From Herbiconiux gentiana (GTDB lineage: Bacteria > Actinomycetota > Actinomycetes > Actinomycetales > Microbacteriaceae), in the NCBI RefSeq assembly GCF_024978135.1, contig NZ_JANTEZ010000001.1:434001-498000 (forward strand): a DNA stretch of 64,000 bases, read 5' to 3'. Positions within the stretch are counted from its first letter, which is position 1; every line of letters begins with the position of its first letter. A program made the translations under genes and the position numbers. Shown piece after piece: positions 1 through 64,000 of the stretch. The notes beneath the pieces are model-generated. The model worked only from the letters and a program-made list of their open reading frames with translations, did not search any database and was not told where the DNA came from.

Positions 1-2763
1 GCCCGGCAGTTCGCCCAGCTCGCCGGCCATGAAGCCGATCACGCTGTCGGGGATGTCGTAGTTCTGCGGGTTCTGTTCGAAGTCGGCCGGGTCGGCCTTC
101 ACCGCAGCCAGGTGCAGGGCGAGGTCGCCCACCACCTTCGACGAGGGGGTGACCTTCGGGATGCGCCCGAGGATGCGGTTCGCCGCCGCGTAGAGGTCTT
201 CGATCAGCTCGAAGTCGTCGGCGAGACCCAGCGCGATCGCCTGCTGGCGCAGGTTCGACAGCTGACCGCCCGGGATCTCGTGCCGGTAGACCCGCCCGGT
301 GGGCCCGGGCAGCCCCGACTCGAACGGCCGGTAGACCTGGCGCACGGCCTCCCAGTAGGGCTCGAGGTCGCTCACGGCGGCGAGCGACAGGCCAGTGTCG
401 CGCTCGGTGTGCGCGAGGGCGGCGACCAGGGCGGATGCACTCGGCTGACTCGTAGTGCCGGCCATCGGTGCGCTGGCCACGTCGACCGCGTCCGCGCCCG
501 CCGCACTGGCGGCGAGCAGGGTCGCGAGCTGACCGCCCGCGGTGTCGTGCGTGTGCACGTGCACCGGCAGATCGAACCGCTCCCGGAGGGCCGTGACGAG
601 TTTCGCGGCGGCGGCCGGGCGCAGCAGCCCCGCCATGTCCTTGATCGCCAGCACGTGCGCGCCGGCGGCGACGATCTCGTCGGCCAGGCGCAGGTAGTAG
701 TCGAGGGTGTAGAGGTCTTCGGCCGGGTCGAGCAGATCGCCGGTGTAGCAGACCGCGACCTCGGCGACGGTGCTGCCGGTGGCGAGCACGGCGTCGATCG
801 CGGGGCGCATCTGGCCCACGTCGTTGAGCGCGTCGAAGATGCGGAAGACGTCGACCCCGGTCGCGGCGGCCTCGCGCACGAACGCCTCGGTCACCTCGGT
901 GGGGTAGGGCGTGTAGCCCACCGTGTTGCGCCCGCGCAGGAGCATCTGGATCGCCACGTTAGGCAGGGCCTGGCGCAACGCGGCGAGGCGCTCCCACGGG
1001 TCTTCGCCGAGGAAGCGCAGGGCGACGTCGTAGGTCGCGCCGCCCCAGGCCTCGACGCTCCACAGCTCGGGGGTGAGCCGGGCCACGTAGGGCGCGACCG
1101 CGACGAGGTCGCGGGTGCGCACGCGGGTCGCCAGGAGGGACTGGTGAGCATCCCGCATCGTCGTCTCGGTGACAGCGAGAGCCGTCTGCGCCCGGAGCGC
1201 CGACGCGAAGCCGACGGGACCGAGCTCGAGCAGCCGCTGGCGACTGCCGGCCGGGGCGGGAACGCCGAGGTCGACAGCCGGCAGCTTGTCGACCGGATGA
1301 ACGGTCACCGTCCGTGCCCCGTTCGGCTGGTTCACCGTGACGTCGGCGAGCCAGTTCAGCACCTTCGTGCCGCGGTCTTTCGAGGGATGCGCGGCCAGCA
1401 GCTGCTGCCGCTCCTCGATGAAGCTCGTGCTGAGGTCGCCGGCGGCGAACGACGGGTCGTCGAGCACGCCCTGCAGGAACGGGATGTTCGTGGACACGCC
1501 CCGGATGCGGAACTCCGCCAGAGCGCGCCGCGCCCGCCGCACCGCCGCCGGGAAGTCGCGGCCTCGGCAGGTCATCTTCGCCAGCATCGAGTCGAAGTGC
1601 GGGCTGATCTGCGCGCCGACGTCGACGGTGCCGCCGTCGAGGCGCACGCCCGCACCGCCCGGGGAGCGGTAGGCGGCGATCTTGCCCGTGTCGGGGCGGA
1701 AGCCGGCCGTCGGGTCCTCCGTGGTGATGCGGCACTGCAGGGCGGCGCCGTGCAGCACGATGTCGTCCTGGTGCATCCCCAGGTCGTCGAAGGTCGCCCC
1801 GCTCGCGATGAGCATCTGCGACTGCACGAGGTCGACGTCGGTGACCTCCTCGGTGACCGTGTGCTCGACCTGGATGCGCGGGTTCATCTCGATGAACACG
1901 TGCTCGCCCGCCCGGTCGCCGACCGTGTCGACCAGGAACTCGACCGTGCCGGCGTTGACGTAGCCGATCGACTTGGCGAACCTGATCGCGTCCCGGTGCA
2001 GGGCCGTGCGCAGCTCGTCGCTGATGTTCGGCGCCGGAGCGATCTCGACGACCTTCTGATTGCGCCGCTGCACCGAGCAGTCGCGTTCGAACAGGTGCAG
2101 GGTCTCCCCCGTCGCGTCGGCCAGGATCTGCACCTCGATGTGCCGGGGCCGCAGAACCGCCTGCTCGAGGAACATCGTCGCGTCACCGAAGGCACTGTCG
2201 GCCTCCCGCATCGCCGCCTCGAGCGCGCCACGGAGCTCCTCGCGGGTCTCCACCCGGCGCATCCCCCGCCCGCCACCACCGGCGACGGCCTTGGCGAACA
2301 CGGGGAAGCCGATCTCGTCGGCGGCCGCGACGAGCACGTCGAGGTCGGTGGTCGCGGGCGACGACTTCAGCACCGGAACCCCCGCCGCGATCGCGTGCTC
2401 CTTGGCCGTGACCTTGTTGCCCGCCATCTCGAGCACGTGCTGGCCCGGCCCGATGAAGGTGATGCCGTTCCCGGCGGCCGCCTTCGCGAGCTCGGGGTTC
2501 TCCGACAGGAAGCCGTAGCCGGGGTAGATCGCGTCGGCGCCCGACTCCTTCGCCACGCGGATGATCTCGCTCACGTCGAGGTACGCGCGCACCGGATGCC
2601 CGACCTCGCCGATCTGGTAGGCCTCGTCCGCCTTGAGGCGGTGCATCGAGTTCCGATCCTCGTACGGGAACACGGCGACCGTCTTCGCCCCCAGCTCGTA
2701 GGCGGCCCGGAAGGCCCGGATCGCGATCTCTCCGCGGTTGGCGACCAGAATCTTCGAGAACAT
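1..2763 (-). CDS. pyc: Pyruvate carboxylase, 3'-truncated by window edge
   Basis: Carboxylates pyruvate to oxaloacetate (anaplerosis) with ATP, bicarbonate and biotin, in the cytoplasm. 921 codons are visible. The N-terminal biotin carboxylase domain (about residues 1-450) opens with MFSKILVANRGEIAIR and carries the ATP-grasp glycine loop GGGGRGM near residue 165. The carboxyltransferase domain begins near residue 535 with TTMRDAHQSLLATR; it shows the lysine motif IKDMAG near 708, where the family's carbamylated lysine sits, and metal ligands HTHD near 738. Single-chain pyruvate carboxylases run about 1130 residues, so roughly 210 residues including the biotinyl domain lie beyond base 1. The ATG start at 2763 follows a GAAAGG ribosome site. 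It is transcribed away from the parA-like gene. Confidence 0.97.
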   Translation of the reverse strand, partial: MFSKILVANRGEIAIRAFRAAYELGAKTVAVFPYEDRNSMHRLKADEAYQIGEVGHPVRAYLDVSEIIRVAKESGADAIYPGYGFLSENPELAKAAAGNGITFIGPGQHVLEMAGNKVTAKEHAIAAGVPVLKSSPATTDLDVLVAAADEIGFPVFAKAVAGGGGRGMRRVETREELRGALEAAMREADSAFGDATMFLEQAVLRPRHIEVQILADATGETLHLFERDCSVQRRNQKVVEIAPAPNISDELRTALHRDAIRFAKSIGYVNAGTVEFLVDTVGDRAGEHVFIEMNPRIQVEHTVTEEVTDVDLVQSQMLIASGATFDDLGMHQDDIVLHGAALQCRITTEDPTAGFRPDTGKIAAYRSPGGAGVRLDGGTVDVGAQISPHFDSMLAKMTCRGRDFPAAVRRARRALAEFRIRGVSTNIPFLQGVLDDPSFAAGDLSTSFIEERQQLLAAHPSKDRGTKVLNWLADVTVNQPNGARTVTVHPVDKLPAVDLGVPAPAGSRQRLLELGPVGFASALRAQTALAVTETTMRDAHQSLLATRVRTRDLVAVAPYVARLTPELWSVEAWGGATYDVALRFLGEDPWERLAALRQALPNVAIQMLLRGRNTVGYTPYPTEVTEAFVREAAATGVDVFRIFDALNDVGQMRPAIDAVLATGSTVAEVAVCYTGDLLDPAEDLYTLDYYLRLADEIVAAGAHVLAIKDMAGLLRPAAAAKLVTALRERFDLPVHVHTHDTAGGQLATLLAASAAGADAVDVASAPMAGTTSQPSASALVAALAHTERDTGLSLAAVSDLEPYWEAVRQVYRPFESGLPGPTGRVYRHEIPGGQLSNLRQQAIALGLADDFELIEDLYAAANRILGRIPKVTPSSKVVGDLALHLAAVKADPADFEQNPQNYDIPDSVIGFMAGELGELPG

Positions 2764-2838
2764 GGAGACCTTTCAGGCGCATGCGCGTACAGCGAACAGT
2801 TAGGTAGTCAAAGCCTAGTGAAGGTAACGTTGTCGACT

Positions 2839-3648
2839 GTGCATGTACTCAGCGTCTCGTCCCTCAAGGGGGGTGTGGGCAAGACCACAGTGACGCTCGG
2901 ACTCGCTTCCGCCGCGTTCGCCAAGGGTCTGCGCACCCTCGTGGTCGACCTCGACCCTCAGTCCGACGTGTCCACGGGCATGGACATCCGGGTCGCCGGA
3001 CATCTGAACGTCGCCGATGTGCTGGCCTCTCCCAAGGAGAAGGTCGTGCGGGCGGCGATCGCCCCGTCGGGCTGGACGAAGGACCGCGGCGGCAAGATCG
3101 ACGTGCTGATCGGCAGCCCCTCGGCCCTCAACTTCGACGGGCCGCACCCGTCGATCCGCGACATCTGGAAGCTCGAGGAGGCCCTGGCCACCGTCGAGAG
3201 CGAGTACGACCTCGTGCTGATCGACTGCGCCCCGTCGCTGAACGCGCTCACGCGCACCGCCTGGGCGGCATCCGATCGCGTGTCGGTCGTGACCGAGCCC
3301 GGTCTGTTCTCGGTGGCCGCCGCCGACCGCGCCCTGCGCGCGATCGAGGAGATCCGCCGCGGGCTCTCCCCCCGCCTCCAGCCGCTCGGCATCATCGTGA
3401 ACCGCGTGCGGTCGCAGTCGCTCGAGCACCAGTTCCGCATCAAGGAGCTCCGCGACATGTTCGGCCCGCTGGTGCTCTCGCCCCAGCTGCCCGAGCGCAC
3501 CTCGCTTCAGCAGGCCCAGGGCGCCGCGAAGCCGCTGCACGTCTGGCCGGGCGAGGGTGCCCAGGAGATGGCGCGCAACTTCGACCTCCTGCTCGAGCGC
3601 GTCATGCGCACGGGCCGCGTCGGCGAATACGCCGACCTCAAGGCCTAG
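2839..3648 (+). CDS. ParA-family ATPase (orphan)
   Basis: A 269-residue deviant-Walker ATPase of the ParA/MinD class. It starts MHVLSVSSLKGGVGKTT, with the signature lysine and P-loop KGGVGKTT at about residues 9-16. Walker A' VVDLDPQSD and Walker B LVLIDCAPSLN are also present. Such proteins form ATP-dependent dimers that position cargo on DNA or membrane. No parB or centromere-like repeats lie next to it, so its cargo is unknown. The GTG start at 2839 was chosen because it gives a compact ParA N terminus; an in-frame GTG at 2818 would add seven residues. It converges on the merR gene across a strong hairpin at 3689-3743. Confidence 0.9.
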   Translation: MHVLSVSSLKGGVGKTTVTLGLASAAFAKGLRTLVVDLDPQSDVSTGMDIRVAGHLNVADVLASPKEKVVRAAIAPSGWTKDRGGKIDVLIGSPSALNFDGPHPSIRDIWKLEEALATVESEYDLVLIDCAPSLNALTRTAWAASDRVSVVTEPGLFSVAAADRALRAIEEIRRGLSPRLQPLGIIVNRVRSQSLEHQFRIKELRDMFGPLVLSPQLPERTSLQQAQGAAKPLHVWPGEGAQEMARNFDLLLERVMRTGRVGEYADLKA

Positions 3649-3688
3649 CCGCCGCGCGCGCCCCGCGTCGGCCCGCCTTCGCCGAGCC

Positions 3689-3743
3689 GAGCCGTCAAAA
3701 ACCGCCCCGATTCCTACCGGAATGGGGCGGTTTGCGACGGCTC
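3689..3743. terminator. Bidirectional hairpin terminator
   Basis: The inner stem AAACCGCCCC/GGGGCGGTTT extends into ATTCC/GGAAT around a 4-base loop. An outer arm GAGCCGTC/GACGGCTC adds eight pairs. It lies between the convergent parA-like and merR genes, so it can end transcription from both sides. The A-rich 5' arm and T-run 3' arm give a U tract in either direction. Confidence 0.85.
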
Positions 3744-3763
3744 GCCACCAGGGCGACGGGGTG

Positions 3764-4312
3764 TCAGCTGATCTTGCGGGAGGCGCGGCGAGCCGCGAGT
3801 TCGTCGGCCGGGTCGGTGACCACCGAGTCGAGGTCGACGAGGGAGTTCTCCACCTCGCGCAGCACCTTGCCGACGGCGATGCCGAAGACGCCCTGGCCGC
3901 GGCTGACGAGGTCGATGACCTCGTCGTTCGAGGTGCAGAGGTAGACGCTCGCACCGTCGGACATGAGCGTGGTCTGCGCCAGGTCGTTGATGCCCGACTC
4001 GCGCAGCTGGTTGATGGCCGTGCGGATCTGCTGCAGCGAGATGCCGGTGTCGAGCAGGCGCTTGACGAGCTTCAGCACGAGGATGTCGCGGAAACCGTAG
4101 AGGCGCTGCGAGCCCGAACCGGCCGCTCCACGGACGGTGGGCTCGACGAGCGCGGTGCGCGCCCAGTAGTCGAGCTGACGATAGGTGATGCCGGCGGCGC
4201 GGGCCGCCACGGCACCGCGGTAGCCGTTCGCGTCGTCGAGGTCGGGCAGTCCGTCGGTGAACAGCAGGCCGAGGTCGTAGCGAGAATCGTCGCCTTGGCT
4301 TAGCTCGCTCAT
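3764..4312 (-). CDS. MerR-family transcriptional regulator
   Basis: A 182-residue DNA-binding protein. A MerR winged helix spans roughly residues 34-105: AARAAGITYRQLDYWAR recognition region, wing residues near RLYGFRDI, then the dimerisation helix LVKRLLDTGISLQQIR. The C terminus (about 110-182) has no cysteine cluster or drug-binding domain I recognise. It is the last gene of a leftward garA-ftsR-merR set, separated from ftsR by 139 bases. In mycobacteria a bifunctional nuclease gene sits at this position between two merR genes; here it is absent. The target is unknown. Confidence 0.9.
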   Translation of the reverse strand: MSELSQGDDSRYDLGLLFTDGLPDLDDANGYRGAVAARAAGITYRQLDYWARTALVEPTVRGAAGSGSQRLYGFRDILVLKLVKRLLDTGISLQQIRTAINQLRESGINDLAQTTLMSDGASVYLCTSNDEVIDLVSRGQGVFGIAVGKVLREVENSLVDLDSVVTDPADELAARRASRKIS

Positions 4313-4451
4313 CGGGGCCTTCCATCGTCGGGCGCACCCGGAACGGGATGCATCACGTCAACGCTATCGACGCAGACCCCCCGGGGCAACGACCGAGGCA
4401 CTTGCACCCCCGGCGTGTCGCGGGCGCACCCCCGATCGTGACCGGATCGTG

Positions 4452-5153
4452 TCACGGCACGATGCGGCTGAGCGCCGACCGGATGAGGCTCGACCGCACG
4501 ACCTCGAGCTGCCCGGCTATCTCGACGGCCAGCTCGGCCGCCTTGACCCGGCTCGACGGATCGCGCCGCCGCGCCACCGGCATGAGGGCACTTTCGATCA
4601 GCCCGAGTTCGCGTTCGGCCGCCTGCCGGAACCCCCGCAGGTGCCGCGGCTCGATGCCGCTGCGCTGCAGTTCGACGAGAGCCTTCAGCACGACGAGCGA
4701 GTCCTCCCCGTACGACTCCGCGGGCGTGAGCACCGAGGCCGAGAACGCGTCCTGCACGAGCATGGGGGTGGCACCCGCCTCGCGGGTGAGCTCCTCGCGG
4801 CTGAGTCGCCGCCCGGTCTGCAGGATCGACGCTCCCCCGGGCAGCGCCGCCCCGGGCATCGGCGGGTTAAGCCCCGCGTCCACGTCGGCGAGGTAGTCCT
4901 TGATCACGGCGAGCGGCAGGTAGCAGTCGCGCTGCAGCGTGAGGATGAGCTTCAGCCGGCTCAGGTCGTTCTGCGAGAACTTGCGGTAGCCCGACGGTGT
5001 GCGGGCCGGATGCACGAGCCCGCGCTCCTCGAGGAAGCGGAGCTTGGACGGGGTGAGGTCGGGGAACTCGGTGGTGAGCCTCGCGAGCACCTGACCGATG
5101 CCGAGAAGCGGCGCCCCGGGCTGCTGCCCGGGCGCTGGAGCGGCGTTCGGCAC
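4452..5153 (-). CDS. ftsR: MerR-family regulator FtsR
   Basis: A 233-residue MerR-type regulator matching the actinobacterial FtsR family, which in corynebacteria controls ftsZ expression. The winged helix near residues 15-90 contains LTPSKLRFLEERGLVHPAR and GYRKFS. Next comes the dimer helix LILTLQRDCYLPLAVIKDYL and a second helical domain rich in Arg and Leu to the end. The GTG start at 5153 overlaps the TAG stop of the FHA gene by one base (TAGTG), implying translational coupling. The role in division control is inferred from the family and from the garA neighbour. Confidence 0.9.
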   Translation of the reverse strand: MPNAAPAPGQQPGAPLLGIGQVLARLTTEFPDLTPSKLRFLEERGLVHPARTPSGYRKFSQNDLSRLKLILTLQRDCYLPLAVIKDYLADVDAGLNPPMPGAALPGGASILQTGRRLSREELTREAGATPMLVQDAFSASVLTPAESYGEDSLVVLKALVELQRSGIEPRHLRGFRQAAERELGLIESALMPVARRRDPSSRVKAAELAVEIAGQLEVVRSSLIRSALSRIVP

Positions 5154-5635
5154 TACTCTCCCGCGGCGGTGACGACGTCGATGCGCGACGGGTAGAACGT
5201 GAGGCGGAACTTGCCGATCTGCACCTCGGCACCGTCGTCGAGCAGCGCCTCCTCGACCCGGGCGCCGCCGACGTACGTGCCGTTCAGGGACCCGAGGTCG
5301 CGCACGATGAAGGTGTGGCCGTGCCGGGTGAACTCGGCATGCCGCCGCGAGACGGTGACGTCGTCGAGGAAGATGTCGGCGTTCGGGTGGCGCCCGACCG
5401 TGGTGGTCGCGGTGTCGAGCAGGAAGCGCGCCCCGGCGTTCGGCCCGCGGCGCACGATCAGCAGTGCCGAACCGGAGGGCAGGGCGGCGATCGAGTCGAG
5501 CTCCTCGCCGCTGACGCCACCCTCGAGGGCCGCGAGCTGCGCGGCGAACTCACCGGTCAGCGACAGCGTGGTGTCACCGCTCGGGGTGGGCACGGTGATC
5601 CGGGTCGTGCGGTCGTCGTTCACGTTGCTCGTCAT
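5153..5635 (-). CDS. garA: FHA-domain protein, GarA/OdhI type
   Basis: A 160-residue forkhead-associated protein. In its family the FHA domain inhibits 2-oxoglutarate dehydrogenase and stimulates glutamate synthase until an N-terminal threonine motif is phosphorylated by Ser/Thr kinases. The FHA core (about residues 68-145) has VGRHPNADIFLDD, VSRRHAEF and LGSLNGTYV, which hold the phosphothreonine-binding Arg, Ser and Asn. The linker ALPSGSALLIVRRGPNAG is close to mycobacterial GarA. The usual N-terminal ETTSVF phosphosite is replaced by DTTLSL at residues 21-26, keeping the Thr pair. It is first in the garA-ftsR pair. Confidence 0.9.
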   Translation of the reverse strand: MTSNVNDDRTTRITVPTPSGDTTLSLTGEFAAQLAALEGGVSGEELDSIAALPSGSALLIVRRGPNAGARFLLDTATTTVGRHPNADIFLDDVTVSRRHAEFTRHGHTFIVRDLGSLNGTYVGGARVEEALLDDGAEVQIGKFRLTFYPSRIDVVTAAGE

Positions 5636-5717
5636 CCTGCTGCCCTCCTTGCTCCGACCAGCGTAGTCGATGGGGAGGGGTGCAGAACCCGCGAATCTGC
5701 CGAGGGGGTGAGCGCCG

Positions 5718-6566
5718 GTGCCCTACTATTCGAGCATGATCCCCTTGGTGGCGTCGGTCTGGGTGCTGATCGCGAGCGTGCTGATCACGTGGGTGCTCTC
5801 GCTGATCACCCGCGAGTACTCCTGGGTCGACCGCATCTGGTCGATCCTGCCGGTGCTCTACGTCTGGATCTTCGCGGGGGCGACCGGCTTCACCGACCTC
5901 CGTCTGATGCTGATGGCGTCGGTCGTCACGCTCTGGGGAGCGCGCCTGACGTTCAATTTCGCCCGCAAGGGCGGCTACGGCCGAGGTGGCCAGGACTACC
6001 GCTGGGGCATCCTGAAGAAGCGGATGCCCGGCCCGGCCTTCCAGGTGTTCGACCTGCTGTTCATCGCGGGCTTCCAGAATCTCGTGCTGTGGCTCATCGC
6101 GATGCCGGCGTACTTCGCCTACCAGCACCGCGCGACCCCGTTCGGGCTGCTGGACGTCGTGCTGCTCGTATTGTTCGTCGCCGCCCTGGTGGGCGAGACG
6201 ATCGCCGACGGGCAGCAGTGGCGGTTCCACCTGCGGAAGCACTCCGGTGCCGCGACCGACGGGCAGCCGTTCCTGACCCGGGGGCTGTTCCGCCTGAGCC
6301 GCCACCCGAACTACTTCTTCGAGCTCACCCAGTGGTACCTGTTCTTCGGCGTCGGCGCGGTGGCGGCCGGGACGGTGCTGCAGTTCTCGGCGCTCGGTCC
6401 GCTGCTGCTGACGGTCGTCTTCATCGGCTCGACGGTGTTCACGGAGAGCATCTCGCGCGGCAAGTACCCCGACTACGAGGAGTACCGACGGACGACGTCG
6501 GCGCTCGTCCCCTGGTTCCCCAGGAGGACGAGCGCCGATGTCGTGAAGGCCGAGCCGACTAATTGA
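5718..6566 (+). CDS. DUF1295 integral membrane protein
   Basis: A 282-residue multi-pass membrane protein of the DUF1295 family, related to steroid 5-alpha-reductase and isoprenylcysteine methyltransferase folds. About six to seven hydrophobic segments are visible. The conserved C-terminal cofactor region has FLTRGLFRLSRHPNYFFE around residue 190 and YPDYEEYRRTTSALVPWFP near residue 255. The GTG start at 5718 sits nine bases after GAGGGGG; an in-frame ATG lies six codons later. Its last eight bases overlap the convergent aldo/keto reductase gene. The substrate is unknown. Confidence 0.85.
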   Translation: MPYYSSMIPLVASVWVLIASVLITWVLSLITREYSWVDRIWSILPVLYVWIFAGATGFTDLRLMLMASVVTLWGARLTFNFARKGGYGRGGQDYRWGILKKRMPGPAFQVFDLLFIAGFQNLVLWLIAMPAYFAYQHRATPFGLLDVVLLVLFVAALVGETIADGQQWRFHLRKHSGAATDGQPFLTRGLFRLSRHPNYFFELTQWYLFFGVGAVAAGTVLQFSALGPLLLTVVFIGSTVFTESISRGKYPDYEEYRRTTSALVPWFPRRTSADVVKAEPTN

Positions 6567-7389
6567 ACTCGAGCGGGTTCGTGCCGTTGCGGCCGTCTTC
6601 GCCGCGGTCGAGCGTGGCGATGGTGGCGATCTCGGCGGCCGAGAGCTCGAAGTCGACGACGTCGAAGTTCTGAGCCATGCGACCCTTGTCGTTGCTCTTC
6701 GGGATGACGATGTTGCCGACGTCGAGGTGCCAGCGGATGATCGTCTGCGGCACCGATTTGCCGTGCGCCTCGGCGATCGCGGCGAGCTCGGGCGACTCGT
6801 TGATCTTGCCCTGGCCGAGCGGGCCCCAGGCCTCGATGGCGATGCCCTGCTCGGCGGCGAAGGCGCGCAGCTCGGCCTGCTGGAAGTCGACGTGCAGCTC
6901 GACCTGGTTCACCGCCGGCACGACGCCGGTCTCGGCGATCAGCCGCTCGAGGTGGTCGATGGTGAAGTTCGACACACCGATGGCCTTGGCCCGGCCCGAC
7001 TCGGCGATCTCGATCAGCCCGCGCCAGGCGTCGACGTAGGTGTCGCGCTCGGGGGTGGGCCAGTGGATGAGGTAGAGGTCGACGTAGTCCATGCCGAGGC
7101 GGGCGAGGCTCTTGTCGAAGGCCTCGGCCGGCCGGGTCTGGTCGTCGTTCCAGAGCTTGGTGGTGATGAACAGCTCGTCGCGGGCGACGCCCGACTCGCG
7201 GACGGCGTGGCCGACGCCCTCTTCGTTGTGGTAGATGCGGGCCGTGTCGAGGTGGCGGTAGCCGACGTCGAGCGCGTCGAGCACGACCCGGTTGGTCTTG
7301 TCGGGATCGACCTTGAAGACACCGAAGCCGAGCTGCGGGATGGTCGTTCCGTTGTTCAGGGTGACTGTGGGGACTGTGTTCTCCGTCAT
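6559..7389 (-). CDS. Aldo/keto reductase
   Basis: A 276-residue NADPH-dependent aldo/keto reductase with a complete catalytic tetrad: Asp48 and Tyr53 (DTARIYHNEEG), Lys78 (TTKLWND) and His109 (LIHWPTP). Cofactor-binding motifs AIGVSNF, VNQVELHV and IPKSND are also present. It is closest to the 2,5-diketo-gluconate reductase-like group of short bacterial enzymes and probably detoxifies aldehydes or ketones in the cytosol. Length and architecture are normal. The ATG at 7389 lies ten bases downstream of the next minus-strand gene, so the two may be cotranscribed. Confidence 0.92.
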   Translation of the reverse strand: MTENTVPTVTLNNGTTIPQLGFGVFKVDPDKTNRVVLDALDVGYRHLDTARIYHNEEGVGHAVRESGVARDELFITTKLWNDDQTRPAEAFDKSLARLGMDYVDLYLIHWPTPERDTYVDAWRGLIEIAESGRAKAIGVSNFTIDHLERLIAETGVVPAVNQVELHVDFQQAELRAFAAEQGIAIEAWGPLGQGKINESPELAAIAEAHGKSVPQTIIRWHLDVGNIVIPKSNDKGRMAQNFDVVDFELSAAEIATIATLDRGEDGRNGTNPLEFN

Positions 7390-7398
7390 CCCCTCACC

Positions 7399-7851
7399 CT
7401 ATGACTCCCCGCCGACACCCGCCTCGTCGTCGGCGACCAGCGAGCGGACGATCAGGTCGAGAACGGCTTCGCCGTACGCGTCGGCGGCGCTCAGCGCCTC
7501 GTAGCGCCGCTCGTCGCCGCGGATGACGGCGGTGACGAGGTAGAGGGTCTCCCCGTCGACCCGCTCGGTGCCGAGCGACACGAAGCCGTCGCGCAGCAGT
7601 TCCCGCAGCTGGTCCTCGCGGGGCAGCCAGAGCGTGTCGCCGAGGTCGACGGAGTCGAGGGCCCACTCGGTGGTGCCGTTGAAGCCGATCAGGCTGCCGC
7701 CCGGATGCTCGTGCACCTCGACGGTCATCTCGCTGACCGTGAACACCTCGCCGCCCGCCTCGGCCGTCTCGATGACGAACCCGTCGCCCGAGCGGGGATG
7801 CCAGCGCAGCCCGGCGGTGCGGAGCGCCCGGGCGAGCTCGATGGAGATCAT
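7399..7851 (-). CDS. Hypothetical protein, actinobacterial
   Basis: A 150-residue acidic soluble protein beginning [19 protein letters not shown]. No transmembrane segment or signal peptide is visible. It has alternating short beta-like segments and conserved-looking patches [13 protein letters not shown] and [12 protein letters not shown]. Relatives in Microbacteriaceae are sometimes labelled pilus assembly CpaE, but no receiver or ATPase motif is visible to support that, so I leave it unnamed. The ATG at 7851 is preceded by an upstream open frame that only mirrors the opposite-strand gene. It ends ten bases before the aldo/keto reductase start. Confidence 0.75.
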
Positions 7852-7926
7852 GTCCCCATCATTACAGCGTCGGCTAACGTTGAGGTGACCGCACTGGTTC
7901 ACCGAGGCAGAAACGGCACCGCAGAA

Positions 7927-9423
7927 TTGGCAATCGAGCGACGAACCTTCCTCGCAGGGGCCGTGTCGGCCCTGTCGCTGGCCGCGCTCTCGGCCTGCAC
8001 GCCCGATGCGCCCCGGCCGACCCCGACGCCGACCGCGCTGCCGACCGAGACCCCGCTCTCCCCCGTCCCCCGACCGGCCGCCTTCCTCCGCAGCTCCTGG
8101 TCGACCGACCCGTTCTCGCTCGGCTCCTTCAGCAGCACGCCGGTGGGGGGCGGCCCCGGCGACCGGGCGACGCTCCGCGAGACGGTCGGCGGGCGGGTCG
8201 TGTTCGCCGGCGAGGCGGTCGCGGCCGAGCATCCGGGAACCCTGCAGGGCGCCCTCGAGTCGGGCGCCTCGGCGGCCGAACGGGTGCGGGCGATCGCCGA
8301 CGACGGGGAGCGGATCGCCGTGATCGGCGCCGGGCTCGCCGGCGCGACCGCCGCCCGGGCGCTGGCCGACGCCGGCTTCGAGGTCGTGGTGCTCGAAGGG
8401 CGCGACCGGGTGGGCGGGCGCATCCTCACCCGCGACGAGAGCGGATGGCCGTTCCCGGTCGAGCTCGGCTCCCCCACCGTGTCGGGTCCGGCGCTCGACG
8501 AGGCGCTGCTCGCCTCGGGTGTCGACACGCTGAGCCTCTCGAGCGACTCCGAGGTGCGCACCGGCTCGGGCGAGGTCGACCCGCCGAGCACGGTGGGGCC
8601 GGATGCGGTGGCCGCCGCCGTGGCGTGGGCCCGCGCCCAGGCGGCCGACGTCTCGCTCGCCTCGGCGCTGTCGGCCTCGGGCGCCGAGGCGGTGTCGGCC
8701 GACCCCGACGCCGACGGCATCTCCCCCGCCGACCGGCTCGCGCACTACCTCGACACCGCCGTGGCCACGCGCGGCGGTGCCAGCGCCTTCGAGCTCTCGG
8801 CCTCGTACGGGGTCGCCGAGCCGGCCGACGTCGACGCGGGCACCGACGGGTCCGACGCGCCCGACGCGCCCGACGCGCCCAGCCTCGTCGTGGGCGGGCT
8901 CGACCGGATCGTGCAGGACGCCCTCGACGACCTCGACGTGGTGCTCTCCAGCACGGTCATCCGCATCGGTTACGACGACGACGGCGTGAGCCTGAGGCTC
9001 GGCCGTGGCGAGTCGCTGAACGTCGACCGCGTGATCGTGACCGTTCCGCTCGGGGTGCTGAAGACGGGGGCGATCGAGTTCGCGCCCGCTCTGCCGCAGG
9101 CGACGCTCGACGCCGTCGACGCCCTCGGGATGGGCGAGCTGGAGCAGCTCTGGCTGCGCTTCGACGAGCCGTTCTGGTCGACCGACGCCACGGTGCTGTC
9201 GGTGATCGACGACACCGCCGTGGTGGCCGAATGGATCAACCTGCTGCCCTCGACGGGTCAGGCCATCCTGGTGGGGCTGACCGCGGCCGACGACGTGCCC
9301 GTGGCGGCGGCCCTCGGCGACGCCGAGTTCGTGGAGGCGGCCCTCGCCACCCTCGTGCCGTTCATCGACGCCGACGCCGTCTCCACCGCGACCGCCACTC
9401 CGACGCCGGCGGCAGCCGGCTGA
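7927..9423 (+). CDS. Exported FAD-dependent amine-oxidase-like protein, permuted order
   Basis: A flavin amine oxidase-type oxidoreductase of 498 residues. It begins with a twin-arginine and lipobox-like signal (ERRTFLAG, then [11 protein letters not shown]). Residues about 50-120 hold what is normally the C-terminal FAD/substrate segment: [11 protein letters not shown], then [20 protein letters not shown]. Only afterwards, at about 130-165, comes the dinucleotide-binding motif [19 protein letters not shown] with [12 protein letters not shown], normally the N terminus. The protein ends where ordinary relatives would continue into WxxDPxxxGSxS, so the order looks circularly permuted. A triple Asp-Ala-Pro repeat sits near residue 315. 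The start is uncertain: TTG 7927 fits the Tat signal, and GTG 7885 is the alternative. Its 3' end overlaps the next gene by 62 bases. Confidence 0.8.
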
Positions 9424-10021
9424 TCCAGGCGAGCAGCGCGGTGATGCCGGCGAACAGCGCGAGCGCGATCCCCGAGTAGAACACGAACTCGGCCGGCGTG
9501 ACCTGGCCCGGGTCGAGGAAGAAGTACGGGTACCAGCCCTCGATCGACCCGCGAACGAGCGTGAAGACGCCCCAGACGATCGGGAACCCGAGCGAGATCG
9601 GCACCGTGCGCCAGGGCAGCCGCGGGCGGCCGATGCCCACGATCCAGTCGAGGACGAGGTAGGCGGGGATGAAGAAGTGCAGCACCTGGCTCGAGAGCGG
9701 CACCTCGATGCGGTACTGGTGACTGGAGGCCTGGGTGACGATGGTGCCGAACACGATGCCCGAGACGATGACGTAGGTGGTGACGATCCCGCGGATGCCG
9801 GCGGCCCAGGCCGAGACCCGCTCCCGCGACGGGCGCAGCATCGCGATCCCCGAGGCGGCCAGCACGAGCACGTTCACGGCGTTGCTCTGGAACGTGAAGT
9901 AGAGGAAGTAGTTGACCGTCGAGAAGGTGCTGAAGCCGAGCGTGTACTCGACGTCGAAGACCAGGGCCACCACCGCGACGACCGCCACCGCGAGTCGGAC
10001 GACAGCGGCAGCACGTCGCAC
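9362..10021 (-). CDS. Pr6Pr-family membrane protein
   Basis: A 219-residue integral membrane protein with about six hydrophobic helices and the family's conserved aromatic and polar patches: [30 protein letters not shown], and [10 protein letters not shown] near the C terminus. It resembles the FAR-17a/AIG1-like Pr6Pr group, whose bacterial function is not established. The C-terminal tail is strikingly basic ([10 protein letters not shown]) and is encoded in the overlap with the 3' end of the convergent amine oxidase gene. It is divergent from the alpha/beta hydrolase gene. Confidence 0.85.
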
Positions 10022-10124
10022 GCGGGCTCCGATCGTCGGAAGGATGCCGGGGCCTCCGGCCGGTCGTGCATCTACGCTAGTCGCTCCGCCAATCCGCGCC
10101 GCGCACCCGCTCCGAACGACAGAC

Positions 10125-11192
10125 GTGGCTTCCTCCCGAGACGCCGCTGAGCCCGCACGACCCGATCAGAACCCTGCTGACACGGACAGACCGTCCCGGC
10201 GCTCCGGCACGACCCGACACGAATCCGACGACCAGCGACCGCACGGCGGCCGAGAGTCGTCTCGCCTGCGCGCGCTCTACGCCCCCTTCGAACTGGTGCG
10301 CGACCCCGCGCGGGTGGGCCTGCGCCGTCAGGCCGTGCGCACCCGGGTGGGGCCCGTCGTGCTGCACGTCGGTGACCGTCGTGACGACGGGCCGGCCCTC
10401 GTGCTGCTGCACGGAGCGGCGGGCAGCTGGACGACCTGGACGCCGCTGCTCCTGGCGGCGGCCTCGGAGGGACGCCCCCTCGCGAACGTCGTCGTGCTCG
10501 ACCTGCCGGGCTGGGGCGAGTCGCCGCTGCCCGACCGACCGCTGTCGAACGGGCGTACGGCGCTGAGCATCGACGCCTACGCCGGCGCGGTGCGCGATGC
10601 CGTCGCGGCTCTCGGCCATCGCTCCTGGACGCTGATGGGCCACTCGATGGGCGGACTGATCGCCCTGCACCTGGCGGCGAGTGAACCGGCGCGCACCGAG
10701 TCGGTCGTCGTCGTCTCGCCGACCGGTCCGTCGGTGCTCGAAGCGGCCAGGCACCCGGTGCGCTCTCTCCGCCGCGAGCCGGCCTTCGTCGGCCTCCGCG
10801 CGGCGATGGGGGCGTTCTCGCGGGGCGGCGCCGCGGCCTCGGTGCTGCTGCGGGCCCTCGACCGGATGCATGTGCTGCGCCCCGTCGTCGCTCCGCTGTT
10901 CGCCCGCCCGGCCGACATCCCGCCCGGTGTCGCGTCGGCGCTGTCGCGCGAGGTGCGGCCGCAGGCGTTCTCGATCGCGGCGCGACTGGCGGCTCGCTAC
11001 GACCCGGACCGGTGGATGGACATCACCGCACCGGTGCGGGTCGTGCGAGGGAGCCGTGACGCGTTCTCGGCCGAGGCCGACGACGGGCGTCTGGCCCGTC
11101 TGCTGCCGGGCTCGACGCTGTCGGTGCTGCCGACGGCCGGGCACTTCGCGCACCTCGAGGCGCCGTTCGCCGTGCTCGACCGGCTCGGCTGA
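10125..11192 (+). CDS. Alpha/beta hydrolase
   Basis: A 355-residue alpha/beta-hydrolase-fold enzyme. Visible are the oxyanion-hole motif LLHGAAGSW, the nucleophile elbow GHSMGG with Ser near residue 174, a candidate acidic residue in RGSRDAFS, and the catalytic His in TAGHFAHLE close to the end. A helical cap region rich in Arg and Ala lies in the middle. The first 50 or so residues are hydrophilic and low in complexity, so the start is uncertain: GTG 10125 is used here, ATG 10043 is in frame, and neither has a convincing ribosome site. The substrate is unknown. Confidence 0.82.
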   Translation: MASSRDAAEPARPDQNPADTDRPSRRSGTTRHESDDQRPHGGRESSRLRALYAPFELVRDPARVGLRRQAVRTRVGPVVLHVGDRRDDGPALVLLHGAAGSWTTWTPLLLAAASEGRPLANVVVLDLPGWGESPLPDRPLSNGRTALSIDAYAGAVRDAVAALGHRSWTLMGHSMGGLIALHLAASEPARTESVVVVSPTGPSVLEAARHPVRSLRREPAFVGLRAAMGAFSRGGAAASVLLRALDRMHVLRPVVAPLFARPADIPPGVASALSREVRPQAFSIAARLAARYDPDRWMDITAPVRVVRGSRDAFSAEADDGRLARLLPGSTLSVLPTAGHFAHLEAPFAVLDRLG

Positions 11193-11774
11193 TCACTCGG
11201 CCAGGATGAGGTAGAGGGCGCGGCGCGCCTCGTCGATCTTGTCGACGGCCTGAGCGCGCTGCTCGTCGGTGGCCGCCGTGCGGAACTGGTGCAGCACGCC
11301 GAGGAGCTTCGCGGCGCTGGCCTGGAACTCCTGGTCGGCGGGCGACTGGCCGGCCGTGGCCTGCCAGGCGCGCTCCAGCTCGTCCTGGTGCTCGGCCACG
11401 TAGGCCTTGCCCGTGTCGCTCAGCTGGAACTCGGTGCGCCGGCCGTCTCCCGTGGAGACGATCAGCTCCTCGTCGACCAGCTGCTGCAGCGTGGGGTAGA
11501 TGGAGCCCGGGCTCGGGCGCCAGACTCCCCCGGTCTTCTCGGCGATGGCCTTGATCAGGCCGTAGCCGTTGGAGGGGGCCTCCGAGAGCAGCGACAGGAT
11601 GGCCGCCCGCACGTCTCCGCGCTGGGCCCGCCCGCCGCGCCCGCCGCGAGGTCCGAAGCCGGGGCCGAAACCGCCGCCGAAGCCACCGGGGCCGAAGCCC
11701 GGGCCGAAACCGCTGCCGGGGCCGTGCCCGTGGGGAGAGCGCTCGAAGGATGGGGTGTGATGAATGCGTCGCAT
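11193..11774 (-). CDS. PadR-family transcriptional regulator
   Basis: A 193-residue PadR-type repressor. The winged-helix domain (about residues 50-125) reads RGDVRAAILSLLSEAPSNGYGLI, then the beta-wing PGSIYPTLQQLVDEELI. A helical C terminus serves dimerisation. The N terminus carries a Gly/Phe/Pro-rich repeat stretch (units like GFGPG), as seen in several actinobacterial PadR proteins. Two in-frame ATGs exist, at 11780 and 11774; the AAAGG site is three bases from the first but nine from the second, favouring 11774. It is divergent from the DyP peroxidase gene across about 100 AT-richer bases with palindromes, so it probably controls itself and that gene. Confidence 0.9.
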   Translation of the reverse strand: MRRIHHTPSFERSPHGHGPGSGFGPGFGPGGFGGGFGPGFGPRGGRGGRAQRGDVRAAILSLLSEAPSNGYGLIKAIAEKTGGVWRPSPGSIYPTLQQLVDEELIVSTGDGRRTEFQLSDTGKAYVAEHQDELERAWQATAGQSPADQEFQASAAKLLGVLHQFRTAATDEQRAQAVDKIDEARRALYLILAE

Positions 11775-11803
11775 GAGCATCCGCCTTTCGTATTGATTGA
11801 ATG

Positions 11804-11838
11804 TCGCGACCGTTTCGCGATAGCTTTACGATATATCG
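11804..11838. promoter_or_regulatory. Palindromes between padR and DyP gene
   Basis: The divergent intergenic region holds two copies of the self-complementary TCGCGA (11804-11809 and 11815-11820) and a perfect 10-bp palindrome CGATATATCG (11829-11838). The stretch is much more AT-rich than the flanking genes. These are candidate PadR operators or promoter elements. Assignment is by position and symmetry only. Confidence 0.45.
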
Positions 11839-11873
11839 GTAATAATCGTCTGTCAAGCCAATAGGATTTCCGC

Positions 11874-12830
11874 ATGCACGATGAAGCGTGGGACCGCACC
11901 CCCATCCAGCCCCAGAGTGTCGACGCGCCGCTGTCGACGGCAGCCGTCTTCTTGGTGGTGACGATCGCTGAGGGCGACGAGGCGGCCGAGCAGGTGCGCG
12001 ATGTCATCTCCGACATCGGCGGGCTCGTGCGGGCGGTGGGCTTCCGCGACCTCAACGGGCACCTGTCGTGCAACGTCGGCATCGGGTCCGACGCCTGGGA
12101 CCGATTCGAGCAGGATGCCCGCCCCGCCCAGCTGCGCCGCTTCTTCGAGGTGCGCGGCCCGGTGCACACGGCGCCCTCCACCCCGGGCGACCTGCTCTTC
12201 CACATCCGGAGCGAGCGCGCCGACCTCGCCTTCGAGCTGGAGCGACTGCTGCTCGGCAAGCTCGGGGAGGCGGTCACCGTCGTCGACGAGACCACCGGCT
12301 TCCGCTACTTCGACTCGCGCGACCTGCTCGGCTTCGTCGACGGCACCGAGAACCCCACCGGGGCCGGAATGGCGCACTGGTCGATCGTGGGCGAGGAGGA
12401 CCAGGCCTTCGCCGGCGGCAGCTACGTCGTGGTGCAGAAGTACCTGCACGACCTCGGCGCCTGGAACACCCTCCCGGTCGAGCTGCAGGAGAAGATCATC
12501 GGCCGGACGAAGTTCGACAACGTCGAGCTCGAGGACGAGCCGGGGGCGCGCAAGTCGCACAAGGGCCTCGCCACCGTCGTCGACGCGAACGGCATCGAGC
12601 ACGACATCCTGCGCGACAACATGCCCTTCGGGCGGCCGGGCGCGGGGGAGTTCGGCACCTACTTCATCGGCTACGCGCGGGAGCTCTGGGTGATCGAGCA
12701 GATGCTCAGGCAGATGTTCGTCGGCGACCCGGTCGGGTCGTACGACCGCATCCTCGACGTCTCGACACCCGTCACCGGCACGACCTTCTTCGTGCCCTCG
12801 AACGACGTGCTCGAGGGCCTCGCCCCGTAG
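11874..12830 (+). CDS. DyP-type heme peroxidase
   Basis: A 318-residue dye-decolorising peroxidase that oxidises substrates with hydrogen peroxide through heme. The diagnostic motif GFVDGTENP puts the catalytic Asp near residue 156. The candidate proximal heme His lies in ARKSHKGL near residue 228, and the distal Arg in ILRDNMPFG near 246. Length fits the compact bacterial B/P subtype. No Tat signal is present, so it is probably cytosolic. No encapsulin gene is adjacent and the C terminus shows no obvious encapsulin-targeting tail. Its promoter is shared with the padR gene, suggesting PadR control. Confidence 0.92.
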   Translation: MHDEAWDRTPIQPQSVDAPLSTAAVFLVVTIAEGDEAAEQVRDVISDIGGLVRAVGFRDLNGHLSCNVGIGSDAWDRFEQDARPAQLRRFFEVRGPVHTAPSTPGDLLFHIRSERADLAFELERLLLGKLGEAVTVVDETTGFRYFDSRDLLGFVDGTENPTGAGMAHWSIVGEEDQAFAGGSYVVVQKYLHDLGAWNTLPVELQEKIIGRTKFDNVELEDEPGARKSHKGLATVVDANGIEHDILRDNMPFGRPGAGEFGTYFIGYARELWVIEQMLRQMFVGDPVGSYDRILDVSTPVTGTTFFVPSNDVLEGLAP

Positions 12831-12840
12831 CCGGGCCGGG

Positions 12841-14211
12841 TCAGCGCCCCACGCGGAAGGCGTGCCCCCGGTGGGTCTCCGGCAGGTGCGGGCCGCCCTC
12901 GGGGAAGAAGCGCTCCCGCAGCGTGTCTCCCGAGTACTCGGCCGAGGCGAGTCCGCGCTCCCGGAGGACGGGCAGCAGCAGCTCGATCAGATCGTCGTAG
13001 GTCTGAGGGGTCAGGTGCGGCTGGATCAGGAAGCCGTCGACCCCGGTGGCGGCCACGAACTCCTCGATCCGGTCGGCGACGTCGTCGGGACTCCCGACGA
13101 AGACGCTCCCGTTGATGCCCGTGCGGCGGAAGTTCTCGAGGACGTCGCGCACGAGCGGCGCGGCCTGGCCGTCGCGGCCCAGGTAGCGTTCGAGGTTCGA
13201 CTGACCCATCTCGGTGCGGGTCTGGCTGATCGGCTTGTCGGGATCCAGGGCGAGCAGGTCGATGCCGGTGTTGCCGGCGTAGATGGCTGCCGCACCTTCG
13301 TCGGTCGACATCGCCAGCATCTCCGCGTGCTTGGCCCAGGCCTCCTCGGCGGTGGGCGCCGTGATCAACAGGGCGCCGACGAGGATCTTGACGGAGTCGG
13401 CCGGTCGGCCCGCTGCGACGGCGCTCTCGCGGATGCCCCGCACGTTCGCGGCCACGACGGTGGGCTCTCCCCCGCCGACGAACACGGCCTCGGCGTTCCG
13501 GCCGGCGAACTCGCGCCCGCGCCCCGAGGCTCCCGCCTGCACGAGCAACGGGGTGCGCTGCGGCGACGGCGGCAGGTTCAGGATGCCGTCGGTGCGGAAG
13601 TACGGACCCTCGTGGTGCACGAGGTGCACCTTGTCGGGGTCGGCGTAGACACCCGCCTCGCGGTCGAGCACGAGGGCGTCGTCCTCCCATGAGCCCTCCC
13701 AGAGGGTGAGGCTGACGTCGACGTAGTCGTCGGCCATGTCGTAGCGCAGGTCGTGCCGGATGAGCTCCTTGCCCATCAGGGCGGCCGCCGTCCCGCCCGA
13801 GGAGCCGGTGACGATGTTCCAGCCGATCCGCCCGTCGGTGAAGTGGTCGAGGGTCGCGAAGCGGCGGGCGTTCGCCGCCGGCGGCTCGACGGTGGTCGAG
13901 GTGGTCAGGATGAAGCCCAGCTTCTCCGTCACGGCGGCGAGGGCCGAGACGAGCGGCATCGGGTCGCCGTGCGGGATGCCCCGGCCCTCCCGCACCGACG
14001 CCGGGATCAGCCGGCCGTCGAGGGCCGGGAAGCCATAGCTGTCCGCCAGGAAGAGGAAGTCGAGTCCCGCGTCCTCGAACTTCCGGGCCAGCGACGTCCA
14101 GTGCGAGAGCGTCGTGAACTCCGCCGAGGTGTCGTCGGGGTGCTGCCACGACGACCCGACGGTGCCATTGGGGCCGATGTACTGGAAGATGCCGAGAAGA
14201 AGGGGCTGCAT
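12841..14211 (-). CDS. FMN-dependent monooxygenase, NtaA/SnaA/DmoA family
   Basis: A 456-residue luciferase-like (LLM) two-component monooxygenase subunit that uses FMNH2 from a separate reductase. Typical family blocks are visible: LGIFQYIGPNG start, FLFLADSYG, LTTSTTVEPPAANARRFATLDH, IGWNIVTGSSGG, LVQAGASGRGREFAGRNAEAVF, and C-terminal LRERFFPEGG. Related enzymes attack chelators, sulfides or heterocycles; the substrate here is unknown. It is divergent from an XRE-cupin regulator, and a 19-bp inverted repeat overlaps its start codon. It is one of three NtaA-type paralogues in the window. Confidence 0.9.
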   Translation of the reverse strand: MQPLLLGIFQYIGPNGTVGSSWQHPDDTSAEFTTLSHWTSLARKFEDAGLDFLFLADSYGFPALDGRLIPASVREGRGIPHGDPMPLVSALAAVTEKLGFILTTSTTVEPPAANARRFATLDHFTDGRIGWNIVTGSSGGTAAALMGKELIRHDLRYDMADDYVDVSLTLWEGSWEDDALVLDREAGVYADPDKVHLVHHEGPYFRTDGILNLPPSPQRTPLLVQAGASGRGREFAGRNAEAVFVGGGEPTVVAANVRGIRESAVAAGRPADSVKILVGALLITAPTAEEAWAKHAEMLAMSTDEGAAAIYAGNTGIDLLALDPDKPISQTRTEMGQSNLERYLGRDGQAAPLVRDVLENFRRTGINGSVFVGSPDDVADRIEEFVAATGVDGFLIQPHLTPQTYDDLIELLLPVLRERGLASAEYSGDTLRERFFPEGGPHLPETHRGHAFRVGR

Positions 14212-14228
14212 GGCTATATTTATGCCAT
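14210..14228. promoter_or_regulatory. Inverted repeat at LLM/XRE divergent promoter
   Basis: ATGGC-(9 bases TATATTTAT)-GCCAT lies in a very AT-rich stretch between the divergent monooxygenase and XRE-cupin genes. It overlaps the monooxygenase start codon and lies about 40 bases upstream of the regulator start. This is a plausible operator for the XRE-cupin protein. Confidence 0.45.
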
Positions 14229-14266
14229 ATATATTTTGCGGTGGTGTTACCGGAGGTTTCGATCAC

Positions 14267-14899
14267 ATGAACAGCGAGCGTGAGGCGGCACGATCGACGC
14301 GGCCGCTCGACGACGACGCGGTCGCCATGGGTGCGCGCATCCGCGGCCTGCGGAAGGACGCCGGCTTGACGATGGTGCGCCTCGCGGAGGCGACCGGGGT
14401 GTCCCAGCCCTTCCTGAGCCTGCTCGAGCGGGGCCACGCGCGCCCGGGCCTCGCCACGCTGGCCCGGTTCGCCGAGGCGCTGGGTGTTCCCTCGGGGTCG
14501 CTCCTGGCGCGCCCCGCCGCGAGCCGCATCACGGCGGCGGGTGTCGACGTGGTGCACGCCGAGCCGGAGGGCCGCGCATCCGCCGGCCGCCCGGGAGAGC
14601 TCACCGTGTGGCAGCTCGCGCAGCTGCCGGGCGGGCTGTTCGCGACCGAGCTCGCGGGTGAGCCCGCGGCGGACATCGGGGGCGACCCGCACTACGCGGA
14701 GTTCGCTGACCACGACGAGGACGAGTTCCTCTATCTCCTCGGCGGGGTGCTCGAGGTGGAGCTCGGCGACGGCACGGTGCACCGGCTCGCCGCCGGAGAC
14801 ACCCTCTCCCTCGGCGCCGGCGTGCGGCATCGCTGGCGCCCGAGCGGGCCGGAGGGGTTCCGGGCCGTGAGCGTCACCTCCGGGCGGCACTCCCACTGA
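14267..14899 (+). CDS. XRE-family regulator with C-terminal cupin
   Basis: A 210-residue regulator. A helix-turn-helix spans about residues 20-75 (MGARIRGLRKDAGLTMVRLA, then GVSQPFLSLLERGHARPGLATL). A cupin sensor domain covers about 115-205 (HDEDEFLYLLGGVLEVELGD, then LAAGDTLSLGAGVRHRW), probably binding a small ligand or metal. The ATG at 14267 lies ten bases after CGGAGG, which settles the start. It is divergent from the NtaA-type monooxygenase and most likely controls it in response to a related metabolite. The last 26 bases overlap the convergent histidine kinase gene. Confidence 0.92.
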   Translation: MNSEREAARSTRPLDDDAVAMGARIRGLRKDAGLTMVRLAEATGVSQPFLSLLERGHARPGLATLARFAEALGVPSGSLLARPAASRITAAGVDVVHAEPEGRASAGRPGELTVWQLAQLPGGLFATELAGEPAADIGGDPHYAEFADHDEDEFLYLLGGVLEVELGDGTVHRLAAGDTLSLGAGVRHRWRPSGPEGFRAVSVTSGRHSH

Positions 14900-16613
14900 T
14901 GCTCGCACGTGGCAGGGCGATGGCGATCGAGGTGCCCTCGCCCAGCACGCTCGAGATGTCGATGCGACCGCCGTGCGCGGTGACGATGGCCTTGGTGATC
15001 GTGAGGCCGAGCCCCACCCCCTGCACCGCGTTCTTCGTGGCGGTGCCCGCGCGGAAGAACCGCTCCGACAGACGGTGCAGCTCGTGCTCGGCGATGCCGT
15101 AGCCGGTGTCGGCCACCACGATGCGCACCTCGTCGGGCGCGCTCTCGAGCCCGACGGTGACCGACCCTCCGCGGGGCGTGAACTTCACCGCGTTGGAGAG
15201 GATGTTGTCGACGGCCTGGCCGAGCCGCACCGGATCGACCCCGAGCCGGAGCTCGCCCTCGCCGACGTCGGAGCGCAGCTCGACCCCGGCGGACTCGGCG
15301 ACCGGCCGCGCGCTCTCGAGCGCGGCGCGCAGCACGGTGGGCAGGTCGGTCGGCACGGGCCGCACGCGGAAGCCGCCGGAGTCGACCTGCGCCGTGAAGA
15401 GCAGGTCGCCGACGAGCTGGAGCAGCCGACGGGCGTTGCGCTCGACCACGCCGAGGTACTTGTCCTGCTGCCGCGTGAGAGGTTCGTCGTCGTCGGAGCG
15501 GAGCAGTTCGACGTAGCCGAGGATCGAGCTGAGCGGGGTGCGCAGCTCGTGCGAGATCAGCCCGGCGAACTCGTCTTTCAGGCGCTCGATCTCCTTGGCG
15601 TCGGTCTCGTCGGTCGCGACGAAGACGAATCCCGCCGGCTCCCCCTCCTCATCGAGTCGCTCGGCGATCGACACCTGGGCCGGGAAGACGGTCCCGTCCT
15701 TCCGGGAGTAGGTCCAGTCGCGCACGTCGCGGAGACCCGACCGGGCGGTTCCGACCAGACCGGCGAAGTCGCGCAGCTCGTCGCGGCGGTGCAGCTCGGT
15801 GATGTTCAGCCGGGCGATGGCCTCCTCGGCGGTGTAGCCGAGCAGCGACGCCGCGCCGGGGTTCCAGACGGTCACGAGACCGGAGCGGTCGGTGCCGATG
15901 ATGGCGTGGCCGGTGATGTCGTTCCAGACCCCGTCGAGCAGCGCGTTGGCGTTGATCGCCTGCAGCTCGCGCTTGCGGGCGGCCCGGTTGGCCCGCTCGA
16001 GGGTCTCCACCAGGCGGTCGCGCTCGGCGTTCAGCTCCTCGAGCTGCTGCACCCGCCGGTTCACCACCCGGGCGATCTGGTTGATCAGCACCGCCGCGAT
16101 GGTGAAGGCCATCGGGGTGAAGACGAGGCGCACGGCGTCGGCCGGACTGGTGACCGCGGAGACACCGACGAAGAAGGGCAGGCAGATGGTCACGACGACA
16201 CCCACGGCGGCGATGACCACCGAGCGCACGCCCGGTTCCGACGCGATCCAGACCAGCGGGATGACCATCAGCGCGGCGAAGGGCGACGCCTGACCTCCCG
16301 TGCCGACGCGCAGCAGCGCGACGGCGGCGAAGGTCACGACGGGGACGGCGAGCTCCCACGCCGGGTTCAGCGTCGACCGGGGCAGCACGAACGCGAAGGC
16401 GGCGGCCGCCAGCACGAGGGCGTCGGCGGCGATCACCAGGGCGGGCACGACCTCGACCACGACGGGCGAGAGCAGCACCAGGTTGGCGAGCACGAAGCCG
16501 ACGAGCGCGGCCACCTGCTTGAGCAGCGGCGACCACGAGCCGAACGATCCTCCCCGGTGGCGACGCGAAGCGGCGGCCACCCGCACGGTGGCCGCTTTCC
16601 TCTGGCGTTCCAT
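14874..16613 (-). CDS. PAS-domain sensor histidine kinase
   Basis: A 579-residue membrane sensor kinase. The N-terminal third has about six hydrophobic helices (LLKQVAALVGFVLANLVLL onward) with no large extracytoplasmic domain. A coiled stretch around 195-230 leads to a PAS domain (about 230-345, IGTDRSGLVTVWNPGAASLL). The H-box ISHELRTPLSS has its His near residue 354, followed by the N-box VDNILSNAVKF near 473 and glycine boxes DTGYGIAEHEL and GVGLGLTI. Its ATG overlaps the stop of the upstream receiver gene (TGATG), so kinase and receivers form one operon. The signal is unknown. Confidence 0.93.
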   Translation of the reverse strand: MERQRKAATVRVAAASRRHRGGSFGSWSPLLKQVAALVGFVLANLVLLSPVVVEVVPALVIAADALVLAAAAFAFVLPRSTLNPAWELAVPVVTFAAVALLRVGTGGQASPFAALMVIPLVWIASEPGVRSVVIAAVGVVVTICLPFFVGVSAVTSPADAVRLVFTPMAFTIAAVLINQIARVVNRRVQQLEELNAERDRLVETLERANRAARKRELQAINANALLDGVWNDITGHAIIGTDRSGLVTVWNPGAASLLGYTAEEAIARLNITELHRRDELRDFAGLVGTARSGLRDVRDWTYSRKDGTVFPAQVSIAERLDEEGEPAGFVFVATDETDAKEIERLKDEFAGLISHELRTPLSSILGYVELLRSDDDEPLTRQQDKYLGVVERNARRLLQLVGDLLFTAQVDSGGFRVRPVPTDLPTVLRAALESARPVAESAGVELRSDVGEGELRLGVDPVRLGQAVDNILSNAVKFTPRGGSVTVGLESAPDEVRIVVADTGYGIAEHELHRLSERFFRAGTATKNAVQGVGLGLTITKAIVTAHGGRIDISSVLGEGTSIAIALPRASISGSAARR

Positions 16614-16981
16614 CAGACCCGGTCGGCGACGCCGCGCATGAACTCGACGAGCTCGCGCACCTGGAAGGGCTTCGTGATCAGCCCGTTGGCGCCGGCGAGG
16701 TGCACCGCCTCGGCGATGCTCGGCTGCGCGTTGGCGGTGATGATCAGCACGTGCTGTTCGCGCAGCTCGTCGTCGGCCCGGATGCGCTGCACGAGTTCGA
16801 GGCCGGTGAGGCCGGGCATCGAGATGTCGAGCACGGCAAGGTCGATCTCGTCGGCCTTCAGCGCCTCCCACGCGGACAGCCCGTCGCCGACGGCGGCGGC
16901 GACCTCGTAGCCGGCCTTCTCGACGGCTATGGCGACGAGATCCCGCAGATCGGCGTCGTCGTCGGCAATCAGTACCCTCAT
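16613..16981 (-). CDS. Stand-alone response regulator receiver
   Basis: A 122-residue CheY-like receiver without an output domain. The acidic pocket is ADDD near residues 6-9, the phosphoacceptor Asp lies in AVLDISMPG near 53, and the conserved Thr and Lys are in IITANA and ITKPFQ. It can accept phosphate from the downstream histidine kinase, with which its stop codon overlaps, and must act by protein contact. Its ATG overlaps the stop of the second receiver gene by four bases (ATGA), giving a tightly coupled receiver-receiver-kinase operon. Confidence 0.93.
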   Translation of the reverse strand: MRVLIADDDADLRDLVAIAVEKAGYEVAAAVGDGLSAWEALKADEIDLAVLDISMPGLTGLELVQRIRADDELREQHVLIITANAQPSIAEAVHLAGANGLITKPFQVRELVEFMRGVADRV

Positions 16982-17391
16982 CGTCCCAGTCCCCCATCGT
17001 GGTCGGCGTCATCGGCCGCGGGCGCGGCCGGGAAGAGCAGAGCGAGGGTCGCGGCCACGTCGGCGGCCGTGAACGGCTTCGGCAGCACGCCGTCGACGAT
17101 CGGGAAGTCCTCGAGGCCCAGCACCGAGGTGACGATCAGCACGCACTCGGGCACCTCCTGCTTCATCGTGCGCACGAGCTGCCAGCCGTCGATGCCGGGC
17201 AGCATCAGATCGATGATCGCGACCGCGGGCTCGAGCCGGCGGTACGACTCGATGGCCGCCTCGGCCGTGCCCACCAGGGCGACCTCGTAGCCCAGTCGCT
17301 CGAGGTGCAGTCGCAGGAGATCACCCTGATCGACCGAGTCGTCGACCACGAGAGCGATCCGTCCGGTGACCGGGGCAGCGCTGGTGGTCAC
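16978..17391 (-). CDS. Stand-alone response regulator receiver
   Basis: A 137-residue CheY-like receiver with an acidic pocket VVDDS, the phosphoacceptor Asp in AIIDLMLPGIDGWQ, and the conserved Lys in LPKPF. The C-terminal tail (about 118-137) is Ala/Asp-rich and carries no DNA-binding domain. It is the first gene of the three-gene signalling operon. Two receivers without output domains beside one kinase suggest a phosphorelay or competing sinks, with the output protein elsewhere. Confidence 0.92.
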   Translation of the reverse strand: MTTSAAPVTGRIALVVDDSVDQGDLLRLHLERLGYEVALVGTAEAAIESYRRLEPAVAIIDLMLPGIDGWQLVRTMKQEVPECVLIVTSVLGLEDFPIVDGVLPKPFTAADVAATLALLFPAAPAADDADHDGGLGR

Positions 17392-17581
17392 GGCGAGGTC
17401 CTCTCGCGCCCGGGTCTCCTGGATCCGGCGTGGACGCGGGCTGAGAGCGCTACCAGCATCCTGTCACGCGGGGGCTCCCCGGTCCAAACGGCGCCGGGCG
17501 GCATCGCTCCCGACACGCGGATGCCGGCGGCACCCCCGCAGGGATGACCGCCGGCCGGCCGCGTCGCGCGAGTCGTTCGTG

Positions 17582-20128
17582 TCAGGACACGTACGACCCC
17601 GCGGCCGTTGCCACCGCCGCCGACACCGCTTGGGTGCCGCCGACGATGACTATCTTCCCAGGATTCAGCCGGTCGAGCTCGGCCTTCACGGCGGCCGGGA
17701 TGGCGTCGCGGGTGACGAGCAGAACCGGGCCGCCCTGCTTCGTCGCCGCGGCCGCGCCCGACAGGGCGTCGGGGAAGTTCTCCCCCGAGACGAGGTAGAC
17801 GACGGGCACACCCGGGGTGAAGGTCGACGCCGACACCGCCGCCGACACCACGAACCGGTCGGCGCCGGCGACACGGGTCGTCGGTGCGATCGCCTTCAGG
17901 GCGTTCTCGACCGACGCCGACAGCGACACGGTGCCACCGAGCATCACGATCTTCGCCGGCTTCAGGCGCTGCAGCTCGGCCTTGACCGCCGCCGGCACCG
18001 AGGTCGGTGTCACCAGCAGCAGCGGCGCCTTCTTCAGCCCGGCCGCCGCCCCACCCGACAGGGCGTCGGGGTAGTTGGCGCCGGAGGCCACGTAGACCAC
18101 CGGAGCATTCGGGGCGAAGACCGCCTTGGACACCGCGGCCGACACCGCGTACCGGTCGGCGCCGGCGATGCGGGTCGTCGGCGCGGTCGCCTTGAGGGTG
18201 GCGACCACGCTGTCCGCGATGGCGGCCGTGCCGCCGAGCACCACGATCTTCGCGGGCTTCAGCCGCGCGAGCTCGGCGAAGATCACCGTCGGCACGGCGT
18301 TCCTCGTCACGAGCAGCACCGGACCGCCCTGGGACCCGGCGGCCGGGCCCGCCGACAGCGCGTCGGCGAAGGTCTCCCCCGAGGCGACGTAGGCCGCCGG
18401 CACCCCGGGCTGGAACACCCCGGCCGAGACCGCGGCCGACGTCGCGAAGCGGTCGCCGCCCGCGTAGCGCACGGTCCTCGCGTCGGCCGGCTGCACCGCG
18501 GCGGTGGCGGCGGAGGACACGGTCAGTGGTTCGTAGCCCGGCTTTGTGCCCGAGACCGAGATCGTCAGGGTCGCTCCGACGTCGGCGGTGGTGGGCACGT
18601 AGCTGAGGCCGGTGGCGCCCGCGATCGGTGCGCCGCCACGGTTCCACTGGTAACCGAGCGTCACCGGGGCGGGAGCCCACGGATCGACGGTGGCGGTGAG
18701 CACCGCACCCACCTGGGCCGTGCCCGTAACTGTCGGCAGCACGGGGCTGATCGCCAGGAGCGGTGCCCCGTTGCTGTCGTAGAGGGCGTAGTCGTCGGTG
18801 ATCAGCTCGCCGTTGGAGGTGAGGTTCAGGCCGAAGCTGATGCCCGTGACGCCGGCGGGGATGGCCGGGGTGGTGAAGTTCGCCTCGGTGTAGATGGTCG
18901 CCGGCGTGAACAGGGGGCTCGACGTCCAGTACCGCCAGACGCCCAGGGTGTCGCGGGTGTAGACGGCGAACTGGGTGTTCGCGGTCGACTGGTAGAAGGC
19001 ACGGAGGGAGTACGTCGCGCCCGGGGTGACGGTGGGCGAGCATCCGGATTCGTCGAACAGCGCCAGCAGCTTGGCATCGCCGTCGACGTAGTTCGTGACG
19101 GTGACCTTCTCGGCCGTCGCGCCCGTGCGCCCGGGGGTGACCGTGCTGAACACGGGTGTGTTGCTGCCGAAGCTCGATCCCCACCAGCACTGCGGGATGT
19201 TCGCCGTGGCGCCGGGCGTCTCGAGGCTCGGGTTCGTGACACCGTTCTCGCCCGGGCCAGGGGCCGGGGCGAGCGGCGGCCCGGCGACGACCGGTTTGGC
19301 CGCGCCGCCCACCGTGTCCTGCACGGTCTTGACGGTGCCGTTGCCGTTCGACTGCCACGCGGCGAGCCAGGTGGTGAACTCGTCGAACAGGGCGGCGCTG
19401 ATGGTCGCGTTGGCCGGGGAGGTGTCACAGGTCGAGGCGCAGATGTGGTGGAACGTCAGCTGCACCCAGCCGCCCGTGGCGTCGGCCCGGGTCACCGTGT
19501 CCTGCAGTCGCGCGAGGTCCCAGGTGCTGTCGACCTGATCGGCGGCCGCGGTGAGCATCGGGTCGGCGGGCGGGATGGACTCGGAGACCGCGCAGTCCGC
19601 GCAGGGGGTGCCCGGGCCGGTCTTGAGGTCGCCGAGGCCGCGGGCGGAGTTGTAGCCGCAGTCGGCGACGATCTGCTCGACCGCCGGGTCGACCGCGGCG
19701 AACGGGTAGGCGAAGCTCGTCACCGAGTAGCCCCAGTCGGTCAGGTTCACGCGGTCGTTGCAGACCTCGCGCTTCACGTCGTCGCTCGACAACTTCGTGA
19801 GGTCTTGGTGGTGCACCGTGTGCCCGCCGATCTCGTTGCCTGAGCCCGCGATGGTCGCGACCTGGGAGCGGGTCAGGTAGTTCGGCTGGTCGACGTAGCC
19901 CGAGATGATGTAGAAGGTGCCCTTCAGCCCCTTCGCGTTCATCGTGGCCGCGGCCGCCAGCTGATCGGCGTTGCCGTCGTCGAACGTCAACGAGACGACG
20001 GTGTTCCCGGCCGCCTGGGCCGGGGCCGCCGGTGCGACCACGGCGAACCCGACGAGCGCCGCCGCGGTCACGGCGATGGAGAGCAGCCCGGCGGTGACCC
20101 GCCGGGAATGGACTGTGGACTCGGTCAT
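17582..20128 (-). CDS. Secreted polysaccharide deacetylase with cell-wall-binding repeats
   Basis: An 848-residue exported enzyme. The signal peptide covers about residues 1-40 (AALVGFAVVAPAAPAQAAG). A CE4/NodB deacetylase domain (about 41-265) has VSLTFDDGN, the metal-binding HTVHH pair in GGHTVHHQDL, and LTFHHICAS; it would remove acetyl groups from an extracellular glycan. A jelly-roll-like carbohydrate-binding region (about 295-450) starts NPSLETPG, followed by an Ig-like segment (about 455-545, YQWNRGGAPIAGATG). Three type 2 cell-wall-binding repeats (about 550-848) each show RxAGxDR, YVASG..PDALS and P..I..LGG patterns and tether it to the wall. The start at 20128 follows AGGGGG. Confidence 0.93.
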   Translation of the reverse strand: MTESTVHSRRVTAGLLSIAVTAAALVGFAVVAPAAPAQAAGNTVVSLTFDDGNADQLAAAATMNAKGLKGTFYIISGYVDQPNYLTRSQVATIAGSGNEIGGHTVHHQDLTKLSSDDVKREVCNDRVNLTDWGYSVTSFAYPFAAVDPAVEQIVADCGYNSARGLGDLKTGPGTPCADCAVSESIPPADPMLTAAADQVDSTWDLARLQDTVTRADATGGWVQLTFHHICASTCDTSPANATISAALFDEFTTWLAAWQSNGNGTVKTVQDTVGGAAKPVVAGPPLAPAPGPGENGVTNPSLETPGATANIPQCWWGSSFGSNTPVFSTVTPGRTGATAEKVTVTNYVDGDAKLLALFDESGCSPTVTPGATYSLRAFYQSTANTQFAVYTRDTLGVWRYWTSSPLFTPATIYTEANFTTPAIPAGVTGISFGLNLTSNGELITDDYALYDSNGAPLLAISPVLPTVTGTAQVGAVLTATVDPWAPAPVTLGYQWNRGGAPIAGATGLSYVPTTADVGATLTISVSGTKPGYEPLTVSSAATAAVQPADARTVRYAGGDRFATSAAVSAGVFQPGVPAAYVASGETFADALSAGPAAGSQGGPVLLVTRNAVPTVIFAELARLKPAKIVVLGGTAAIADSVVATLKATAPTTRIAGADRYAVSAAVSKAVFAPNAPVVYVASGANYPDALSGGAAAGLKKAPLLLVTPTSVPAAVKAELQRLKPAKIVMLGGTVSLSASVENALKAIAPTTRVAGADRFVVSAAVSASTFTPGVPVVYLVSGENFPDALSGAAAATKQGGPVLLVTRDAIPAAVKAELDRLNPGKIVIVGGTQAVSAAVATAAGSYVS

Positions 20129-20449
20129 CTTCGACCCCCTGTTGCTGCCGGAGCCGGCGCCCTGCCCCCGGACGGCGGCGACGACGGCGGAACGCGGACG
20201 GCGTCCCAGGGGCGACCGTAACAGCGGCGGAGAGCCCGGCTCACGCACCTTTTCCGCACCGCGGGATTGCGGTTCGGCGTGCGGTTTCCCGCACCGGTTC
20301 TGTGCAGGCGCTGAAATCGCTCGCGTCGGCACGCGCCGAGGGAGCACAATCGTCCTACGTCGTGACGGCTGCCGTTTCCACGTCGTTGGGGGGGCGTCGA
20401 AGGGCACTCGACTCGAGGTGACGCTCACCCGAGCCCATTGGAGTGCTGC
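20129..20449. other. Divergent promoter region, deacetylase/LuxR
   Basis: This gene-free 321-base region separates the wall-anchored deacetylase (minus) from the LuxR regulator (plus). It contains a motif with the hairpin GTGCGG-TTTC-CCGCAC, described separately, and AG-rich ribosome sites at both ends. No open frame with a plausible start is supported inside it. Confidence 0.6.
20267..20294 (+). promoter_or_regulatory. Shared motif, copy A
   Basis: TTGCGGT, six bases, then TGCGGTTTCCCGCAC. The last 15 bases match copy B (24555-24569, opposite strand) at 14 of 15 positions, and both copies lie in divergent intergenic regions flanking the polysaccharide genes. The core is an inverted repeat, GTGCGG/CCGCAC around TTTC. 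It is a candidate operator; the binding protein is unknown. Confidence 0.5.
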
Positions 20450-23095
20450 ATGAGATTCCTCGCCAGAGACCTCGAGCTCGATGCCGTGGCGCGTCTCGCC
20501 GCGTCGGCCGCCGGCGGCGCACTCGTGTTCACCGGGGAGCAGGGCATCGGCAAGTCGCGGCTGCTGCGCGAGGCGGCCGGTCGCTCGGCACTGCACTCCG
20601 TGCTGGTGCAGACCAATCCCGCCGAGGCCGCCTGGCCGCTCTCCGGCTTCTCCGCGGTGTTCGCCGCCATCGACGATCCGCGCGCCGTCGAGTTCGCCGG
20701 CCGCTTCACGCTCCGGTCGACCGAACCGCAGCAGGTCTTCGCCGCGGCGCGCGACCTCCTGACCATGCTCCGCGGTCTGGGGCTGCCGCCGCTCGTCATC
20801 CTGATCGACGACCTCGACCGCATGGACGAGATCAGTCAGACCCTGATCGGCTTCATGGCCGGCCGGCTCGCCGGGACGGGCCTGCGCTTCGTCACCACCG
20901 CCCGGCGGCTCGGCGGTGACCACATGCTCGCCTTCCGGGAGTGGCCGCTCGCGCCGTTGGGCTTCGACGAGGCGGCGGAGCTCGTGCAGGACGAGCTCGG
21001 CCCGGCCGCCGATGCGGGCACCGTGGAGATCCTCGCAGCGCGCAGCGGCGGCAACCCGCTGGTGATCGAGCAGTCGGCCCGGGCGCTGACCCGCGAGCAG
21101 ATCTCCGGGCGTGAAGCGCTGGTGCTGCCGATGCGGCCGCCGATCGCCACCCAGGCTCTCTCGGCCGAGCTGCTGGAGCCCCTGTCGCCGCTCGCCCGGG
21201 CGGTCGCCGACGACGTGGCCATGGCCCCGCTCAGCGAAGTCGCGGTCGTCACCGGCGACGACGTCGACCGGATGGACGCCCTCGAGGAGCTGCTCTACTC
21301 GGGACTGGTCGACGTGCACGGCCGGGTGGTGCGGCTGCACGACCCGCTCCTGCGCTCCTACCTCTACTGGAGCCTCGAACCCCACCACCGCCGCGACCGC
21401 CACCGGGAACTGGCCGCCCTGGCCGTCGACGGGGGCCCGAGCGCCCGCACCCGCGCGTGGCACGAGAGCTTCGCGCCCTCCGGGCACTCCGCGGTCGTCG
21501 CGCTCCTCGACGCCGCTCACGGCTTGACGATCGACGGCGAGACCGACGCCGCAGTCGAGCTCGCCGAGCGCGCCCTGCTCCTCGATCCCGAACTCACCGG
21601 CGACGACGGCGCCCTGCACCGCTTCGCGACGCTGCTCGCCCGGCAGGGCCGGCTCGACCTCGCCTCCCGCTACCTCGCCCACGTGCACGTCGACGCCCCT
21701 TCGGCCGAGCTCGCCCTGCGGCTCGCGACCACCAGGATCGGCATCGAGCTCTCGCGCAGTCACGTGGTGCCGGCCGATGACATCGAGGCCTCGGTGAGCC
21801 TCTCCGGCGACGACGACCCGATCGGGGCGGCGGAACTGCTGAGCACGGTGTCGTCGTTCGAGAGTGCTCGCTGGGACCTGGACGAGGCCCGCCGCTGGCA
21901 GCGCCTCGCTGCCCTCTTCGTGGCGAAGGCCGGCGGCACCGCTCCGGCCGCGTTCATCGACGCGAGCGCCATGATCGACGCCATCGACGGCCGCGAGGAG
22001 GTTCGCCCGGTGCCCGCCCGGCTGAGCTCGGACGAGCTGCTCGACCTGCCCGTGGGGTCGCTCATCGCCTTCGCGACCGTGCTCTGCTACCAGGAGCGCT
22101 ACGCGCAGGCCCGCCGGGTCGTGAACGTCGTGCTGCACGACCATCCCACCGAGCACCTCGCGCGCTCGTGGGCCTGGAATCTCTCGTTGATCAACGAGAT
22201 CAGGGCCGGGGACTTCCACCGGGCGCACGCCGTGGTGGAGAACTGGTCGGCCGAGCCGATCGACACCGAGCGCCCGCACGCCGGCCGCGCCCTCGCGATG
22301 ACCTGGCACGCGCTCACCCTCGGGCTCCGTGACGAGGCACGCGAGCTGGCGGAGGAGTGCAGCGCCCTCGCGGCGGCCGAGCGCAACCCGGGGGTGCTGG
22401 CGCGGCTGTCGACCTTCCTCGGCACCGACGCCCTGCTGCACCGCGAGGTCGACGAGGCGGTGCGCCTGCTCGCCCTGGCCGAGGCCGGTTCGACGCAGAT
22501 CGAGAACCCCGCCCTGGTGCGCCATTCGGCCAATCTCGTCGAGGCCTACGTGCTCGCCGACCGGCGCGCTGAGGCCCGGTCGGTGCTGCAGCGGATGCTC
22601 GCCCAGCAGCAGGAGCGACCGAGCGAGTGGCTCGAACTCGCGGTCTGCCGCTCCGCCGCCGTGCTCGCGCCCGACGACGAGGCGCCCGCGCAGCTGGCCG
22701 CCGCCGTCGCCCTGCACGAGGAGCGCGCGTGCGACTACGAGCTCGGCCGCACGCTCCTCCTGCAGGGCGAGCGGCTTTCGCGGCTCGGCCTCGGGAGCGA
22801 GTCGCAGTCGGCCCTCGCGATGGCCGCCGCCACCTTCGAGCGGGCGGGCGCGACCCTCTGGGCCCGGCGCGCCTCGGCCGGTGAGCCCGTCGAGGTGCGC
22901 GACGCCGACAGCATCCTGGCACTGCTGAAGACGGAGGAGCGCGTGATCGCCGAGCTCGTCCGCCGCGGTCTGCGCAACCGCGAGATCGCCGGTGAGCTGT
23001 TCATCTCGCTGCGCACGGTCGAGCTCCGGCTGACCCACATCTATCGCAAGGTGGGCGCGCGGTCGCGCTCGCACCTGGCGTCGCTGCTGAACTGA
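20450..23095 (+). CDS. Large ATP-binding LuxR-family regulator
   Basis: An 881-residue transcriptional regulator of the LAL/STAND type. It has an N-terminal ATPase with P-loop GEQGIGKS at residues 29-36 and Walker B LVILIDDLDRMD near 105. A long helical repeat region (about 330-800) is probably tetratricopeptide-like. The C-terminal LuxR helix-turn-helix (about 820-881) reads EERVIAELVRRGLRNREIAG then ISLRTVELRLTHIYRKVGAR. The ATG at 20450 follows TGGAG by six bases; a TTG four codons upstream is the alternative. It sits between the secreted deacetylase and the glycosyltransferase, so it is the likely local regulator. Confidence 0.92.
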   Translation: MRFLARDLELDAVARLAASAAGGALVFTGEQGIGKSRLLREAAGRSALHSVLVQTNPAEAAWPLSGFSAVFAAIDDPRAVEFAGRFTLRSTEPQQVFAAARDLLTMLRGLGLPPLVILIDDLDRMDEISQTLIGFMAGRLAGTGLRFVTTARRLGGDHMLAFREWPLAPLGFDEAAELVQDELGPAADAGTVEILAARSGGNPLVIEQSARALTREQISGREALVLPMRPPIATQALSAELLEPLSPLARAVADDVAMAPLSEVAVVTGDDVDRMDALEELLYSGLVDVHGRVVRLHDPLLRSYLYWSLEPHHRRDRHRELAALAVDGGPSARTRAWHESFAPSGHSAVVALLDAAHGLTIDGETDAAVELAERALLLDPELTGDDGALHRFATLLARQGRLDLASRYLAHVHVDAPSAELALRLATTRIGIELSRSHVVPADDIEASVSLSGDDDPIGAAELLSTVSSFESARWDLDEARRWQRLAALFVAKAGGTAPAAFIDASAMIDAIDGREEVRPVPARLSSDELLDLPVGSLIAFATVLCYQERYAQARRVVNVVLHDHPTEHLARSWAWNLSLINEIRAGDFHRAHAVVENWSAEPIDTERPHAGRALAMTWHALTLGLRDEARELAEECSALAAAERNPGVLARLSTFLGTDALLHREVDEAVRLLALAEAGSTQIENPALVRHSANLVEAYVLADRRAEARSVLQRMLAQQQERPSEWLELAVCRSAAVLAPDDEAPAQLAAAVALHEERACDYELGRTLLLQGERLSRLGLGSESQSALAMAAATFERAGATLWARRASAGEPVEVRDADSILALLKTEERVIAELVRRGLRNREIAGELFISLRTVELRLTHIYRKVGARSRSHLASLLN

Positions 23096-23104
23096 CCGAT
23101 CAGG

Positions 23105-23130
23105 CGCTCAGCCCGGGGTCGGGCTGAGCG
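23105..23130. terminator. Hairpin between convergent luxR and GT2 genes
   Basis: A perfect 10-bp stem CGCTCAGCCC/GGGCTGAGCG with a 6-base loop starts nine bases after the luxR stop and overlaps the end of the glycosyltransferase gene. No clear U tract follows, as is usual in high-GC actinobacteria. Confidence 0.6.
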
Positions 23131-24454
23131 GTCTCCGTGACGGGCTCGTCCACTGCCCCGTCGAGCGCCGGGACCCGGCCTTGTACAGCGCCACCAGGCA
23201 GAGCAGCGCGTCCACCACCCGCAGCACCGGGAAGACGAGACCGTAGACGAGATAGGAGACCCGGCGGGACACGACGGCGGCGAGCAGGGTGAGGAGGTAG
23301 TCGGGCACGATCACACCGAGCACCAGCGCGAGCGGGGGCAGGGCATCCGGCACCGCGTCGAGGGGCGCACCGGCAGGCAGGCCGAGCTCGCCCGCCAACG
23401 CGAGCGACGTCGACACCGCGACGGCCGGCAGCACGAGCACGAGCACCACGCTCGAGACGAGCAGCTCCACGATGAAGAGGGACAGCGCGAGCCAGAACGT
23501 GCTGAACCGGAAGCGGTGCCTGAGCACCGTCTGCCAGAAGCCGAGGTTCCAGCGCTCGACCTGCTTGACGTAGTCGACGAGCTCGTCCGGGTCCTGCGTG
23601 TGCGCGATCGCGCTGTGCGGGTGGAAGGCGATGCGGCCGAGGCGCTTGGCGTGCACCTCGAAGGTCATGTTGTAGTCCTCGATCTTGAGCCCCGGCGCCG
23701 CGATGTCGATGTCGGCGAGGATGCGCGTGCGGTACATGCTGGCGAAGCCCGGCACGATCGGCACCGCGTTCGCGAACCGCCCGGCCTGACCGAACTTGAA
23801 CAGGTACTGCATCGCGACGTACACCCGCTCCCGGTAGGCCACGAGGACGCGCCCGGTGACGGTGGGCGAGCGCGGTGTGAGGAGCGTCGTGGCGCGGCCG
23901 GCCACGGCCACCACTCCGGGGTCGTCGAAGGCGCGCAGCCCCGTCTCGAAGTAGTCGGGGGCGAGCCGGGTGTCGGCGTCGAGCAGCATCACCACGTCGA
24001 ACCGCTCGGCGAGCTCGAAGTGACGGATGGCCTCCACCAGCGCACCGGCCTTGCCCCGGTTCGGCGTGAGCTCGAGCACGGATGCGCCGTGCTCGCGGGC
24101 GATCCGCGCGGTGGCGTCGGTCGAGCCGTCGCTGACCAGGAACAGCTGCACGCCCGCCTCGAGCTCCTGGAGCGCGGCCAGGGTGGCGCCGATCACCGGC
24201 TCCTCGTCGTGCGCCGCCATCAGCACCGCCACGCGGTCGCGCTCGGGCCGGCCTCCGGCGAGCGCCGATGCCCTGGGCGCCGATCCCCTGGGCGCCGATG
24301 CCCTGGGCGCCGATGCCCTGGGCGCCGAACCCCTCAGCGCCGATCCTGGACGCGGGGCGAGCCGGGCGGCGACGAGACGGATGAGGCCGGCCGACGTCCA
24401 GATGAGGGTGCTCAGGCCGAACACGAGCAGCAGGGTGATCAGGAACGTCGTCAT
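23108..24454 (-). CDS. Membrane family 2 glycosyltransferase (processive type)
   Basis: A 448-residue GT2 enzyme. It has one N-terminal membrane helix (about 2-25) and a cytosolic GT-A domain (about 85-310): AAHDEEPVIGATLAAL, LVSDGSTDAT, LLDADTRLAPD, IEDYNMTFE, and the processive-synthase motif QVERW near residue 298. Three to four C-terminal membrane helices follow. This layout matches hyaluronan, chitin or poly-N-acetylglucosamine synthases, which polymerise and export one chain. Between helix 1 and the GT domain lies a Ser-Ala-Pro-Arg-Ala pentapeptide repeat encoded by a 15-bp tandem repeat. The ATG at 24454 follows GGAG by six bases. It is divergent from the sugar dehydrogenase gene. Confidence 0.9.
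   Translation of the reverse strand: MTTFLITLLLVFGLSTLIWTSAGLIRLVAARLAPRPGSALRGSAPRASAPRASAPRGSAPRASALAGGRPERDRVAVLMAAHDEEPVIGATLAALQELEAGVQLFLVSDGSTDATARIAREHGASVLELTPNRGKAGALVEAIRHFELAERFDVVMLLDADTRLAPDYFETGLRAFDDPGVVAVAGRATTLLTPRSPTVTGRVLVAYRERVYVAMQYLFKFGQAGRFANAVPIVPGFASMYRTRILADIDIAAPGLKIEDYNMTFEVHAKRLGRIAFHPHSAIAHTQDPDELVDYVKQVERWNLGFWQTVLRHRFRFSTFWLALSLFIVELLVSSVVLVLVLPAVAVSTSLALAGELGLPAGAPLDAVPDALPPLALVLGVIVPDYLLTLLAAVVSRRVSYLVYGLVFPVLRVVDALLCLVALYKAGSRRSTGQWTSPSRRPLSPTPG
24262..24350. repeat. 15-bp tandem repeat inside GT2 gene
   Basis: Five full copies and one partial copy of a unit close to GCGCCGATGCCCTGG, differing at one to four positions. They encode a repeated Ser-Ala-Pro-Arg-Ala/Gly linker in the glycosyltransferase. 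The unit length is a multiple of three, so copy-number change would alter linker length without a frameshift. Confidence 0.9.
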
Positions 24455-24769
24455 CGAGGGCTCCCTCCCGCCTCGCGCGGGGAACGGCCTCCTCGCGTCC
24501 TTCCACGGTAGGGGCGTGCCGGCCGCCGGGGCGGGTCGATGCCCCGCCGTCCTGGTGCGGGAAGCCGCAAAGCCTGCCGCGTCGACCGCAAGGCCACGCC
24601 AACCCCGCGGGGGAATCCGCACTCCTCACCGATCGCGTTGACGACCGACGGGGCCGACGCCGATGGTGATGTCCGGGGGCCAGAGCCGGACGTTCCGCTC
24701 ATCCGCCCACCGGGACGATCGCAGCCGCTGCGAGCCCGTCCGCCACCAGGGACAGCGAGGGGAATGACG
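24455..24769. other. Divergent promoter region, GT2/sugar dehydrogenase
   Basis: A 315-base region between the glycosyltransferase and the nucleotide-sugar dehydrogenase. It contains the second copy of the motif seen upstream of the LuxR gene, and ribosome sites at both ends. An open plus-strand frame runs through it into the dehydrogenase, but it lacks a ribosome site and looks like GC-rich noise. Confidence 0.55.
24555..24591 (-). promoter_or_regulatory. Shared motif, copy B
   Basis: On the minus strand this reads TTGCGGT, 15 bases, then TGCGGCTTCCCGCAC. The 15-base core differs from copy A (20280-20294) at one position, and the accessory TTGCGGT half is also kept but nine bases further away. 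It lies about 100 bases upstream of the glycosyltransferase start and about 180 upstream of the dehydrogenase start. Confidence 0.5.
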
Positions 24770-26167
24770 ATGACGACGTTCGAGAGCATCAGCCGGCCGA
24801 GTGATGAGAAGGAGTGGCTGACCACCCTGGCACCACCCCTGGCGCCGCACCTTGCGCCACCGGCGGTGTCCCCGACGGACTCGCCGACCGTGTCGCCGGC
24901 GCGCCCCGAGTTCGACTTCGACGTCGCCATCGTGGGGCTCGGCTACGTGGGGCTGCCGACGGCGCTCGCCTATCACGCGGCGCACAGCCGGGTGCTCGCG
25001 CTCGACGTCTCGTCCCGCCGGATCGACGTCATCCGGGCTCAGGCCGCCGACCTGCTCGACAGCGACCGTCTGCGCCTGGCCGAGGCGCTCGACCGTCCCG
25101 ACTTCGTGCTGACCAGCGATCCGGAACAGCTCCGCCGGGCGGCCGCCGTGATCGTCTGCGTGCCCACCCCGATCGACGGGCATCTCGTGCCCGATCTGTC
25201 GATCCTGCGGGCGGCGTGCGCGACCATCCTCTCGACGGTCACCCCGGGGCAGACGCTGATGCTGACCTCGACCACCTACGTCGGCTGCACCGACGACCTC
25301 CTGGTCGCACCGCTCACCGAGCAGGGCCTCGTCGTGGGGACCGACGTGTTCGTGGCCTTCAGCGCCGAGCGCATCGACCCGGGGAACGCCGCCTTCGGTC
25401 ACGACGAGGTGCCCCGCGTGGTCGGCGGCGCGACGCCGCAGTGCGAGGAGGAGGCGACGCGGCTGCTGCTGCGCTACGTCACGACGGTGCACCGGGTGCG
25501 CTCGCTCGCCGCCGCCGAGATGACCAAGCTCCTGGAGAACACGTTTCGCGCCGTCAACATCGCGCTGGCCAACGAGTTCGCCGACATCTGCAGCACCCTC
25601 GACATCGACGTCGCCGATGTGATCGACGCGGCCTCGACGAAGCCCTACGGGTTCATGCCCTTCCTGCCGGGCCCGGGCGTCGGCGGGCACTGCATCCCGT
25701 GCGACCCGCACTACCTGCTCTGGCAGCTGAAGCGCTCCCGGGTGTCGGCCCCGATGATCACCCAGGCGATGACCGAGATCTCGGCGCGACCGCACCGCGT
25801 CGTCGACCGGGTGCAGACCGTGCTCTCCGAGCGCGGCCGGGGCATGACCGGTGCCCGGGTGCTCGTGGTGGGCATCGCCTACAAGGCCGACGTGGAGGAT
25901 CTGCGGGAGTCGCCGGCCCTCGAGATCCTCGACGAGCTGATGCGCCGCGGGGCCAGGGCCGGGTACCTCGATCCGCACTTCGACAGCGTCGCGCTGGCCG
26001 GGGGCGGCTCCCTGGCGGGCATCGCCGACCCGGCCGCCTTCGACGCCGACCTCGTGCTGCTGCACACCCGCCATCGCGACACCGACCTGAGCTGGATCGA
26101 CGAGGACCAGATCGTGCTCGACACCACCTACCGCGGGGTCGACGTCGCCCACCGCGTGAACCTCTGA
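24770..26167 (+). CDS. Nucleotide-sugar dehydrogenase (UDP-GlcNAc/ManNAc type)
   Basis: A 465-residue NAD-dependent 6-dehydrogenase that oxidises a UDP-sugar to the uronic acid. After a Pro/Ser-rich N terminus, the Rossmann motif VGLGYVGLP lies near residue 56. TSTTYVG and FSAERIDPGN are typical of the WbpA/WecC branch acting on UDP-N-acetylhexosamines. The catalytic Cys is in PGPGVGGHCIPCDPHYL near residue 307, and the C-terminal domain has VVGIAYKADVEDLRESPALE. UDP-glucose cannot be excluded as substrate. ATG 24770 is preferred over 24764 because GAGGGG lies seven bases upstream. First of four same-strand genes. Confidence 0.9.
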   Translation: MTTFESISRPSDEKEWLTTLAPPLAPHLAPPAVSPTDSPTVSPARPEFDFDVAIVGLGYVGLPTALAYHAAHSRVLALDVSSRRIDVIRAQAADLLDSDRLRLAEALDRPDFVLTSDPEQLRRAAAVIVCVPTPIDGHLVPDLSILRAACATILSTVTPGQTLMLTSTTYVGCTDDLLVAPLTEQGLVVGTDVFVAFSAERIDPGNAAFGHDEVPRVVGGATPQCEEEATRLLLRYVTTVHRVRSLAAAEMTKLLENTFRAVNIALANEFADICSTLDIDVADVIDAASTKPYGFMPFLPGPGVGGHCIPCDPHYLLWQLKRSRVSAPMITQAMTEISARPHRVVDRVQTVLSERGRGMTGARVLVVGIAYKADVEDLRESPALEILDELMRRGARAGYLDPHFDSVALAGGGSLAGIADPAAFDADLVLLHTRHRDTDLSWIDEDQIVLDTTYRGVDVAHRVNL

Positions 26168-26200
26168 CCCCGCCGCACCGGCAGAAAGAGACGTGACCTG

Positions 26201-27244
26201 ATGCGTACCATCGTGACCGGAGGCGCCGGCTTCATCGGCAGCCACCTCGTCGACCACCTGCTGCGCGCCGGGGACGAGGTCGTCGTGCTCGACGACATGT
26301 CCACCGGCTCCCCGCGCAACCTCCTCGACTCCCTGGTCGATCCGCGGCTCACCATCGTGCACGGCTCCGTGCTCGACCGCCGGCTGCTGCTCGAGACGAT
26401 CCGCGGCGCCGACCGGGTGTTCCACCTCGCGGCGGCTGTCGGCGTCAAGCTGATCGTCGACCATCCGCTGACGAGCCTCCGGGTCAACATCCACGGCACC
26501 GAGAACGTGCTCGACGCCTGCGGCGAGACCGGGGCCGCCCTGCTGCTCGTGTCGACCAGCGAGATCTACGGCAAGAACACCTCCGACCGGCTGCACGAGA
26601 ACTCCGACCGGGTGCTCGGCTCCCCGCTCCGCTCCCGCTGGACCTACGCCGCCGCCAAGGGGATCGACGAGGCCTTCGCCCACGCCTACTGGAGCGAGCA
26701 CGGGCTCGACGTCACCATCGTGCGGCCCTTCAACACGGTGGGCCCGCGCCAGACCGGGCGCTACGGGATGGTCGTGCCGAACCTGGTGGGGCAGGCCCTC
26801 CGGGGTGAGCCCCTCACGGTCTACGGCGACGGCGACCAGACCCGCTGCTTCTCCTACGTCGGCGACGTCGTCCCCGCGATGGTGCGGCTGCTCGAGGAGC
26901 CGAGCGCGACGGGCGACGCCTTCAACCTGGGCGGCGCCGAGGAGGTCTCGATCAACTCCCTCGCCCGTCGGGTGATCCGGGTCACCGGCAGCTCGAGCGA
27001 CGTCGTGCACGTCGACTACGCCGACGCCTACGCGGCCGGGTTCGAGGACATGCGCCGTCGCGTGCCCGACTACAGCAAGGCCGCGGCCCTCGTGGGCTTC
27101 GACCCCGCGACCCACCTCGACGAGATCATCCGGCGGGTGGCCGACGATCTCCGCAGCGACCGGTCCCGCGACGGAGCCGGGCTCCCCGCCACGGTCGGAC
27201 GCCCCGCCGCGGTCGGACACCCCGCGCCGGTCGGACACCCCTGA
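26201..27244 (+). CDS. NAD-dependent epimerase/dehydratase
   Basis: A 347-residue extended short-chain dehydrogenase that acts on nucleotide sugars. The NAD motif TGGAGFIGSH is at about 6-15. The Ser/Thr of STSEIYGKN and the catalytic Tyr148-x3-Lys152 in YAAAK are intact. The substrate-side signature RPFNTVGPRQTGRYGMVVP resembles UDP-sugar 4-epimerases and UDP-glucuronate-modifying enzymes. The last 20 residues form three near-repeats (VGRP, VGHP, VGHP) encoded by an 18-bp imperfect repeat. Its TGA overlaps the ATG of glmS (TGATG), so the two are translationally coupled. Confidence 0.9.
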   Translation: MRTIVTGGAGFIGSHLVDHLLRAGDEVVVLDDMSTGSPRNLLDSLVDPRLTIVHGSVLDRRLLLETIRGADRVFHLAAAVGVKLIVDHPLTSLRVNIHGTENVLDACGETGAALLLVSTSEIYGKNTSDRLHENSDRVLGSPLRSRWTYAAAKGIDEAFAHAYWSEHGLDVTIVRPFNTVGPRQTGRYGMVVPNLVGQALRGEPLTVYGDGDQTRCFSYVGDVVPAMVRLLEEPSATGDAFNLGGAEEVSINSLARRVIRVTGSSSDVVHVDYADAYAAGFEDMRRRVPDYSKAAALVGFDPATHLDEIIRRVADDLRSDRSRDGAGLPATVGRPAAVGHPAPVGHP

Positions 27245-29055
27245 TGTGCGGCATCGTGGCGGCCCGCACGGCGGAGCCGGTCGCACCCATCCTGCTCGGC
27301 GCGCTGAAGCTGCTCGAGTATCGCGGCTACGACTCGGCCGGCGTGAGCATCCGCACGAGCGGTGGGGAGTCCTCGACCACCCGTACGGTCGACCGGGTCG
27401 AGTCGCTCCGGACCCGGGTCGCCGCCTGGCCCGGGGCGGAGCTGCCCGGCTCCGGTGTCGGCCACACCCGCTGGGCGACGCACGGGGCCGTGACCGAGCA
27501 GAACGCGCATCCGCACCAGGACTGCTCAGGGAACCTCAGCGTCGTGCACAACGGCATCGTCGAGAACGCGGTCGCCCTGCGGCGCGAGCTCGAGCAGCGG
27601 GGACACGTCTTCGCCTCCGAGGTCGACAGCGAGGTCATCGGCCACCTGATCGAGGAGGGCCTCGGGACCTCCGACGACCTGGCCGGCGCCGTCACCGCCG
27701 CCGTGGCGCGGCTCGAGGGCTCGTGGGCCGTCGTGGTGCTCGACGGGCGCACCGACCGGCTCGTCGCCGCCGCACACCGCTCACCGCTGCTCGTGGCGCG
27801 CTCCCCCCGCGGGGTCTTCGCCGCCAGCGACATCACGGCGATCGGCGAGTGGGTCGAGCACTTCCAGGCCATGCGCGACGGCGACGTCGTCGAGCTCGCC
27901 GACGAGCTCCGCTGGAGCCGGGACGGACACCCGGTGCCGGAGCCGCCGATGGCCGATTCCGTGTGGACGGGTGCGTCGATCGGCGTCGACGGGCATCCTG
28001 ACTTCATGAGCAAGGAGATCGCCGAGCAGCCCGACGTCGCAGCCCGCATCGTCGACCGCCTCGTGCCGCACGTCGTCGACGGCTCGCTCTGGGCCGACCT
28101 CGCCCTGCCCCGCTTCGACCGGGTGACGGTCGTGGGCTGCGGCACCTCCCTGAACGCGGGGCGGATGATCGGCGGCGCCCTCTCGTCGCTCGGCCGGCTG
28201 CCCGTGCGCACCCTGGTCGCGAGCGAGGCTGCCGACGCGGTGATGGAGCCGCGCACGCTGGTGCTCGCGCTCAGCCAGTCGGGCGAGACTGCCGACCTGC
28301 TGAACGCCATCGAGCACCTCGACCTCTCCCGCTCGTCACTCGTCGCCATCACCAACAACGAGCACTCGACCCTCGCCAGGCGGGCCGACTCCGTGCTCAC
28401 CTGCGACGCCGGCCCCGAGATCGGGGTGGCGGCCACGAAGACCTTCGTCGCGCAGGTGATCACCGGCGTGGCGGCCGCCCTGTCGGCCCTGGTGGCGAGC
28501 GAGCGGATGCTCCGCTCCGACGCCGTGCGCCTGTGCGACGAACTCCGGCTGATGCCCGAACTGCTGGCCCACGCCATCGCCGAGTCGCACGCGGTGCTGC
28601 CGCCGATCGTCGCCGACGTGATCGACGAACCCGGCTTCCTCTTCCTCGGACAGGGCACGGGAGTGGTGCTGGCTGCCGAGGGGGCCCTGAAACTGAAGGA
28701 GCTGAGCTACCGGTGGGCCGAGCACCAGCCTGCCGGTGAGCTCAAGCACGGTCCGCTCGCCCTGGTCGACAGGGGCACCCCGGTGCTCGTGATCGACTCC
28801 GGCGACCCGAGGATCGACCGCAGCATCGCCGAGGTGGGCGCCCGCGGCGGGCGGATCGTGCGCATCGGCGGCTCGGGCAGCACCGTGCCGGTGGTCGGTC
28901 TCGGCCGCCCGGCCGACGCCGCCGGCGGAGCCCGGCGGTGGGGGCCCTTGGAGGCCGTCGTGCCGCTGCAGATCTTCGCCCGTGACCTCGCCCTCGCGCT
29001 CGGTCGCGACGTCGACAAGCCCCGCAACCTGGCCAAGTCGGTCACGGTCGAATGA
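27244..29055 (+). CDS. glmS: Glutamine-fructose-6-phosphate aminotransferase (isomerizing)
   Basis: A 603-residue GlmS that makes glucosamine-6-phosphate from fructose-6-phosphate and glutamine, the entry step to UDP-GlcNAc. The N-terminal glutaminase starts with nucleophile Cys2 (MCGIVAAR) and has YRGYDSAG, HTRWATHG and HNGIVEN. Two SIS isomerase domains follow (about 285-420 and 455-595), with GCGTSLNAG, SQSGETADLL, GAALKLKELSY-like EGALKLKELSY and the C-terminal DKPRNLAKSVTVE. Its place in a sugar-nucleotide operon, not a ribosomal or glmM context, suggests a copy devoted to polysaccharide supply; whether another glmS exists cannot be seen here. Confidence 0.95.
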   Translation: MCGIVAARTAEPVAPILLGALKLLEYRGYDSAGVSIRTSGGESSTTRTVDRVESLRTRVAAWPGAELPGSGVGHTRWATHGAVTEQNAHPHQDCSGNLSVVHNGIVENAVALRRELEQRGHVFASEVDSEVIGHLIEEGLGTSDDLAGAVTAAVARLEGSWAVVVLDGRTDRLVAAAHRSPLLVARSPRGVFAASDITAIGEWVEHFQAMRDGDVVELADELRWSRDGHPVPEPPMADSVWTGASIGVDGHPDFMSKEIAEQPDVAARIVDRLVPHVVDGSLWADLALPRFDRVTVVGCGTSLNAGRMIGGALSSLGRLPVRTLVASEAADAVMEPRTLVLALSQSGETADLLNAIEHLDLSRSSLVAITNNEHSTLARRADSVLTCDAGPEIGVAATKTFVAQVITGVAAALSALVASERMLRSDAVRLCDELRLMPELLAHAIAESHAVLPPIVADVIDEPGFLFLGQGTGVVLAAEGALKLKELSYRWAEHQPAGELKHGPLALVDRGTPVLVIDSGDPRIDRSIAEVGARGGRIVRIGGSGSTVPVVGLGRPADAAGGARRWGPLEAVVPLQIFARDLALALGRDVDKPRNLAKSVTVE

Positions 29056-29062
29056 GCGATCC

Positions 29063-29878
29063 GTGAGCGCCTCCCCCGAACCGCGGTGCCGGGCGGTGAT
29101 CGATCGTCCCGGGCCCCCCACCGGACGACGCGTCGCCCGGTACCGCCTTCCCGTCGCCGCCGCCCTCGTGGCGGCCGTGGCCCTCCCCCTCGGCGGCTGC
29201 AGCCTGCTGCCGGGCGTCGGCTCCGTCGGCGGGTACCCGCTGCACACCGACATCGTCGCGACCACGTTCTGGGTGGGCGAGGTGTTCGACCCGACGGCCT
29301 CCGACGGGAGCCAGGTGTACTCCACCTACGACTCGCTCTGGATGGAGAGCTACGGCGGCTGCGACGGCACCGAGGTCGATGGCGTCTGCCAGACCGAGGC
29401 CCGCAGCGCAGCCGACGACTGGTTCCCCACCGAGACCGTGCCGCTCGAGAACCCGTTCTACCTCGACCTGCCGTTCGACGACGTGAACGACCCCGGAGCC
29501 TTCGCCCGTCGCGACGAGGTCGTGCCGTGGGCCGACCAGGAGCCGTACCGATCGCACCGGGGGGACCCGCTGTTCAGCTACCTCAAGAACCGGTGGGTGG
29601 AGCTCTCCTACGCCGGCGCGACCTGCTACGCCCAGATCGAGGACGCCGGGCCCGGCGAGTACGACGACGCGGAGTACGTGTTCGGCGACGACGACCGCAG
29701 ACCGCTGAACGACCGCTACGGGGGCGCAGGGATGGACGTCTCGCCGGCGGTGGTCGGCTGTCTCGGCTTCGACGAGCTGAACGGCGAGCAGGGGGGCGTC
29801 TCGTGGCGCTTCGTCGACGACGCCGACGTTCCGGACGGCCCGTGGCTGAGGATCGTCACCACCAGTCAGGTGCGCTGA
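29063..29878 (+). CDS. Putative secreted lipoprotein, function unknown
   Basis: A 271-residue protein with a lipoprotein signal (RYRLPVAAALVAAVALPLGGC, Cys near residue 46). The mature part is acidic and aromatic, with several cysteines that could form disulfides and repeated Asp-Asp patches (YDSLWMESYGGCDG, WFPTETVPLENPFYLDLPFDD). No known domain is recognised. It begins eight bases after glmS, and a strong hairpin follows it, so it is probably the last gene of the polysaccharide operon. The GTG start at 29063 lacks a clear ribosome site; GTG 29096 is an alternative. A role in polymer export or anchoring is only a guess from context. Confidence 0.7.
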   Translation: MSASPEPRCRAVIDRPGPPTGRRVARYRLPVAAALVAAVALPLGGCSLLPGVGSVGGYPLHTDIVATTFWVGEVFDPTASDGSQVYSTYDSLWMESYGGCDGTEVDGVCQTEARSAADDWFPTETVPLENPFYLDLPFDDVNDPGAFARRDEVVPWADQEPYRSHRGDPLFSYLKNRWVELSYAGATCYAQIEDAGPGEYDDAEYVFGDDDRRPLNDRYGGAGMDVSPAVVGCLGFDELNGEQGGVSWRFVDDADVPDGPWLRIVTTSQVR

Positions 29879-29910
29879 GGCGCCGACCGCACGGCCCCCA
29901 GGAACGACGA

Positions 29911-29938
29911 AAACCCCCGGTCTCTCGACCGGGGGTTT
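29911..29938. terminator. Rho-independent terminator
   Basis: An 11-bp stem AAACCCCCGGT/ACCGGGGGTTT with a 6-base loop, followed by TCTCGTTTC on the plus strand. It closes the sugar-nucleotide operon and also faces the end of the leftward tRNA gene. Confidence 0.85.
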
Positions 29939-29948
29939 CTCGTTTCGG

Positions 29949-30021
29949 TGGACCCGAGGGGATTCGAACCCCTGACCCCCTGCATGCCATGCAGGTGCGC
30001 TACCAGCTGCGCCACGGGCCC
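29949..30021 (-). tRNA. tRNA-Ala (GGC anticodon)
   Basis: The 73-base cloverleaf is complete on the minus strand: acceptor GGGCCCG pairing with CGGGTCC (one G-U), D arm GCGC-AGCTGGTA-GCGC, anticodon stem CCTGC/GCAGG with loop ATGGCAT giving GGC, and T arm AGGGG-TTCGAAT-CCCCT. The 3' CCA end is not encoded (the sequence continues ACCG). Alanine codons GCC and GCU are read. Confidence 0.97.
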
Positions 30022-30101
30022 ATTCTCATGGGCGCTGTTCCCGCCTTCCGGCTGAAACAACTTGTCTAGGTTACTACATGTTCAGAGCCGCTGTGACCAC
30101 A

Positions 30102-30473
30102 TCACGCCTCGGGGGCGGTGACCGCCAGCGGCACGACCGGGCAGTCCTTCCACAGGCGCTCGAGCGAGTAGTACATGCGGTCCTCCTCGTGGAAGACGTG
30201 CACGACGAGGTCGCCGAAGTCGAGCAGGATCCAGCGACCCTCCGCCATGCCCTCGCGACGCAGCACCTTGCTGCCGCTCGCGCCCAGCCTGTCCTGGATC
30301 TCCTCGGCGATGGCGACGACGTTGCGCTCGTTGCGGCCGGAGGCCAGCAGGAAGACGTCGGCGAGGGGCAGGGGGCCTGAGACGTCGAGCGCGACGAGGT
30401 TCTCGGCCTGCTTGGAGTCGGCGGCCTCGGCGGCCAGCTGAGCGAGTTCGATGGATGCGGTGGAGGCGGTCAC
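30102..30473 (-). CDS. rsfS: Ribosomal silencing factor RsfS
   Basis: A 123-residue RsfS/Iojap protein. In starvation it binds ribosomal protein uL14 and blocks subunit joining. Conserved blocks are LVALDVSGPLPLADVFLLASG, RNVVAIAEEI, EGRWILLDFGDLVVHVF and YYSLERLWKD. Length is typical. It follows nadD and one membrane protein gene on the same strand, as in many actinobacteria, and lies just ahead of the tRNA-Ala gene. Confidence 0.96.
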   Translation of the reverse strand: MTASTASIELAQLAAEAADSKQAENLVALDVSGPLPLADVFLLASGRNERNVVAIAEEIQDRLGASGSKVLRREGMAEGRWILLDFGDLVVHVFHEEDRMYYSLERLWKDCPVVPLAVTAPEA

Positions 30474-30506
30474 GAAGACTTTCTGATGAGGGGTGGAGCG
30501 GCGGGT

Positions 30507-31478
30507 CTAGAAGACCTGGAAGACGAACACGGCGAGCAGCAGCCCGACCACGCCGACGGCGAGCACACCCGCCGTGATGGCGAGCACCACGGGCGCGTTC
30601 GCCCGGGCCCGCTTGGGAGGGGCGATCAGCGACGTCGAGGAGGTGTTCGTGCTGATGGCACGGCTCGCGCTGACCGGAGCGACGTCGGAGCCGCTCTGCT
30701 CGATCTCGGAGCGCTCGAGGAGCGAGTCGAGGTCGGTGGACTCGAGGCCCGACGCGGGCGCGCCGAGCGAGCCGAAGCTCTTGGGAAGGTCGATCGACCC
30801 GGTGATGATGACCTCGCCGGTCTCGTCGAGCGCGGTGCCGACGTCGCCCGAGCCGGGCACGGTGGGCAGCACCAGGGCGCTCGTGGTGGAGATCGAGTTG
30901 GTCGCCGCCGTGTTGCGCAGCGAGATGAGGTCGTCGAACGAGGAGGGCAGCTCGTCGCTCGTGGGGTGCGTGCGATCGGTCGGGCTCTGGAACACGGGGG
31001 CCAGCTCGGCCTCCTCGTCGGAGCCCGGACCCGCGGCGGGCACCGGGGCGGGCTCGTCGATCACCATCTCCTCGACGACCGTGTCGTCGTCGGAGTCGTC
31101 GACCTCGGAGCTCGGCACGATCTCGGCGTGCTCGGCGGTGTCGTCGGGCTGCGCCTCGTCGGGCGGTGACTGCACGAGCACCGGGTCGGAGATGGGCACG
31201 ACCTCGATGATGGGCTCGGCGGAGCCGGCGGGCTCGGCGTCGTCGACGGCCTCGTCGGGCGAGACGACCTCGGGCACGATGGTGTCTTCGTCGACACCCT
31301 CGGGCGCGGCGTCGGCCGGACCCTGCTCGCGCACCACGCGGCGGGAGCCGCCCGACGACGAGGTCGCGGGCGCAGCCGCAGCGGCGTCGCCCTCCTCGGG
31401 CAGGGGCGCCTGGCCCTGGCGCTCCAGTTCACGCAGCTGACGCCGCGTGAGCGGCTGACCATCGTGTGACAAGCTCAT
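30507..31478 (-). CDS. Acidic low-complexity protein with C-terminal membrane helix
   Basis: A 323-residue protein without a recognised domain. A basic start ([14 protein letters not shown]) precedes about 230 residues rich in Glu, Asp, Pro, Ser and Ala, probably disordered. A basic patch ([10 protein letters not shown]) leads into a single hydrophobic helix at about 297-321 ([20 protein letters not shown]) ending in FVFQVF. This suggests a tail-anchored membrane protein with a cytosolic disordered arm. Its ATG overlaps the nadD stop by four bases, so it is part of the nadD-rsfS operon. In other actinobacteria a LytR-type gene often occupies this position. Confidence 0.8.
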
Positions 31479-32128
31479 TCAACACTCCGATATAGATGGT
31501 GCTTGGTGATGTACTGAACGACACCGTCGGGTACCAAGTACCACACCGGAAAACCCCGGCCGACCCGGCTTCGACAGTCAGTGGACGATATCGCAAGCGC
31601 AGGAACTTCCAGATAGCTTACGTCGTGCCGTGGCAAAGAGGAAACCGCGAAGGTGTGACCCGGCCGGGAGACCGCCACGAAATGGGCGAGATCCCAGAGC
31701 GCGTCGACGTCCTTCCAGTTCAGGATCTGCGCGATCGCGTCGGCTCCCGAGATGAAGAAGAGGTCGGCGTCGGGGTGCGCCGCCTGCAGGTCGCGCAGCG
31801 TGTCGATCGTGTAGGTGACCCCGCCGCGGTCGATGTCGACGCGACTGACGGTGAACCTCGGGTTGGAAGCGGTGGCGATCACCGTCATGAGGTAGCGGTG
31901 CTCGGCCGGCGTCACCGGCTCCTTGTGCCAGGGCCGCCCCGTGGGCACGAAGACGACCTCGTCGAGGTCGAAGGAGGTCGCCACCTCGCTGGCGGCCACG
32001 AGGTGGCCGTGGTGCACGGGGTCGAAGGTTCCACCCATCACGCCGATGCGGCGGCGGCCGGAGCCACCGGCGATCCGCTCGCCCTCGGGCTGCGTGGTCG
32101 GCTCGCCCTCAGGCGTCGAAGACGTCAT
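31475..32128 (-). CDS. nadD: Nicotinate-nucleotide adenylyltransferase
   Basis: A 217-residue NadD that joins nicotinate mononucleotide and ATP into deamido-NAD. The nucleotidyltransferase motif [12 protein letters not shown] (HxGH) is at about residues 32-43. The C-terminal [13 protein letters not shown] corresponds to the ISST.IR signature, and [10 protein letters not shown] matches the substrate region. The first 25 residues are hydrophilic and may be a late annotation of the start; no strong ribosome site decides it. It overlaps the downstream gene by an ATGA junction. Confidence 0.95.
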
Positions 32129-32137
32129 CTACCGGGA

Positions 32138-32359
32138 CTAGTGATCGGCACCCGTGCGGTCGGCGTGGCCGTGGACGTCGTGCGACGAGGCGAACTTCGC
32201 CGACTTCTGCGGGTGACGGTTCGCCACGTCGCGGTAGCTCCAGGTGACGAAGCCGAGCGCGATGAAGATGACGGCGGCGATCAGGCCGAAGACGATCGGG
32301 GGCATCGGAAGAGCGACGGGCTCGTTGACGGCGGCGAGCGTGCTCACGAGTACGGACAT
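32138..32359 (-). CDS. Small single-pass membrane protein
   Basis: A 73-residue protein with one hydrophobic helix (about 19-40, PPIVFGLIAAVIFIALGFVTW) followed by a short basic and His-rich tail (SSHDVHGHADRTGADH). The ATG follows a GGGAGAAGC-type site. It lies between proA and nadD on the same strand. Such small proteins are common at this place in Microbacteriaceae-like gene orders. The function is unknown. Confidence 0.8.
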   Translation of the reverse strand: MSVLVSTLAAVNEPVALPMPPIVFGLIAAVIFIALGFVTWSYRDVANRHPQKSAKFASSHDVHGHADRTGADH

Positions 32360-32404
32360 TGCTTCTCCCGGTGTTTCGGACGGAACGACCCTTCTACGAT
32401 ACCG

Positions 32405-33655
32405 CTAACCGCGGGACTGGCCCGACCCCCGCACCGTCCACTTCGTGCTGGTGAGCTCGGGCAGCCCCATCGGGCCCCTGGCGTGCAGCTTCTGGGTCGA
32501 GATGCCGACCTCCGCGCCGAAGCCGAACTCGCCGCCGTCGGTGAAGCGGGTCGAGGCGTTCACCATCACGACGGCGCTGTCGACCTCGTTCAGGAACCGC
32601 TCCGCGTTGGCGAGGTCGTTCGTGATGATCGACTCGGTGTGGTGGGTGGAGTAGCGGCGGATGTGCTCCATCGCCTCGTCGAGCGACGCCACCACGCGCA
32701 CCGACAGGTCGAGGCTCATGTACTCGGTCGACCAGTCCTCCTCGGTCGCCGGCACCCCGTCGGCGACGATCGCGAGGGTCGCCTCGTCGCCGTGCACAGT
32801 GACCCCGGATGCTCGCAGTCGACCCAGCACCGCCGGCAGCAGTCGCTCGGCCGCCGCTTCGTGCACGAGGAGGGTCTCGACCGCGTTGCAGACACTCGGG
32901 CGCTGCACCTTCGCGTCGTGCACGATGTCGACCGCCCAGTCCTCGTTCGCCGAGGCGTCGAGGAAGATGTGCACCACACCGTCGCCGGTCTCGATCACGG
33001 GCACCTGCGACTCGGTCACCACCGCCTGGATCAGCCCGGCGCTGCCGCGCGGGATGAGCACGTCGACGGCGCCGCGGGCGCGCATCAGGCGGGTGCCGCC
33101 CTCGCGCCCGAACTCGTCGACCGTCTGCACGGCGGCGGGCGGGAGCCCCGCCGAGGCCAGCGCATCCTGGATCAGCGACGCCAGCACGCGGTTCGTGCTC
33201 TCGGCGGCCGAGCCGCCGCGCAGCACCGCCGCATTGCCGCTCTTCAGCGCGAGGGCCGCGATGTCGACCGTCACGTTCGGTCGCGCCTCGTAGATGACGC
33301 CGACGACGCCGAAGGGCACCCGCACCTGGTCGATGCGCACCCCGTTCGGCAGCTTGCTGCCCCGGATGCTCTGGCCCACCGGGTCGGCGAGCACGACGAT
33401 CTCGCGCACCGCCCCCGCCAGCGCGACGATGCGCTCGGGGGTGAGGCGCAGCCGGTCGCGGAGCGCCTCGGACAGACCGTTCTGCCGACCGTTCTCGAGG
33501 TCGACCTCGTTCGCGGCGATGATCTCGTTCGACCCCGCCTCGAGAGCGGCGGCGATGGCCTCGAGGGCGGTGTTCTTGAGGTCGGTGGTGGCGGTGGCGA
33601 GCGCGAGGGAGGCCGCCCGGGCGGCGGTCAGCTTGTCGTCGAAGGCGTCGGGCAT
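32405..33655 (-). CDS. proA: Glutamate-5-semialdehyde dehydrogenase (gamma-glutamyl phosphate reductase)
   Basis: A 416-residue ProA, the second step of proline synthesis: NADPH reduction of gamma-glutamyl phosphate. Typical blocks are VPFGVVGVIYEARPNVT, the catalytic Cys in QRPSVCNAVETLLVH, IPRGSAGLI, and the C-terminal ASTRFTDGGEFGFGAEVGIS. The ATG at 33655 opens MPDAFDDKLTAARAAS; a longer upstream frame has no family similarity. It lies ten bases after proB on the same strand. Confidence 0.96.
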   Translation of the reverse strand: MPDAFDDKLTAARAASLALATATTDLKNTALEAIAAALEAGSNEIIAANEVDLENGRQNGLSEALRDRLRLTPERIVALAGAVREIVVLADPVGQSIRGSKLPNGVRIDQVRVPFGVVGVIYEARPNVTVDIAALALKSGNAAVLRGGSAAESTNRVLASLIQDALASAGLPPAAVQTVDEFGREGGTRLMRARGAVDVLIPRGSAGLIQAVVTESQVPVIETGDGVVHIFLDASANEDWAVDIVHDAKVQRPSVCNAVETLLVHEAAAERLLPAVLGRLRASGVTVHGDEATLAIVADGVPATEEDWSTEYMSLDLSVRVVASLDEAMEHIRRYSTHHTESIITNDLANAERFLNEVDSAVVMVNASTRFTDGGEFGFGAEVGISTQKLHARGPMGLPELTSTKWTVRGSGQSRG

Positions 33656-33665
33656 GCCCGAGAGT

Positions 33666-34481
33666 CTACGGTGCGGGTGCGAAGAAGGTGCCGATGTCGG
33701 CACCCGAGAGCGCCTCGGCCACACGCCCGGTCGAGGTGACGAGCACGGCCGTTCCGGCGGCCGCCGCGAGACGGGCCGCGCTGACCTTGGTGGCCGCTCC
33801 CCCGGTGCCGACACCGGCCGCGCCGATGTCGCCGAACGTCACACCGGCCAGGTCGTCACCGACCGGCACCTCGGTGATCATCACGGCACCCGGCTCCTGC
33901 GGGGGGCGCGTGTACAGGGCGTCGACGTCGGAGAGCAGCACGAGGGCGTCGGCCCCGACGAGCTGCGACACGAGCGCGGCGAGCCGGTCGTTGTCGCCGA
34001 ATCGGATCTCGTGGGTCGCCACCGTGTCGTTCTCGTTGACGATCGGCAGGATGCGCAGGCCCAGCAGCCTGTCCATCGCCCGCTGGGCGTTCGAGCGGTG
34101 CGTGGGGTTCTCGAGGTCTCCCGCGGTGAGCAGCACCTGCCCGGCGGTGATGCCGAAGCGCCGCAGGCTGTTCTGGTAGCGGTAGATCAGCACGTTCTGG
34201 CCGACCGCCGCGGCGGCCTGCTGGGTGGCCAGGTCGTTCGGGCGTGCATCCAGCTTCAGGAAGGGCATGCCGGTCGCGATGGCGCCGGAGGAGACCAGGA
34301 TGATCTCGGTGCCGCGCGCGTGCGCGGCCGCGAGGGCGTCGACGAGGGGCTCGATCTGGCCGGCGTTGTCGCCGCTGATCGACGAGGAGCCGACCTTGAC
34401 GACCACCCGGCGGGCCGACGGGATGGCGCTGCGGTCGGTGACCCGGGGCCGGTCGTCGATTCGGTCGTGACCGTCGGTCAC
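33666..34481 (-). CDS. proB: Glutamate 5-kinase
   Basis: A 271-residue ProB that phosphorylates glutamate at the first, feedback-controlled step of proline synthesis. The amino-acid-kinase fold shows [38 protein letters not shown] and [13 protein letters not shown]. It ends after the kinase domain: the C-terminal PUA domain of E. coli-type enzymes (about 367 residues) is missing, as in other short bacterial forms. Its start overlaps the obg stop by four bases. Confidence 0.95.
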
Positions 34482-35986
34482 GACTCGTCCTCGTCGTTCC
34501 AGAGCCCCGCTTCCTTCTCGCGCATGAGCTCGGCGCGGGCCTCCGCCTTGGCGTCCATCAGGTCGTAGTAGTCGTCGCGGCGCTCGACGTTGGTGCGGCG
34601 TCGGCCGCCGTCGAGGCGCGGGTCGGAGCCGCGCGGGGCGACCACGAGCTCGGCCGTGGAGGTGAGGGTGGGCTCCCAGTCGAAGACGATGGCGTTGCCG
34701 CGGCCGATGACGACCGTCGAGCCCGACACGGCGCCCTTCTTGAACAGCTCGTCCTCGACACCGAGCTTGGCGAGCCGGTCGGCGAGGAAGCCGACGGCCT
34801 CGTCGTTGGCGAAGTCGGTCTGCTGCACCCAGCGCTCGGGCTTCGTGCCGATGATGCGGAACACGTCGCCGTAGCTGCCGCCCTCGACCTCGATGTGGAA
34901 GCCGGACTCGTTGACGGCCTTCGGGCGCAGCACGATCTTCGCAGGAGCCGGGTTCTCGGCGGCCTCGCGGCGGGCGCGGTCGACGAGCTCGGCGAGGGCG
35001 AACGAGAGCTGGCGGAGCCCCTCGTGGCTGGCGGTCGAGATCTCGAAGACCTTATAGCCGCGCTCCTCGAGCTCGGGACGCACGAACTCGGCGAGCTCGC
35101 GCGCCTCGGGCACGTCGATCTTGTTCAGCGCGATCAGCTGGGGGCGCTCGAGCAGGGGCACCTGCCCCTCGGGCACCGGGTAGGCGCCGAGCTCGCCGAG
35201 GATGACGTCGAGGTCGCTGACCGGGTCGCGGCCGGGCTCGAGGGTGGCGCAGTCGAGCACGTGCAGCAGGGCGCTGCAGCGCTCGACGTGGCGGAGGAAC
35301 TCCAGACCCAGCCCCTTGCCCTCGCTCGCGCCCTCGATCAGGCCGGGGACGTCGGCGATGGTGTATCGGGTGCCGCCCGACTCGACGACGCCGAGGTTGG
35401 GGTGCAGCGTGGTGAAGGGGTAGTCGGCGATCTTCGGCTTCGCGGCCGACATGGCGGCGACGAGACTCGACTTGCCGGCGGAGGGGTAGCCCACGAGCGC
35501 GACGTCGGCCACGGTCTTGAGCTCGAGCAGCACGTCGCCCGCCCAGCCGTCGGTGCCGAGGAGCGCGAAGCCGGGCGCCTTGCGCTTGGTGGTCGCGAGC
35601 GAGGCGTTGCCGAGGCCGCCCTGGCCGCCCTCGGCGATGACGTAGCGCATGCCGGGTTCGCTCAGGTCGATGATCTCGACCCCGTCGGCGTCTTTGACGA
35701 CGGTGCCGACGGGCACGGGGAGCTCGAGCTCCTCGCCGTTCGCGCCGGCGCGGTGGTCGCCCATGCCCGGGCCGCCGTTCTGCGACGAGCGGTGCGGGGC
35801 GCGGTGGAAACCGAGCAGGGTCGTGGTCTGCGGGTCGCTGACGAGCACGATGTCACCGCCGTGGCCGCCGTTGCCGCCGTCGGGGCCGGCCAGCGGCTTG
35901 AACTTCTCGCGGCGAACGGACACGCAGCCGTTGCCTCCGTTGCCCGCCTTGAGATGGAGGGTCACATGGTCGACGAAAGTCACCAT
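34478..35986 (-). CDS. obg: GTPase Obg/CgtA
   Basis: A 502-residue Obg GTPase involved in large-subunit ribosome maturation and stress control. The Gly-rich Obg domain (about 1-158) has [16 protein letters not shown] and [10 protein letters not shown]. The G domain (about 160-330) has P-loop [20 protein letters not shown] and NKIDV. The OCT domain follows (about 350-430, [15 protein letters not shown]), then a charged C-terminal tail. It is first in the obg-proB-proA series, separated from rpmA by a strong hairpin. Confidence 0.97.
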
Positions 35987-36024
35987 TTGCGGTTACCTCA
36001 CGCTCTTTCTGGGGAACGAAACGA

Positions 36025-36052
36025 CGATGGGCGGGCCGAAGCCCGCCCATCG
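36025..36052 (-). terminator. Strong hairpin between rpmA and obg
   Basis: A perfect 12-bp stem CGATGGGCGGGC/GCCCGCCCATCG closes a CGAA loop in the 94-base gap between rpmA and obg. On the minus strand it is followed by TCGTTTCGTT. It probably terminates part of the ribosomal-protein transcripts or marks an RNA processing point, so that L21 and L27 are made in excess over Obg. Confidence 0.7.
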
Positions 36053-36080
36053 CACGAAGATGATGCCGTTGCGGCGGAGG

Positions 36081-36341
36081 TTACTCCGCGACCGCCGCGA
36101 CGATGTTGACGACCTTGCGGCCACCCTTGCGGCCGAACTCGACCGAACCGGCCGAGAGGGCGAACAGCGTGTCGTCGCCGCCACGGCCGACGTTCACGCC
36201 GGGGTGGAAGTGAGTGCCGCGCTGGCGGACGATGATCTCGCCGGCGCCGACGACCTGGCCGCCGAAGCGCTTGACACCCAGACGCTGAGCGTTGGAGTCA
36301 CGACCGTTGCGAGTGGAGCTCGCACCCTTTTTGTGTGCCAT
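36081..36341 (-). CDS. rpmA: 50S ribosomal protein L27
   Basis: An 86-residue bL27 located at the peptidyl-transferase centre. It starts [20 protein letters not shown], with the conserved basic tail that reaches the P site; [17 protein letters not shown] and [18 protein letters not shown] follow. There is no N-terminal pro-extension of the Firmicutes type. It lies 12 bases after rplU and ahead of obg, the usual order. Confidence 0.98.
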
Positions 36342-36353
36342 GTTTCCTGATCC

Positions 36354-36662
36354 CTACTTGATTCCGGTGACCTTGACGCGGGTGAGCTCCTGGCGGTGGC
36401 CCTGGCGCTTCTTGTAGCCGGTCTTGTTCTTGAACTTCTGGATGACGATCTTCGGGCCGCGGAGGTCGTTCAGGACCTCGGCGGTGACCTTCACCTTGGA
36501 CAGCGACGACGCGTCGGAGGTGATGGTGTCACCGTCGACGAGCAGCACGGCCGCCAGCTCGATGTTGCCGTTCTCGTCGGCCTTGATGCGATCGAGGGTG
36601 ACGATCGTGCCGACCTCGACCTTTTCCTGCCGACCACCGGCGCGCACAACTGCGTAAACCAA
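36354..36662 (-). CDS. rplU: 50S ribosomal protein L21
   Basis: A 102-residue bL21 that binds 23S rRNA. It starts [18 protein letters not shown] and ends with the basic RNA-binding region [14 protein letters not shown]. Length is normal. It is the first gene of the rplU-rpmA-obg transcript; a good promoter is visible at 36765-36793. Confidence 0.98.
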
Positions 36663-36764
36663 TTTACGTACCTAACTCTTCTTCGGGGCCCTCACGAGCG
36701 CACTCTGCAGCTCATGGAAGTCTTGGCAAACGGCGGAGCGACGCTCCACGCACACCAGCGGTCA

Positions 36765-36793
36765 AGCTTACTCGACGGAGTGATTTCGGTCAA
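36765..36793 (-). promoter_or_regulatory. Promoter of rplU-rpmA operon
   Basis: On the minus strand: -35 TTGACC (36793-36788), a 17-base spacer, and -10 TAAGCT (36770-36765). The predicted transcript start is near 36757, leaving a leader of about 95 bases before rplU. The leader contains a small hairpin, GGAGC/GCTCC, near 36735-36747. Confidence 0.65.
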
Positions 36794-36819
36794 ACCGGGG
36801 CGAGTGGGATACTCGCACC

Positions 36820-37122
36820 ATGACCGTGCTGATCGACGAGCCGATGTGGCCAGCCCACGGTACCATCTGGGGCCACCTCGTCAGCGACGACTCGCTGGAG
36901 GAGCTGCACCGCTTCGCCGAGGCGGCCGGGCTGCCGCCTCGGAGCTTCGATCTCGACCACTACGACGTGCCGGTCGACCGCCACGACGAGCTGGTGGCGG
37001 CCGGCGCGGTGCCGGTGAGCTACCGCGAGCTCGTGGTGCGGCTGCGCTCGAGCGGGCTGCGGGTGCGCGGCCGGGACCGCGACACGGAGCGCGCCCACCG
37101 GCGGGCGCACTCCGCGCGCTGA
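36820..37122 (+). CDS. DUF4031 protein
   Basis: A 100-residue small protein of the DUF4031 family. It has the conserved start TVLIDEPMWPAHGTIWGHLVSD, the central FDLDHYDVPVDRHDELVAAGAVPVS, and a basic C terminus (RRRAHSAR-like). The function is unknown. It lies alone on the plus strand between the rplU promoter and the 3' end of the RNase E gene; its start is 26 bases from the rplU -35 box, so the two promoters are back to back. Confidence 0.88.
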   Translation: MTVLIDEPMWPAHGTIWGHLVSDDSLEELHRFAEAAGLPPRSFDLDHYDVPVDRHDELVAAGAVPVSYRELVVRLRSSGLRVRGRDRDTERAHRRAHSAR

Positions 37123-37142
37123 GCCTCAGCCGCGTCGGCGGG

Positions 37143-40106
37143 TCAGGAGTCGCTCGGCTGCGCCGGGGCCGAGACCACGGCCGTCGTCGAGACACGACGG
37201 CTGCGCGAGCGACCCTGCCCGGGCTGCTTCGGCGCCGGGAGGGCGTCGAGCACCGAGTCGAGCAGGTGGGAGGCCTCCTCGGGCTTCACGCGCGGGGCGC
37301 GGGCCGCCTTCTTGACCGGGATGTCGAGGATCTCGATGGCGGGCTCGGCGGTGACGGGCTCGGGCTCGGCTGGCGCGGACTCGGCCGGTGCGGGCTCGGA
37401 CGGGGCGTCGGTGGCCGCCGGTGCCGCGATCTCGTCGAAGGACGGGGTCGAGACCGGCTGCGCCGGCTCGGCGGCGTCTGCGGCGACGGGCGCCTCGACC
37501 ACCGGCTGCTCGGCTGCCGGCTGCTCGGCTGCCGGCTCCTGGGCGGCGGGCTCTGCGGCTGCCGACTCATGGGCGGCGGACTCCTCGGCGGCCGTCTCCT
37601 CGGCGACCGACGCCTGGGCGGCGTCACCGCGGGAGTGGCGCGACTTGCGGCGCCGGCCGGAACGCTCGGCCGCGACCGCCGCGTCAGGGCCACGGGCGGG
37701 CTCGGCGGCGGGTGCCTCGGCGGTGGCCGCCGGAGCCGCGGACGCCGCGGCGGCGGGCTCCGCCACGGGGGCGGGACTCGCATCCGGAGCCTGACCGTCG
37801 ACGTGCTTGGCCGCGGCGATCGTCGAGGCCGCGATCTGGGCGAGCGCGTTCTTGGCGTTCTCGGTGATGGCGTGGGTGCCGCCGGTGGGCGCTGAACCCG
37901 ACCCGGAGCCGTTCGATGTGGAGCCGGCGGAGCCGTTGCCGCCGTTCGAGCCCGATCCGTTGGATCCGGCGGAGCCGCCTCGGCCGTTCCGCCGGCCGGC
38001 GCCGTTCGAACCGTTGCCATTGCCGCCGTTCGAGCCGCCCGCGGGCTGCTGGCTGGAGCGGTGCTTCACGACCGGGTCGTGGTGCACGATGATGCCGCGG
38101 CCCGCGCACTGCTCGCAGGGCTCGCTGAACGACTCCAGGAGGCCCAGGCCGAGCTTCTTGCGGGTCATCTGCACGAGGCCGAGCGAGGTCACCTCGGCGA
38201 CCTGGTGCTTCGTGCGGTCGCGGCTGAGGCACTCGATCAGGCGGCGCAGCACGAGGTCGCGGTTGGACTCGAGCACCATGTCGATGAAGTCGACCACGAT
38301 GATGCCGCCGATGTCGCGCAGCCGCAGCTGGCGCACGATCTCCTCGGCCGCCTCGAGGTTGTTCTTCGTGACGGTCTCTTCCAGGTTGCCGCCCGAGCCG
38401 ACGAACTTGCCGGTGTTCACGTCGACGACGGTCATCGCCTCGGTGCGGTCGATCACGAGCGAACCGCCCGAGGGCAGCCAGACCTTGCGGTCGAGCGCCT
38501 TCTCGATCTGCTCCGAGACGCGGTACTCGTCGAACGCGTCCTTCTCCCCCTCGTAGCGCTCGACGCGGTCGAGCAGGTCGGGGGCGACGGCCGCGAGGTA
38601 GTTCTCGATGGTCGCCTGGGCGTCGTCGCCCGAGATCACGAGCTTGTGGAAGTCCTCGTTGAAGACGTCGCGCACGATCTTGATCAGCAGGTCGGGCTCG
38701 GAGTGCAGCAGGTGCGGCGCCTGCTGCTTCTGCACCTGCTCGCTGATGTGGGCCCACTGCGAGGTGAGGCGGTTGACGTCGAGCGTCAGCTGCTCCTCGG
38801 TCGCCCCCTCGGAGGCGGTGCGCACGATGACGCCCACGTTCTCGGGCAGCACCTCCTTGAGGATGCGCTTGAGCCGCGCCCGCTCGGTGTCGGGGAGCTT
38901 GCGCGAGATGCCGTTCATCGAGCCGTTGGGCACGTAGACGAGGTAGCGGCCCGGGAGGCTGACCTGGCTGGTGAGGCGGGCGCCCTTGTGGCCCACGGGG
39001 TCTTTGGTGACCTGCACGAGCACGGTGTCGCCCGACTTCAGCGCGAGCTCGATGCGGCGGGGCTGCGGGCCCTTGCCCTCGTTGTTCTCGGCGGCGGCGT
39101 CCCAGTCGACCTCGCCCGAGTAGAGCACGGCGTTGCGGCCGCGGCCGATGTCGACGAAGGCGGCCTCCATGCTCGGCAGCACGTTCTGCACCTTGCCGAG
39201 GTAGACGTTGCCGATCAGCGAGGCGTCCTGCGCCTTGGCCACGTAGTGCTCGACCAGCACGCCGTCCTCGAGCACGGCGATCTGGATCTTGTCGTTTTTC
39301 GCGCGCACGACCATCTGGCGGTCGACGGCCTCGCGGCGGGCGAGGAACTCGGCCTCGGTGACCACGGGGCGGCGGCGGCCGGCGTCGCGGCCGTCGCGGC
39401 GGCGCTGCTTCTTGGCCTCGAGACGGGTGGAGCCCTTGATGCGCTGCGGCTCGGTGATGAGCTCCGGCTGGCGCTCCTCGCGCTCGCGCGGGGTGCGCAC
39501 CTTGACGACGGTGTTCTCGGGGTCGTCCTGGCCGCCGCGGGGCTCTTCGCCCGAGCGACGGCGCGAGCGGCGGCGCACCGACGACTCGGTGGCCTGGTCG
39601 TCGCGGTCGCGGGGGTCGCGATCGCGCGGGTCGCGGTCGCGGTCACGGTCGCGCGGGTCGCGGTCACGGGGCGGCAGCGGCGGCAGATCGGGCAGATCGG
39701 GCGCCTGGAAGATCAGCGAGGTGGTGCTCAGCGCCCGCGGGCGCTCGGGCGCCTGGAAGGCCGTGCCCGCCGCACTGAACGGGGCGAGGCCCGGCTCGTC
39801 GTCGTGCGGTGCGACGTCGGCGGTGGGCTCCTCGACGGCGGGCGCCCCGGGAGCCGTCGCCTCGACGGCCGGCGCCTCGGGTGCCTCGCGCGCTCCGGCG
39901 TCGGCAGCCGGCACCGAGACGGGCAGCTCGGGCTCGGCCGGCGCCGCGGCCTGCGGCTCGGGCGGCGTCGGGGCGTCGCGGTAGGACGTCACCGGAGCAT
40001 CCGTCTTCTTCACCGCCCGGCGCCCGCCGAACAGCCGCGTCTTGCGCCGGCCCGTTCCCTCCTGGTTGTTCGCGTCGTTGTCATTGTGTGAATTGTTCTC
40101 CACCAT
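37143..40106 (-). CDS. rne: Ribonuclease E/G
   Basis: A 987-residue endoribonuclease for mRNA decay and rRNA/tRNA processing. The catalytic core (about 255-690) has an S1 region near 300 (GNVYLGKVQNVLPSMEAAFV), metal-binding Asp residues in VVDVNTGKFVGSGG (about 562) and VVDFIDM (about 607), and the Zn-link CEQCAGRG near 667. Unlike E. coli RNase E, the core is flanked on both sides by low-complexity arms: an acidic/Pro N terminus with Arg-Asp repeats (about 150-170), and a Gly/Asn/Ser then Ala/Pro/Glu-rich C terminus ending in a basic SRSRR motif. ATG 40106 follows AAGGAG by ten bases; a frame extending to 40145 is not supported. Confidence 0.95.
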   Translation of the reverse strand: MVENNSHNDNDANNQEGTGRRKTRLFGGRRAVKKTDAPVTSYRDAPTPPEPQAAAPAEPELPVSVPAADAGAREAPEAPAVEATAPGAPAVEEPTADVAPHDDEPGLAPFSAAGTAFQAPERPRALSTTSLIFQAPDLPDLPPLPPRDRDPRDRDRDRDPRDRDPRDRDDQATESSVRRRSRRRSGEEPRGGQDDPENTVVKVRTPREREERQPELITEPQRIKGSTRLEAKKQRRRDGRDAGRRRPVVTEAEFLARREAVDRQMVVRAKNDKIQIAVLEDGVLVEHYVAKAQDASLIGNVYLGKVQNVLPSMEAAFVDIGRGRNAVLYSGEVDWDAAAENNEGKGPQPRRIELALKSGDTVLVQVTKDPVGHKGARLTSQVSLPGRYLVYVPNGSMNGISRKLPDTERARLKRILKEVLPENVGVIVRTASEGATEEQLTLDVNRLTSQWAHISEQVQKQQAPHLLHSEPDLLIKIVRDVFNEDFHKLVISGDDAQATIENYLAAVAPDLLDRVERYEGEKDAFDEYRVSEQIEKALDRKVWLPSGGSLVIDRTEAMTVVDVNTGKFVGSGGNLEETVTKNNLEAAEEIVRQLRLRDIGGIIVVDFIDMVLESNRDLVLRRLIECLSRDRTKHQVAEVTSLGLVQMTRKKLGLGLLESFSEPCEQCAGRGIIVHHDPVVKHRSSQQPAGGSNGGNGNGSNGAGRRNGRGGSAGSNGSGSNGGNGSAGSTSNGSGSGSAPTGGTHAITENAKNALAQIAASTIAAAKHVDGQAPDASPAPVAEPAAAASAAPAATAEAPAAEPARGPDAAVAAERSGRRRKSRHSRGDAAQASVAEETAAEESAAHESAAAEPAAQEPAAEQPAAEQPVVEAPVAADAAEPAQPVSTPSFDEIAAPAATDAPSEPAPAESAPAEPEPVTAEPAIEILDIPVKKAARAPRVKPEEASHLLDSVLDALPAPKQPGQGRSRSRRVSTTAVVSAPAQPSDS
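37490..37600. repeat. Ala/Pro/Glu-coding short repeats in rne 3' region
   Basis: Imperfect units around CTGCTCGGCTGCCGG and GACTCATGGGCGGC encode the Ala/Pro/Glu repeats of the RNase E C-terminal arm. Codon periodicity is kept. Confidence 0.6.
39601..39670. repeat. Arg-Asp repeat tract in rne 5' region
   Basis: Repeated GCGGTC/GCGGGTC hexamer-like units encode alternating Arg and Asp (with occasional Pro) in the N-terminal arm of RNase E. In other proteins such Arg-Asp tracts bind RNA or drive condensation. Confidence 0.75.
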
Positions 40107-40413
40107 CTCTGGTGCACTCCTTGCCAGCCAGGGGCTCTCACCCACCGGCAGGTACTCTCACGAGCGAAGGTCCGCCTGCGCGTCTCCCCCGCTGATCTCG
40201 CTCATGCGCCGGCCCGCCCGCTGGCGGACCCGGTCGCTCTGTCTGTCTTCGTGTCGGGGTCTGACGTCTCGTGGGGCAGCGCACGTGCGGAGCCCGGGGA
40301 CGATGAGCCCGGAAAGCCTTCGTTGGCGGTTTCGCTGACGATCACCGAAACCTCCGTCGATTATCGCACGCATTCCCAGAATGCTCGCGAACGCGCTCTG
40401 CGATACTGACCTG
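40107..40413. other. Gene-free divergent region, rne/VKOR
   Basis: About 300 bases between RNase E (minus) and the VKOR gene (plus). It holds a small hairpin GGTTTCG/CGAAACC at 40328-40352 and a GATACT -10-like hexamer at 40402-40407. RNase E leaders are often long and self-regulated, so this may be an rne 5' UTR, but no specific structure is recognised. Confidence 0.5.
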
Positions 40414-41028
40414 GTGCCTGCCGAAACAGCTGAATACCGCCGCCCGATCGGCCTCGCCGTTCTGCTCATCGTGGCGGGAGCGCTGGGCTGGTACTCCTCG
40501 TTCGATCTCACGCTCGAGAAGATCCAGACGCTGATCAACCCCGACTACGTGCCGAGCTGCAACATCTCCCCGCTCGTCACCTGCGGCCCCAACATGGCGA
40601 GCTCGCAGGGCTCCGTGTTCGGCTTCCCGAACCCCATCATCGGGGTCGCGGCGTTCGTCGCCCCGATCGTGGTGGGCATGGCCATCCTGGCCGGGGCACG
40701 CTTCGCGAAGTGGTTCTGGGTGATCTTCAACCTCGGCTTCGTCGCCGCGGTGGCCTTCATCATCTGGCTGATGGGCGTGAGCATCTTCGTGCTCGGCACC
40801 CTCTGCCCCTACTGCATGCTCGTCTGGGCCTCGGTCATCCCGATGTTCTGGTACGTGACGGCCTACAACGTCAAACAGGGCCACTTCGGCAACGGGCGGG
40901 GCAGCCGCGAGGTGGGCGCGCTCGTCTACCCGTGGATGTGGACGCTCGTGCTGCTGAGCTTCCTGGTGATCGTGGTGCTGGCGCAGCTGAGGCTGGACGC
41001 CGTCACCACGATCCTCCGGACGCTCTAG
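40414..41028 (+). CDS. Vitamin K epoxide reductase family protein
   Basis: A 204-residue four- to five-helix membrane protein of the VKOR family. In actinobacteria it reoxidises the periplasmic disulfide catalyst DsbA with quinone. The loop cysteines are in SCNISPLVTCG and the active CxxC is CPYC in LGTLCPYCMLVW, so the catalytic set is complete. The GTG at 40414 is placed seven bases after a GATACT -10-like hexamer and has no ribosome site, consistent with a leaderless transcript; ATG 40381 in frame is the alternative and would add 11 residues. Confidence 0.88.
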   Translation: MPAETAEYRRPIGLAVLLIVAGALGWYSSFDLTLEKIQTLINPDYVPSCNISPLVTCGPNMASSQGSVFGFPNPIIGVAAFVAPIVVGMAILAGARFAKWFWVIFNLGFVAAVAFIIWLMGVSIFVLGTLCPYCMLVWASVIPMFWYVTAYNVKQGHFGNGRGSREVGALVYPWMWTLVLLSFLVIVVLAQLRLDAVTTILRTL

Positions 41029-41070
41029 CCGAGCCGGCCGCCGGCCGACCGGCGACCGGACGGGCCCGGG

Positions 41071-41493
41071 TCAGCCGAACCAGAGCGCGAGCTCGCGCTG
41101 CGCCGATTCGGGCGAGTCGCTGCCGTGCACCAGGTTCTGCTGCACCGCGAGGCCCCAGTCGCGGGCGAGGTCGCCGCGGATGGTGCCCGGGGCGGCCGTG
41201 GTGGGGTCGGTGGTGCCGGCCAGCGAGCGGAAGCCCTCGATCACGCGGTTGCCCGCGATGCGGAGCGCGACGATCGGGCCCGACTCCATGAACTCCACGA
41301 GGGGCTCGTAGAACGGCTTGCCCTGGTGCTCCTCGTAGTGCGACGCCAGCAGCTCCCGGTCGGGCTCGATCAGCTTGATGTCGACGAGCTGGTAGCCCTT
41401 CGCCTCGATGCGGCGGAGGATCTCTCCGGTCAGGTTGCGGGCGACGCCGTCGGGCTTGACGAGGACGAGGGTTTCTTCGACGTAGGTGGTCAT
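41071..41493 (-). CDS. ndk: Nucleoside diphosphate kinase
   Basis: A 140-residue Ndk that transfers the gamma phosphate between nucleoside triphosphates and diphosphates. The active-site phosphohistidine is His123 in NLVHGSDSPESA. Other family blocks are LVLVKPDGVARNL and TTAAPGTIRGDLA. The ATG at 41493 is used; the open frame runs further upstream through the next gene but without similarity. A TAGGGT hexamer lies seven bases before the ATG, hinting at a very short or absent leader. Confidence 0.97.
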   Translation of the reverse strand: MTTYVEETLVLVKPDGVARNLTGEILRRIEAKGYQLVDIKLIEPDRELLASHYEEHQGKPFYEPLVEFMESGPIVALRIAGNRVIEGFRSLAGTTDPTTAAPGTIRGDLARDWGLAVQQNLVHGSDSPESAQRELALWFG

Positions 41494-41516
41494 GCCGTAA
41501 ACCCTAGCGAATGAAG

Positions 41517-41915
41517 CTAGACGGTCTCGGCGGGTGGACCGTCGGCGCCCTGGCCCTCCTCGGCCTCCTGCGCCGCCCGCCAGGCCGCTCGCTGGCGGTC
41601 GATCTGCGCACCCTTGATCATGCAGTAGATCCACAGCCCGATGAAGATCGCGGCGACGATCGCGAGCGAGGGCACGAGGAAGCACGCCGCCACGATCACC
41701 GCCTGCAGCACCCAGCCCAGCGCGTAACCCCAACGGAACCGCAGCAGCGCCACGTTCGCGATCAGCAGCAGGCAGAGCACCGCCCCGCCGATCAGGGCGG
41801 CGGGCGCCGGCAGCGCCTTCAGCCCGAAGATCACCAGCGCCGCGAAGAACATCACGATCGACTCGAAGCCGAGCACGATCGAGGCGAGGCTCTGGCGAAC
41901 GGATGCTCCCCTCAC
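41517..41915 (-). CDS. DUF4233 membrane protein
   Basis: A 132-residue membrane protein with four hydrophobic helices (LGFESIVMFFAALVIFGLKAL; IGGAVLCLLLIANVALL; GYALGWVLQAVIVAACFLV; IVAAIFIGLWIYCMIKGAQI) and an acidic C-terminal tail. DUF4233 genes typically sit between folC and ndk in actinobacteria, as here. Its start overlaps the folC stop by four bases. The function is unknown. Confidence 0.88.
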   Translation of the reverse strand: MRGASVRQSLASIVLGFESIVMFFAALVIFGLKALPAPAALIGGAVLCLLLIANVALLRFRWGYALGWVLQAVIVAACFLVPSLAIVAAIFIGLWIYCMIKGAQIDRQRAAWRAAQEAEEGQGADGPPAETV

Positions 41916-43384
41916 TTGGTATCGCCCTTCCAGCCCTCGGCGGCGGCCAGCGTGATGACCTCGCCGACGAGGGTGATCGAGCCCGTGACGAGCACCGCGC
42001 CCTTCTCGGTCTCACCGGCGAGCTCGCGGGCCTGGTCGAGCGCCTCGGTGAGGTCGGGCTCGACGAGCACGCGGTCGGCGCCGGCGATGCCGACCACCAC
42101 CGAGGCGAGCTCGTCGGGGTCGATCGCCCGGTCGGACGAGCTCGTGGTGATCACGAACTCCGAGACCACGGGGTCGAGGGCGCGGATGATCCCCGCCACG
42201 TCCTTGTCGGCCAGGATGCCGACGACCGCGACCACTTTGTCGAAGGTGAAGTACTCCCCCACCGCCTGCGCCAGCGCTTCGGCGCCGCCCGGGTTGTGGG
42301 CCGCGTCGACGAGCACGGTGGGCTCGGTGCCCACGAGCTGCAGGCGGCCGGGCGAGGTGGCGGTGGCGAAACCCTCGGTCACGACGTCGTCGGCGAGGGC
42401 CTGGGTGCCTCCGCCGAGGAACGACTCGACCGCCGCGATCGCGACGGCGGCGTTGTGGCCCTGATGGGTTCCGTACAGCGGCAGGAAGACGTCGCGGTAG
42501 GTGCCGGCGAGCCCCTGGATCGTGACGAGCTGCCCGCCGACCGCGACCGTGGAGTCGAGCATCCGGAACGCCGTGCCCTCGACGGCGAAGGTGGCCTCGG
42601 AGAGCTCGGCGGCGCGCTCGAGCTCGGCCAGCGCCTCGGGCGGCTGCGCGGCCGTGACGACCTGCGCCGACGGTTTGATGATGCCCGCCTTGGTGCGGGC
42701 GATCTCGGCGACGGTCGAACCCAGCCGGTTCGTGTGGTCGAGCGAGATGGGGGTGATCACGGCCACCTGGCCGTCGCCAACGTTCGTGGAGTCCCACTCG
42801 CCGCCCATGCCGACCTCGATCACGGCGACGTCGACGGGGGCCTCGGCGAACGAGGCGAAGGCGAGCACCGACAGCGCCTCGAAGAAGGTCAGGTGCGGCT
42901 CGCCGGCGGCCTCGAGCTCGCTGTCGACGAGGTCGAGGAACGGCTCGATGTCGCCCCAGTTCGACGCCAGCGCCTCGTTCGAGATCGGCACGCCGTCGAT
43001 CATGATGCGCTCATTGAGCCGCTCGAGATGGGGGCTCGTGAACAGGCCGGTGCGAAGGCCGAGGGCCCGCAGCAGGCTCTCGGTCATCCGGCTGGTCGAG
43101 GTCTTGCCGTTGGTTCCGGTGATGTGGATGATCGGGTACGCGTGGTGCGGGTCGCCGAGCAGCTCGACCACCCGCCGCGTGGCCGAGAGCCGGGGCTGGG
43201 GCTGCGCCTCGCCGAGCCTCGACAGCAGCGCCTCGTAGACCGCGTCGCCCTGCTCGACGAACTCGTCGGGGGCGTCGAGGCCGACGCGGTCGAAGTCGTC
43301 ACCGGGCGAGACCGCGCCGGTCTCGTTCTCGTCGGGGTCGTCGGCGGGCGGGCCGAAGTCGCCGCCGAAGAAGTTGTCAGACAA
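41912..43384 (-). CDS. folC: Bifunctional folylpolyglutamate/dihydrofolate synthase
   Basis: A 490-residue Mur-ligase-family enzyme that adds glutamate to dihydropteroate and to folates. The P-loop is [14 protein letters not shown] near residue 90. Also visible are [37 protein letters not shown] and the C-terminal-domain motif [13 protein letters not shown]. The first 45 residues are acidic and weakly conserved. It overlaps the end of ileS by eight bases, so ileS, folC, the DUF4233 gene and possibly ndk are read together. Confidence 0.96.
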
Positions 43385-46300
43385 GGGCGTTCTCCACTTC
43401 GATCAGGGCCTGTCCCGACGAGCCGACGGCGACGGACCTCCCCGGCTCCTCGGTCTCGAGCTCGGCCAGCACGGGCACGCCGGCCGCCAGGGTCTCCCGG
43501 CCGACCAGCTCGACCAGCTCGGGGTACGCGCCGAAGGCCGTCAGCGAGTCGCCGTCGAGCCTCAGCGTGAGCCGGATGCGGTCGGACACGTTCAGGTTCT
43601 GCAGCTTGCGCTGGTTCTGCACGGCGCGGATGAGGTCGCGGGCCAGGCCCTCGGCCTCGAGCGCGGGCGTGAGCGTGGTGTCGAGCAGCACGAAGCCGCC
43701 GGCGGGCAGCAGCGCGAGCGCGGTGCTCTGCCCCGACTCGCCCTCGGCGGAGTCGGCCGCGGCCTCGAGCACGAGCTCGTACTCGCCCTCGAGCAGGTCG
43801 ATGCCACCGGCGTTCACCACGCCGTTGGCCTCGTTCCAGTCGCCCGAGCGGGCGCCCTTGATGGCCTGCTGCACGCTCTTGCCGAGGCGCGGGCCGGCCA
43901 CCCGGGCGTTCACGGTGAGCCGCGAGGTGATGCCGAACTCGGCGGCGCTGGTGGCGTGCTGGTCGACGAAGGTCACGCTCTTGACGTTGAGCTCGTCGCG
44001 CAGGATCGACTCGAACTGCGCCAGGTTCGACGCGTCGTCGGTGACGACCGTGAGCCCCGCGAGCGGCAGCCGTACGCGCAGCCCGTTGTTCTTCCGCAGC
44101 GACAGAGCGGTGGACGAGATGGCGCGCACCGTGTCCATGGTGTGCACGAGCCCGGCGTCGGCCGGGAAGTCGTTCTCGTCGGGCCAGTCGGTCAGGTGCA
44201 CGCTGCGCCCGCCGGTGAGGCCCTTCCACATCGCCTCGGAGACGAGCGGGATGAGCGGTGCGGCGACGCGGGTGACGGTCTCGAGCACCGTGTAGAGGGT
44301 GTCGAAGGCGGCGTGGTCGTCGCCCGACCAGAAGCGGTCGCGCGAGCGTCGCACGTACCAGTTCGTCAGCACGTCGGCGAAGTCGCGCAGCTTCGCGGAG
44401 GCGACGGTGGCGTCGAGCTCCTCGAGGTCGGCGGTCATCGACTGCACGAGCTCGCGGGTCTTGGCCAGCAGGTACCGGTCGAGCACGTCGGTCGAGTCGG
44501 TGCGCCACTGCGCCTCGTAGCCGCCCTCGGCGGCGCTGTTGGCGTACAGCGTGAAGAAGTAGTACGTGCTCCACAGCGGCAGCAGCAGCTCGCGCACGCC
44601 CTGGCGGATGCCCTCCTCCGTGACGACGAGGTTGCCGCCGCGCAGCACCGAGCTCGACATCAGGAACCACCGCATCGCATCCGAGCCGTCGCGGTCGAAG
44701 ACCTCGGAGACGTCGGGGTAGTTGCGCAGCGACTTCGACATCTTCTGCCCATCGGAGCCCAGCACGATGCCGTGGCTGATCACGTTGCGGAAGGCCGGCC
44801 GGTCGAACAGCGCGGTCGAGAGCACGTGCATCACGTAGAACCAGCCGCGGGTCTGCCCGATGTACTCGACGATGAAGTCGGCGGGGCTGTGGGTGCGGAA
44901 CCAGTCCTGGTTCTCGAACGGGTAGTGCACCTGGGCGAACGGCATCGACCCCGAGTCGAACCAGACGTCGAAGACGTCGGGGATGCGGCGCATCGTCGAG
45001 CGCCCGGTGGGGTCGTCGGGGTTCGGCCGGGTGAGGTCGTCGATGAACGGGCGGTGCAGGTCGGGCTCGCCGTCGCGGTTCAGCGGCAGCGTGCCGAAGT
45101 CGGCCTCGAGCTCGGCCAGCGAGCCGTAGACGTCGACCCGCGGGTACTCGGGGTCGTCGCTCTTCCACACCGGGATGGGCGAGCCCCAGTAGCGGTTGCG
45201 CGAGATCGACCAGTCGCGGGCCCCGGCGAGCCACTTGCCGAACTGCCCGTCCTTGACGTTCTCGGGCACCCACTCGATCTGCTGGTTGAGCTCCTCCATG
45301 CGGTCGCGGATGCTCGTGACCCGCACGAACCAGCTCGACACCGCTTTGTAGATGAGCGGGTTGCGGCAGCGCCAGCAGTGCGGGTAGCTGTGCTCGTAGC
45401 TCGCCTGGCGCATCAGCCGCCCCTCGGCCTTCAGCAGCTGCGTCAGCGGCTTGTTCGCCTCGAACACGTGCTGGCCCGCCACGTCGGAGACGGTGGACAG
45501 GAAGCGCCCGCCGTCGTCGACCGAGATAATCACGGGGATGCCCGCGGCCTCGCAGACCTTCTGGTCCTCCTCGCCGTAGGCGGGGGCCTGGTGCACGATG
45601 CCCGTGCCGTCGGTGGTGGACACGTAGTCGGCGACGAGGATCTGCCAGGCGTTCTGGGTGCCCCACTTCTCGGTGTCGGCGTAGTAGTCCCAGAGCCGCG
45701 CGTAGGCCACGCCCTCGAGCTCGCGGCCCTTCAGGGTGCGGGTGACGGCTGCGCGGGCCTCGTCGGCCGAGTCGTAGCCGAGCTCCTTGGCGTAGTTGCC
45801 GACCAGGTCGCTCGCCAGCAGGTAGTCGGCGACGAGCACACGCTGACCGGGCTCGCCCTCACGGGCCACTTCAGCGTCGGCGGTGCCGTTGGGGCCGGCC
45901 GGCACGACCGCGTAGTCGATGTCGGGGCCGACCGCGAGCGCCATGTTGGTGGGCAGCGTCCAGGGCGTCGTCGTCCAGGCGAGGGCGCGCACAGCGGTGA
46001 GGCCGAGCGCCTCGGCGCGCGACCCGACGAGCGGGAAGGTGACCGTGACCGTCTGGTCCTGGCGCATCTGGTAGACGTCGTCGTCCATCCGCAGCTCGTG
46101 GTTGGACAGCGGCGTCTCGTCCTTCCAGCAGTACGGCAGCACACGGTAGCCCTCGTAGGCGAGGCCCTTCGTGTGCAGCTGCTTGAAGGCCCAGAGCACG
46201 CTCTCCATGAAGGTCGTGTCGAGCGTCTTGTAGTCGTTGTCGAAGTCGACCCAGCGGGCCTGGCGGGTGACGTAGGCACGCCACTCGTCGGTGTACTTCA

Positions 46301-46697
46301 GCACCGATTTGCGGGAGGCGGCGTTGAAGACCTCGACGCCCATCTCCTCGATCTGGCTCTTCTCGGTGATGCCGAGCTGCTTCATCGCCTCGAGCTCGGC
46401 GGGCAGGCCGTGGGTGTCCCAGCCGAAGCGGCGGTCGACCTTCTTGCCGCGCATGGTCTGAAAACGCGGGAAGACGTCCTTGGCGTAGCCGGTCAGCAGG
46501 TGCCCGTAATGGGGCAGGCCGTTGGCGAAGGGCGGGCCGTCGTAGAAGACCCACTCCGGGCCGCCCTTGCGGTTCGCGATCGAGTCGCGGAAGGTGTCGT
46601 CGCCCTTCCAGAAGGCGAGCACGCCTTCCTCCACCTGCGGGAAGCTCGGCGACGGGACGACGGAGCTGAACTCGTCGGAGTCTTTGGGGTACGTCAT
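43377..46697 (-). CDS. ileS: Isoleucine-tRNA ligase
   Basis: A 1106-residue class I synthetase charging tRNA-Ile. The HIGH-type motif is [15 protein letters not shown] near residue 65, and KMSKS lies in [13 protein letters not shown] around 655. An editing domain is inserted between ([17 protein letters not shown]). The length and the PHYGH form resemble the longer, eukaryote-like IleRS group found in many actinobacteria. ATG 46697 lies five bases after AGGAG. A T-box riboswitch precedes it, so expression rises when tRNA-Ile is uncharged. Confidence 0.97.
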
Positions 46698-46699
46698 GG

Positions 46700-46918
46700 T
46701 TCTCCTGGACGGCCTGGTCGATGCTGCCTGTTCCACGAGGACGGTGGGCTCTCACCCGCCGTGGTACCACCTCGCTTGCCGCCCGGTGCGTTCGCTCCGG
46801 ATGGCCGCTCGTTCGTAGGCTGTGACGGGCCCGACCCGTTCGGTTCTACTGGGCCACCGGTCTCCCGGTCGCCGTTCTTCCGAAGACTCCCCGGTGATGG
46901 CCGGTTCACAGTCGTTCA
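46700..46918 (-). promoter_or_regulatory. T-box riboswitch, ileS leader (translational type)
   Basis: The leader carries the specifier AUC (46898-46896) in GGCCATCACCGG, matching tRNA-Ile(GAU), with a short stem I typical of actinobacterial ileS T-boxes. The T-box sequence GAGGTGGTACCACGG lies around 46775-46761; its UGGU bulge pairs with the tRNA ACCA end. No run of U follows. Instead UCCU in CCGTCCTCG (near 46740) can pair with AGGA of the ribosome site, as expected for control of translation start. Confidence 0.88.
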
Positions 46919-46925
46919 GTAGGCG

Positions 46926-46931
46926 ATTCTA
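46926..46931 (-). promoter_or_regulatory. -10 box of ileS leader
   Basis: TAGAAT on the minus strand, overlapping the stop codon of the tetR-type gene and about 28 bases before the T-box specifier. The predicted start of transcription near 46918 fits the T-box 5' end. No good -35 is seen 17-18 bases upstream. Confidence 0.5.
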
Positions 46932-47504
46932 ACCGATCCCGAAGCCCTCGAGCACAGGATGCACGACCTTCTGCAGATACGTGCCGAGAGGCCTGCGCTC
47001 CGGCCCGTCGGCCGCCCACCGCCCCACGGCCGCCGAGGCCGCGCCGATCACCGCGAGTCCGATCGCCCGCGCCACCAGGGCGTCGAGGCCACGGCCCACG
47101 AGGAAGGCCTCGACGACGTCGGCGTGGGCCAGGGCGCGGGCGAGACCGGCCGCCTTCAGCTCCTCGTCGATGCCCATCACGCGCCACTGGGTGAGCACGA
47201 GCGGCGCTCGGCCGGGGGTGAGGGCGGCGGCCGTGGTGGCGAGGGCCGCCTCGACGGCGGCCAGGGGGTCGGTGTCGGCGGGGGCGGCGGCGAGAGCATC
47301 CGTCAGCACCGTGCGGCTCGCGTCGAGCTCGACCCAGAGGAGGTCGGCCTTGCCGGGGAAGTAGTTGAAGAAGGTGTTGCGGCTGACCCCGGCGCGGCGG
47401 GTGATCTGCTCGATCGTGGTCTTCGCGTAGCCCTGCTCGAGGAAGAGCTCGGAGGCGGCCTCCTCGAGCATCCGCTGCGACGACGCCCTGGGCCGACCGG
47501 CCAT
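46929..47504 (-). CDS. TetR-family transcriptional regulator
   Basis: A 191-residue TetR repressor. The N-terminal HTH (about residues 10-55) reads MLEEAASELFLEQGYAKTTI then RRAGVSRNTFFNYFPGKADLL. The rest is a helical ligand-binding domain (LTQWRVMGIDEELKAAGLAR). Two adjacent ATGs (47507, 47504) follow GAGG; spacing favours 47504. It is divergent from the oligopeptide-type ABC operon across about 100 AT-richer bases and probably controls it. Confidence 0.9.
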   Translation of the reverse strand: MAGRPRASSQRMLEEAASELFLEQGYAKTTIEQITRRAGVSRNTFFNYFPGKADLLWVELDASRTVLTDALAAAPADTDPLAAVEAALATTAAALTPGRAPLVLTQWRVMGIDEELKAAGLARALAHADVVEAFLVGRGLDALVARAIGLAVIGAASAAVGRWAADGPERRPLGTYLQKVVHPVLEGFGIG

Positions 47505-47604
47505 CATCGCTCCTCGGGGGAATAAATAGATCGCGTACAAGAATTAGACTGGTGACGATCACAGCAGATCGCCCTCCCACCATCCCATACAGAACGGCTC
47601 CGTC

Positions 47605-49260
47605 GTGCCCCTGCGTCACCGCTCCCTCGCCCTCTCCCTCGCCGGGCTGGCCACCGCCTCCGCCCTGCTGCTGGCCGGATGCTCGGCCGACGCCGGCCCG
47701 GCCGACACCCCCTCGACCCCCGTCGCCGGCGGCACCCTCACCTACGCGACCGGCTTCGGCGAGCCGACCTGCCTCGACCCGCACGTGGGCGGCAACATGC
47801 CGCAGGCCCTCGTGGGCACCAACGTGCTCGAGTCGCTGTTCTCGCAGGACGAGACCGGGGCGATCGTGCCGTGGCTCGCCGAATCGGGTGTCGCCGCCGA
47901 CGACGGCCTCAGCTGGGACGTCACCCTCCGCGACGGGATCACCTTCACCGACGGCACACCGCTCGACGCCGCTGCGGTCGCCGCGAACGTGGCCCACATG
48001 AAGGACCCGGAGACCGCCTCCTCCACCGCGATCCTCGCCCTCGGCAAGGTCTCCTCGGTCGAGGTCGTCTCCCCCACCGTCGCCCGCTTCGTGCTGAGCG
48101 AGCCCGACAGCGCGCTGCTGGAGTCGCTCGCCCAGACCTGGCTCGCGATGGAGTCGCCGGCAGGCCTCGAGCGCGGCATGGAGGCGAACTGCGAGGCGCC
48201 CATCGGCACCGGCCCGTTCGTCTTCTCGGAGTGGGTCAAGCAGGACCACGTGACCCTCACCCGCAACGACGACTGGACCTCGGCGCCCGAGGGTTCGGCG
48301 CACGAGGGCCCGGCGTACCTCGACACGATCCAGTGGCGCTTCATCCCCGACCCGGCGACGCGCTTCGCCGCGCTGCAGTCGGGCGAGGTCGACGTGATCG
48401 ACGAGATGCAGCCCGACAACGTCGTGGCCGCGGGCGCCGACGGGAGCGGGCTCGGAGTGCTGACGGGGGCGCTGCCCGGCGCGTCGATCCGGCTCGAGCT
48501 GAACTCGGGTTACGCGCCGTTCGACGACGAGTCGGTGCGCAAGGCGTTCATCGCCGCGGCCGACGTGAACCCGGGCATCCAGAGCCTGTTCTTCGGCACC
48601 GTCGAGCGCTCGTACTCGGTGCTGTCGTCGTCGACCCCGTTCGGCGCCTCGTTCGAGGACGACTACACGATCGACGCCGACAAGGCGAACCAGCTGCTCG
48701 ACGAGGCCGGCTGGACGACCCGAGACTCGGATGGCTACCGCACCAAGGACGGCCAGCGGCTGACGGTCGACTTCCCGGTCTCGACGAACCAGTCGATCCC
48801 GGCCGAGGTCTCGCTGTTCGAGCAGATCCAGGCCACCACCAAGGCGGTCGGCTTCGACGTCGAGCTGCACCCGATGGACCTGTCGAGCTGGTACGCCGCG
48901 CTCGGCTCCTGGGACTTCGACCTGACCAGCGCGATCTACACGAAGAACTCGCCCGACGTGCTGCGCATCTTGTACGACTCGGCGAACATCATCCCCGCGC
49001 CGAGCGGGTACCACCCGAACAACGCGCACGTCTCGATCCCCGAGCTCGACGACGCGGTGACCGCCGCCGGGCGCACCACCGACCCCGACGAACGCGCCGC
49101 TCTGTACGAGACGGCGCAGAAGCTGCTCGCCGACGGTGCCTACGTGCTGCCGCTCTACGACCACCTGCAGAAGATCGGCCACGGCGACCGGGTGCAGGGG
49201 CTGTCGCTCCTGCCGACGCTGCAGATCCCGTACTTCGGCGACACCTGGGTGAAGGGGTAG
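47605..49260 (+). CDS. ABC transporter substrate-binding lipoprotein, family 5
   Basis: A 551-residue solute-binding protein of the oligopeptide/nickel (SBP5) family. It has a lipoprotein signal (LATASALLLAGC, Cys near residue 26). Mature-domain hallmarks are CLDPHVGGN, WDVTLRDGITFTDGTPLDAAAV, APIGTGPFVFSEW, RIRLELNSG-like ASIRLELNSGYAPFDD and AVTAAGRTTDPDERAALYE. It delivers peptides or other small amphipathic molecules to the permeases encoded next. GTG 47605 is used. It starts a four-gene operon. Confidence 0.93.
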   Translation: MPLRHRSLALSLAGLATASALLLAGCSADAGPADTPSTPVAGGTLTYATGFGEPTCLDPHVGGNMPQALVGTNVLESLFSQDETGAIVPWLAESGVAADDGLSWDVTLRDGITFTDGTPLDAAAVAANVAHMKDPETASSTAILALGKVSSVEVVSPTVARFVLSEPDSALLESLAQTWLAMESPAGLERGMEANCEAPIGTGPFVFSEWVKQDHVTLTRNDDWTSAPEGSAHEGPAYLDTIQWRFIPDPATRFAALQSGEVDVIDEMQPDNVVAAGADGSGLGVLTGALPGASIRLELNSGYAPFDDESVRKAFIAAADVNPGIQSLFFGTVERSYSVLSSSTPFGASFEDDYTIDADKANQLLDEAGWTTRDSDGYRTKDGQRLTVDFPVSTNQSIPAEVSLFEQIQATTKAVGFDVELHPMDLSSWYAALGSWDFDLTSAIYTKNSPDVLRILYDSANIIPAPSGYHPNNAHVSIPELDDAVTAAGRTTDPDERAALYETAQKLLADGAYVLPLYDHLQKIGHGDRVQGLSLLPTLQIPYFGDTWVKG

Positions 49261-49267
49261 CGGGCGG

Positions 49268-50281
49268 ATGCGCGGCCGGGGTCCGGGCGTGAGCCGGGCC
49301 CTCCGGGTGGCGGCTGCTCTCGGCGGTGCGGTGTTCGTGCTCTGGGCGGCGGCCACGCTGACGTTCTTCGGGCTGCGGCTGATCCCGGGCGACCCGGCGC
49401 AGGCCGTGCTCGGCGGGCCGGGATCGCAGGCGAGCGCCGAGGCGCTGGCCGCCGTGCGGGCCGAGTACGGGTTCGACCAGCCGATCTGGGTGCAGTACCT
49501 GCGCTACCTCGGCCGTCTCGTCACGGGTGACCTCGGCACCTCGTACTCGCAGCGGCAGTCGGTCGCCTCGATCATCGGCAGCCAGATCGGCGGCACGCTG
49601 CTGCTCGCGGTGCTCGCGCTCGCGCTCGCCTGGCTGCTCGCCCTCGGGCTCGCCGTCTGGTCGACCCGCGGCGGACGGCTCGCCGCCGCGGTGGGGTCGG
49701 GCCTCGAGATCGTGGCGGCCGCCGTGCCGCACTTCTGGCTCGCGACCGTGCTGGTGCTGGTGTTCAGCACGACGCTGCGCTGGTTCCCGGCGGTGAGCAC
49801 GGCCGGGCCGGCCGGGCTGGTGCTGCCGGTGCTCACCCTCGCCCTGCCGCTAGCCGGGTTCCTCGGGCAGGTGATGCGCGAGTCGGTGCTCGACGCCCTC
49901 GAGGCGCCGTTCGTGCTCTCGGCCCGCGCCCGCGGCGAGAGCGAGCCGGGCGTTCGGTGGCGGCACGTGCTGCGGCACGGTGCACTGCCCGGCATCGCGC
50001 TCTCGGGCTGGGCCTTCGGCTGGCTGATCTCGGGGGCCGTGGTGGTCGAGACGATCTTCGCCCGGCCCGGGCTCGGACGCACGCTACTGAACGCGGTGCA
50101 GCTGCGGGACGTGCCGCTCGTGATCGGGGTCGTGCTCGTCGTGGCGGTGGGGTACGTGGTGATGACGCTGCTGACCGACGTGGTGTCCCGCATCGCGGAC
50201 CCGCGGCTGGCGGGTACAGGGCGGGGCTCCGGGCGGGGTCGCACTCGCGATCTGGCGCAGGTTCCGGCGGTGCGCGCATGA
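49268..50281 (+). CDS. ABC transporter permease (DppB type)
   Basis: A 337-residue inner-membrane permease with six hydrophobic helices. The N-terminal pattern is FFGLRLIPGDPAQAVLGG, typical of DppB/OppB, and the cytoplasmic EAA-like loop is FVLSARARGESEPGVRWRHVLRHGALPG. It begins eight bases after the binding-protein gene. It pairs with the downstream DppC-type permease, and its stop overlaps that start (ATGA). Confidence 0.93.
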   Translation: MRGRGPGVSRALRVAAALGGAVFVLWAAATLTFFGLRLIPGDPAQAVLGGPGSQASAEALAAVRAEYGFDQPIWVQYLRYLGRLVTGDLGTSYSQRQSVASIIGSQIGGTLLLAVLALALAWLLALGLAVWSTRGGRLAAAVGSGLEIVAAAVPHFWLATVLVLVFSTTLRWFPAVSTAGPAGLVLPVLTLALPLAGFLGQVMRESVLDALEAPFVLSARARGESEPGVRWRHVLRHGALPGIALSGWAFGWLISGAVVVETIFARPGLGRTLLNAVQLRDVPLVIGVVLVVAVGYVVMTLLTDVVSRIADPRLAGTGRGSGRGRTRDLAQVPAVRA

Positions 50282-51153
50282 GCCTGCCTGCGGTGTCGAC
50301 GGTGGCCGCCGTGGCCCCCGACGGGCGCGGCGCATCCACCGTGCGGCGCGGGCGACGGATGCTCGGCCCTGCCCAGTGGGTGGCCGTCGCCGTGCTGGCG
50401 CTGCTGCTTCTCGCGGCCGTCGCCCCCGCGGTGCTCGCGCCGGGCGACCCGTTCGCGATCGCCCCCACGGACGCCTTCCTGTCGCCGCGGTGGGGGCATC
50501 CGCTCGGCACCGACGAGTCGGGCCGGGACATCTACACCCGCGTGGTGCACGGAGCCGGCACCTCGCTCGTGATCGGGGTCGCCGCAACGGCGATCGGCAT
50601 CGTGCTCGCGCTCGTGCTGGGGCTCGCAGCCGCGCTCGGCGGGCGGGTCGTCGACTTCGGCGTGAACCGGCTCCTCGAGGTGCTCTTCGCCTTCCCGGGG
50701 CTGCTGCTGGCACTGCTCGTCATCACGGTCTACGGGCCGGGCATCGTCACCTCGACCATCGCGGTGGGGCTGGCGACGGCGCCGGGGTACGCACGGATCA
50801 TCCGCGCGCAGGCCCGCTCGGTCGCCACCGCCCCCTACGTCGAGGCGGCGGTGGTGCTCGGGCGGTCGCCGGGGCGCATCCTCGCGCGGCACATCCTGCC
50901 GAACGCCGTGCTGCCCGTGATCGTGCTCGTGACCCTCGGCGTGGGGCAGGCGATCGTCTGGGCGGCGGCGCTCAGCTACCTCGGCCTCGGGGCCGAGCCG
51001 CCCGCCGCGGAGTGGGGCGCGATGCTCTACGCGGGCAAGAACTACCTGGCGACGGCGTGGTGGATGACGTTCTTCCCGGGCCTCGCGATCGTGCTGGCGG
51101 CCGCGGCGACGACGGTGCTCGGGCGGGCGCTGCAGAAGCGGGGGCCGCGATGA
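50278..51153 (+). CDS. ABC transporter permease (DppC type)
   Basis: A 291-residue permease of the DppC/OppC type. It has an N-terminal cytoplasmic stretch and a helix before the periplasmic HPLGTDESGRDIYTRVVHG, then five helices. The ATPase-contact loop is YVEAAVVLGRSPGRILARHILPNA. Overlaps of four bases with both neighbours indicate translational coupling. The longer open frame upstream only mirrors the preceding gene. Confidence 0.93.
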   Translation: MSLPAVSTVAAVAPDGRGASTVRRGRRMLGPAQWVAVAVLALLLLAAVAPAVLAPGDPFAIAPTDAFLSPRWGHPLGTDESGRDIYTRVVHGAGTSLVIGVAATAIGIVLALVLGLAAALGGRVVDFGVNRLLEVLFAFPGLLLALLVITVYGPGIVTSTIAVGLATAPGYARIIRAQARSVATAPYVEAAVVLGRSPGRILARHILPNAVLPVIVLVTLGVGQAIVWAAALSYLGLGAEPPAAEWGAMLYAGKNYLATAWWMTFFPGLAIVLAAAATTVLGRALQKRGPR

Positions 51154-52856
51154 GCGCCGAGCCGCGGCCCGGCGTCCCGGCGCCTGAGGTGCTCGTGCGG
51201 GTCGAGGGCCTGCGGGTGGGGTTCGGCAGGCGCGGGGCGCGACGGGGGCCGGCCGTCGTCGACGGGGTGTCCTTCACGGTCGAGGCCGGGCGGGCGCTCG
51301 CGATCGTGGGCGAGTCGGGATCGGGCAAGTCGGTCACCGCCCGATCGCTGGTGGGGCTCGCGGGCCCCGGGGCGTGGACGTCGGCCAGGGCGCTGGAGGT
51401 GGGCGGAGCATCCGTTCTCGGACCCGTCGGCGCGGACGGCGCCGGCCGGGGCCTGTCGGCCGCCGCGTGGCGACGGATCCGCGGCGGCGAGGTGGGGCTG
51501 GTCGTGCAGGACGCGCTGGTGTCGCTCGACCCGCTGCGCCCGATCGGGCGGGAGATCGGCGACGCGCTGCGGCTGCACACGCGACTGTCGGCGTCCGAGC
51601 GGCGGGCGCGGGTGCTGTCGCTGCTCGACTCGGGCGGGATGCCCGAACCCGCCTCACGCCTCCACCAGCGCTCGGGCGAGCTCTCGGGCGGGCTGCGCCA
51701 GCGCGCGCTGATCGCGTCGGCGCTGGCTGCGTCACCGCGCCTGCTGATCGCCGACGAGCCGACGACGGCGCTGGACAGCACCGTGCAGGCGCAGATCCTC
51801 GCGCTGCTGGAGAGCGTGCGCGAGGCCGGCACCGGGCTGCTGTTCATCAGCCACGACCTCGCCGTGGTGTCGCGCATCGCCGACGACGTGCTCGTCATGC
51901 GGGCCGGCCGCGTCGTGGAGTCGGGGCCGGTGGCGCAGGTGCTCGGCGACCCGCAGCACGACTACACGAAGGCGCTGCTGCGCGCGGTGCCGACGGGGGT
52001 GCCGCGCGGGGTGCCGCTCGCCTGGCCCGGTGCGGGGTCGGGCGCCAGAACGGCTCCGGCGTCGGCTCCAGCCGTCGCGGCGGCGAGGGGCGCGTCGACG
52101 GCACCCCGCCCGGAGACGGCGCCCGTGCTCGAGCTCGACGGGGTGTCGAAGACGTTCGGGGGCCGGCTTGCGGTCGTCGACGTCACCCTGTCGCTCGCCG
52201 GCGGCAGCACGCTCGGGCTGGTCGGCGAGTCGGGCTCGGGCAAGACGACCCTCGCCCGCATCGCCCTCGGCCTCACCCCACCCGACACCGGCTCGGTGCG
52301 GCTCGACGGGCGGCACTGGGCGCCCGGTTCCGAGCGCGACCGCCGCTCCCGCCGCCCGCTGCTCGGCGCCGTCTACCAGGACGCCCTCTCGTCGTTCGAC
52401 CCGCGGCTGACCGTGCGGCAGATCCTCGCGGACGCCCTCCGCGGAGCATCCGCCCCCCGCCCCCTCGCCGAGCTGCTCGACGACGTCGGTCTCGCCCCCT
52501 CGATCGCCGAGGCTCGCCCCCTCGAGCTCTCGGGCGGACAGCGCCAGCGTGTGTCGATCGCCCGTGCGCTCGCGCCCTCGCCCCGCGTGATCGTGCTCGA
52601 CGAGCCGGTGTCGGCGCTGGACGTGTCGATCCAGGCGCAGATCCTCGACCTGCTCGACCGCCTGCAGCGCGAGCACGGTCTCGCGTACCTGTTCATCTCG
52701 CACGATCTCGGGGTGGTGCAGCACATGAGCGACACGCTCGCCGTCATGAAGGACGGCCGGATCGTCGAGCACGGGCGGTCGTCGGCCGTCTTCGACCGCC
52801 CGGCCCACCCGTACACCCAGGCGCTGCTCGCCGCTGCCCCCCGGCTTCACCCCTGA
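51150..52856 (+). CDS. ABC transporter ATPase, fused DppD/DppF
   Basis: A 568-residue protein carrying two complete nucleotide-binding domains. NBD1 has Walker A GESGSGKS near 54, signature LSGGLRQR near 177 and Walker B LLIADEPTTALD. NBD2 has Walker A GESGSGKTT near 357, signature LSGGQRQR and VIVLDEPVSALD. A 50-residue Ala/Pro linker joins them. One chain thus replaces the usual DppD and DppF subunits and powers the two permeases upstream. It ends a few bases before the convergent monooxygenase gene. Confidence 0.94.
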   Translation: MSAEPRPGVPAPEVLVRVEGLRVGFGRRGARRGPAVVDGVSFTVEAGRALAIVGESGSGKSVTARSLVGLAGPGAWTSARALEVGGASVLGPVGADGAGRGLSAAAWRRIRGGEVGLVVQDALVSLDPLRPIGREIGDALRLHTRLSASERRARVLSLLDSGGMPEPASRLHQRSGELSGGLRQRALIASALAASPRLLIADEPTTALDSTVQAQILALLESVREAGTGLLFISHDLAVVSRIADDVLVMRAGRVVESGPVAQVLGDPQHDYTKALLRAVPTGVPRGVPLAWPGAGSGARTAPASAPAVAAARGASTAPRPETAPVLELDGVSKTFGGRLAVVDVTLSLAGGSTLGLVGESGSGKTTLARIALGLTPPDTGSVRLDGRHWAPGSERDRRSRRPLLGAVYQDALSSFDPRLTVRQILADALRGASAPRPLAELLDDVGLAPSIAEARPLELSGGQRQRVSIARALAPSPRVIVLDEPVSALDVSIQAQILDLLDRLQREHGLAYLFISHDLGVVQHMSDTLAVMKDGRIVEHGRSSAVFDRPAHPYTQALLAAAPRLHP

Positions 52857-52860
52857 GGGC

Positions 52861-54225
52861 TCAGGCGCCGGCCTCGAGGTTCTTGGTGGACGGCCGGAAG
52901 CCCGGGTGCGGGCCGGGGAAGCCGAGCCGCTCCCGCAGGGTGAGCGATCGGTCCGGCTGCGTCCACGCGCCCCGGGCCTCCAGCTCGGGCAGCACCAGGG
53001 CGATGAAGTCCTCGTAGGCGCCGGAGTCGCCGAAGGTGGGCTCCAGCAGGAAGCCGTCGAGGTCGGCGGTCTCCGCCGTCTCGATCAGCTCCTCGGCGAC
53101 CTCGGCCGGCGAGCCGGTGATGACGAAGCCCCGCTCCTGCACCCGGAAGGCGTCGAGCACGTCCTGCACCGTGCGGACGCCGGGCATCGACCGGTAGCGG
53201 TCGAGCGGCGTGTGGCCCTGGCCGGTGCCGGCGATGTCCTCGATGGGCATCGAGCGATCGAGCGCCCGGAGGTCGATCCCCGTGAAGCCCGCGAAGAGCA
53301 CCGCGGCGTCGTCCATCGAGAACTGCTCCTCGAGTTCCCGGCGCCGCTCGAGCGCCTCCTGTCGCGTGGGTGCCACGGTGACGGTGACCCCGCTGATGAT
53401 CTTGAGGTCGTGCGGGTCGCGGCCGGCGGCGGCCACGCGCGAGCGGATGTCCGTGGCGGCGATCCGCGCCTGCTCGACGGTCTGGCCCTGGATGAACATG
53501 GCTTCGGCGTTGCGCGCCCCGAAGTCGCGGCCGCGGCCGGACATGCCCGCCTGGAACAGCACCGGCGTGCGCTGCCGACCCGGCGGCACCTTGAACAGGC
53601 CGTGGCTCGAGAAGTGCTCGCTTCGGTAGGCGAGCGGCCGGATGCGCGAGGGGTCGACGAGCGTGTTCGACTCGCGGTCGAACACGACGGCGTCGTCGTC
53701 CCAGACGTCCTCGAGCAGGCTCCGCGCGAGGTCGACGAACTCGTCCGCGACGTCGTAGCGGGCGTCGTGGTCGAAATGGGTGATGCCGAAGAGCTCTTCG
53801 GTCACCTGGGCGGTGCTGCCCGTCACCACGTTCCAGCCGATGTGACCGTTCGTGAAGGCGTCGAGGGTCGCGAAGCGACGGGCCGTGGGGAAGGGCTGCT
53901 CGAGCGACGTCGACGAGGTCACGACGATGCCGAGCGACGGCGCCGCCTGGGAGAGGGCGCTGACGAGCAGCAGCGGGTCGTAGCCCGGGAACAGGATCCC
54001 GTGGGTCAGCACCTCCTCGGGCACCTCGCCGTCGATCTGCGGGTAGCCGTAGCTGTCGGCGAACAGGATGAAGTCGAACCCCGCCGCGTCCAGCGTCTTC
54101 GCGAGGCCGATCCAGTACTCCGGGCTCCCGTAGCGGTCACCGCGACCGTTCGGGTGTCGCCAGGTCGGCACCCCGTTGGAGGGTGTGAGGATCTCGAACA
54201 CGCCGAGGGAGAGAGGCTTGACCAT
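52861..54225 (-). CDS. FMN-dependent monooxygenase, NtaA/SnaA/DmoA family
   Basis: A 454-residue flavin monooxygenase subunit related to, but distinct from, the one at 12841-14211. Shared blocks are LGVFEILTPSNGVPTWRHPNG, FILFADSYGYPQ, TSSTSLEQPFPTARRFATLD, IGWNVVTGSTAQV, LFQAGMSGRGRDFGARNAEAMF and LRERLGFPGPHPG. It needs FMNH2 from a reductase not seen nearby. The upstream region carries a perfect LacI-type palindrome 44 bases before the start, so it likely belongs to the adjacent lacI regulon. Confidence 0.9.
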   Translation of the reverse strand: MVKPLSLGVFEILTPSNGVPTWRHPNGRGDRYGSPEYWIGLAKTLDAAGFDFILFADSYGYPQIDGEVPEEVLTHGILFPGYDPLLLVSALSQAAPSLGIVVTSSTSLEQPFPTARRFATLDAFTNGHIGWNVVTGSTAQVTEELFGITHFDHDARYDVADEFVDLARSLLEDVWDDDAVVFDRESNTLVDPSRIRPLAYRSEHFSSHGLFKVPPGRQRTPVLFQAGMSGRGRDFGARNAEAMFIQGQTVEQARIAATDIRSRVAAAGRDPHDLKIISGVTVTVAPTRQEALERRRELEEQFSMDDAAVLFAGFTGIDLRALDRSMPIEDIAGTGQGHTPLDRYRSMPGVRTVQDVLDAFRVQERGFVITGSPAEVAEELIETAETADLDGFLLEPTFGDSGAYEDFIALVLPELEARGAWTQPDRSLTLRERLGFPGPHPGFRPSTKNLEAGA

Positions 54226-54268
54226 CCCCCCAGCATCGTCGAGCGCGAGGCGGCGCCGGAAGGAGCGC

Positions 54269-54280
54269 TAAAACGTTTTA
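54269..54280. promoter_or_regulatory. LacI-type operator 1
   Basis: A perfect 12-bp palindrome TAAAACGTTTTA with the central CG typical of LacI/GalR operators. It lies upstream of the monooxygenase and overlaps the stop codon of the lacI gene. A near-identical copy lies at 59275-59286, before the binding-protein operon. Confidence 0.75.
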
Positions 54281-55306
54281 CACAGTTGTAACGCGGCGCG
54301 TCGAGCCCCGACGCACGAGGTTCACGGGGAAGACCTCGACCCGGGGTGCTCCTCCGTTCGCGACGCGGTCGACGAGCTGCTCGAAGGCGCTCCGCGCCAT
54401 GGCTGCGGCGTCCTGGCGCAGCGTGGTGAGCCCGGGGGTGATGCGCGAGGCCCAGCTGATGTCGTCGAATCCGCAGATGAGCAGGTCGTCGGGGACGACC
54501 CGGCCGAGGTCGTGGCACTCGAAGAGGGCGCCGATGGCCTGGTTGTCGGTGCAGGCGAAGAGCGCGTCGATCTCGGGGTGCTGCGCGAGCATCCGTCGCA
54601 CGCCCTCGCGGCCGCCCTCGAAGGAGTAGGGGGCGGTCACCCGGTGCAGCCGGGACGGGTCGATCCCCCGGTCGGACAGGCCCGCCGAGAAGCCGGCGCC
54701 GCGCTGCGTGGCGGTGGTCAGGGTGCCCGGGCCCGCGAGCAGACCGAAGACGGTGCCACCCGCCTCCACCAGGTGCTCGGCGGCGGCGCGCCCGCCCCCG
54801 ACGTTGTCGGAGTGGACTCCGCCGATGCCCGGCAGGTCGAAGCCCTCGTCGACCGCGACGATCGGCAGCCCGTGCGGGAACGCCGGATCGGACGCCGTGG
54901 CTCTCGGGTTGGTGGAGAACAGCAGCACGCCGTCGACCGAGCCGGCGAGCCTCGTCAGCGAGGCGGCCTCGCGGCCGGCATCGAACGCCGTGTTGACGAG
55001 CGAGAGCTGGAAGCCGGACTCGTCGGCCAGGCCCTCGATGACGCCGACCATGCCCGCCCAGAACGGATTGGTCACGTCGGGGATGACGAGACCGATGCTC
55101 TGGTGCAGCCCGGTTCGGAGCGACCGGGCGACGCCGTTCGGGCGGTAGCCGAGCTCGGCGGCCGACCGCCGCACCCGCTCGATCGCGCCGGGGCCCACCC
55201 GGCGTGCCCCGGTCAACGCGTTGCTCGCGGTGGCGATGCTCACCTGCGCCCGTTCGGCGACGTCGCGGAGCGTGACCGGGCCGCTGCCGGCCGGTTCGAT
55301 CTTCAT
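54278..55306 (-). CDS. LacI-family transcriptional repressor
   Basis: A 342-residue regulator. The N-terminal HTH and hinge read TLRDVAERAQVSIATASNAL then ARRVGPGAIERVRRSAAELGYRPNGVARSLR. The periplasmic-binding-protein-like sensor has IGLVIPDVTNPFWAGMVGVIE and DALFACTDNQAIGAL. Family members leave DNA when a small molecule binds. It begins ten bases after the permease gene, as the last gene of the ABC operon. The palindromes at 54269 and 59275 are probable operators, which would also give autoregulation. Confidence 0.93.
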   Translation of the reverse strand: MKIEPAGSGPVTLRDVAERAQVSIATASNALTGARRVGPGAIERVRRSAAELGYRPNGVARSLRTGLHQSIGLVIPDVTNPFWAGMVGVIEGLADESGFQLSLVNTAFDAGREAASLTRLAGSVDGVLLFSTNPRATASDPAFPHGLPIVAVDEGFDLPGIGGVHSDNVGGGRAAAEHLVEAGGTVFGLLAGPGTLTTATQRGAGFSAGLSDRGIDPSRLHRVTAPYSFEGGREGVRRMLAQHPEIDALFACTDNQAIGALFECHDLGRVVPDDLLICGFDDISWASRITPGLTTLRQDAAAMARSAFEQLVDRVANGGAPRVEVFPVNLVRRGSTRRVTTV

Positions 55307-55316
55307 ACGCCGAACG

Positions 55317-56128
55317 CTACCAGCGCACGATCAGCCGTTCGAGGAGGCCGACGAGACCGAGCAGCGCGAGGGTCGTCAGCGCCGAGAAGAAGATCGCCGC
55401 CCACATCTGCGGGAGGTTCAGATAGGTGGTCGCCATCACGATCACCGCACCGATGCCCTTGCTCGACCCGGTGAACTCGGACACCACGGCACCGATGACG
55501 GCCGCGGTCACCGAGAGCCGCGCGCCGGCGAACAGGTACGGGAGGCTCGACGGCACGCGCAACCGGAAGAAGATCTCCGTCTTCGACGCCGACATCGCGT
55601 CGAAGACCTCGAGGGCCTGCGGATCGACGGCGCGGAGCCCCGTGATCGAGTTGATCAGGGTGGGGAAGAACGCGCTGAGCGCCGCGACGATGACGTGCGG
55701 GATCTGGTTGAACCCGAACGCCACCACGAGAGCCGGGGCGATCGCGACGATGGGCGTGACGTTCAGCAGCAGGGCGACGGGCATGATCGCGGCCCGGAGG
55801 AAGCGGAAGTGCACGATCGCCGACGCCAGTAGGAGCGCCACCGCGACCCCGATGACGAAGCCGAGGAGCGCCGCCTGCAGCGTCACGGCCAGGTTCTCGA
55901 GGTAGAACTCCGGCCGCCCCGCGATGTCGGCGATCACGTCCTGCATCGGCGGGAGCACGCTCTTGAAGGTCGCCGCCGCCCACTGCCAGGCGATGGCGAG
56001 CAGCACGAACAGCAGCAGCGGCGCACCGACCGTGAGCAGCGCCCCACCGGTGCGGGGCGACAGGCGGCGTCGGCTGCGGGCGAGGGGCACCGCGCTCACC
56101 GCGGGGTTCAGCGGATCGATTCCGACGG

Positions 56129-56132
<4 letters not shown>
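55317..56132 (-). CDS. ABC transporter permease (SsuC/TauC/ThiX type)
   Basis: A 271-residue permease with about six helices and the EAA loop EVFDAMSASKTEIFFRLRVPSSLPYLFAG. This class transports sulfonates, taurine, nitrate-like anions or pyrimidine precursors. Its start overlaps the ATPase stop by four bases. It works with the ATPase and the NMT1-like binding protein of the same operon. Confidence 0.93.
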
Positions 56133-56943
<811 letters not shown>

Positions 56944-56947
<4 letters not shown>

Positions 56948-58026
56948 GCGGCGTCCTTCCGATGGGTGGTGGTCGAGAACGAGGGGCCGAGCACGACGAT
57001 CTTGCCGAAGAACGCGTCGGACTCCAGCCGCGCCTCGGCCGCGGGCAGCTGCTCGAACGGCCAGACGCTGTCGAGCACCACGTCGAAGCGGCCCGACCCG
57101 AAGCCGGCGACGGCCGAGGCCATGTCCGCCCGGCTGTAGCTGCCGTGGCCGATGATGCTGCGGCCGCGCTGATAGAGATCGGGCAGATGAAGTTCGGTGT
57201 CGAGGCCGTCGGTGGTGCCGGAGAGCACGACGCGGCCACCCGCCCGGGTGGCCCGCAGGGCCTGCCCGAGGAAGCGCCCGCCCACATGGTCCCAGACGAG
57301 GTCGGCACCCCGGCCACCGGTGAGCGACAGCACCTCGGCGACCCAGTCGTCGGTGGCCGAGCGGTCGATCACCCGCACCCGGCCATCGCGTCCGGCCCGC
57401 TCCTTCTTGGCGGCACCCGAGACGAGGGCGATCACCTCGGCCCCGTGGGCGAGCGCGATCTGGATGCCCGCCGCGCCGAGGCCCGACCCGGCGCCCGGGA
57501 TGACCACGGTCTCCCCCGAACGCAGGCGTCCGGCCCCTAGGAGCCCACGCCAGGCGGACGCCCCCGCCACCGGCACGGCGGCGAAGCGGGCGAGGGAATC
57601 CTGGTCGTCGAGGGCGACGTCGACCACGGTGCAGTTGCGCTCGGGCACCGTGACGAGCTCCGCCATGCCGCCGTCCCGCGTCGAGCCGATCGTCTGGAAC
57701 GCGTCGCAGTAGGTGGGGGTCTCGGCCAGGCACAGGGCGCACTCGCCGCAGCTGACCACGGGGTCCACCAGCACGACCGCGCCGAGCAGGTCGCCCGGGG
57801 TGCCGGCTCCGACGGCCACCACCTCGCCGATCAGGTCCATGCCCGCCACGTGCGGCACGGACATGCCCGGGATGACGGGTTCGCGCCGCTGGAGGACGTC
57901 GAGGCGGTTGAGCGCCACCGCGAGCATCCGCACCACCACCTCGTCGTCGGCCGGCTCGGGTGGGGCGACCTCGGTCAGCCTCCGCACCTCCGGCCCGCCG
58001 AAACCGGTCTGGAGCCACGCTCTCAC
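56944..58026 (-). CDS. Zinc-type alcohol dehydrogenase / quinone oxidoreductase-like
   Basis: A 360-residue medium-chain dehydrogenase. The structural-zinc cysteines are in CGECALCLAETPTYC. Catalytic-site elements include HVAGMDLIGEVVAVG, and the Rossmann motif is GAGSGLGAAGIQIA. It probably oxidises or reduces an alcohol or aldehyde derived from the imported compound. GTG 58026 overlaps the TGA of the binding-protein gene (GTGA), placing it second in the ABC operon, an unusual insertion of an enzyme between binding protein and ATPase. Confidence 0.88.
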
Positions 58027-59141
58027 GGAGCGGGCCAGATCAACTCGGTGCCGTCGTGGATCGCCTCGATGAAGCTCGGGTCGATCGCCGCCGCCACGTC
58101 GGGCTTCGCCTTCACGAGATCGAACTGCACCAGCATGTCGGCCTCCGCTGTCCACTGCTCGACCGTCTCGCCGCCAATGGGCAGACCGTCGGGCTGGCTC
58201 TCGTCGATCAGCCCCACCTCGGTGGCCCAGCGGGCGCGGCTGGACTCGAGGTCGTAGCCGGCGTCGGAGAGCGCCTCGGCGTAGGACAGCGCTTCGTCGA
58301 GGTTCGCGTCCGACTCGTTGATCCAGTCGTACGAGTAGAGGCTGGCCCGCAGGAAGTCCTCGACCGCGGTCGGGTGCTCCTCCTTGAACGTGTTGTTGAC
58401 GATCTGCGTGTTGAAGGCCGACTCGATGCCGTACTCGGCCGGGTCCCACTCCGTGATGTCGAAGCCCTGCGCCTTCAGCGCCAGCGGCTCGTTCGACTTG
58501 TAGCCGGTGAGCGCCTGCACCTGGTCGTTCGGGAGGATCGTCGGGTCGTAGCCGACCGAGACCCAGTTGATCGTCGTCGGGTCGACGCCCTCCTCGAGGA
58601 ACATGGCCTGGATCTGGGGCGGGATGGCGCCCTTGTAGCCGGCGGTCAGGCCGCTGAAGTCGGCCAGCGAGGCCGGCCCGCCGTCGGTCATCGTCATGAG
58701 CGTGATCGCCACGGTGTTGCCGTAGGTGGCGACACCCGAGATGTCCGCACCGTTGTCGATCGCGACCAGCACGTCGGAGGGGCTGCCCACGCCGGCGAAC
58801 TGGGCGGTGCCCGCGCTGACGAGTTGGGCGTTGTTCGAACCGGGCTGCAGCGTGACGTCGAGGCAGAGGTCCTCGAAGACCCCGCGTTCCTTCGCCGTGA
58901 TCACGTCGAGCAGCCCGGCGGAGGCGACGTAGCCGAACGACGTGAGGAACGTGATGGGGCCGGCCGCCCGGTTCTCGGCGCAGCGCTCGGCGCTGATCAG
59001 GTCGCTGCCGGCGGACGCCGAGGCGGTCGATTCCGACGCGGTGCTCGATCCCGAGCATCCGGCCAGCAACAGGACCGAGGCGGCGGAGAGCGCGGCGAGT
59101 GCCGTGACGGGTGCGGTCTTCGTGAGCGGTGCAGGTGACAT
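58023..59141 (-). CDS. ABC substrate-binding lipoprotein, NMT1/THI5-like
   Basis: A 372-residue binding protein of the SsuA/THI5-like family, with a lipoprotein signal (LSAASVLLLAGC). The fold-typical start is ITFLTSFGYVASAGLLDVITAKERGVFED, and the ligand-loop region reads QLVSAGTAQFAGVGSPSDVLVAIDNGADI. Relatives bind hydroxymethylpyrimidine, riboflavin precursors or sulfonates. ATG 59141 lies six bases after GGAAGG; the open frame upstream is unsupported. It is the first gene of the five-gene operon SBP-dehydrogenase-ATPase-permease-lacI. Confidence 0.92.
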   Translation of the reverse strand: MSPAPLTKTAPVTALAALSAASVLLLAGCSGSSTASESTASASAGSDLISAERCAENRAAGPITFLTSFGYVASAGLLDVITAKERGVFEDLCLDVTLQPGSNNAQLVSAGTAQFAGVGSPSDVLVAIDNGADISGVATYGNTVAITLMTMTDGGPASLADFSGLTAGYKGAIPPQIQAMFLEEGVDPTTINWVSVGYDPTILPNDQVQALTGYKSNEPLALKAQGFDITEWDPAEYGIESAFNTQIVNNTFKEEHPTAVEDFLRASLYSYDWINESDANLDEALSYAEALSDAGYDLESSRARWATEVGLIDESQPDGLPIGGETVEQWTAEADMLVQFDLVKAKPDVAAAIDPSFIEAIHDGTELIWPAP

Positions 59142-59274
59142 ACGAGGCCTTCCGGAGGGCGCCGGGGAGATCCCGGCTGACTGAGGGGGGAATTTCGTGG
59201 AGCCGGCGTGCCCGTGATGGAGCTGCAGGAGCGATCGCGTGTTCGGCACACTAACAACACCCCGGGCCCGGATG

Positions 59275-59286
59275 TAAATCGTTTTA
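59275..59286. promoter_or_regulatory. LacI-type operator 2
   Basis: TAAATCGTTTTA, one base different from the perfect palindrome at 54269-54280, about 130 bases upstream of the binding-protein start in an AT-rich stretch. A likely second site for the LacI protein encoded at the end of this operon. Confidence 0.65.
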
Positions 59287-59362
59287 TTTCGAGCGTGTAA
59301 AAGGTAGATCACGGGCACTTTGCGCCGCCCGCCCCACGGGCGTCGTGGCGCAGGGTGGGGTG

Positions 59363-59785
59363 ATGGACGAGACCGAGAGCACCCGATACGGAGCAGCGAG
59401 CCCGGAGGCCGCCGCCTCGGCCGCCCTCGCCGAGCACCTCGGCACGCCGCTCCGGCCGCGACGGCTGACCCTTCCCGACGGAACCTCGGTCGAGGTCGAG
59501 GCGATGGACTCGGAGGGCACGGTGATCGCTCAGTACGTGCTGAACGGCGGCGCCGTGAAGTCGAGCCTCCGCAACAAGGTCGCGGCCGATCTGTTCAAGC
59601 TCGTCTGGGTGCGTCACGCCCTGGCACCGGATGCGCGCGCGGTGCTCTGTGTCAGCCCGACGGTCGCCGCCGTGCTCGGTCGGCGCGGCTGGCTCAGCGC
59701 CGCGGCACGCGACCTCCGCATCACGGTGGTCGTGCTGCTCGAATCCGGCCGGATCGAGGAGCTGTCCTCTCCCCCGGGGCCGTAA
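59363..59785 (+). CDS. Hypothetical protein
   Basis: A 140-residue soluble protein without a recognised family. Patterns include LTLPDGTSVEVEAMDSEG, NKVAADLFKLVWVRHAL and a hydrophobic beta-like end (RITVVVLLESGRIEEL). The alternation of a conserved Asp/Glu and Lys around GTVIAQY resembles some nuclease-like folds, but the evidence is too thin to name one. ATG 59363 follows AGGGTGGGG. It is divergent from the LacI-controlled operon and precedes the RutA-like gene by 134 bases. Confidence 0.6.
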   Translation: MDETESTRYGAASPEAAASAALAEHLGTPLRPRRLTLPDGTSVEVEAMDSEGTVIAQYVLNGGAVKSSLRNKVAADLFKLVWVRHALAPDARAVLCVSPTVAAVLGRRGWLSAAARDLRITVVVLLESGRIEELSSPPGP

Positions 59786-59919
59786 TCCGCCCGTAACGAT
59801 CGGTTCCTATACTCGGTCCCAGGCTGGACTCCGCGACGCAACCCCGGTTCGCATCGCACGCTTCCCACCGTGTCCTGGTTCGTCGGCGTCCGCCGGCGCA
59901 CTCGAACTGGAGGAGCATC
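59786..59919 (+). promoter_or_regulatory. Promoter and possible structured leader of RutA-like operon
   Basis: A good -10 hexamer TATACT lies at 59809-59814, without a clear -35. The predicted leader of about 100 bases contains complementary arms CCAGG (59819-59823) and CCTGG (59874-59878) and several C/G-rich internal stems, then GGAGGAG before the ATG at 59920. It could be an RNA switch, but I do not recognise the class. Confidence 0.4.
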
Positions 59920-60987
59920 ATGTCCGCATCACCCCGGGAGTACGGCGTCTTCCTGCCGAACGCCGCCGGCGGCTGGCTGGTCTCGACGACCGCGCCGTAC
60001 CCGCCCGCCGACTACGACCACAACAAGCAGATCGCCCGGGTGGCCGAGGAGATCGGCCTTGACTTCGTGATGGCCATGGCCAAGTGGCGCGGCTTCGGCG
60101 GCGCGACCGACCACTGGGGCGAGACCATCGAGTCGATGACCATGATGGCCGGCATCGCCGAGGCCACCGAGCGGGTGAAGATCTGGGCGACCGTGCACGC
60201 GAACATGCAGAACCCCGCCTTCGCCGCCAAGGTCTTCACCACGCTGCAGCAGATCAGTCACGGCCGGGCCGGGATGAACATCGTGAACGGCTCCTACGCC
60301 GACGAGTTCGAGCAGATGGGCATCTGGGACGCGGGGATGACCAAGGAGGAGCGCTACCGGATGACGTCGGAGTGGGCCGAGCTCGTCACGCGGCTCTGGA
60401 GCGAGGACTCCGTGACGCACGCCGGCGAGTTCTACACGCTCACCGACTGCCAGTCCCGGCCGCATCCGGAGACGAGGCCCGAGATCATCAACGCCGCGAC
60501 CTCGCCGGCCGGGCGGGTCTTCCAGGCGCAGTACGCCGACGGGGCGTTCCTCGGCGCCGACACGCTCGAGGACATGAGGATCTCGTCGCTGGACGTGCAC
60601 GACCGTGCCGCCGCGCTCGGCCGATCGGTCAAGACCTACGCGATGCTCACCGTCGTGCTCGGTGACACGGATGCGGAGGCCGCCGCCCGGGCCACGGAGT
60701 ACGGCCGCGGGATCGACCGGGTCGCACTGGCGAACATGCGCAGGTCGTGGGGCATGCCCGAGGAGCGGGCGCTCGCCTGGGCGGAGGGAGCCGACGGGGA
60801 GCAGGCGTTCCAGACCGTGTACGTGGCGGGGGGTCCGTCCCGGGTGGTCGAGCACATCAGCACCGTCATGGACACGGCCGAGCTCGACGGGTTGATGCTG
60901 ATCTTCCCCGACTATCTGGCCGATCTGCCCGCGTTCGGCGAGGCCGTGCTGCCGGCGCTGCGCGATCTCGAGGCGGTGCGGGCGTGA
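59920..60987 (+). CDS. RutA-like flavin monooxygenase
   Basis: A 355-residue luciferase-like monooxygenase. The blocks YGVFLPNAAGGWLVS, MAKWRGFGGATDHWGETIES, GRAGMNIVNGSY and YADEFEQMGIWD resemble pyrimidine monooxygenase RutA, which opens the uracil ring with FMNH2 and oxygen to give ureidoacrylate. It is followed by a RutB-like hydrolase, strengthening that reading. A different cyclic amide could be the true substrate. ATG 59920 follows GGAGGAG. Confidence 0.85.
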   Translation: MSASPREYGVFLPNAAGGWLVSTTAPYPPADYDHNKQIARVAEEIGLDFVMAMAKWRGFGGATDHWGETIESMTMMAGIAEATERVKIWATVHANMQNPAFAAKVFTTLQQISHGRAGMNIVNGSYADEFEQMGIWDAGMTKEERYRMTSEWAELVTRLWSEDSVTHAGEFYTLTDCQSRPHPETRPEIINAATSPAGRVFQAQYADGAFLGADTLEDMRISSLDVHDRAAALGRSVKTYAMLTVVLGDTDAEAAARATEYGRGIDRVALANMRRSWGMPEERALAWAEGADGEQAFQTVYVAGGPSRVVEHISTVMDTAELDGLMLIFPDYLADLPAFGEAVLPALRDLEAVRA

Positions 60988-61075
60988 GCGGCGTGGGCTC
61001 GGCGGGCACGGGCGAGGCGGGCACGGGCGGCGTGGGCTCGCCGGTGTGGGCGGGGCGGGCATGAGCGGCGTGGGC
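60985..61075. repeat. GC-rich direct repeats between RutA-like and RutB-like genes
   Basis: Repeated GAGCGGCGTGGGC and GGCGGGCACGGGCG units fill the 73-base gap and run into the first codons of the hydrolase gene. The two TGAGCGGCGTGGGC copies are about 75 bases apart. Confidence 0.7.
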
Positions 61076-61744
61076 GGGGCGGATGCTCGGGACGCCGTGC
61101 TGCGGGTGGAGGACGTGCGCGCTGCGGCACTGCGCGCGGCCGGGCATCCGGTGCTCGTGGTCGTCGACGTGCAGCGCGACTTCGCCGACCCGGAGCTGCT
61201 GGCCGGCTGGGGTGTCGACGACGCGGGACTGGCCGCCGTCGACGCCGCCATCACGCGCTGCGACGAGCTGGTCTCGGCCGCACGGCGACTCGACGTGCCC
61301 GTGGTCTGGGTCGAACTCGCCTACGACCCCGCCCGGCCGTGGCGGGCCAGCGCCTGGCTGCAGACGGGTGACCCCGACTCCCCCACCGACTCCTTCCCGT
61401 GCGTGGCGGGCAGCGCGGGGGCCGACTGGTGGCGCCTGGATCCGGCACCGGGAGAGGCCCGGGTGCGCAAGCGCTTCTACAGCGGGTTCGCCGACACCTC
61501 GCTCGCCGCTGTGCTCGAGGAGCTGCAGGCCGGCTGGCTGGTGGTCGCCGGGCTGACGACCGAGTGCTGCGTGCAGGCGACGGCGACGGACGCGGTGCAG
61601 CACGACCTGCCCGTCGTCGTCGCCCGGGACGCGACCGCCGCCTACAGCGTCGCGCTGCACGACGCGGCGCTCGCGAGTCTTGCGCTGAACGTCGCCGACG
61701 TGCGGGGCAGCTCGGAGATCGAAGCGCTCTGGAGCCCCGCATGA
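61061..61744 (+). CDS. Isochorismatase-fold cysteine hydrolase, RutB-like
   Basis: A 227-residue hydrolase with the full triad of its family: Asp in VVVDVQRDF (about residue 34), Lys in VRKRFYSGF (about 138) and Cys in TTECCVQAT (about 170). RutB and related enzymes cleave ureidoacrylate or other amides; the KxRYSGF-like block is also seen in RutB. It lies between the RutA-like gene and a third monooxygenase, whose ATG overlaps its stop. The start is uncertain: ATG 61061 is used, GTG 61046 is in frame. Confidence 0.88.
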   Translation: MSGVGGADARDAVLRVEDVRAAALRAAGHPVLVVVDVQRDFADPELLAGWGVDDAGLAAVDAAITRCDELVSAARRLDVPVVWVELAYDPARPWRASAWLQTGDPDSPTDSFPCVAGSAGADWWRLDPAPGEARVRKRFYSGFADTSLAAVLEELQAGWLVVAGLTTECCVQATATDAVQHDLPVVVARDATAAYSVALHDAALASLALNVADVRGSSEIEALWSPA

Positions 61745-63075
61745 CCGGCATGCACACCGCTTTCGACCTGTCGTTCGCCCACACCGAGGGGCGCTGGGCA
61801 CGGCCCGGCTCCTGGATCGGCGCCGGCTTCCCCGACGTGCAGGTGTACCAGGAGATCGCGCGCACGGCCGAACGAGCCGGAGTAGACCTGCTCTTCTTCG
61901 GCGACGGAAGCGGCATACCCGACACCTGGCGCGGGTCGATGGACGCGGCCTTGGAGTGGGGCATCCAGTGGCCCCGCCACGACATGAGCCCGGTCGTCAC
62001 CTCGATGGCGGCGGTGACGGAGCACATCGGGTTCGGGCTGACCTACTCCTCGACCTTCCTGCACCCGTTCACCGTCGCGCGGCTGCTCAACTCGCTCGAC
62101 CACGTCACGGCCGGGCGCATCGCGTTCAACGTCGTCGCGTCGGCGCGGAGTGCCGACGCCGCCAACTACGGCTTCGACGAGCGGATGGACCATGACGAGC
62201 GCTACGACCGGATGAGCGAGTTCATGACCGTGTGCCGCGAGCTCTGGGCGTCGGTGCCGGCCTCGGCCATCATCGCCGACCGGGTCACAGGGCGGTTCGC
62301 CGACCCCGCGCAGATCAGCGCGATCGACCACGTCGGGCGGTACTTCCGGGTGAAGGGGCCCCTCGCCAGCGTGCCGAGCCCCCAGGGCTCACCCGTGCTC
62401 GTGCAGGCGGGGAACTCCCCCAAGGGCATCGCCACTTCGGCGTCGTTCGTCGAGCTGGTCTTCGGCTTCGGCGCGAGCGTCGCCGGCCAGCAGCGCCATC
62501 GGGCGGCGCTGGATGCGGCGCTCACGAGCGAGGGCCGGGACCCGGCCTCGGTCGGCATCCTCTGGGCGACGCAGGCGATCGTCGGGCGGAGCGCCCTGGA
62601 AGCCGCGTCGCGCCGGGACGAGGTGGCGGCGTTCTGGAACGAGGAGGCGGTGGGGGCGTTCCTGTCGCACAACGTCGGCTTCGACTTCTCGACGCTGCCC
62701 GCGAGCTTCACCCTCGACGAGCTGGTGGACGAGGTCAAGCGGGTGCAGGGCGCCCAGGGCGGGTTCGTCGGGGCACTCGTCGCCGAGCTCGGAGCGGAGA
62801 CGACGCTCACCCGCACCGAGCTCTTCGAGCACGGCTGGCGTCACGCGACCGGGCTCGACCACACTCTCTGCGGCACCGCGGCCTCGATCGCGGACCAGCT
62901 CGAGGAGAACTTCGCCGCCACGGGTGGGCACGGCGGCTACATGTTCTCGAGCCCGCTCGCCGCGCCGTCGGGGGCGGCCGATCTCGCCGAGCTGCTCGTG
63001 CCGGAGCTGCGGCGGCGGGGCGCCCTGGCGCCTCGGTATCCGGGGGCGACGCTGAGGGAGAACCTCAGGGGCTGA
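61741..63075 (+). CDS. FMN-dependent monooxygenase, NtaA/SnaA/DmoA family
   Basis: A 444-residue flavin monooxygenase subunit, more divergent than the other two NtaA-type proteins. Blocks are FDLSFAHTEGRWARPGSWI, LLFFGDGSGIPDTWRGS, LTYSSTFLHPFTVARLLNSL, IAFNVVASARSADAANYGF, LVQAGNSPKGIATSASFVEL and C-terminal YMFSSPLA. It is translationally coupled to the hydrolase (ATGA), so RutA-like, hydrolase and this enzyme form one operon. It may oxidise the ring-opening product or a related substrate. Confidence 0.9.
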   Translation: MTGMHTAFDLSFAHTEGRWARPGSWIGAGFPDVQVYQEIARTAERAGVDLLFFGDGSGIPDTWRGSMDAALEWGIQWPRHDMSPVVTSMAAVTEHIGFGLTYSSTFLHPFTVARLLNSLDHVTAGRIAFNVVASARSADAANYGFDERMDHDERYDRMSEFMTVCRELWASVPASAIIADRVTGRFADPAQISAIDHVGRYFRVKGPLASVPSPQGSPVLVQAGNSPKGIATSASFVELVFGFGASVAGQQRHRAALDAALTSEGRDPASVGILWATQAIVGRSALEAASRRDEVAAFWNEEAVGAFLSHNVGFDFSTLPASFTLDELVDEVKRVQGAQGGFVGALVAELGAETTLTRTELFEHGWRHATGLDHTLCGTAASIADQLEENFAATGGHGGYMFSSPLAAPSGAADLAELLVPELRRRGALAPRYPGATLRENLRG

Positions 63076-63082
63076 CTCGGCA

Positions 63083-64000
63083 TCAGGCCGTGACGACCTC
63101 GGGGGTGCCGATCTCGCCCGGGGGCATCTCGGCGGCGAGACGGTTGGCCTCCTCGATCAGGGTCGCGACGATCTCCGATTCGGGGACGGTCTTGATGACC
63201 TCGCCCTTGACGAAGATCTGGCCCTTGCCGTTGCCCGAGGCGACACCGAGGTCGGCCTCGCGAGCCTCGCCCGGGCCGTTCACGACGCAGCCCATCACGG
63301 CGACGCGCAGCGGCACGGTCATGCCCTCGAGCCCGTCGGTGACGTCGTTCGCGAGCTTGTACACGTCGACCTGCGCGCGGCCGCACGAGGGGCACGACAC
63401 GATCTCGAGCTTGCGCTCGCGGAGGTTCAGCGACTGCAGGATCTGCAGCCCGACCTTGACCTCCTCGGCCGGCGGGGCCGACAGCGAGACGCGGATGGTG
63501 TCGCCGATGCCCTCGGAGAGCAGGATGCCGAACGCCGTGGCGCTCTTGATCGTGCCCTGGAACGACGGCCCGGCCTCGGTCACACCGAGGTGCAGCGGCC
63601 AGTCGCCCCGCTCGGCGAGCAGGCGGTAGGCCTTGACCATGACGATCGGGTCGTTGTGCTTGACCGAGATCTTGAAGTCGTGGAAGTCGTGCTCCTCGAA
63701 CAGCGAGGCCTCCCAGACGGCGCTCTCGACGAGGGCCTCGGGGGTCGCCTTGCCGTACTTCTCGAGCAGGCGCGGGTCGAGCGAGCCGGCGTTCACGCCG
63801 ATGCGGATCGAGACCTCGGCAGCCTTGGCCGCCGCGGCGATCTCGCCCACCTTGTCGTCGAACTTGCGGATGTTGCCCGGATTCACGCGCACGGCCGCAC
63901 AGCCGGCGTCGATCGCGGCGAAGACGTAGTTCGGCTGGAAGTGGATGTCGGCGATCACCGGGATCTGCGACTTCTTCGCGATGATCGGCAGGGCTTCGGC
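63083..64000 (-). CDS. ispG: 4-hydroxy-3-methylbut-2-enyl diphosphate synthase, 5'-truncated by window edge
   Basis: The C-terminal 305 residues of IspG (GcpE), the [4Fe-4S] enzyme of the MEP isoprenoid pathway. Visible are [14 protein letters not shown], the [10 protein letters not shown] block, KISVKHNDP, the cluster ligands in CPSCGR and in [11 protein letters not shown], and the conserved Glu region. About 70-80 residues, including the start, lie beyond base 64000. It ends eight bases after the convergent monooxygenase gene. Confidence 0.96.

Follow-up and report, generated by a model that had tools for sequence, protein, structure and literature searches.

The window analysed here, a stretch of 64,000 nucleotides from the soil bacterium Herbiconiux gentiana, carries at 58023-63075 a gene set that an earlier note had read as a possible Rut-like island for the degradation of a pyrimidine or cyclic amide, with an importer next to it. 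All of the genes named in that note are intact open frames at the positions it gave, but its limits were too narrow, since the unit reaches to about 52861 and takes in a third oxygenase (LLM3), a LacI-family regulator, a permease, an ATPase and an alcohol dehydrogenase; the small gene HYP also belongs to it (Table 1). The binding-protein gene, on the minus strand, is divergent from LLM1-HYD-LLM2 on the plus strand, and the frames of HYD and LLM2 overlap as ATGA. Two LacI-type operators frame three transcription units. The sequence TAAAWCGWTTTA occurs at just two places in the whole 3.85-Mb genome, both at this locus (chance expectation in the window, 0), and a similar operator lies at the same place upstream of LLM3 in the Herbiconiux-type loci L029, L030, L031 and L056. 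LLM3 was counted into the unit because it shares this operator type. The LacI-family protein, whose nearest NCBIfam models are RbsR, GntR and UriR, is judged from its sequence to be the probable repressor of the whole unit.

Table 1. Genes and operators of the H. gentiana locus (positions in the window).
Feature	Position	Strand	Basis or remark
LLM3, NtaA/DmoA-family flavin monooxygenase	52861..54225	-	TIGR03860, PDB match, own operator
LacI-type operator TAAAACGTTTTA, perfect palindrome, upstream of LLM3	54269..54280	.	sequence
LacI-family regulator	54278..55306	-	Pfam LacI, Peripla_BP_3
ABC importer permease	55317..56132	-	PF00528; conserved LLM1 neighbour
ABC importer ATPase	56129..56947	-	PF00005; conserved LLM1 neighbour
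MDR alcohol dehydrogenase / quinone reductase, zinc-type	56944..58026	-	PF08240/PF00107
Substrate-binding lipoprotein, NMT1/THI5 type, nearest ThiY	58023..59141	-	PF09084
LacI-type operator TAAATCGTTTTA, divergent promoter region	59275..59286	.	sequence; conserved in Herbiconiux-type loci
HYP, conserved small protein, PD-(D/E)XK-like (XisH-like) fold	59345..59785	+	better start ATG 59363
LLM1, RutA-sister flavin monooxygenase (proposed ring-opening oxygenase)	59920..60987	+	NCBIfam scores, residues, trees, AU tests
HYD, isochorismatase-fold cysteine amidohydrolase	61046 (or ATG 61061)..61744	+	PF00857, 124 bits
LLM2, NtaA-family flavin monooxygenase, DszA side	61741..63075	+	TIGR03860, PDB match, tree

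The gene set is widespread in Actinomycetota, including Streptomyces, Nocardiopsis, Actinoplanes, Amycolatopsis and many Microbacteriaceae, and its arrangement is not due to chance, since dozens of actinobacterial genomes show these genes in the same order. Over the 74 usable loci, the importer adjoins LLM1 in 70, HYD lies directly downstream of LLM1 in 61, LLM2 comes immediately after HYD in 56, and 51 have a flavin reductase near the cluster. LLM1 and HYD were found in the same 15 of 200 Microbacteriaceae genomes, and a close orthologue of the alcohol dehydrogenase adjoins LLM1 in Herbiconiux-type loci only. Several Nocardiopsis clusters have lost LLM2 and some both HYD and LLM2, so the downstream steps vary. 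The cluster of the window strain lacks the flavin reductase, SsuE-like in its relatives, which must therefore be supplied from elsewhere. The base composition of the locus shows no shift against the rest of the window; together with the conservation across the phylum this led us to reject a recently acquired island, and the word island in the earlier note is misleading. Neither a description of this cluster nor a characterised member was found in the open-licence literature, and the gene set shared by these actinobacteria is so far, as far as we found, previously undescribed.

The search of LLM1 against 18950 NCBIfam models placed RutA (TIGR03612) on top, but at 233 bits, far under its curated equivalog cut-off of 498.3, and a tree with LLM1 and strict RutA as one clade was rejected (AU test, p-AU 0.001). 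By sequence LLM1 is thus not RutA itself and forms a separate clade. The RutA residues with roles in the O2 pocket (PMC7662398), T105, N134, V136 and F224, are identical in 38 of 38 LLM1 sequences. The same holds for M67 and K69 near that pocket, and the position of RutA L65 is occupied by M. Residues of the Thr105 and Asn134 type are common to much of the flavin-N5-peroxide class, and therefore they do not fix the substrate of LLM1. The substrate side of the pocket lacks Trp139, which in RutA borders the substrate cavity (PMC10005588) and is replaced by S in 23 and by A in 15 of the 38 sequences; free uracil is for this reason disfavoured and probably not the substrate.

Second among the models for LLM1 was SfnG (173 bits, cut-off 383), and SsuD reached 82 bits (cut-off 518). 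Scavenging of sulfur from sulfones or sulfonates by SfnG/SsuD-type enzymes with an SsuABC-like importer would agree with this second rank, with the likeness of the importer genes to SsuB/SsuC in NCBIfam, with the SsuE-like reductase of relatives and with the closeness of LLM2 to DszA. We regard it as very improbable: a clade of LLM1, SfnG and SsuD was rejected (p-AU 0.0041), contrary to the grouping that the earlier note had named as fatal to its own proposal; T105, M67 and K69, all kept by LLM1, are replaced in SfnG by A, Q and R; the binding protein is nearer ThiY than SsuA; and desulfonation would have no evident use for an amidohydrolase.

HYD is proposed to act as the hydrolase of the ring-opened product. 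Its catalytic triad D36/K137/C170, equivalent to D24, K133 and C166 of RutB, is invariant, and it carries the K..YSGF motif as RutB does. Its top NCBIfam matches are RutB and biuret hydrolase, that is, ureido or biuret hydrolases, and among named solved structures N-carbamoylsarcosine amidohydrolase comes closest. The score against RutB (TIGR03614) is only 44 bits, with a cut-off of 377.95. An assignment as nicotinamidase, likewise anticipated as a possible refutation, was rejected, as PncA groups with its relatives in a separate clade (support 100/99) and HYD lacks the metal-binding histidines in and after the QDWH of PncA (metal site, PMC5806882). On sequence grounds HYD does not count as RutB or as a nicotinamidase, and it belongs to a clade apart from RutB; its tree was badly rooted through one poor row (L162), and we therefore claim no sister group.

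The likeness of a RutA-like and RutB-like pair thus holds, in the top-ranking model and in the Asp-Lys-Cys triad, whereas identity with RutA and RutB, and with it membership in the Rut system, is contradicted by the cut-offs and the separate clades. As in E. coli, a RutA-type flavin monooxygenase is followed by an isochorismatase-fold amidohydrolase, the O2-pocket residues, M67 and K69 are kept, and a flavin reductase is needed. The actinobacterial locus differs in having an ABC importer in place of RutG, additional NtaA-type oxygenases and a LacI-type regulator, and rutC, rutD, rutE, rutF and rutG are all absent at the window locus, as had been noted. The missing rutC and rutD say little, because E. 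coli does not require them for the use of uridine (PMC8113886). A true uracil or thymine route, in which the importer would replace RutG, unlinked reductases RutF, and HYD would be the ureidoacrylate amidohydrolase, could draw on this dispensability, on the conserved RutA residues of LLM1 and on the RutB-like triad and motif of HYD. It seems improbable, however, in view of the scores of both enzymes, the rejected RutA clade and the exchange of W139, and the same genome holds a second cluster with a protein that comes much nearer to RutA (380 bits) and has kept W139. Some other pyrimidine-type ring is a likelier substrate than uracil or thymine themselves.

The NtaA-type oxygenase reported after the hydrolase was borne out, LLM2 scoring 362.6 bits against NtaA/DmoA (TIGR03860; cut-off 279.7), and LLM3 reaches 387 bits. 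The best PDB match of LLM2 is DszA (5tlc, E 5e-68), a C-S cleaving enzyme with which it also groups in the tree, and the closest solved relative of LLM3 is the riboflavin lyase RcaE (5w48, E 7e-87); both are nevertheless distant relatives on long branches. Degradation of a flavin, alloxazine or other N-substituted fused pyrimidine, where LLM3 would strip the N-side chain, LLM1 open the pyrimidinedione and HYD cut the ureido group, would accommodate RcaE as nearest relative, the operator type common to LLM3 and LLM1, and the ureido and biuret hydrolases among the relatives of HYD. This is quite unlikely, as most actinobacterial copies of the cluster lack LLM3. Moreover, the published lumichrome pathway, which we rejected for this locus, has different genes and opens the pyrimidine hydrolytically without a RutA-like enzyme (PMC12746152).

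The binding protein was correctly described as THI5-like and adjacent to the oxygenases: it scores 99.8 bits against PF09084 (gathering cut-off 20.5), and only 45.4 bits against SsuA (TIGR01728; cut-off 163.5). Its profile matched only ThiY, 4nmy, THI13 and THI5 in the PDB. With its AF2 model (pLDDT 88.7) the best Foldseek hit was ThiY (3ix1, E 3e-22), ranks 1-10 being ThiY, THI5 and thiamin-binding protein and sulfonate binders appearing from rank 24 only. Sequence and predicted fold thus agree with the suggested pyrimidine-carrying class and point to a pyrimidine ligand. THI5-type binding proteins as a class accept many ligands; with ThiY, its closest solved relative, the protein shares 24% identity in the fold comparison.

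The nearest outside clade of LLM1 lies in plasmid operons of A. baumannii DB053 and Paraburkholderia graminis PHS1 (LLM 44-47% identical to LLM1). Here, too, a cysteine hydrolase stands beside the LLM together with a flavin reductase, but an ArgE/DapE-type M20 hydrolase replaces LLM2 and an MFS transporter the ABC importer; as far as we found, these operons are likewise unstudied. The next clade, about 40% identical to LLM1, adjoins TenA, formylaminopyrimidine deformylase and RidA in Rhizobium daejeonense and Paracoccaceae La 6, while in Pantoea SOD02 this LLM type occurs without the thiamin genes; a ThiY-like importer is beside the LLM in two of these three. LLM1 shares with this clade the changes W139 to S and A107 to H relative to RutA, whereas these clusters have TenA, deformylase, RidA and an alpha/beta hydrolase and lack HYD and LLM2.

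Degradation of thiamin or its pyrimidine half (HMP, formylaminopyrimidine), with LLM1 opening the pyrimidine and LLM2 perhaps cutting the sulfur-bearing thiazole, would be compatible with these shared pocket changes, with the thiamin genes and deaminase-type amidohydrolase next to the sister clade, with the relatives of the binding protein and with the grouping of LLM2 with DszA. It remains rather unlikely, since the actinobacterial cluster contains no TenA, deformylase or deaminase. No TPP or FMN riboswitch was found in the window or in loci L033, L084 and L049, which for TPP fits catabolism but lends it no support.

The reading that we prefer, with a probability of roughly 60%, is that the locus encodes a self-contained, LacI-controlled catabolic unit that takes up a substituted pyrimidine-type cyclic amide and opens its ring oxidatively; families, residues and linkage support the original proposal to this extent. 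For this unit we infer, besides the regulation by the LacI protein, transport, reactions, their order and the substrate as follows. The ABC importer with its ThiY/THI5-type binding lipoprotein would take up the cyclic amide, and a separate reductase would feed FMNH2 to LLM1, a putative two-component flavin monooxygenase, whose flavin-N5-(hydro)peroxide might attack a ring carbonyl, so that the C-N bond is broken and the ring opens. HYD, as a metal-free Asp-Lys-Cys amidohydrolase, would next cut the exposed amide or ureido group. The DszA-like LLM2 and, in Herbiconiux, the RcaE-like LLM3 may cleave C-S or C-N bonds of a side chain or second ring in additional oxygenative steps.

To our knowledge, few members and substrates are known for the flavin-N5-peroxide class, whose hallmark enzyme is RutA. 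The present clusters constitute a whole conserved family next to RutA, and this family comes with an importer, a hydrolase and one or two further oxygenases. The sister clusters, lying beside TenA and formylaminopyrimidine deformylase, suggest a use of RutA-type chemistry on the thiamin pyrimidine as well. That actinobacteria have a dedicated pathway to break down thiamin or its pyrimidine half oxidatively is doubtful; such a pathway would combine the ThiY-like importer, the RutA sister as pyrimidine-opening enzyme, the amidohydrolase and, for the sulfur-bearing part, the DszA-like oxygenase. A 2025 paper on riboflavin names well-characterised catabolism only for B6, NAD and riboflavin (PMC12746152).

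The small protein HYP, encoded in 61 of the 74 loci, had no match in Pfam or NCBIfam; its AF2 model (pLDDT 89.6) matched XisH (2inb) in Foldseek with E 2e-4.

The locus is a variant of Rut-type chemistry that stands outside the Rut system. The Rut-like pathway proposed in the earlier note is supported for the kind of chemistry in a variant form, but not for membership in the Rut system itself. The genes listed there are all real and intact, and lie in a 3.85-Mb genome (window G000:C1:434001-498000) on both sides of a divergent promoter. The simplest reading, to which we give a probability of about 0.6, is that the importer would take up the substrate, followed by N5-peroxide ring opening, hydrolysis and an additional oxygenative cleavage. 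No published description of such a cluster was found in the open-licence literature, and the RutA-sister monooxygenase LLM1, the amidohydrolase HYD and the small protein HYP match no curated NCBIfam or Pfam family at equivalog level.

Features of the locus in window coordinates
Feature	Position	Placement
LLM3, third oxygenase	54225-52861	beyond LacI-type regulator
Candidate LacI-type operator TAAAACGTTTTA, perfect palindrome	54269-54280	immediately ahead of LLM3
Zinc-type dehydrogenase, importer ATPase, permease, LacI-type regulator, in this order	to 54278	left arm, after binding lipoprotein
Binding lipoprotein	59141-58023	left of divergent promoter
Candidate LacI-type operator TAAATCGTTTTA	59275-59286	within divergent promoter
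HYP	59345-59785	right of divergent promoter
LLM1	59920-60987	right of divergent promoter
HYD	61046-61744	right of divergent promoter
LLM2	61741-63075	right of divergent promoter; overlaps HYD by ATGA

Close LLM1 (at least 57%) and close HYD (at least 44%) occur side by side in the same 15 of 200 family genomes. For the genome of the window, the nearest named relative is Herbiconiux sp. VKM Ac-1786 (LLM1 identity 93%). With one genome per species, 358 relatives of LLM1 were found, the best 80 of which all belong to Actinomycetota. Among 74 loci with enough flank, the importer adjoins LLM1 in 70, HYD is near it in 63 (directly after it in 61), and HYP, the NtaA/DmoA-type oxygenase LLM2 and a flavin reductase are present in 61, 58 and 51, respectively. 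Some Nocardiopsis and Actinacidiphila clusters hold importer and LLM1 alone, or lack LLM2; the dehydrogenase, LacI and LLM3 are additions of Herbiconiux-type loci. In two Herbiconiux relatives (L029, 12008-12805; L057, upstream of HYP) an SDR gene, missing from this position in the window strain, opens the HYP-LLM1-HYD-LLM2 operon.

The pattern of the two candidate operators had no chance matches in shuffled windows, and TAAAWCGWTTTA occurs only at these two places in the whole genome. Similar sites lie at equivalent positions in Herbiconiux-type loci, as expected for a predicted local LacI regulon of three transcription units.

LLM1 scores best with the RutA model of NCBIfam (233 bits, far under the cut-off of 498), followed by SfnG (173), and its closest PDB entries are RutA (E 2e-55) and SfnG (8e-37). 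Its nearest neighbours in the tree are proteobacterial plasmid enzymes whose genes adjoin a cysteine hydrolase gene; enzymes of TenA/deformylase clusters and then RutA follow outward. Since the fork between the whole RutA-side group and the sulfur enzymes is only moderately supported (85/60), this separation is carried by the AU test. Grouping with sulfone or sulfonate oxygenases, which would have spoken against the earlier note, was rejected for SfnG and SsuD (p-AU 0.0041), as was a clade of LLM1 with strict RutA alone (p-AU 0.001). RutA residues T105, N134, V136 and F224 bind dioxygen or sit beside it (PMC7662398); their equivalents, with those of M67 and K69, are identical in 38 of 38 LLM1 sequences, whereas in SfnG T105, M67 and K69 are replaced by A, Q and R. 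At the edge of its substrate cavity RutA has W139 (PMC10005588); every LLM1 carries S or A there, and H in place of A107. The TenA-linked clade departs from RutA likewise, with S for W139 and H for A107. We infer that LLM1 retains the oxygen chemistry of RutA for a different and probably bulkier ring.

The Asp-Lys-Cys triad of HYD is invariant. HYD reaches 44 bits with the RutB model (cut-off 378), tying with biuret hydrolase, and is nearest in the PDB to N-carbamoylsarcosine amidohydrolase. A nicotinamidase role, the other objection raised, is rejected: HYD falls outside the PncA group, and the histidines that form the metal site in nicotinamidases (PMC5806882) are missing from it. Cleavage of ureido or biuret groups by the named relatives of HYD hints at a ureido product of LLM1.

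The binding protein belongs to PF09084, and its PDB profile matches are solely ThiY, THI13, THI5 and 4nmy, the last deposited as a thiamin-bound binding protein. Its AlphaFold model (pLDDT 88.7) resembles ThiY most; fold ranks 1-23 hold ThiY, thiamin-binding protein, THI5 and one unnamed Bordetella protein, SsuA and TauA first appearing at rank 24. Judged from the kinship of LLM1, HYD and this protein, the substrate would be a pyrimidine-type cyclic amide. Among specific candidates, thiamin-pyrimidine compounds are the most appealing, albeit unlikely. Uracil is the less probable substrate, given that the genome carries a second cluster (L047, G000:C10, about 665900-674800) whose enzyme is far closer to RutA (380 bits) and retains W139.

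LLM2 and LLM3 are true NtaA/DmoA family members. LLM2 lies on the DszA side of the tree, alongside its L047 counterpart, and LLM3 is closest to riboflavin lyase; flavin-type rings are another candidate substrate, quite an improbable one. HYP (window 59345-59785 and A5 homologues) is small and conserved, has no Pfam or NCBIfam family, and stays linked to the cluster despite changes in gene order. Its confident model resembles XisH PD-(D/E)XK nuclease-like proteins (E 2e-4), but a residue other than Lys occupies the site where the catalytic lysine normally lies.

Besides the LLM2 counterpart (56%), L047 encodes an asparaginase-like protein of 556 aa, two flavin reductases, MFS and GntR proteins, and a binding protein that matches no family; an Agrobacterium vitis plasmid (L052) has a similar gene set. 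Three further loci (L043, L044, L046) combine a THI5-type importer with a RutB-like hydrolase, which reaches 128 bits in L043, and with an asparaginase-like protein of 550-567 aa; RutA-like genes are absent nearby. In L054 and L174 a RutA-like enzyme adjoins TenA, formylaminopyrimidine deformylase or a related amidohydrolase, RidA and a ThiY-like importer, plausibly a thiamin-pyrimidine catabolic cluster of Proteobacteria; a related RutA-like cluster of Pantoea (L172) is without thiamin genes. On a Cupriavidus necator plasmid (L171), a RutA-like gene, RidA and an ABC importer with binding protein accompany a Rieske oxygenase with reductase and formaldehyde dehydrogenase, which suggests an N-methylated pyrimidine-type substrate.

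Elsewhere in the window, a peptide/nickel-type ABC importer (47605-52856), with two ATPases fused into one 568-aa gene, stops 4 bases short of the convergently oriented LLM3, and a fourth NtaA-type oxygenase (12841-14211) shares 47% identity with riboflavin lyase RcaE.
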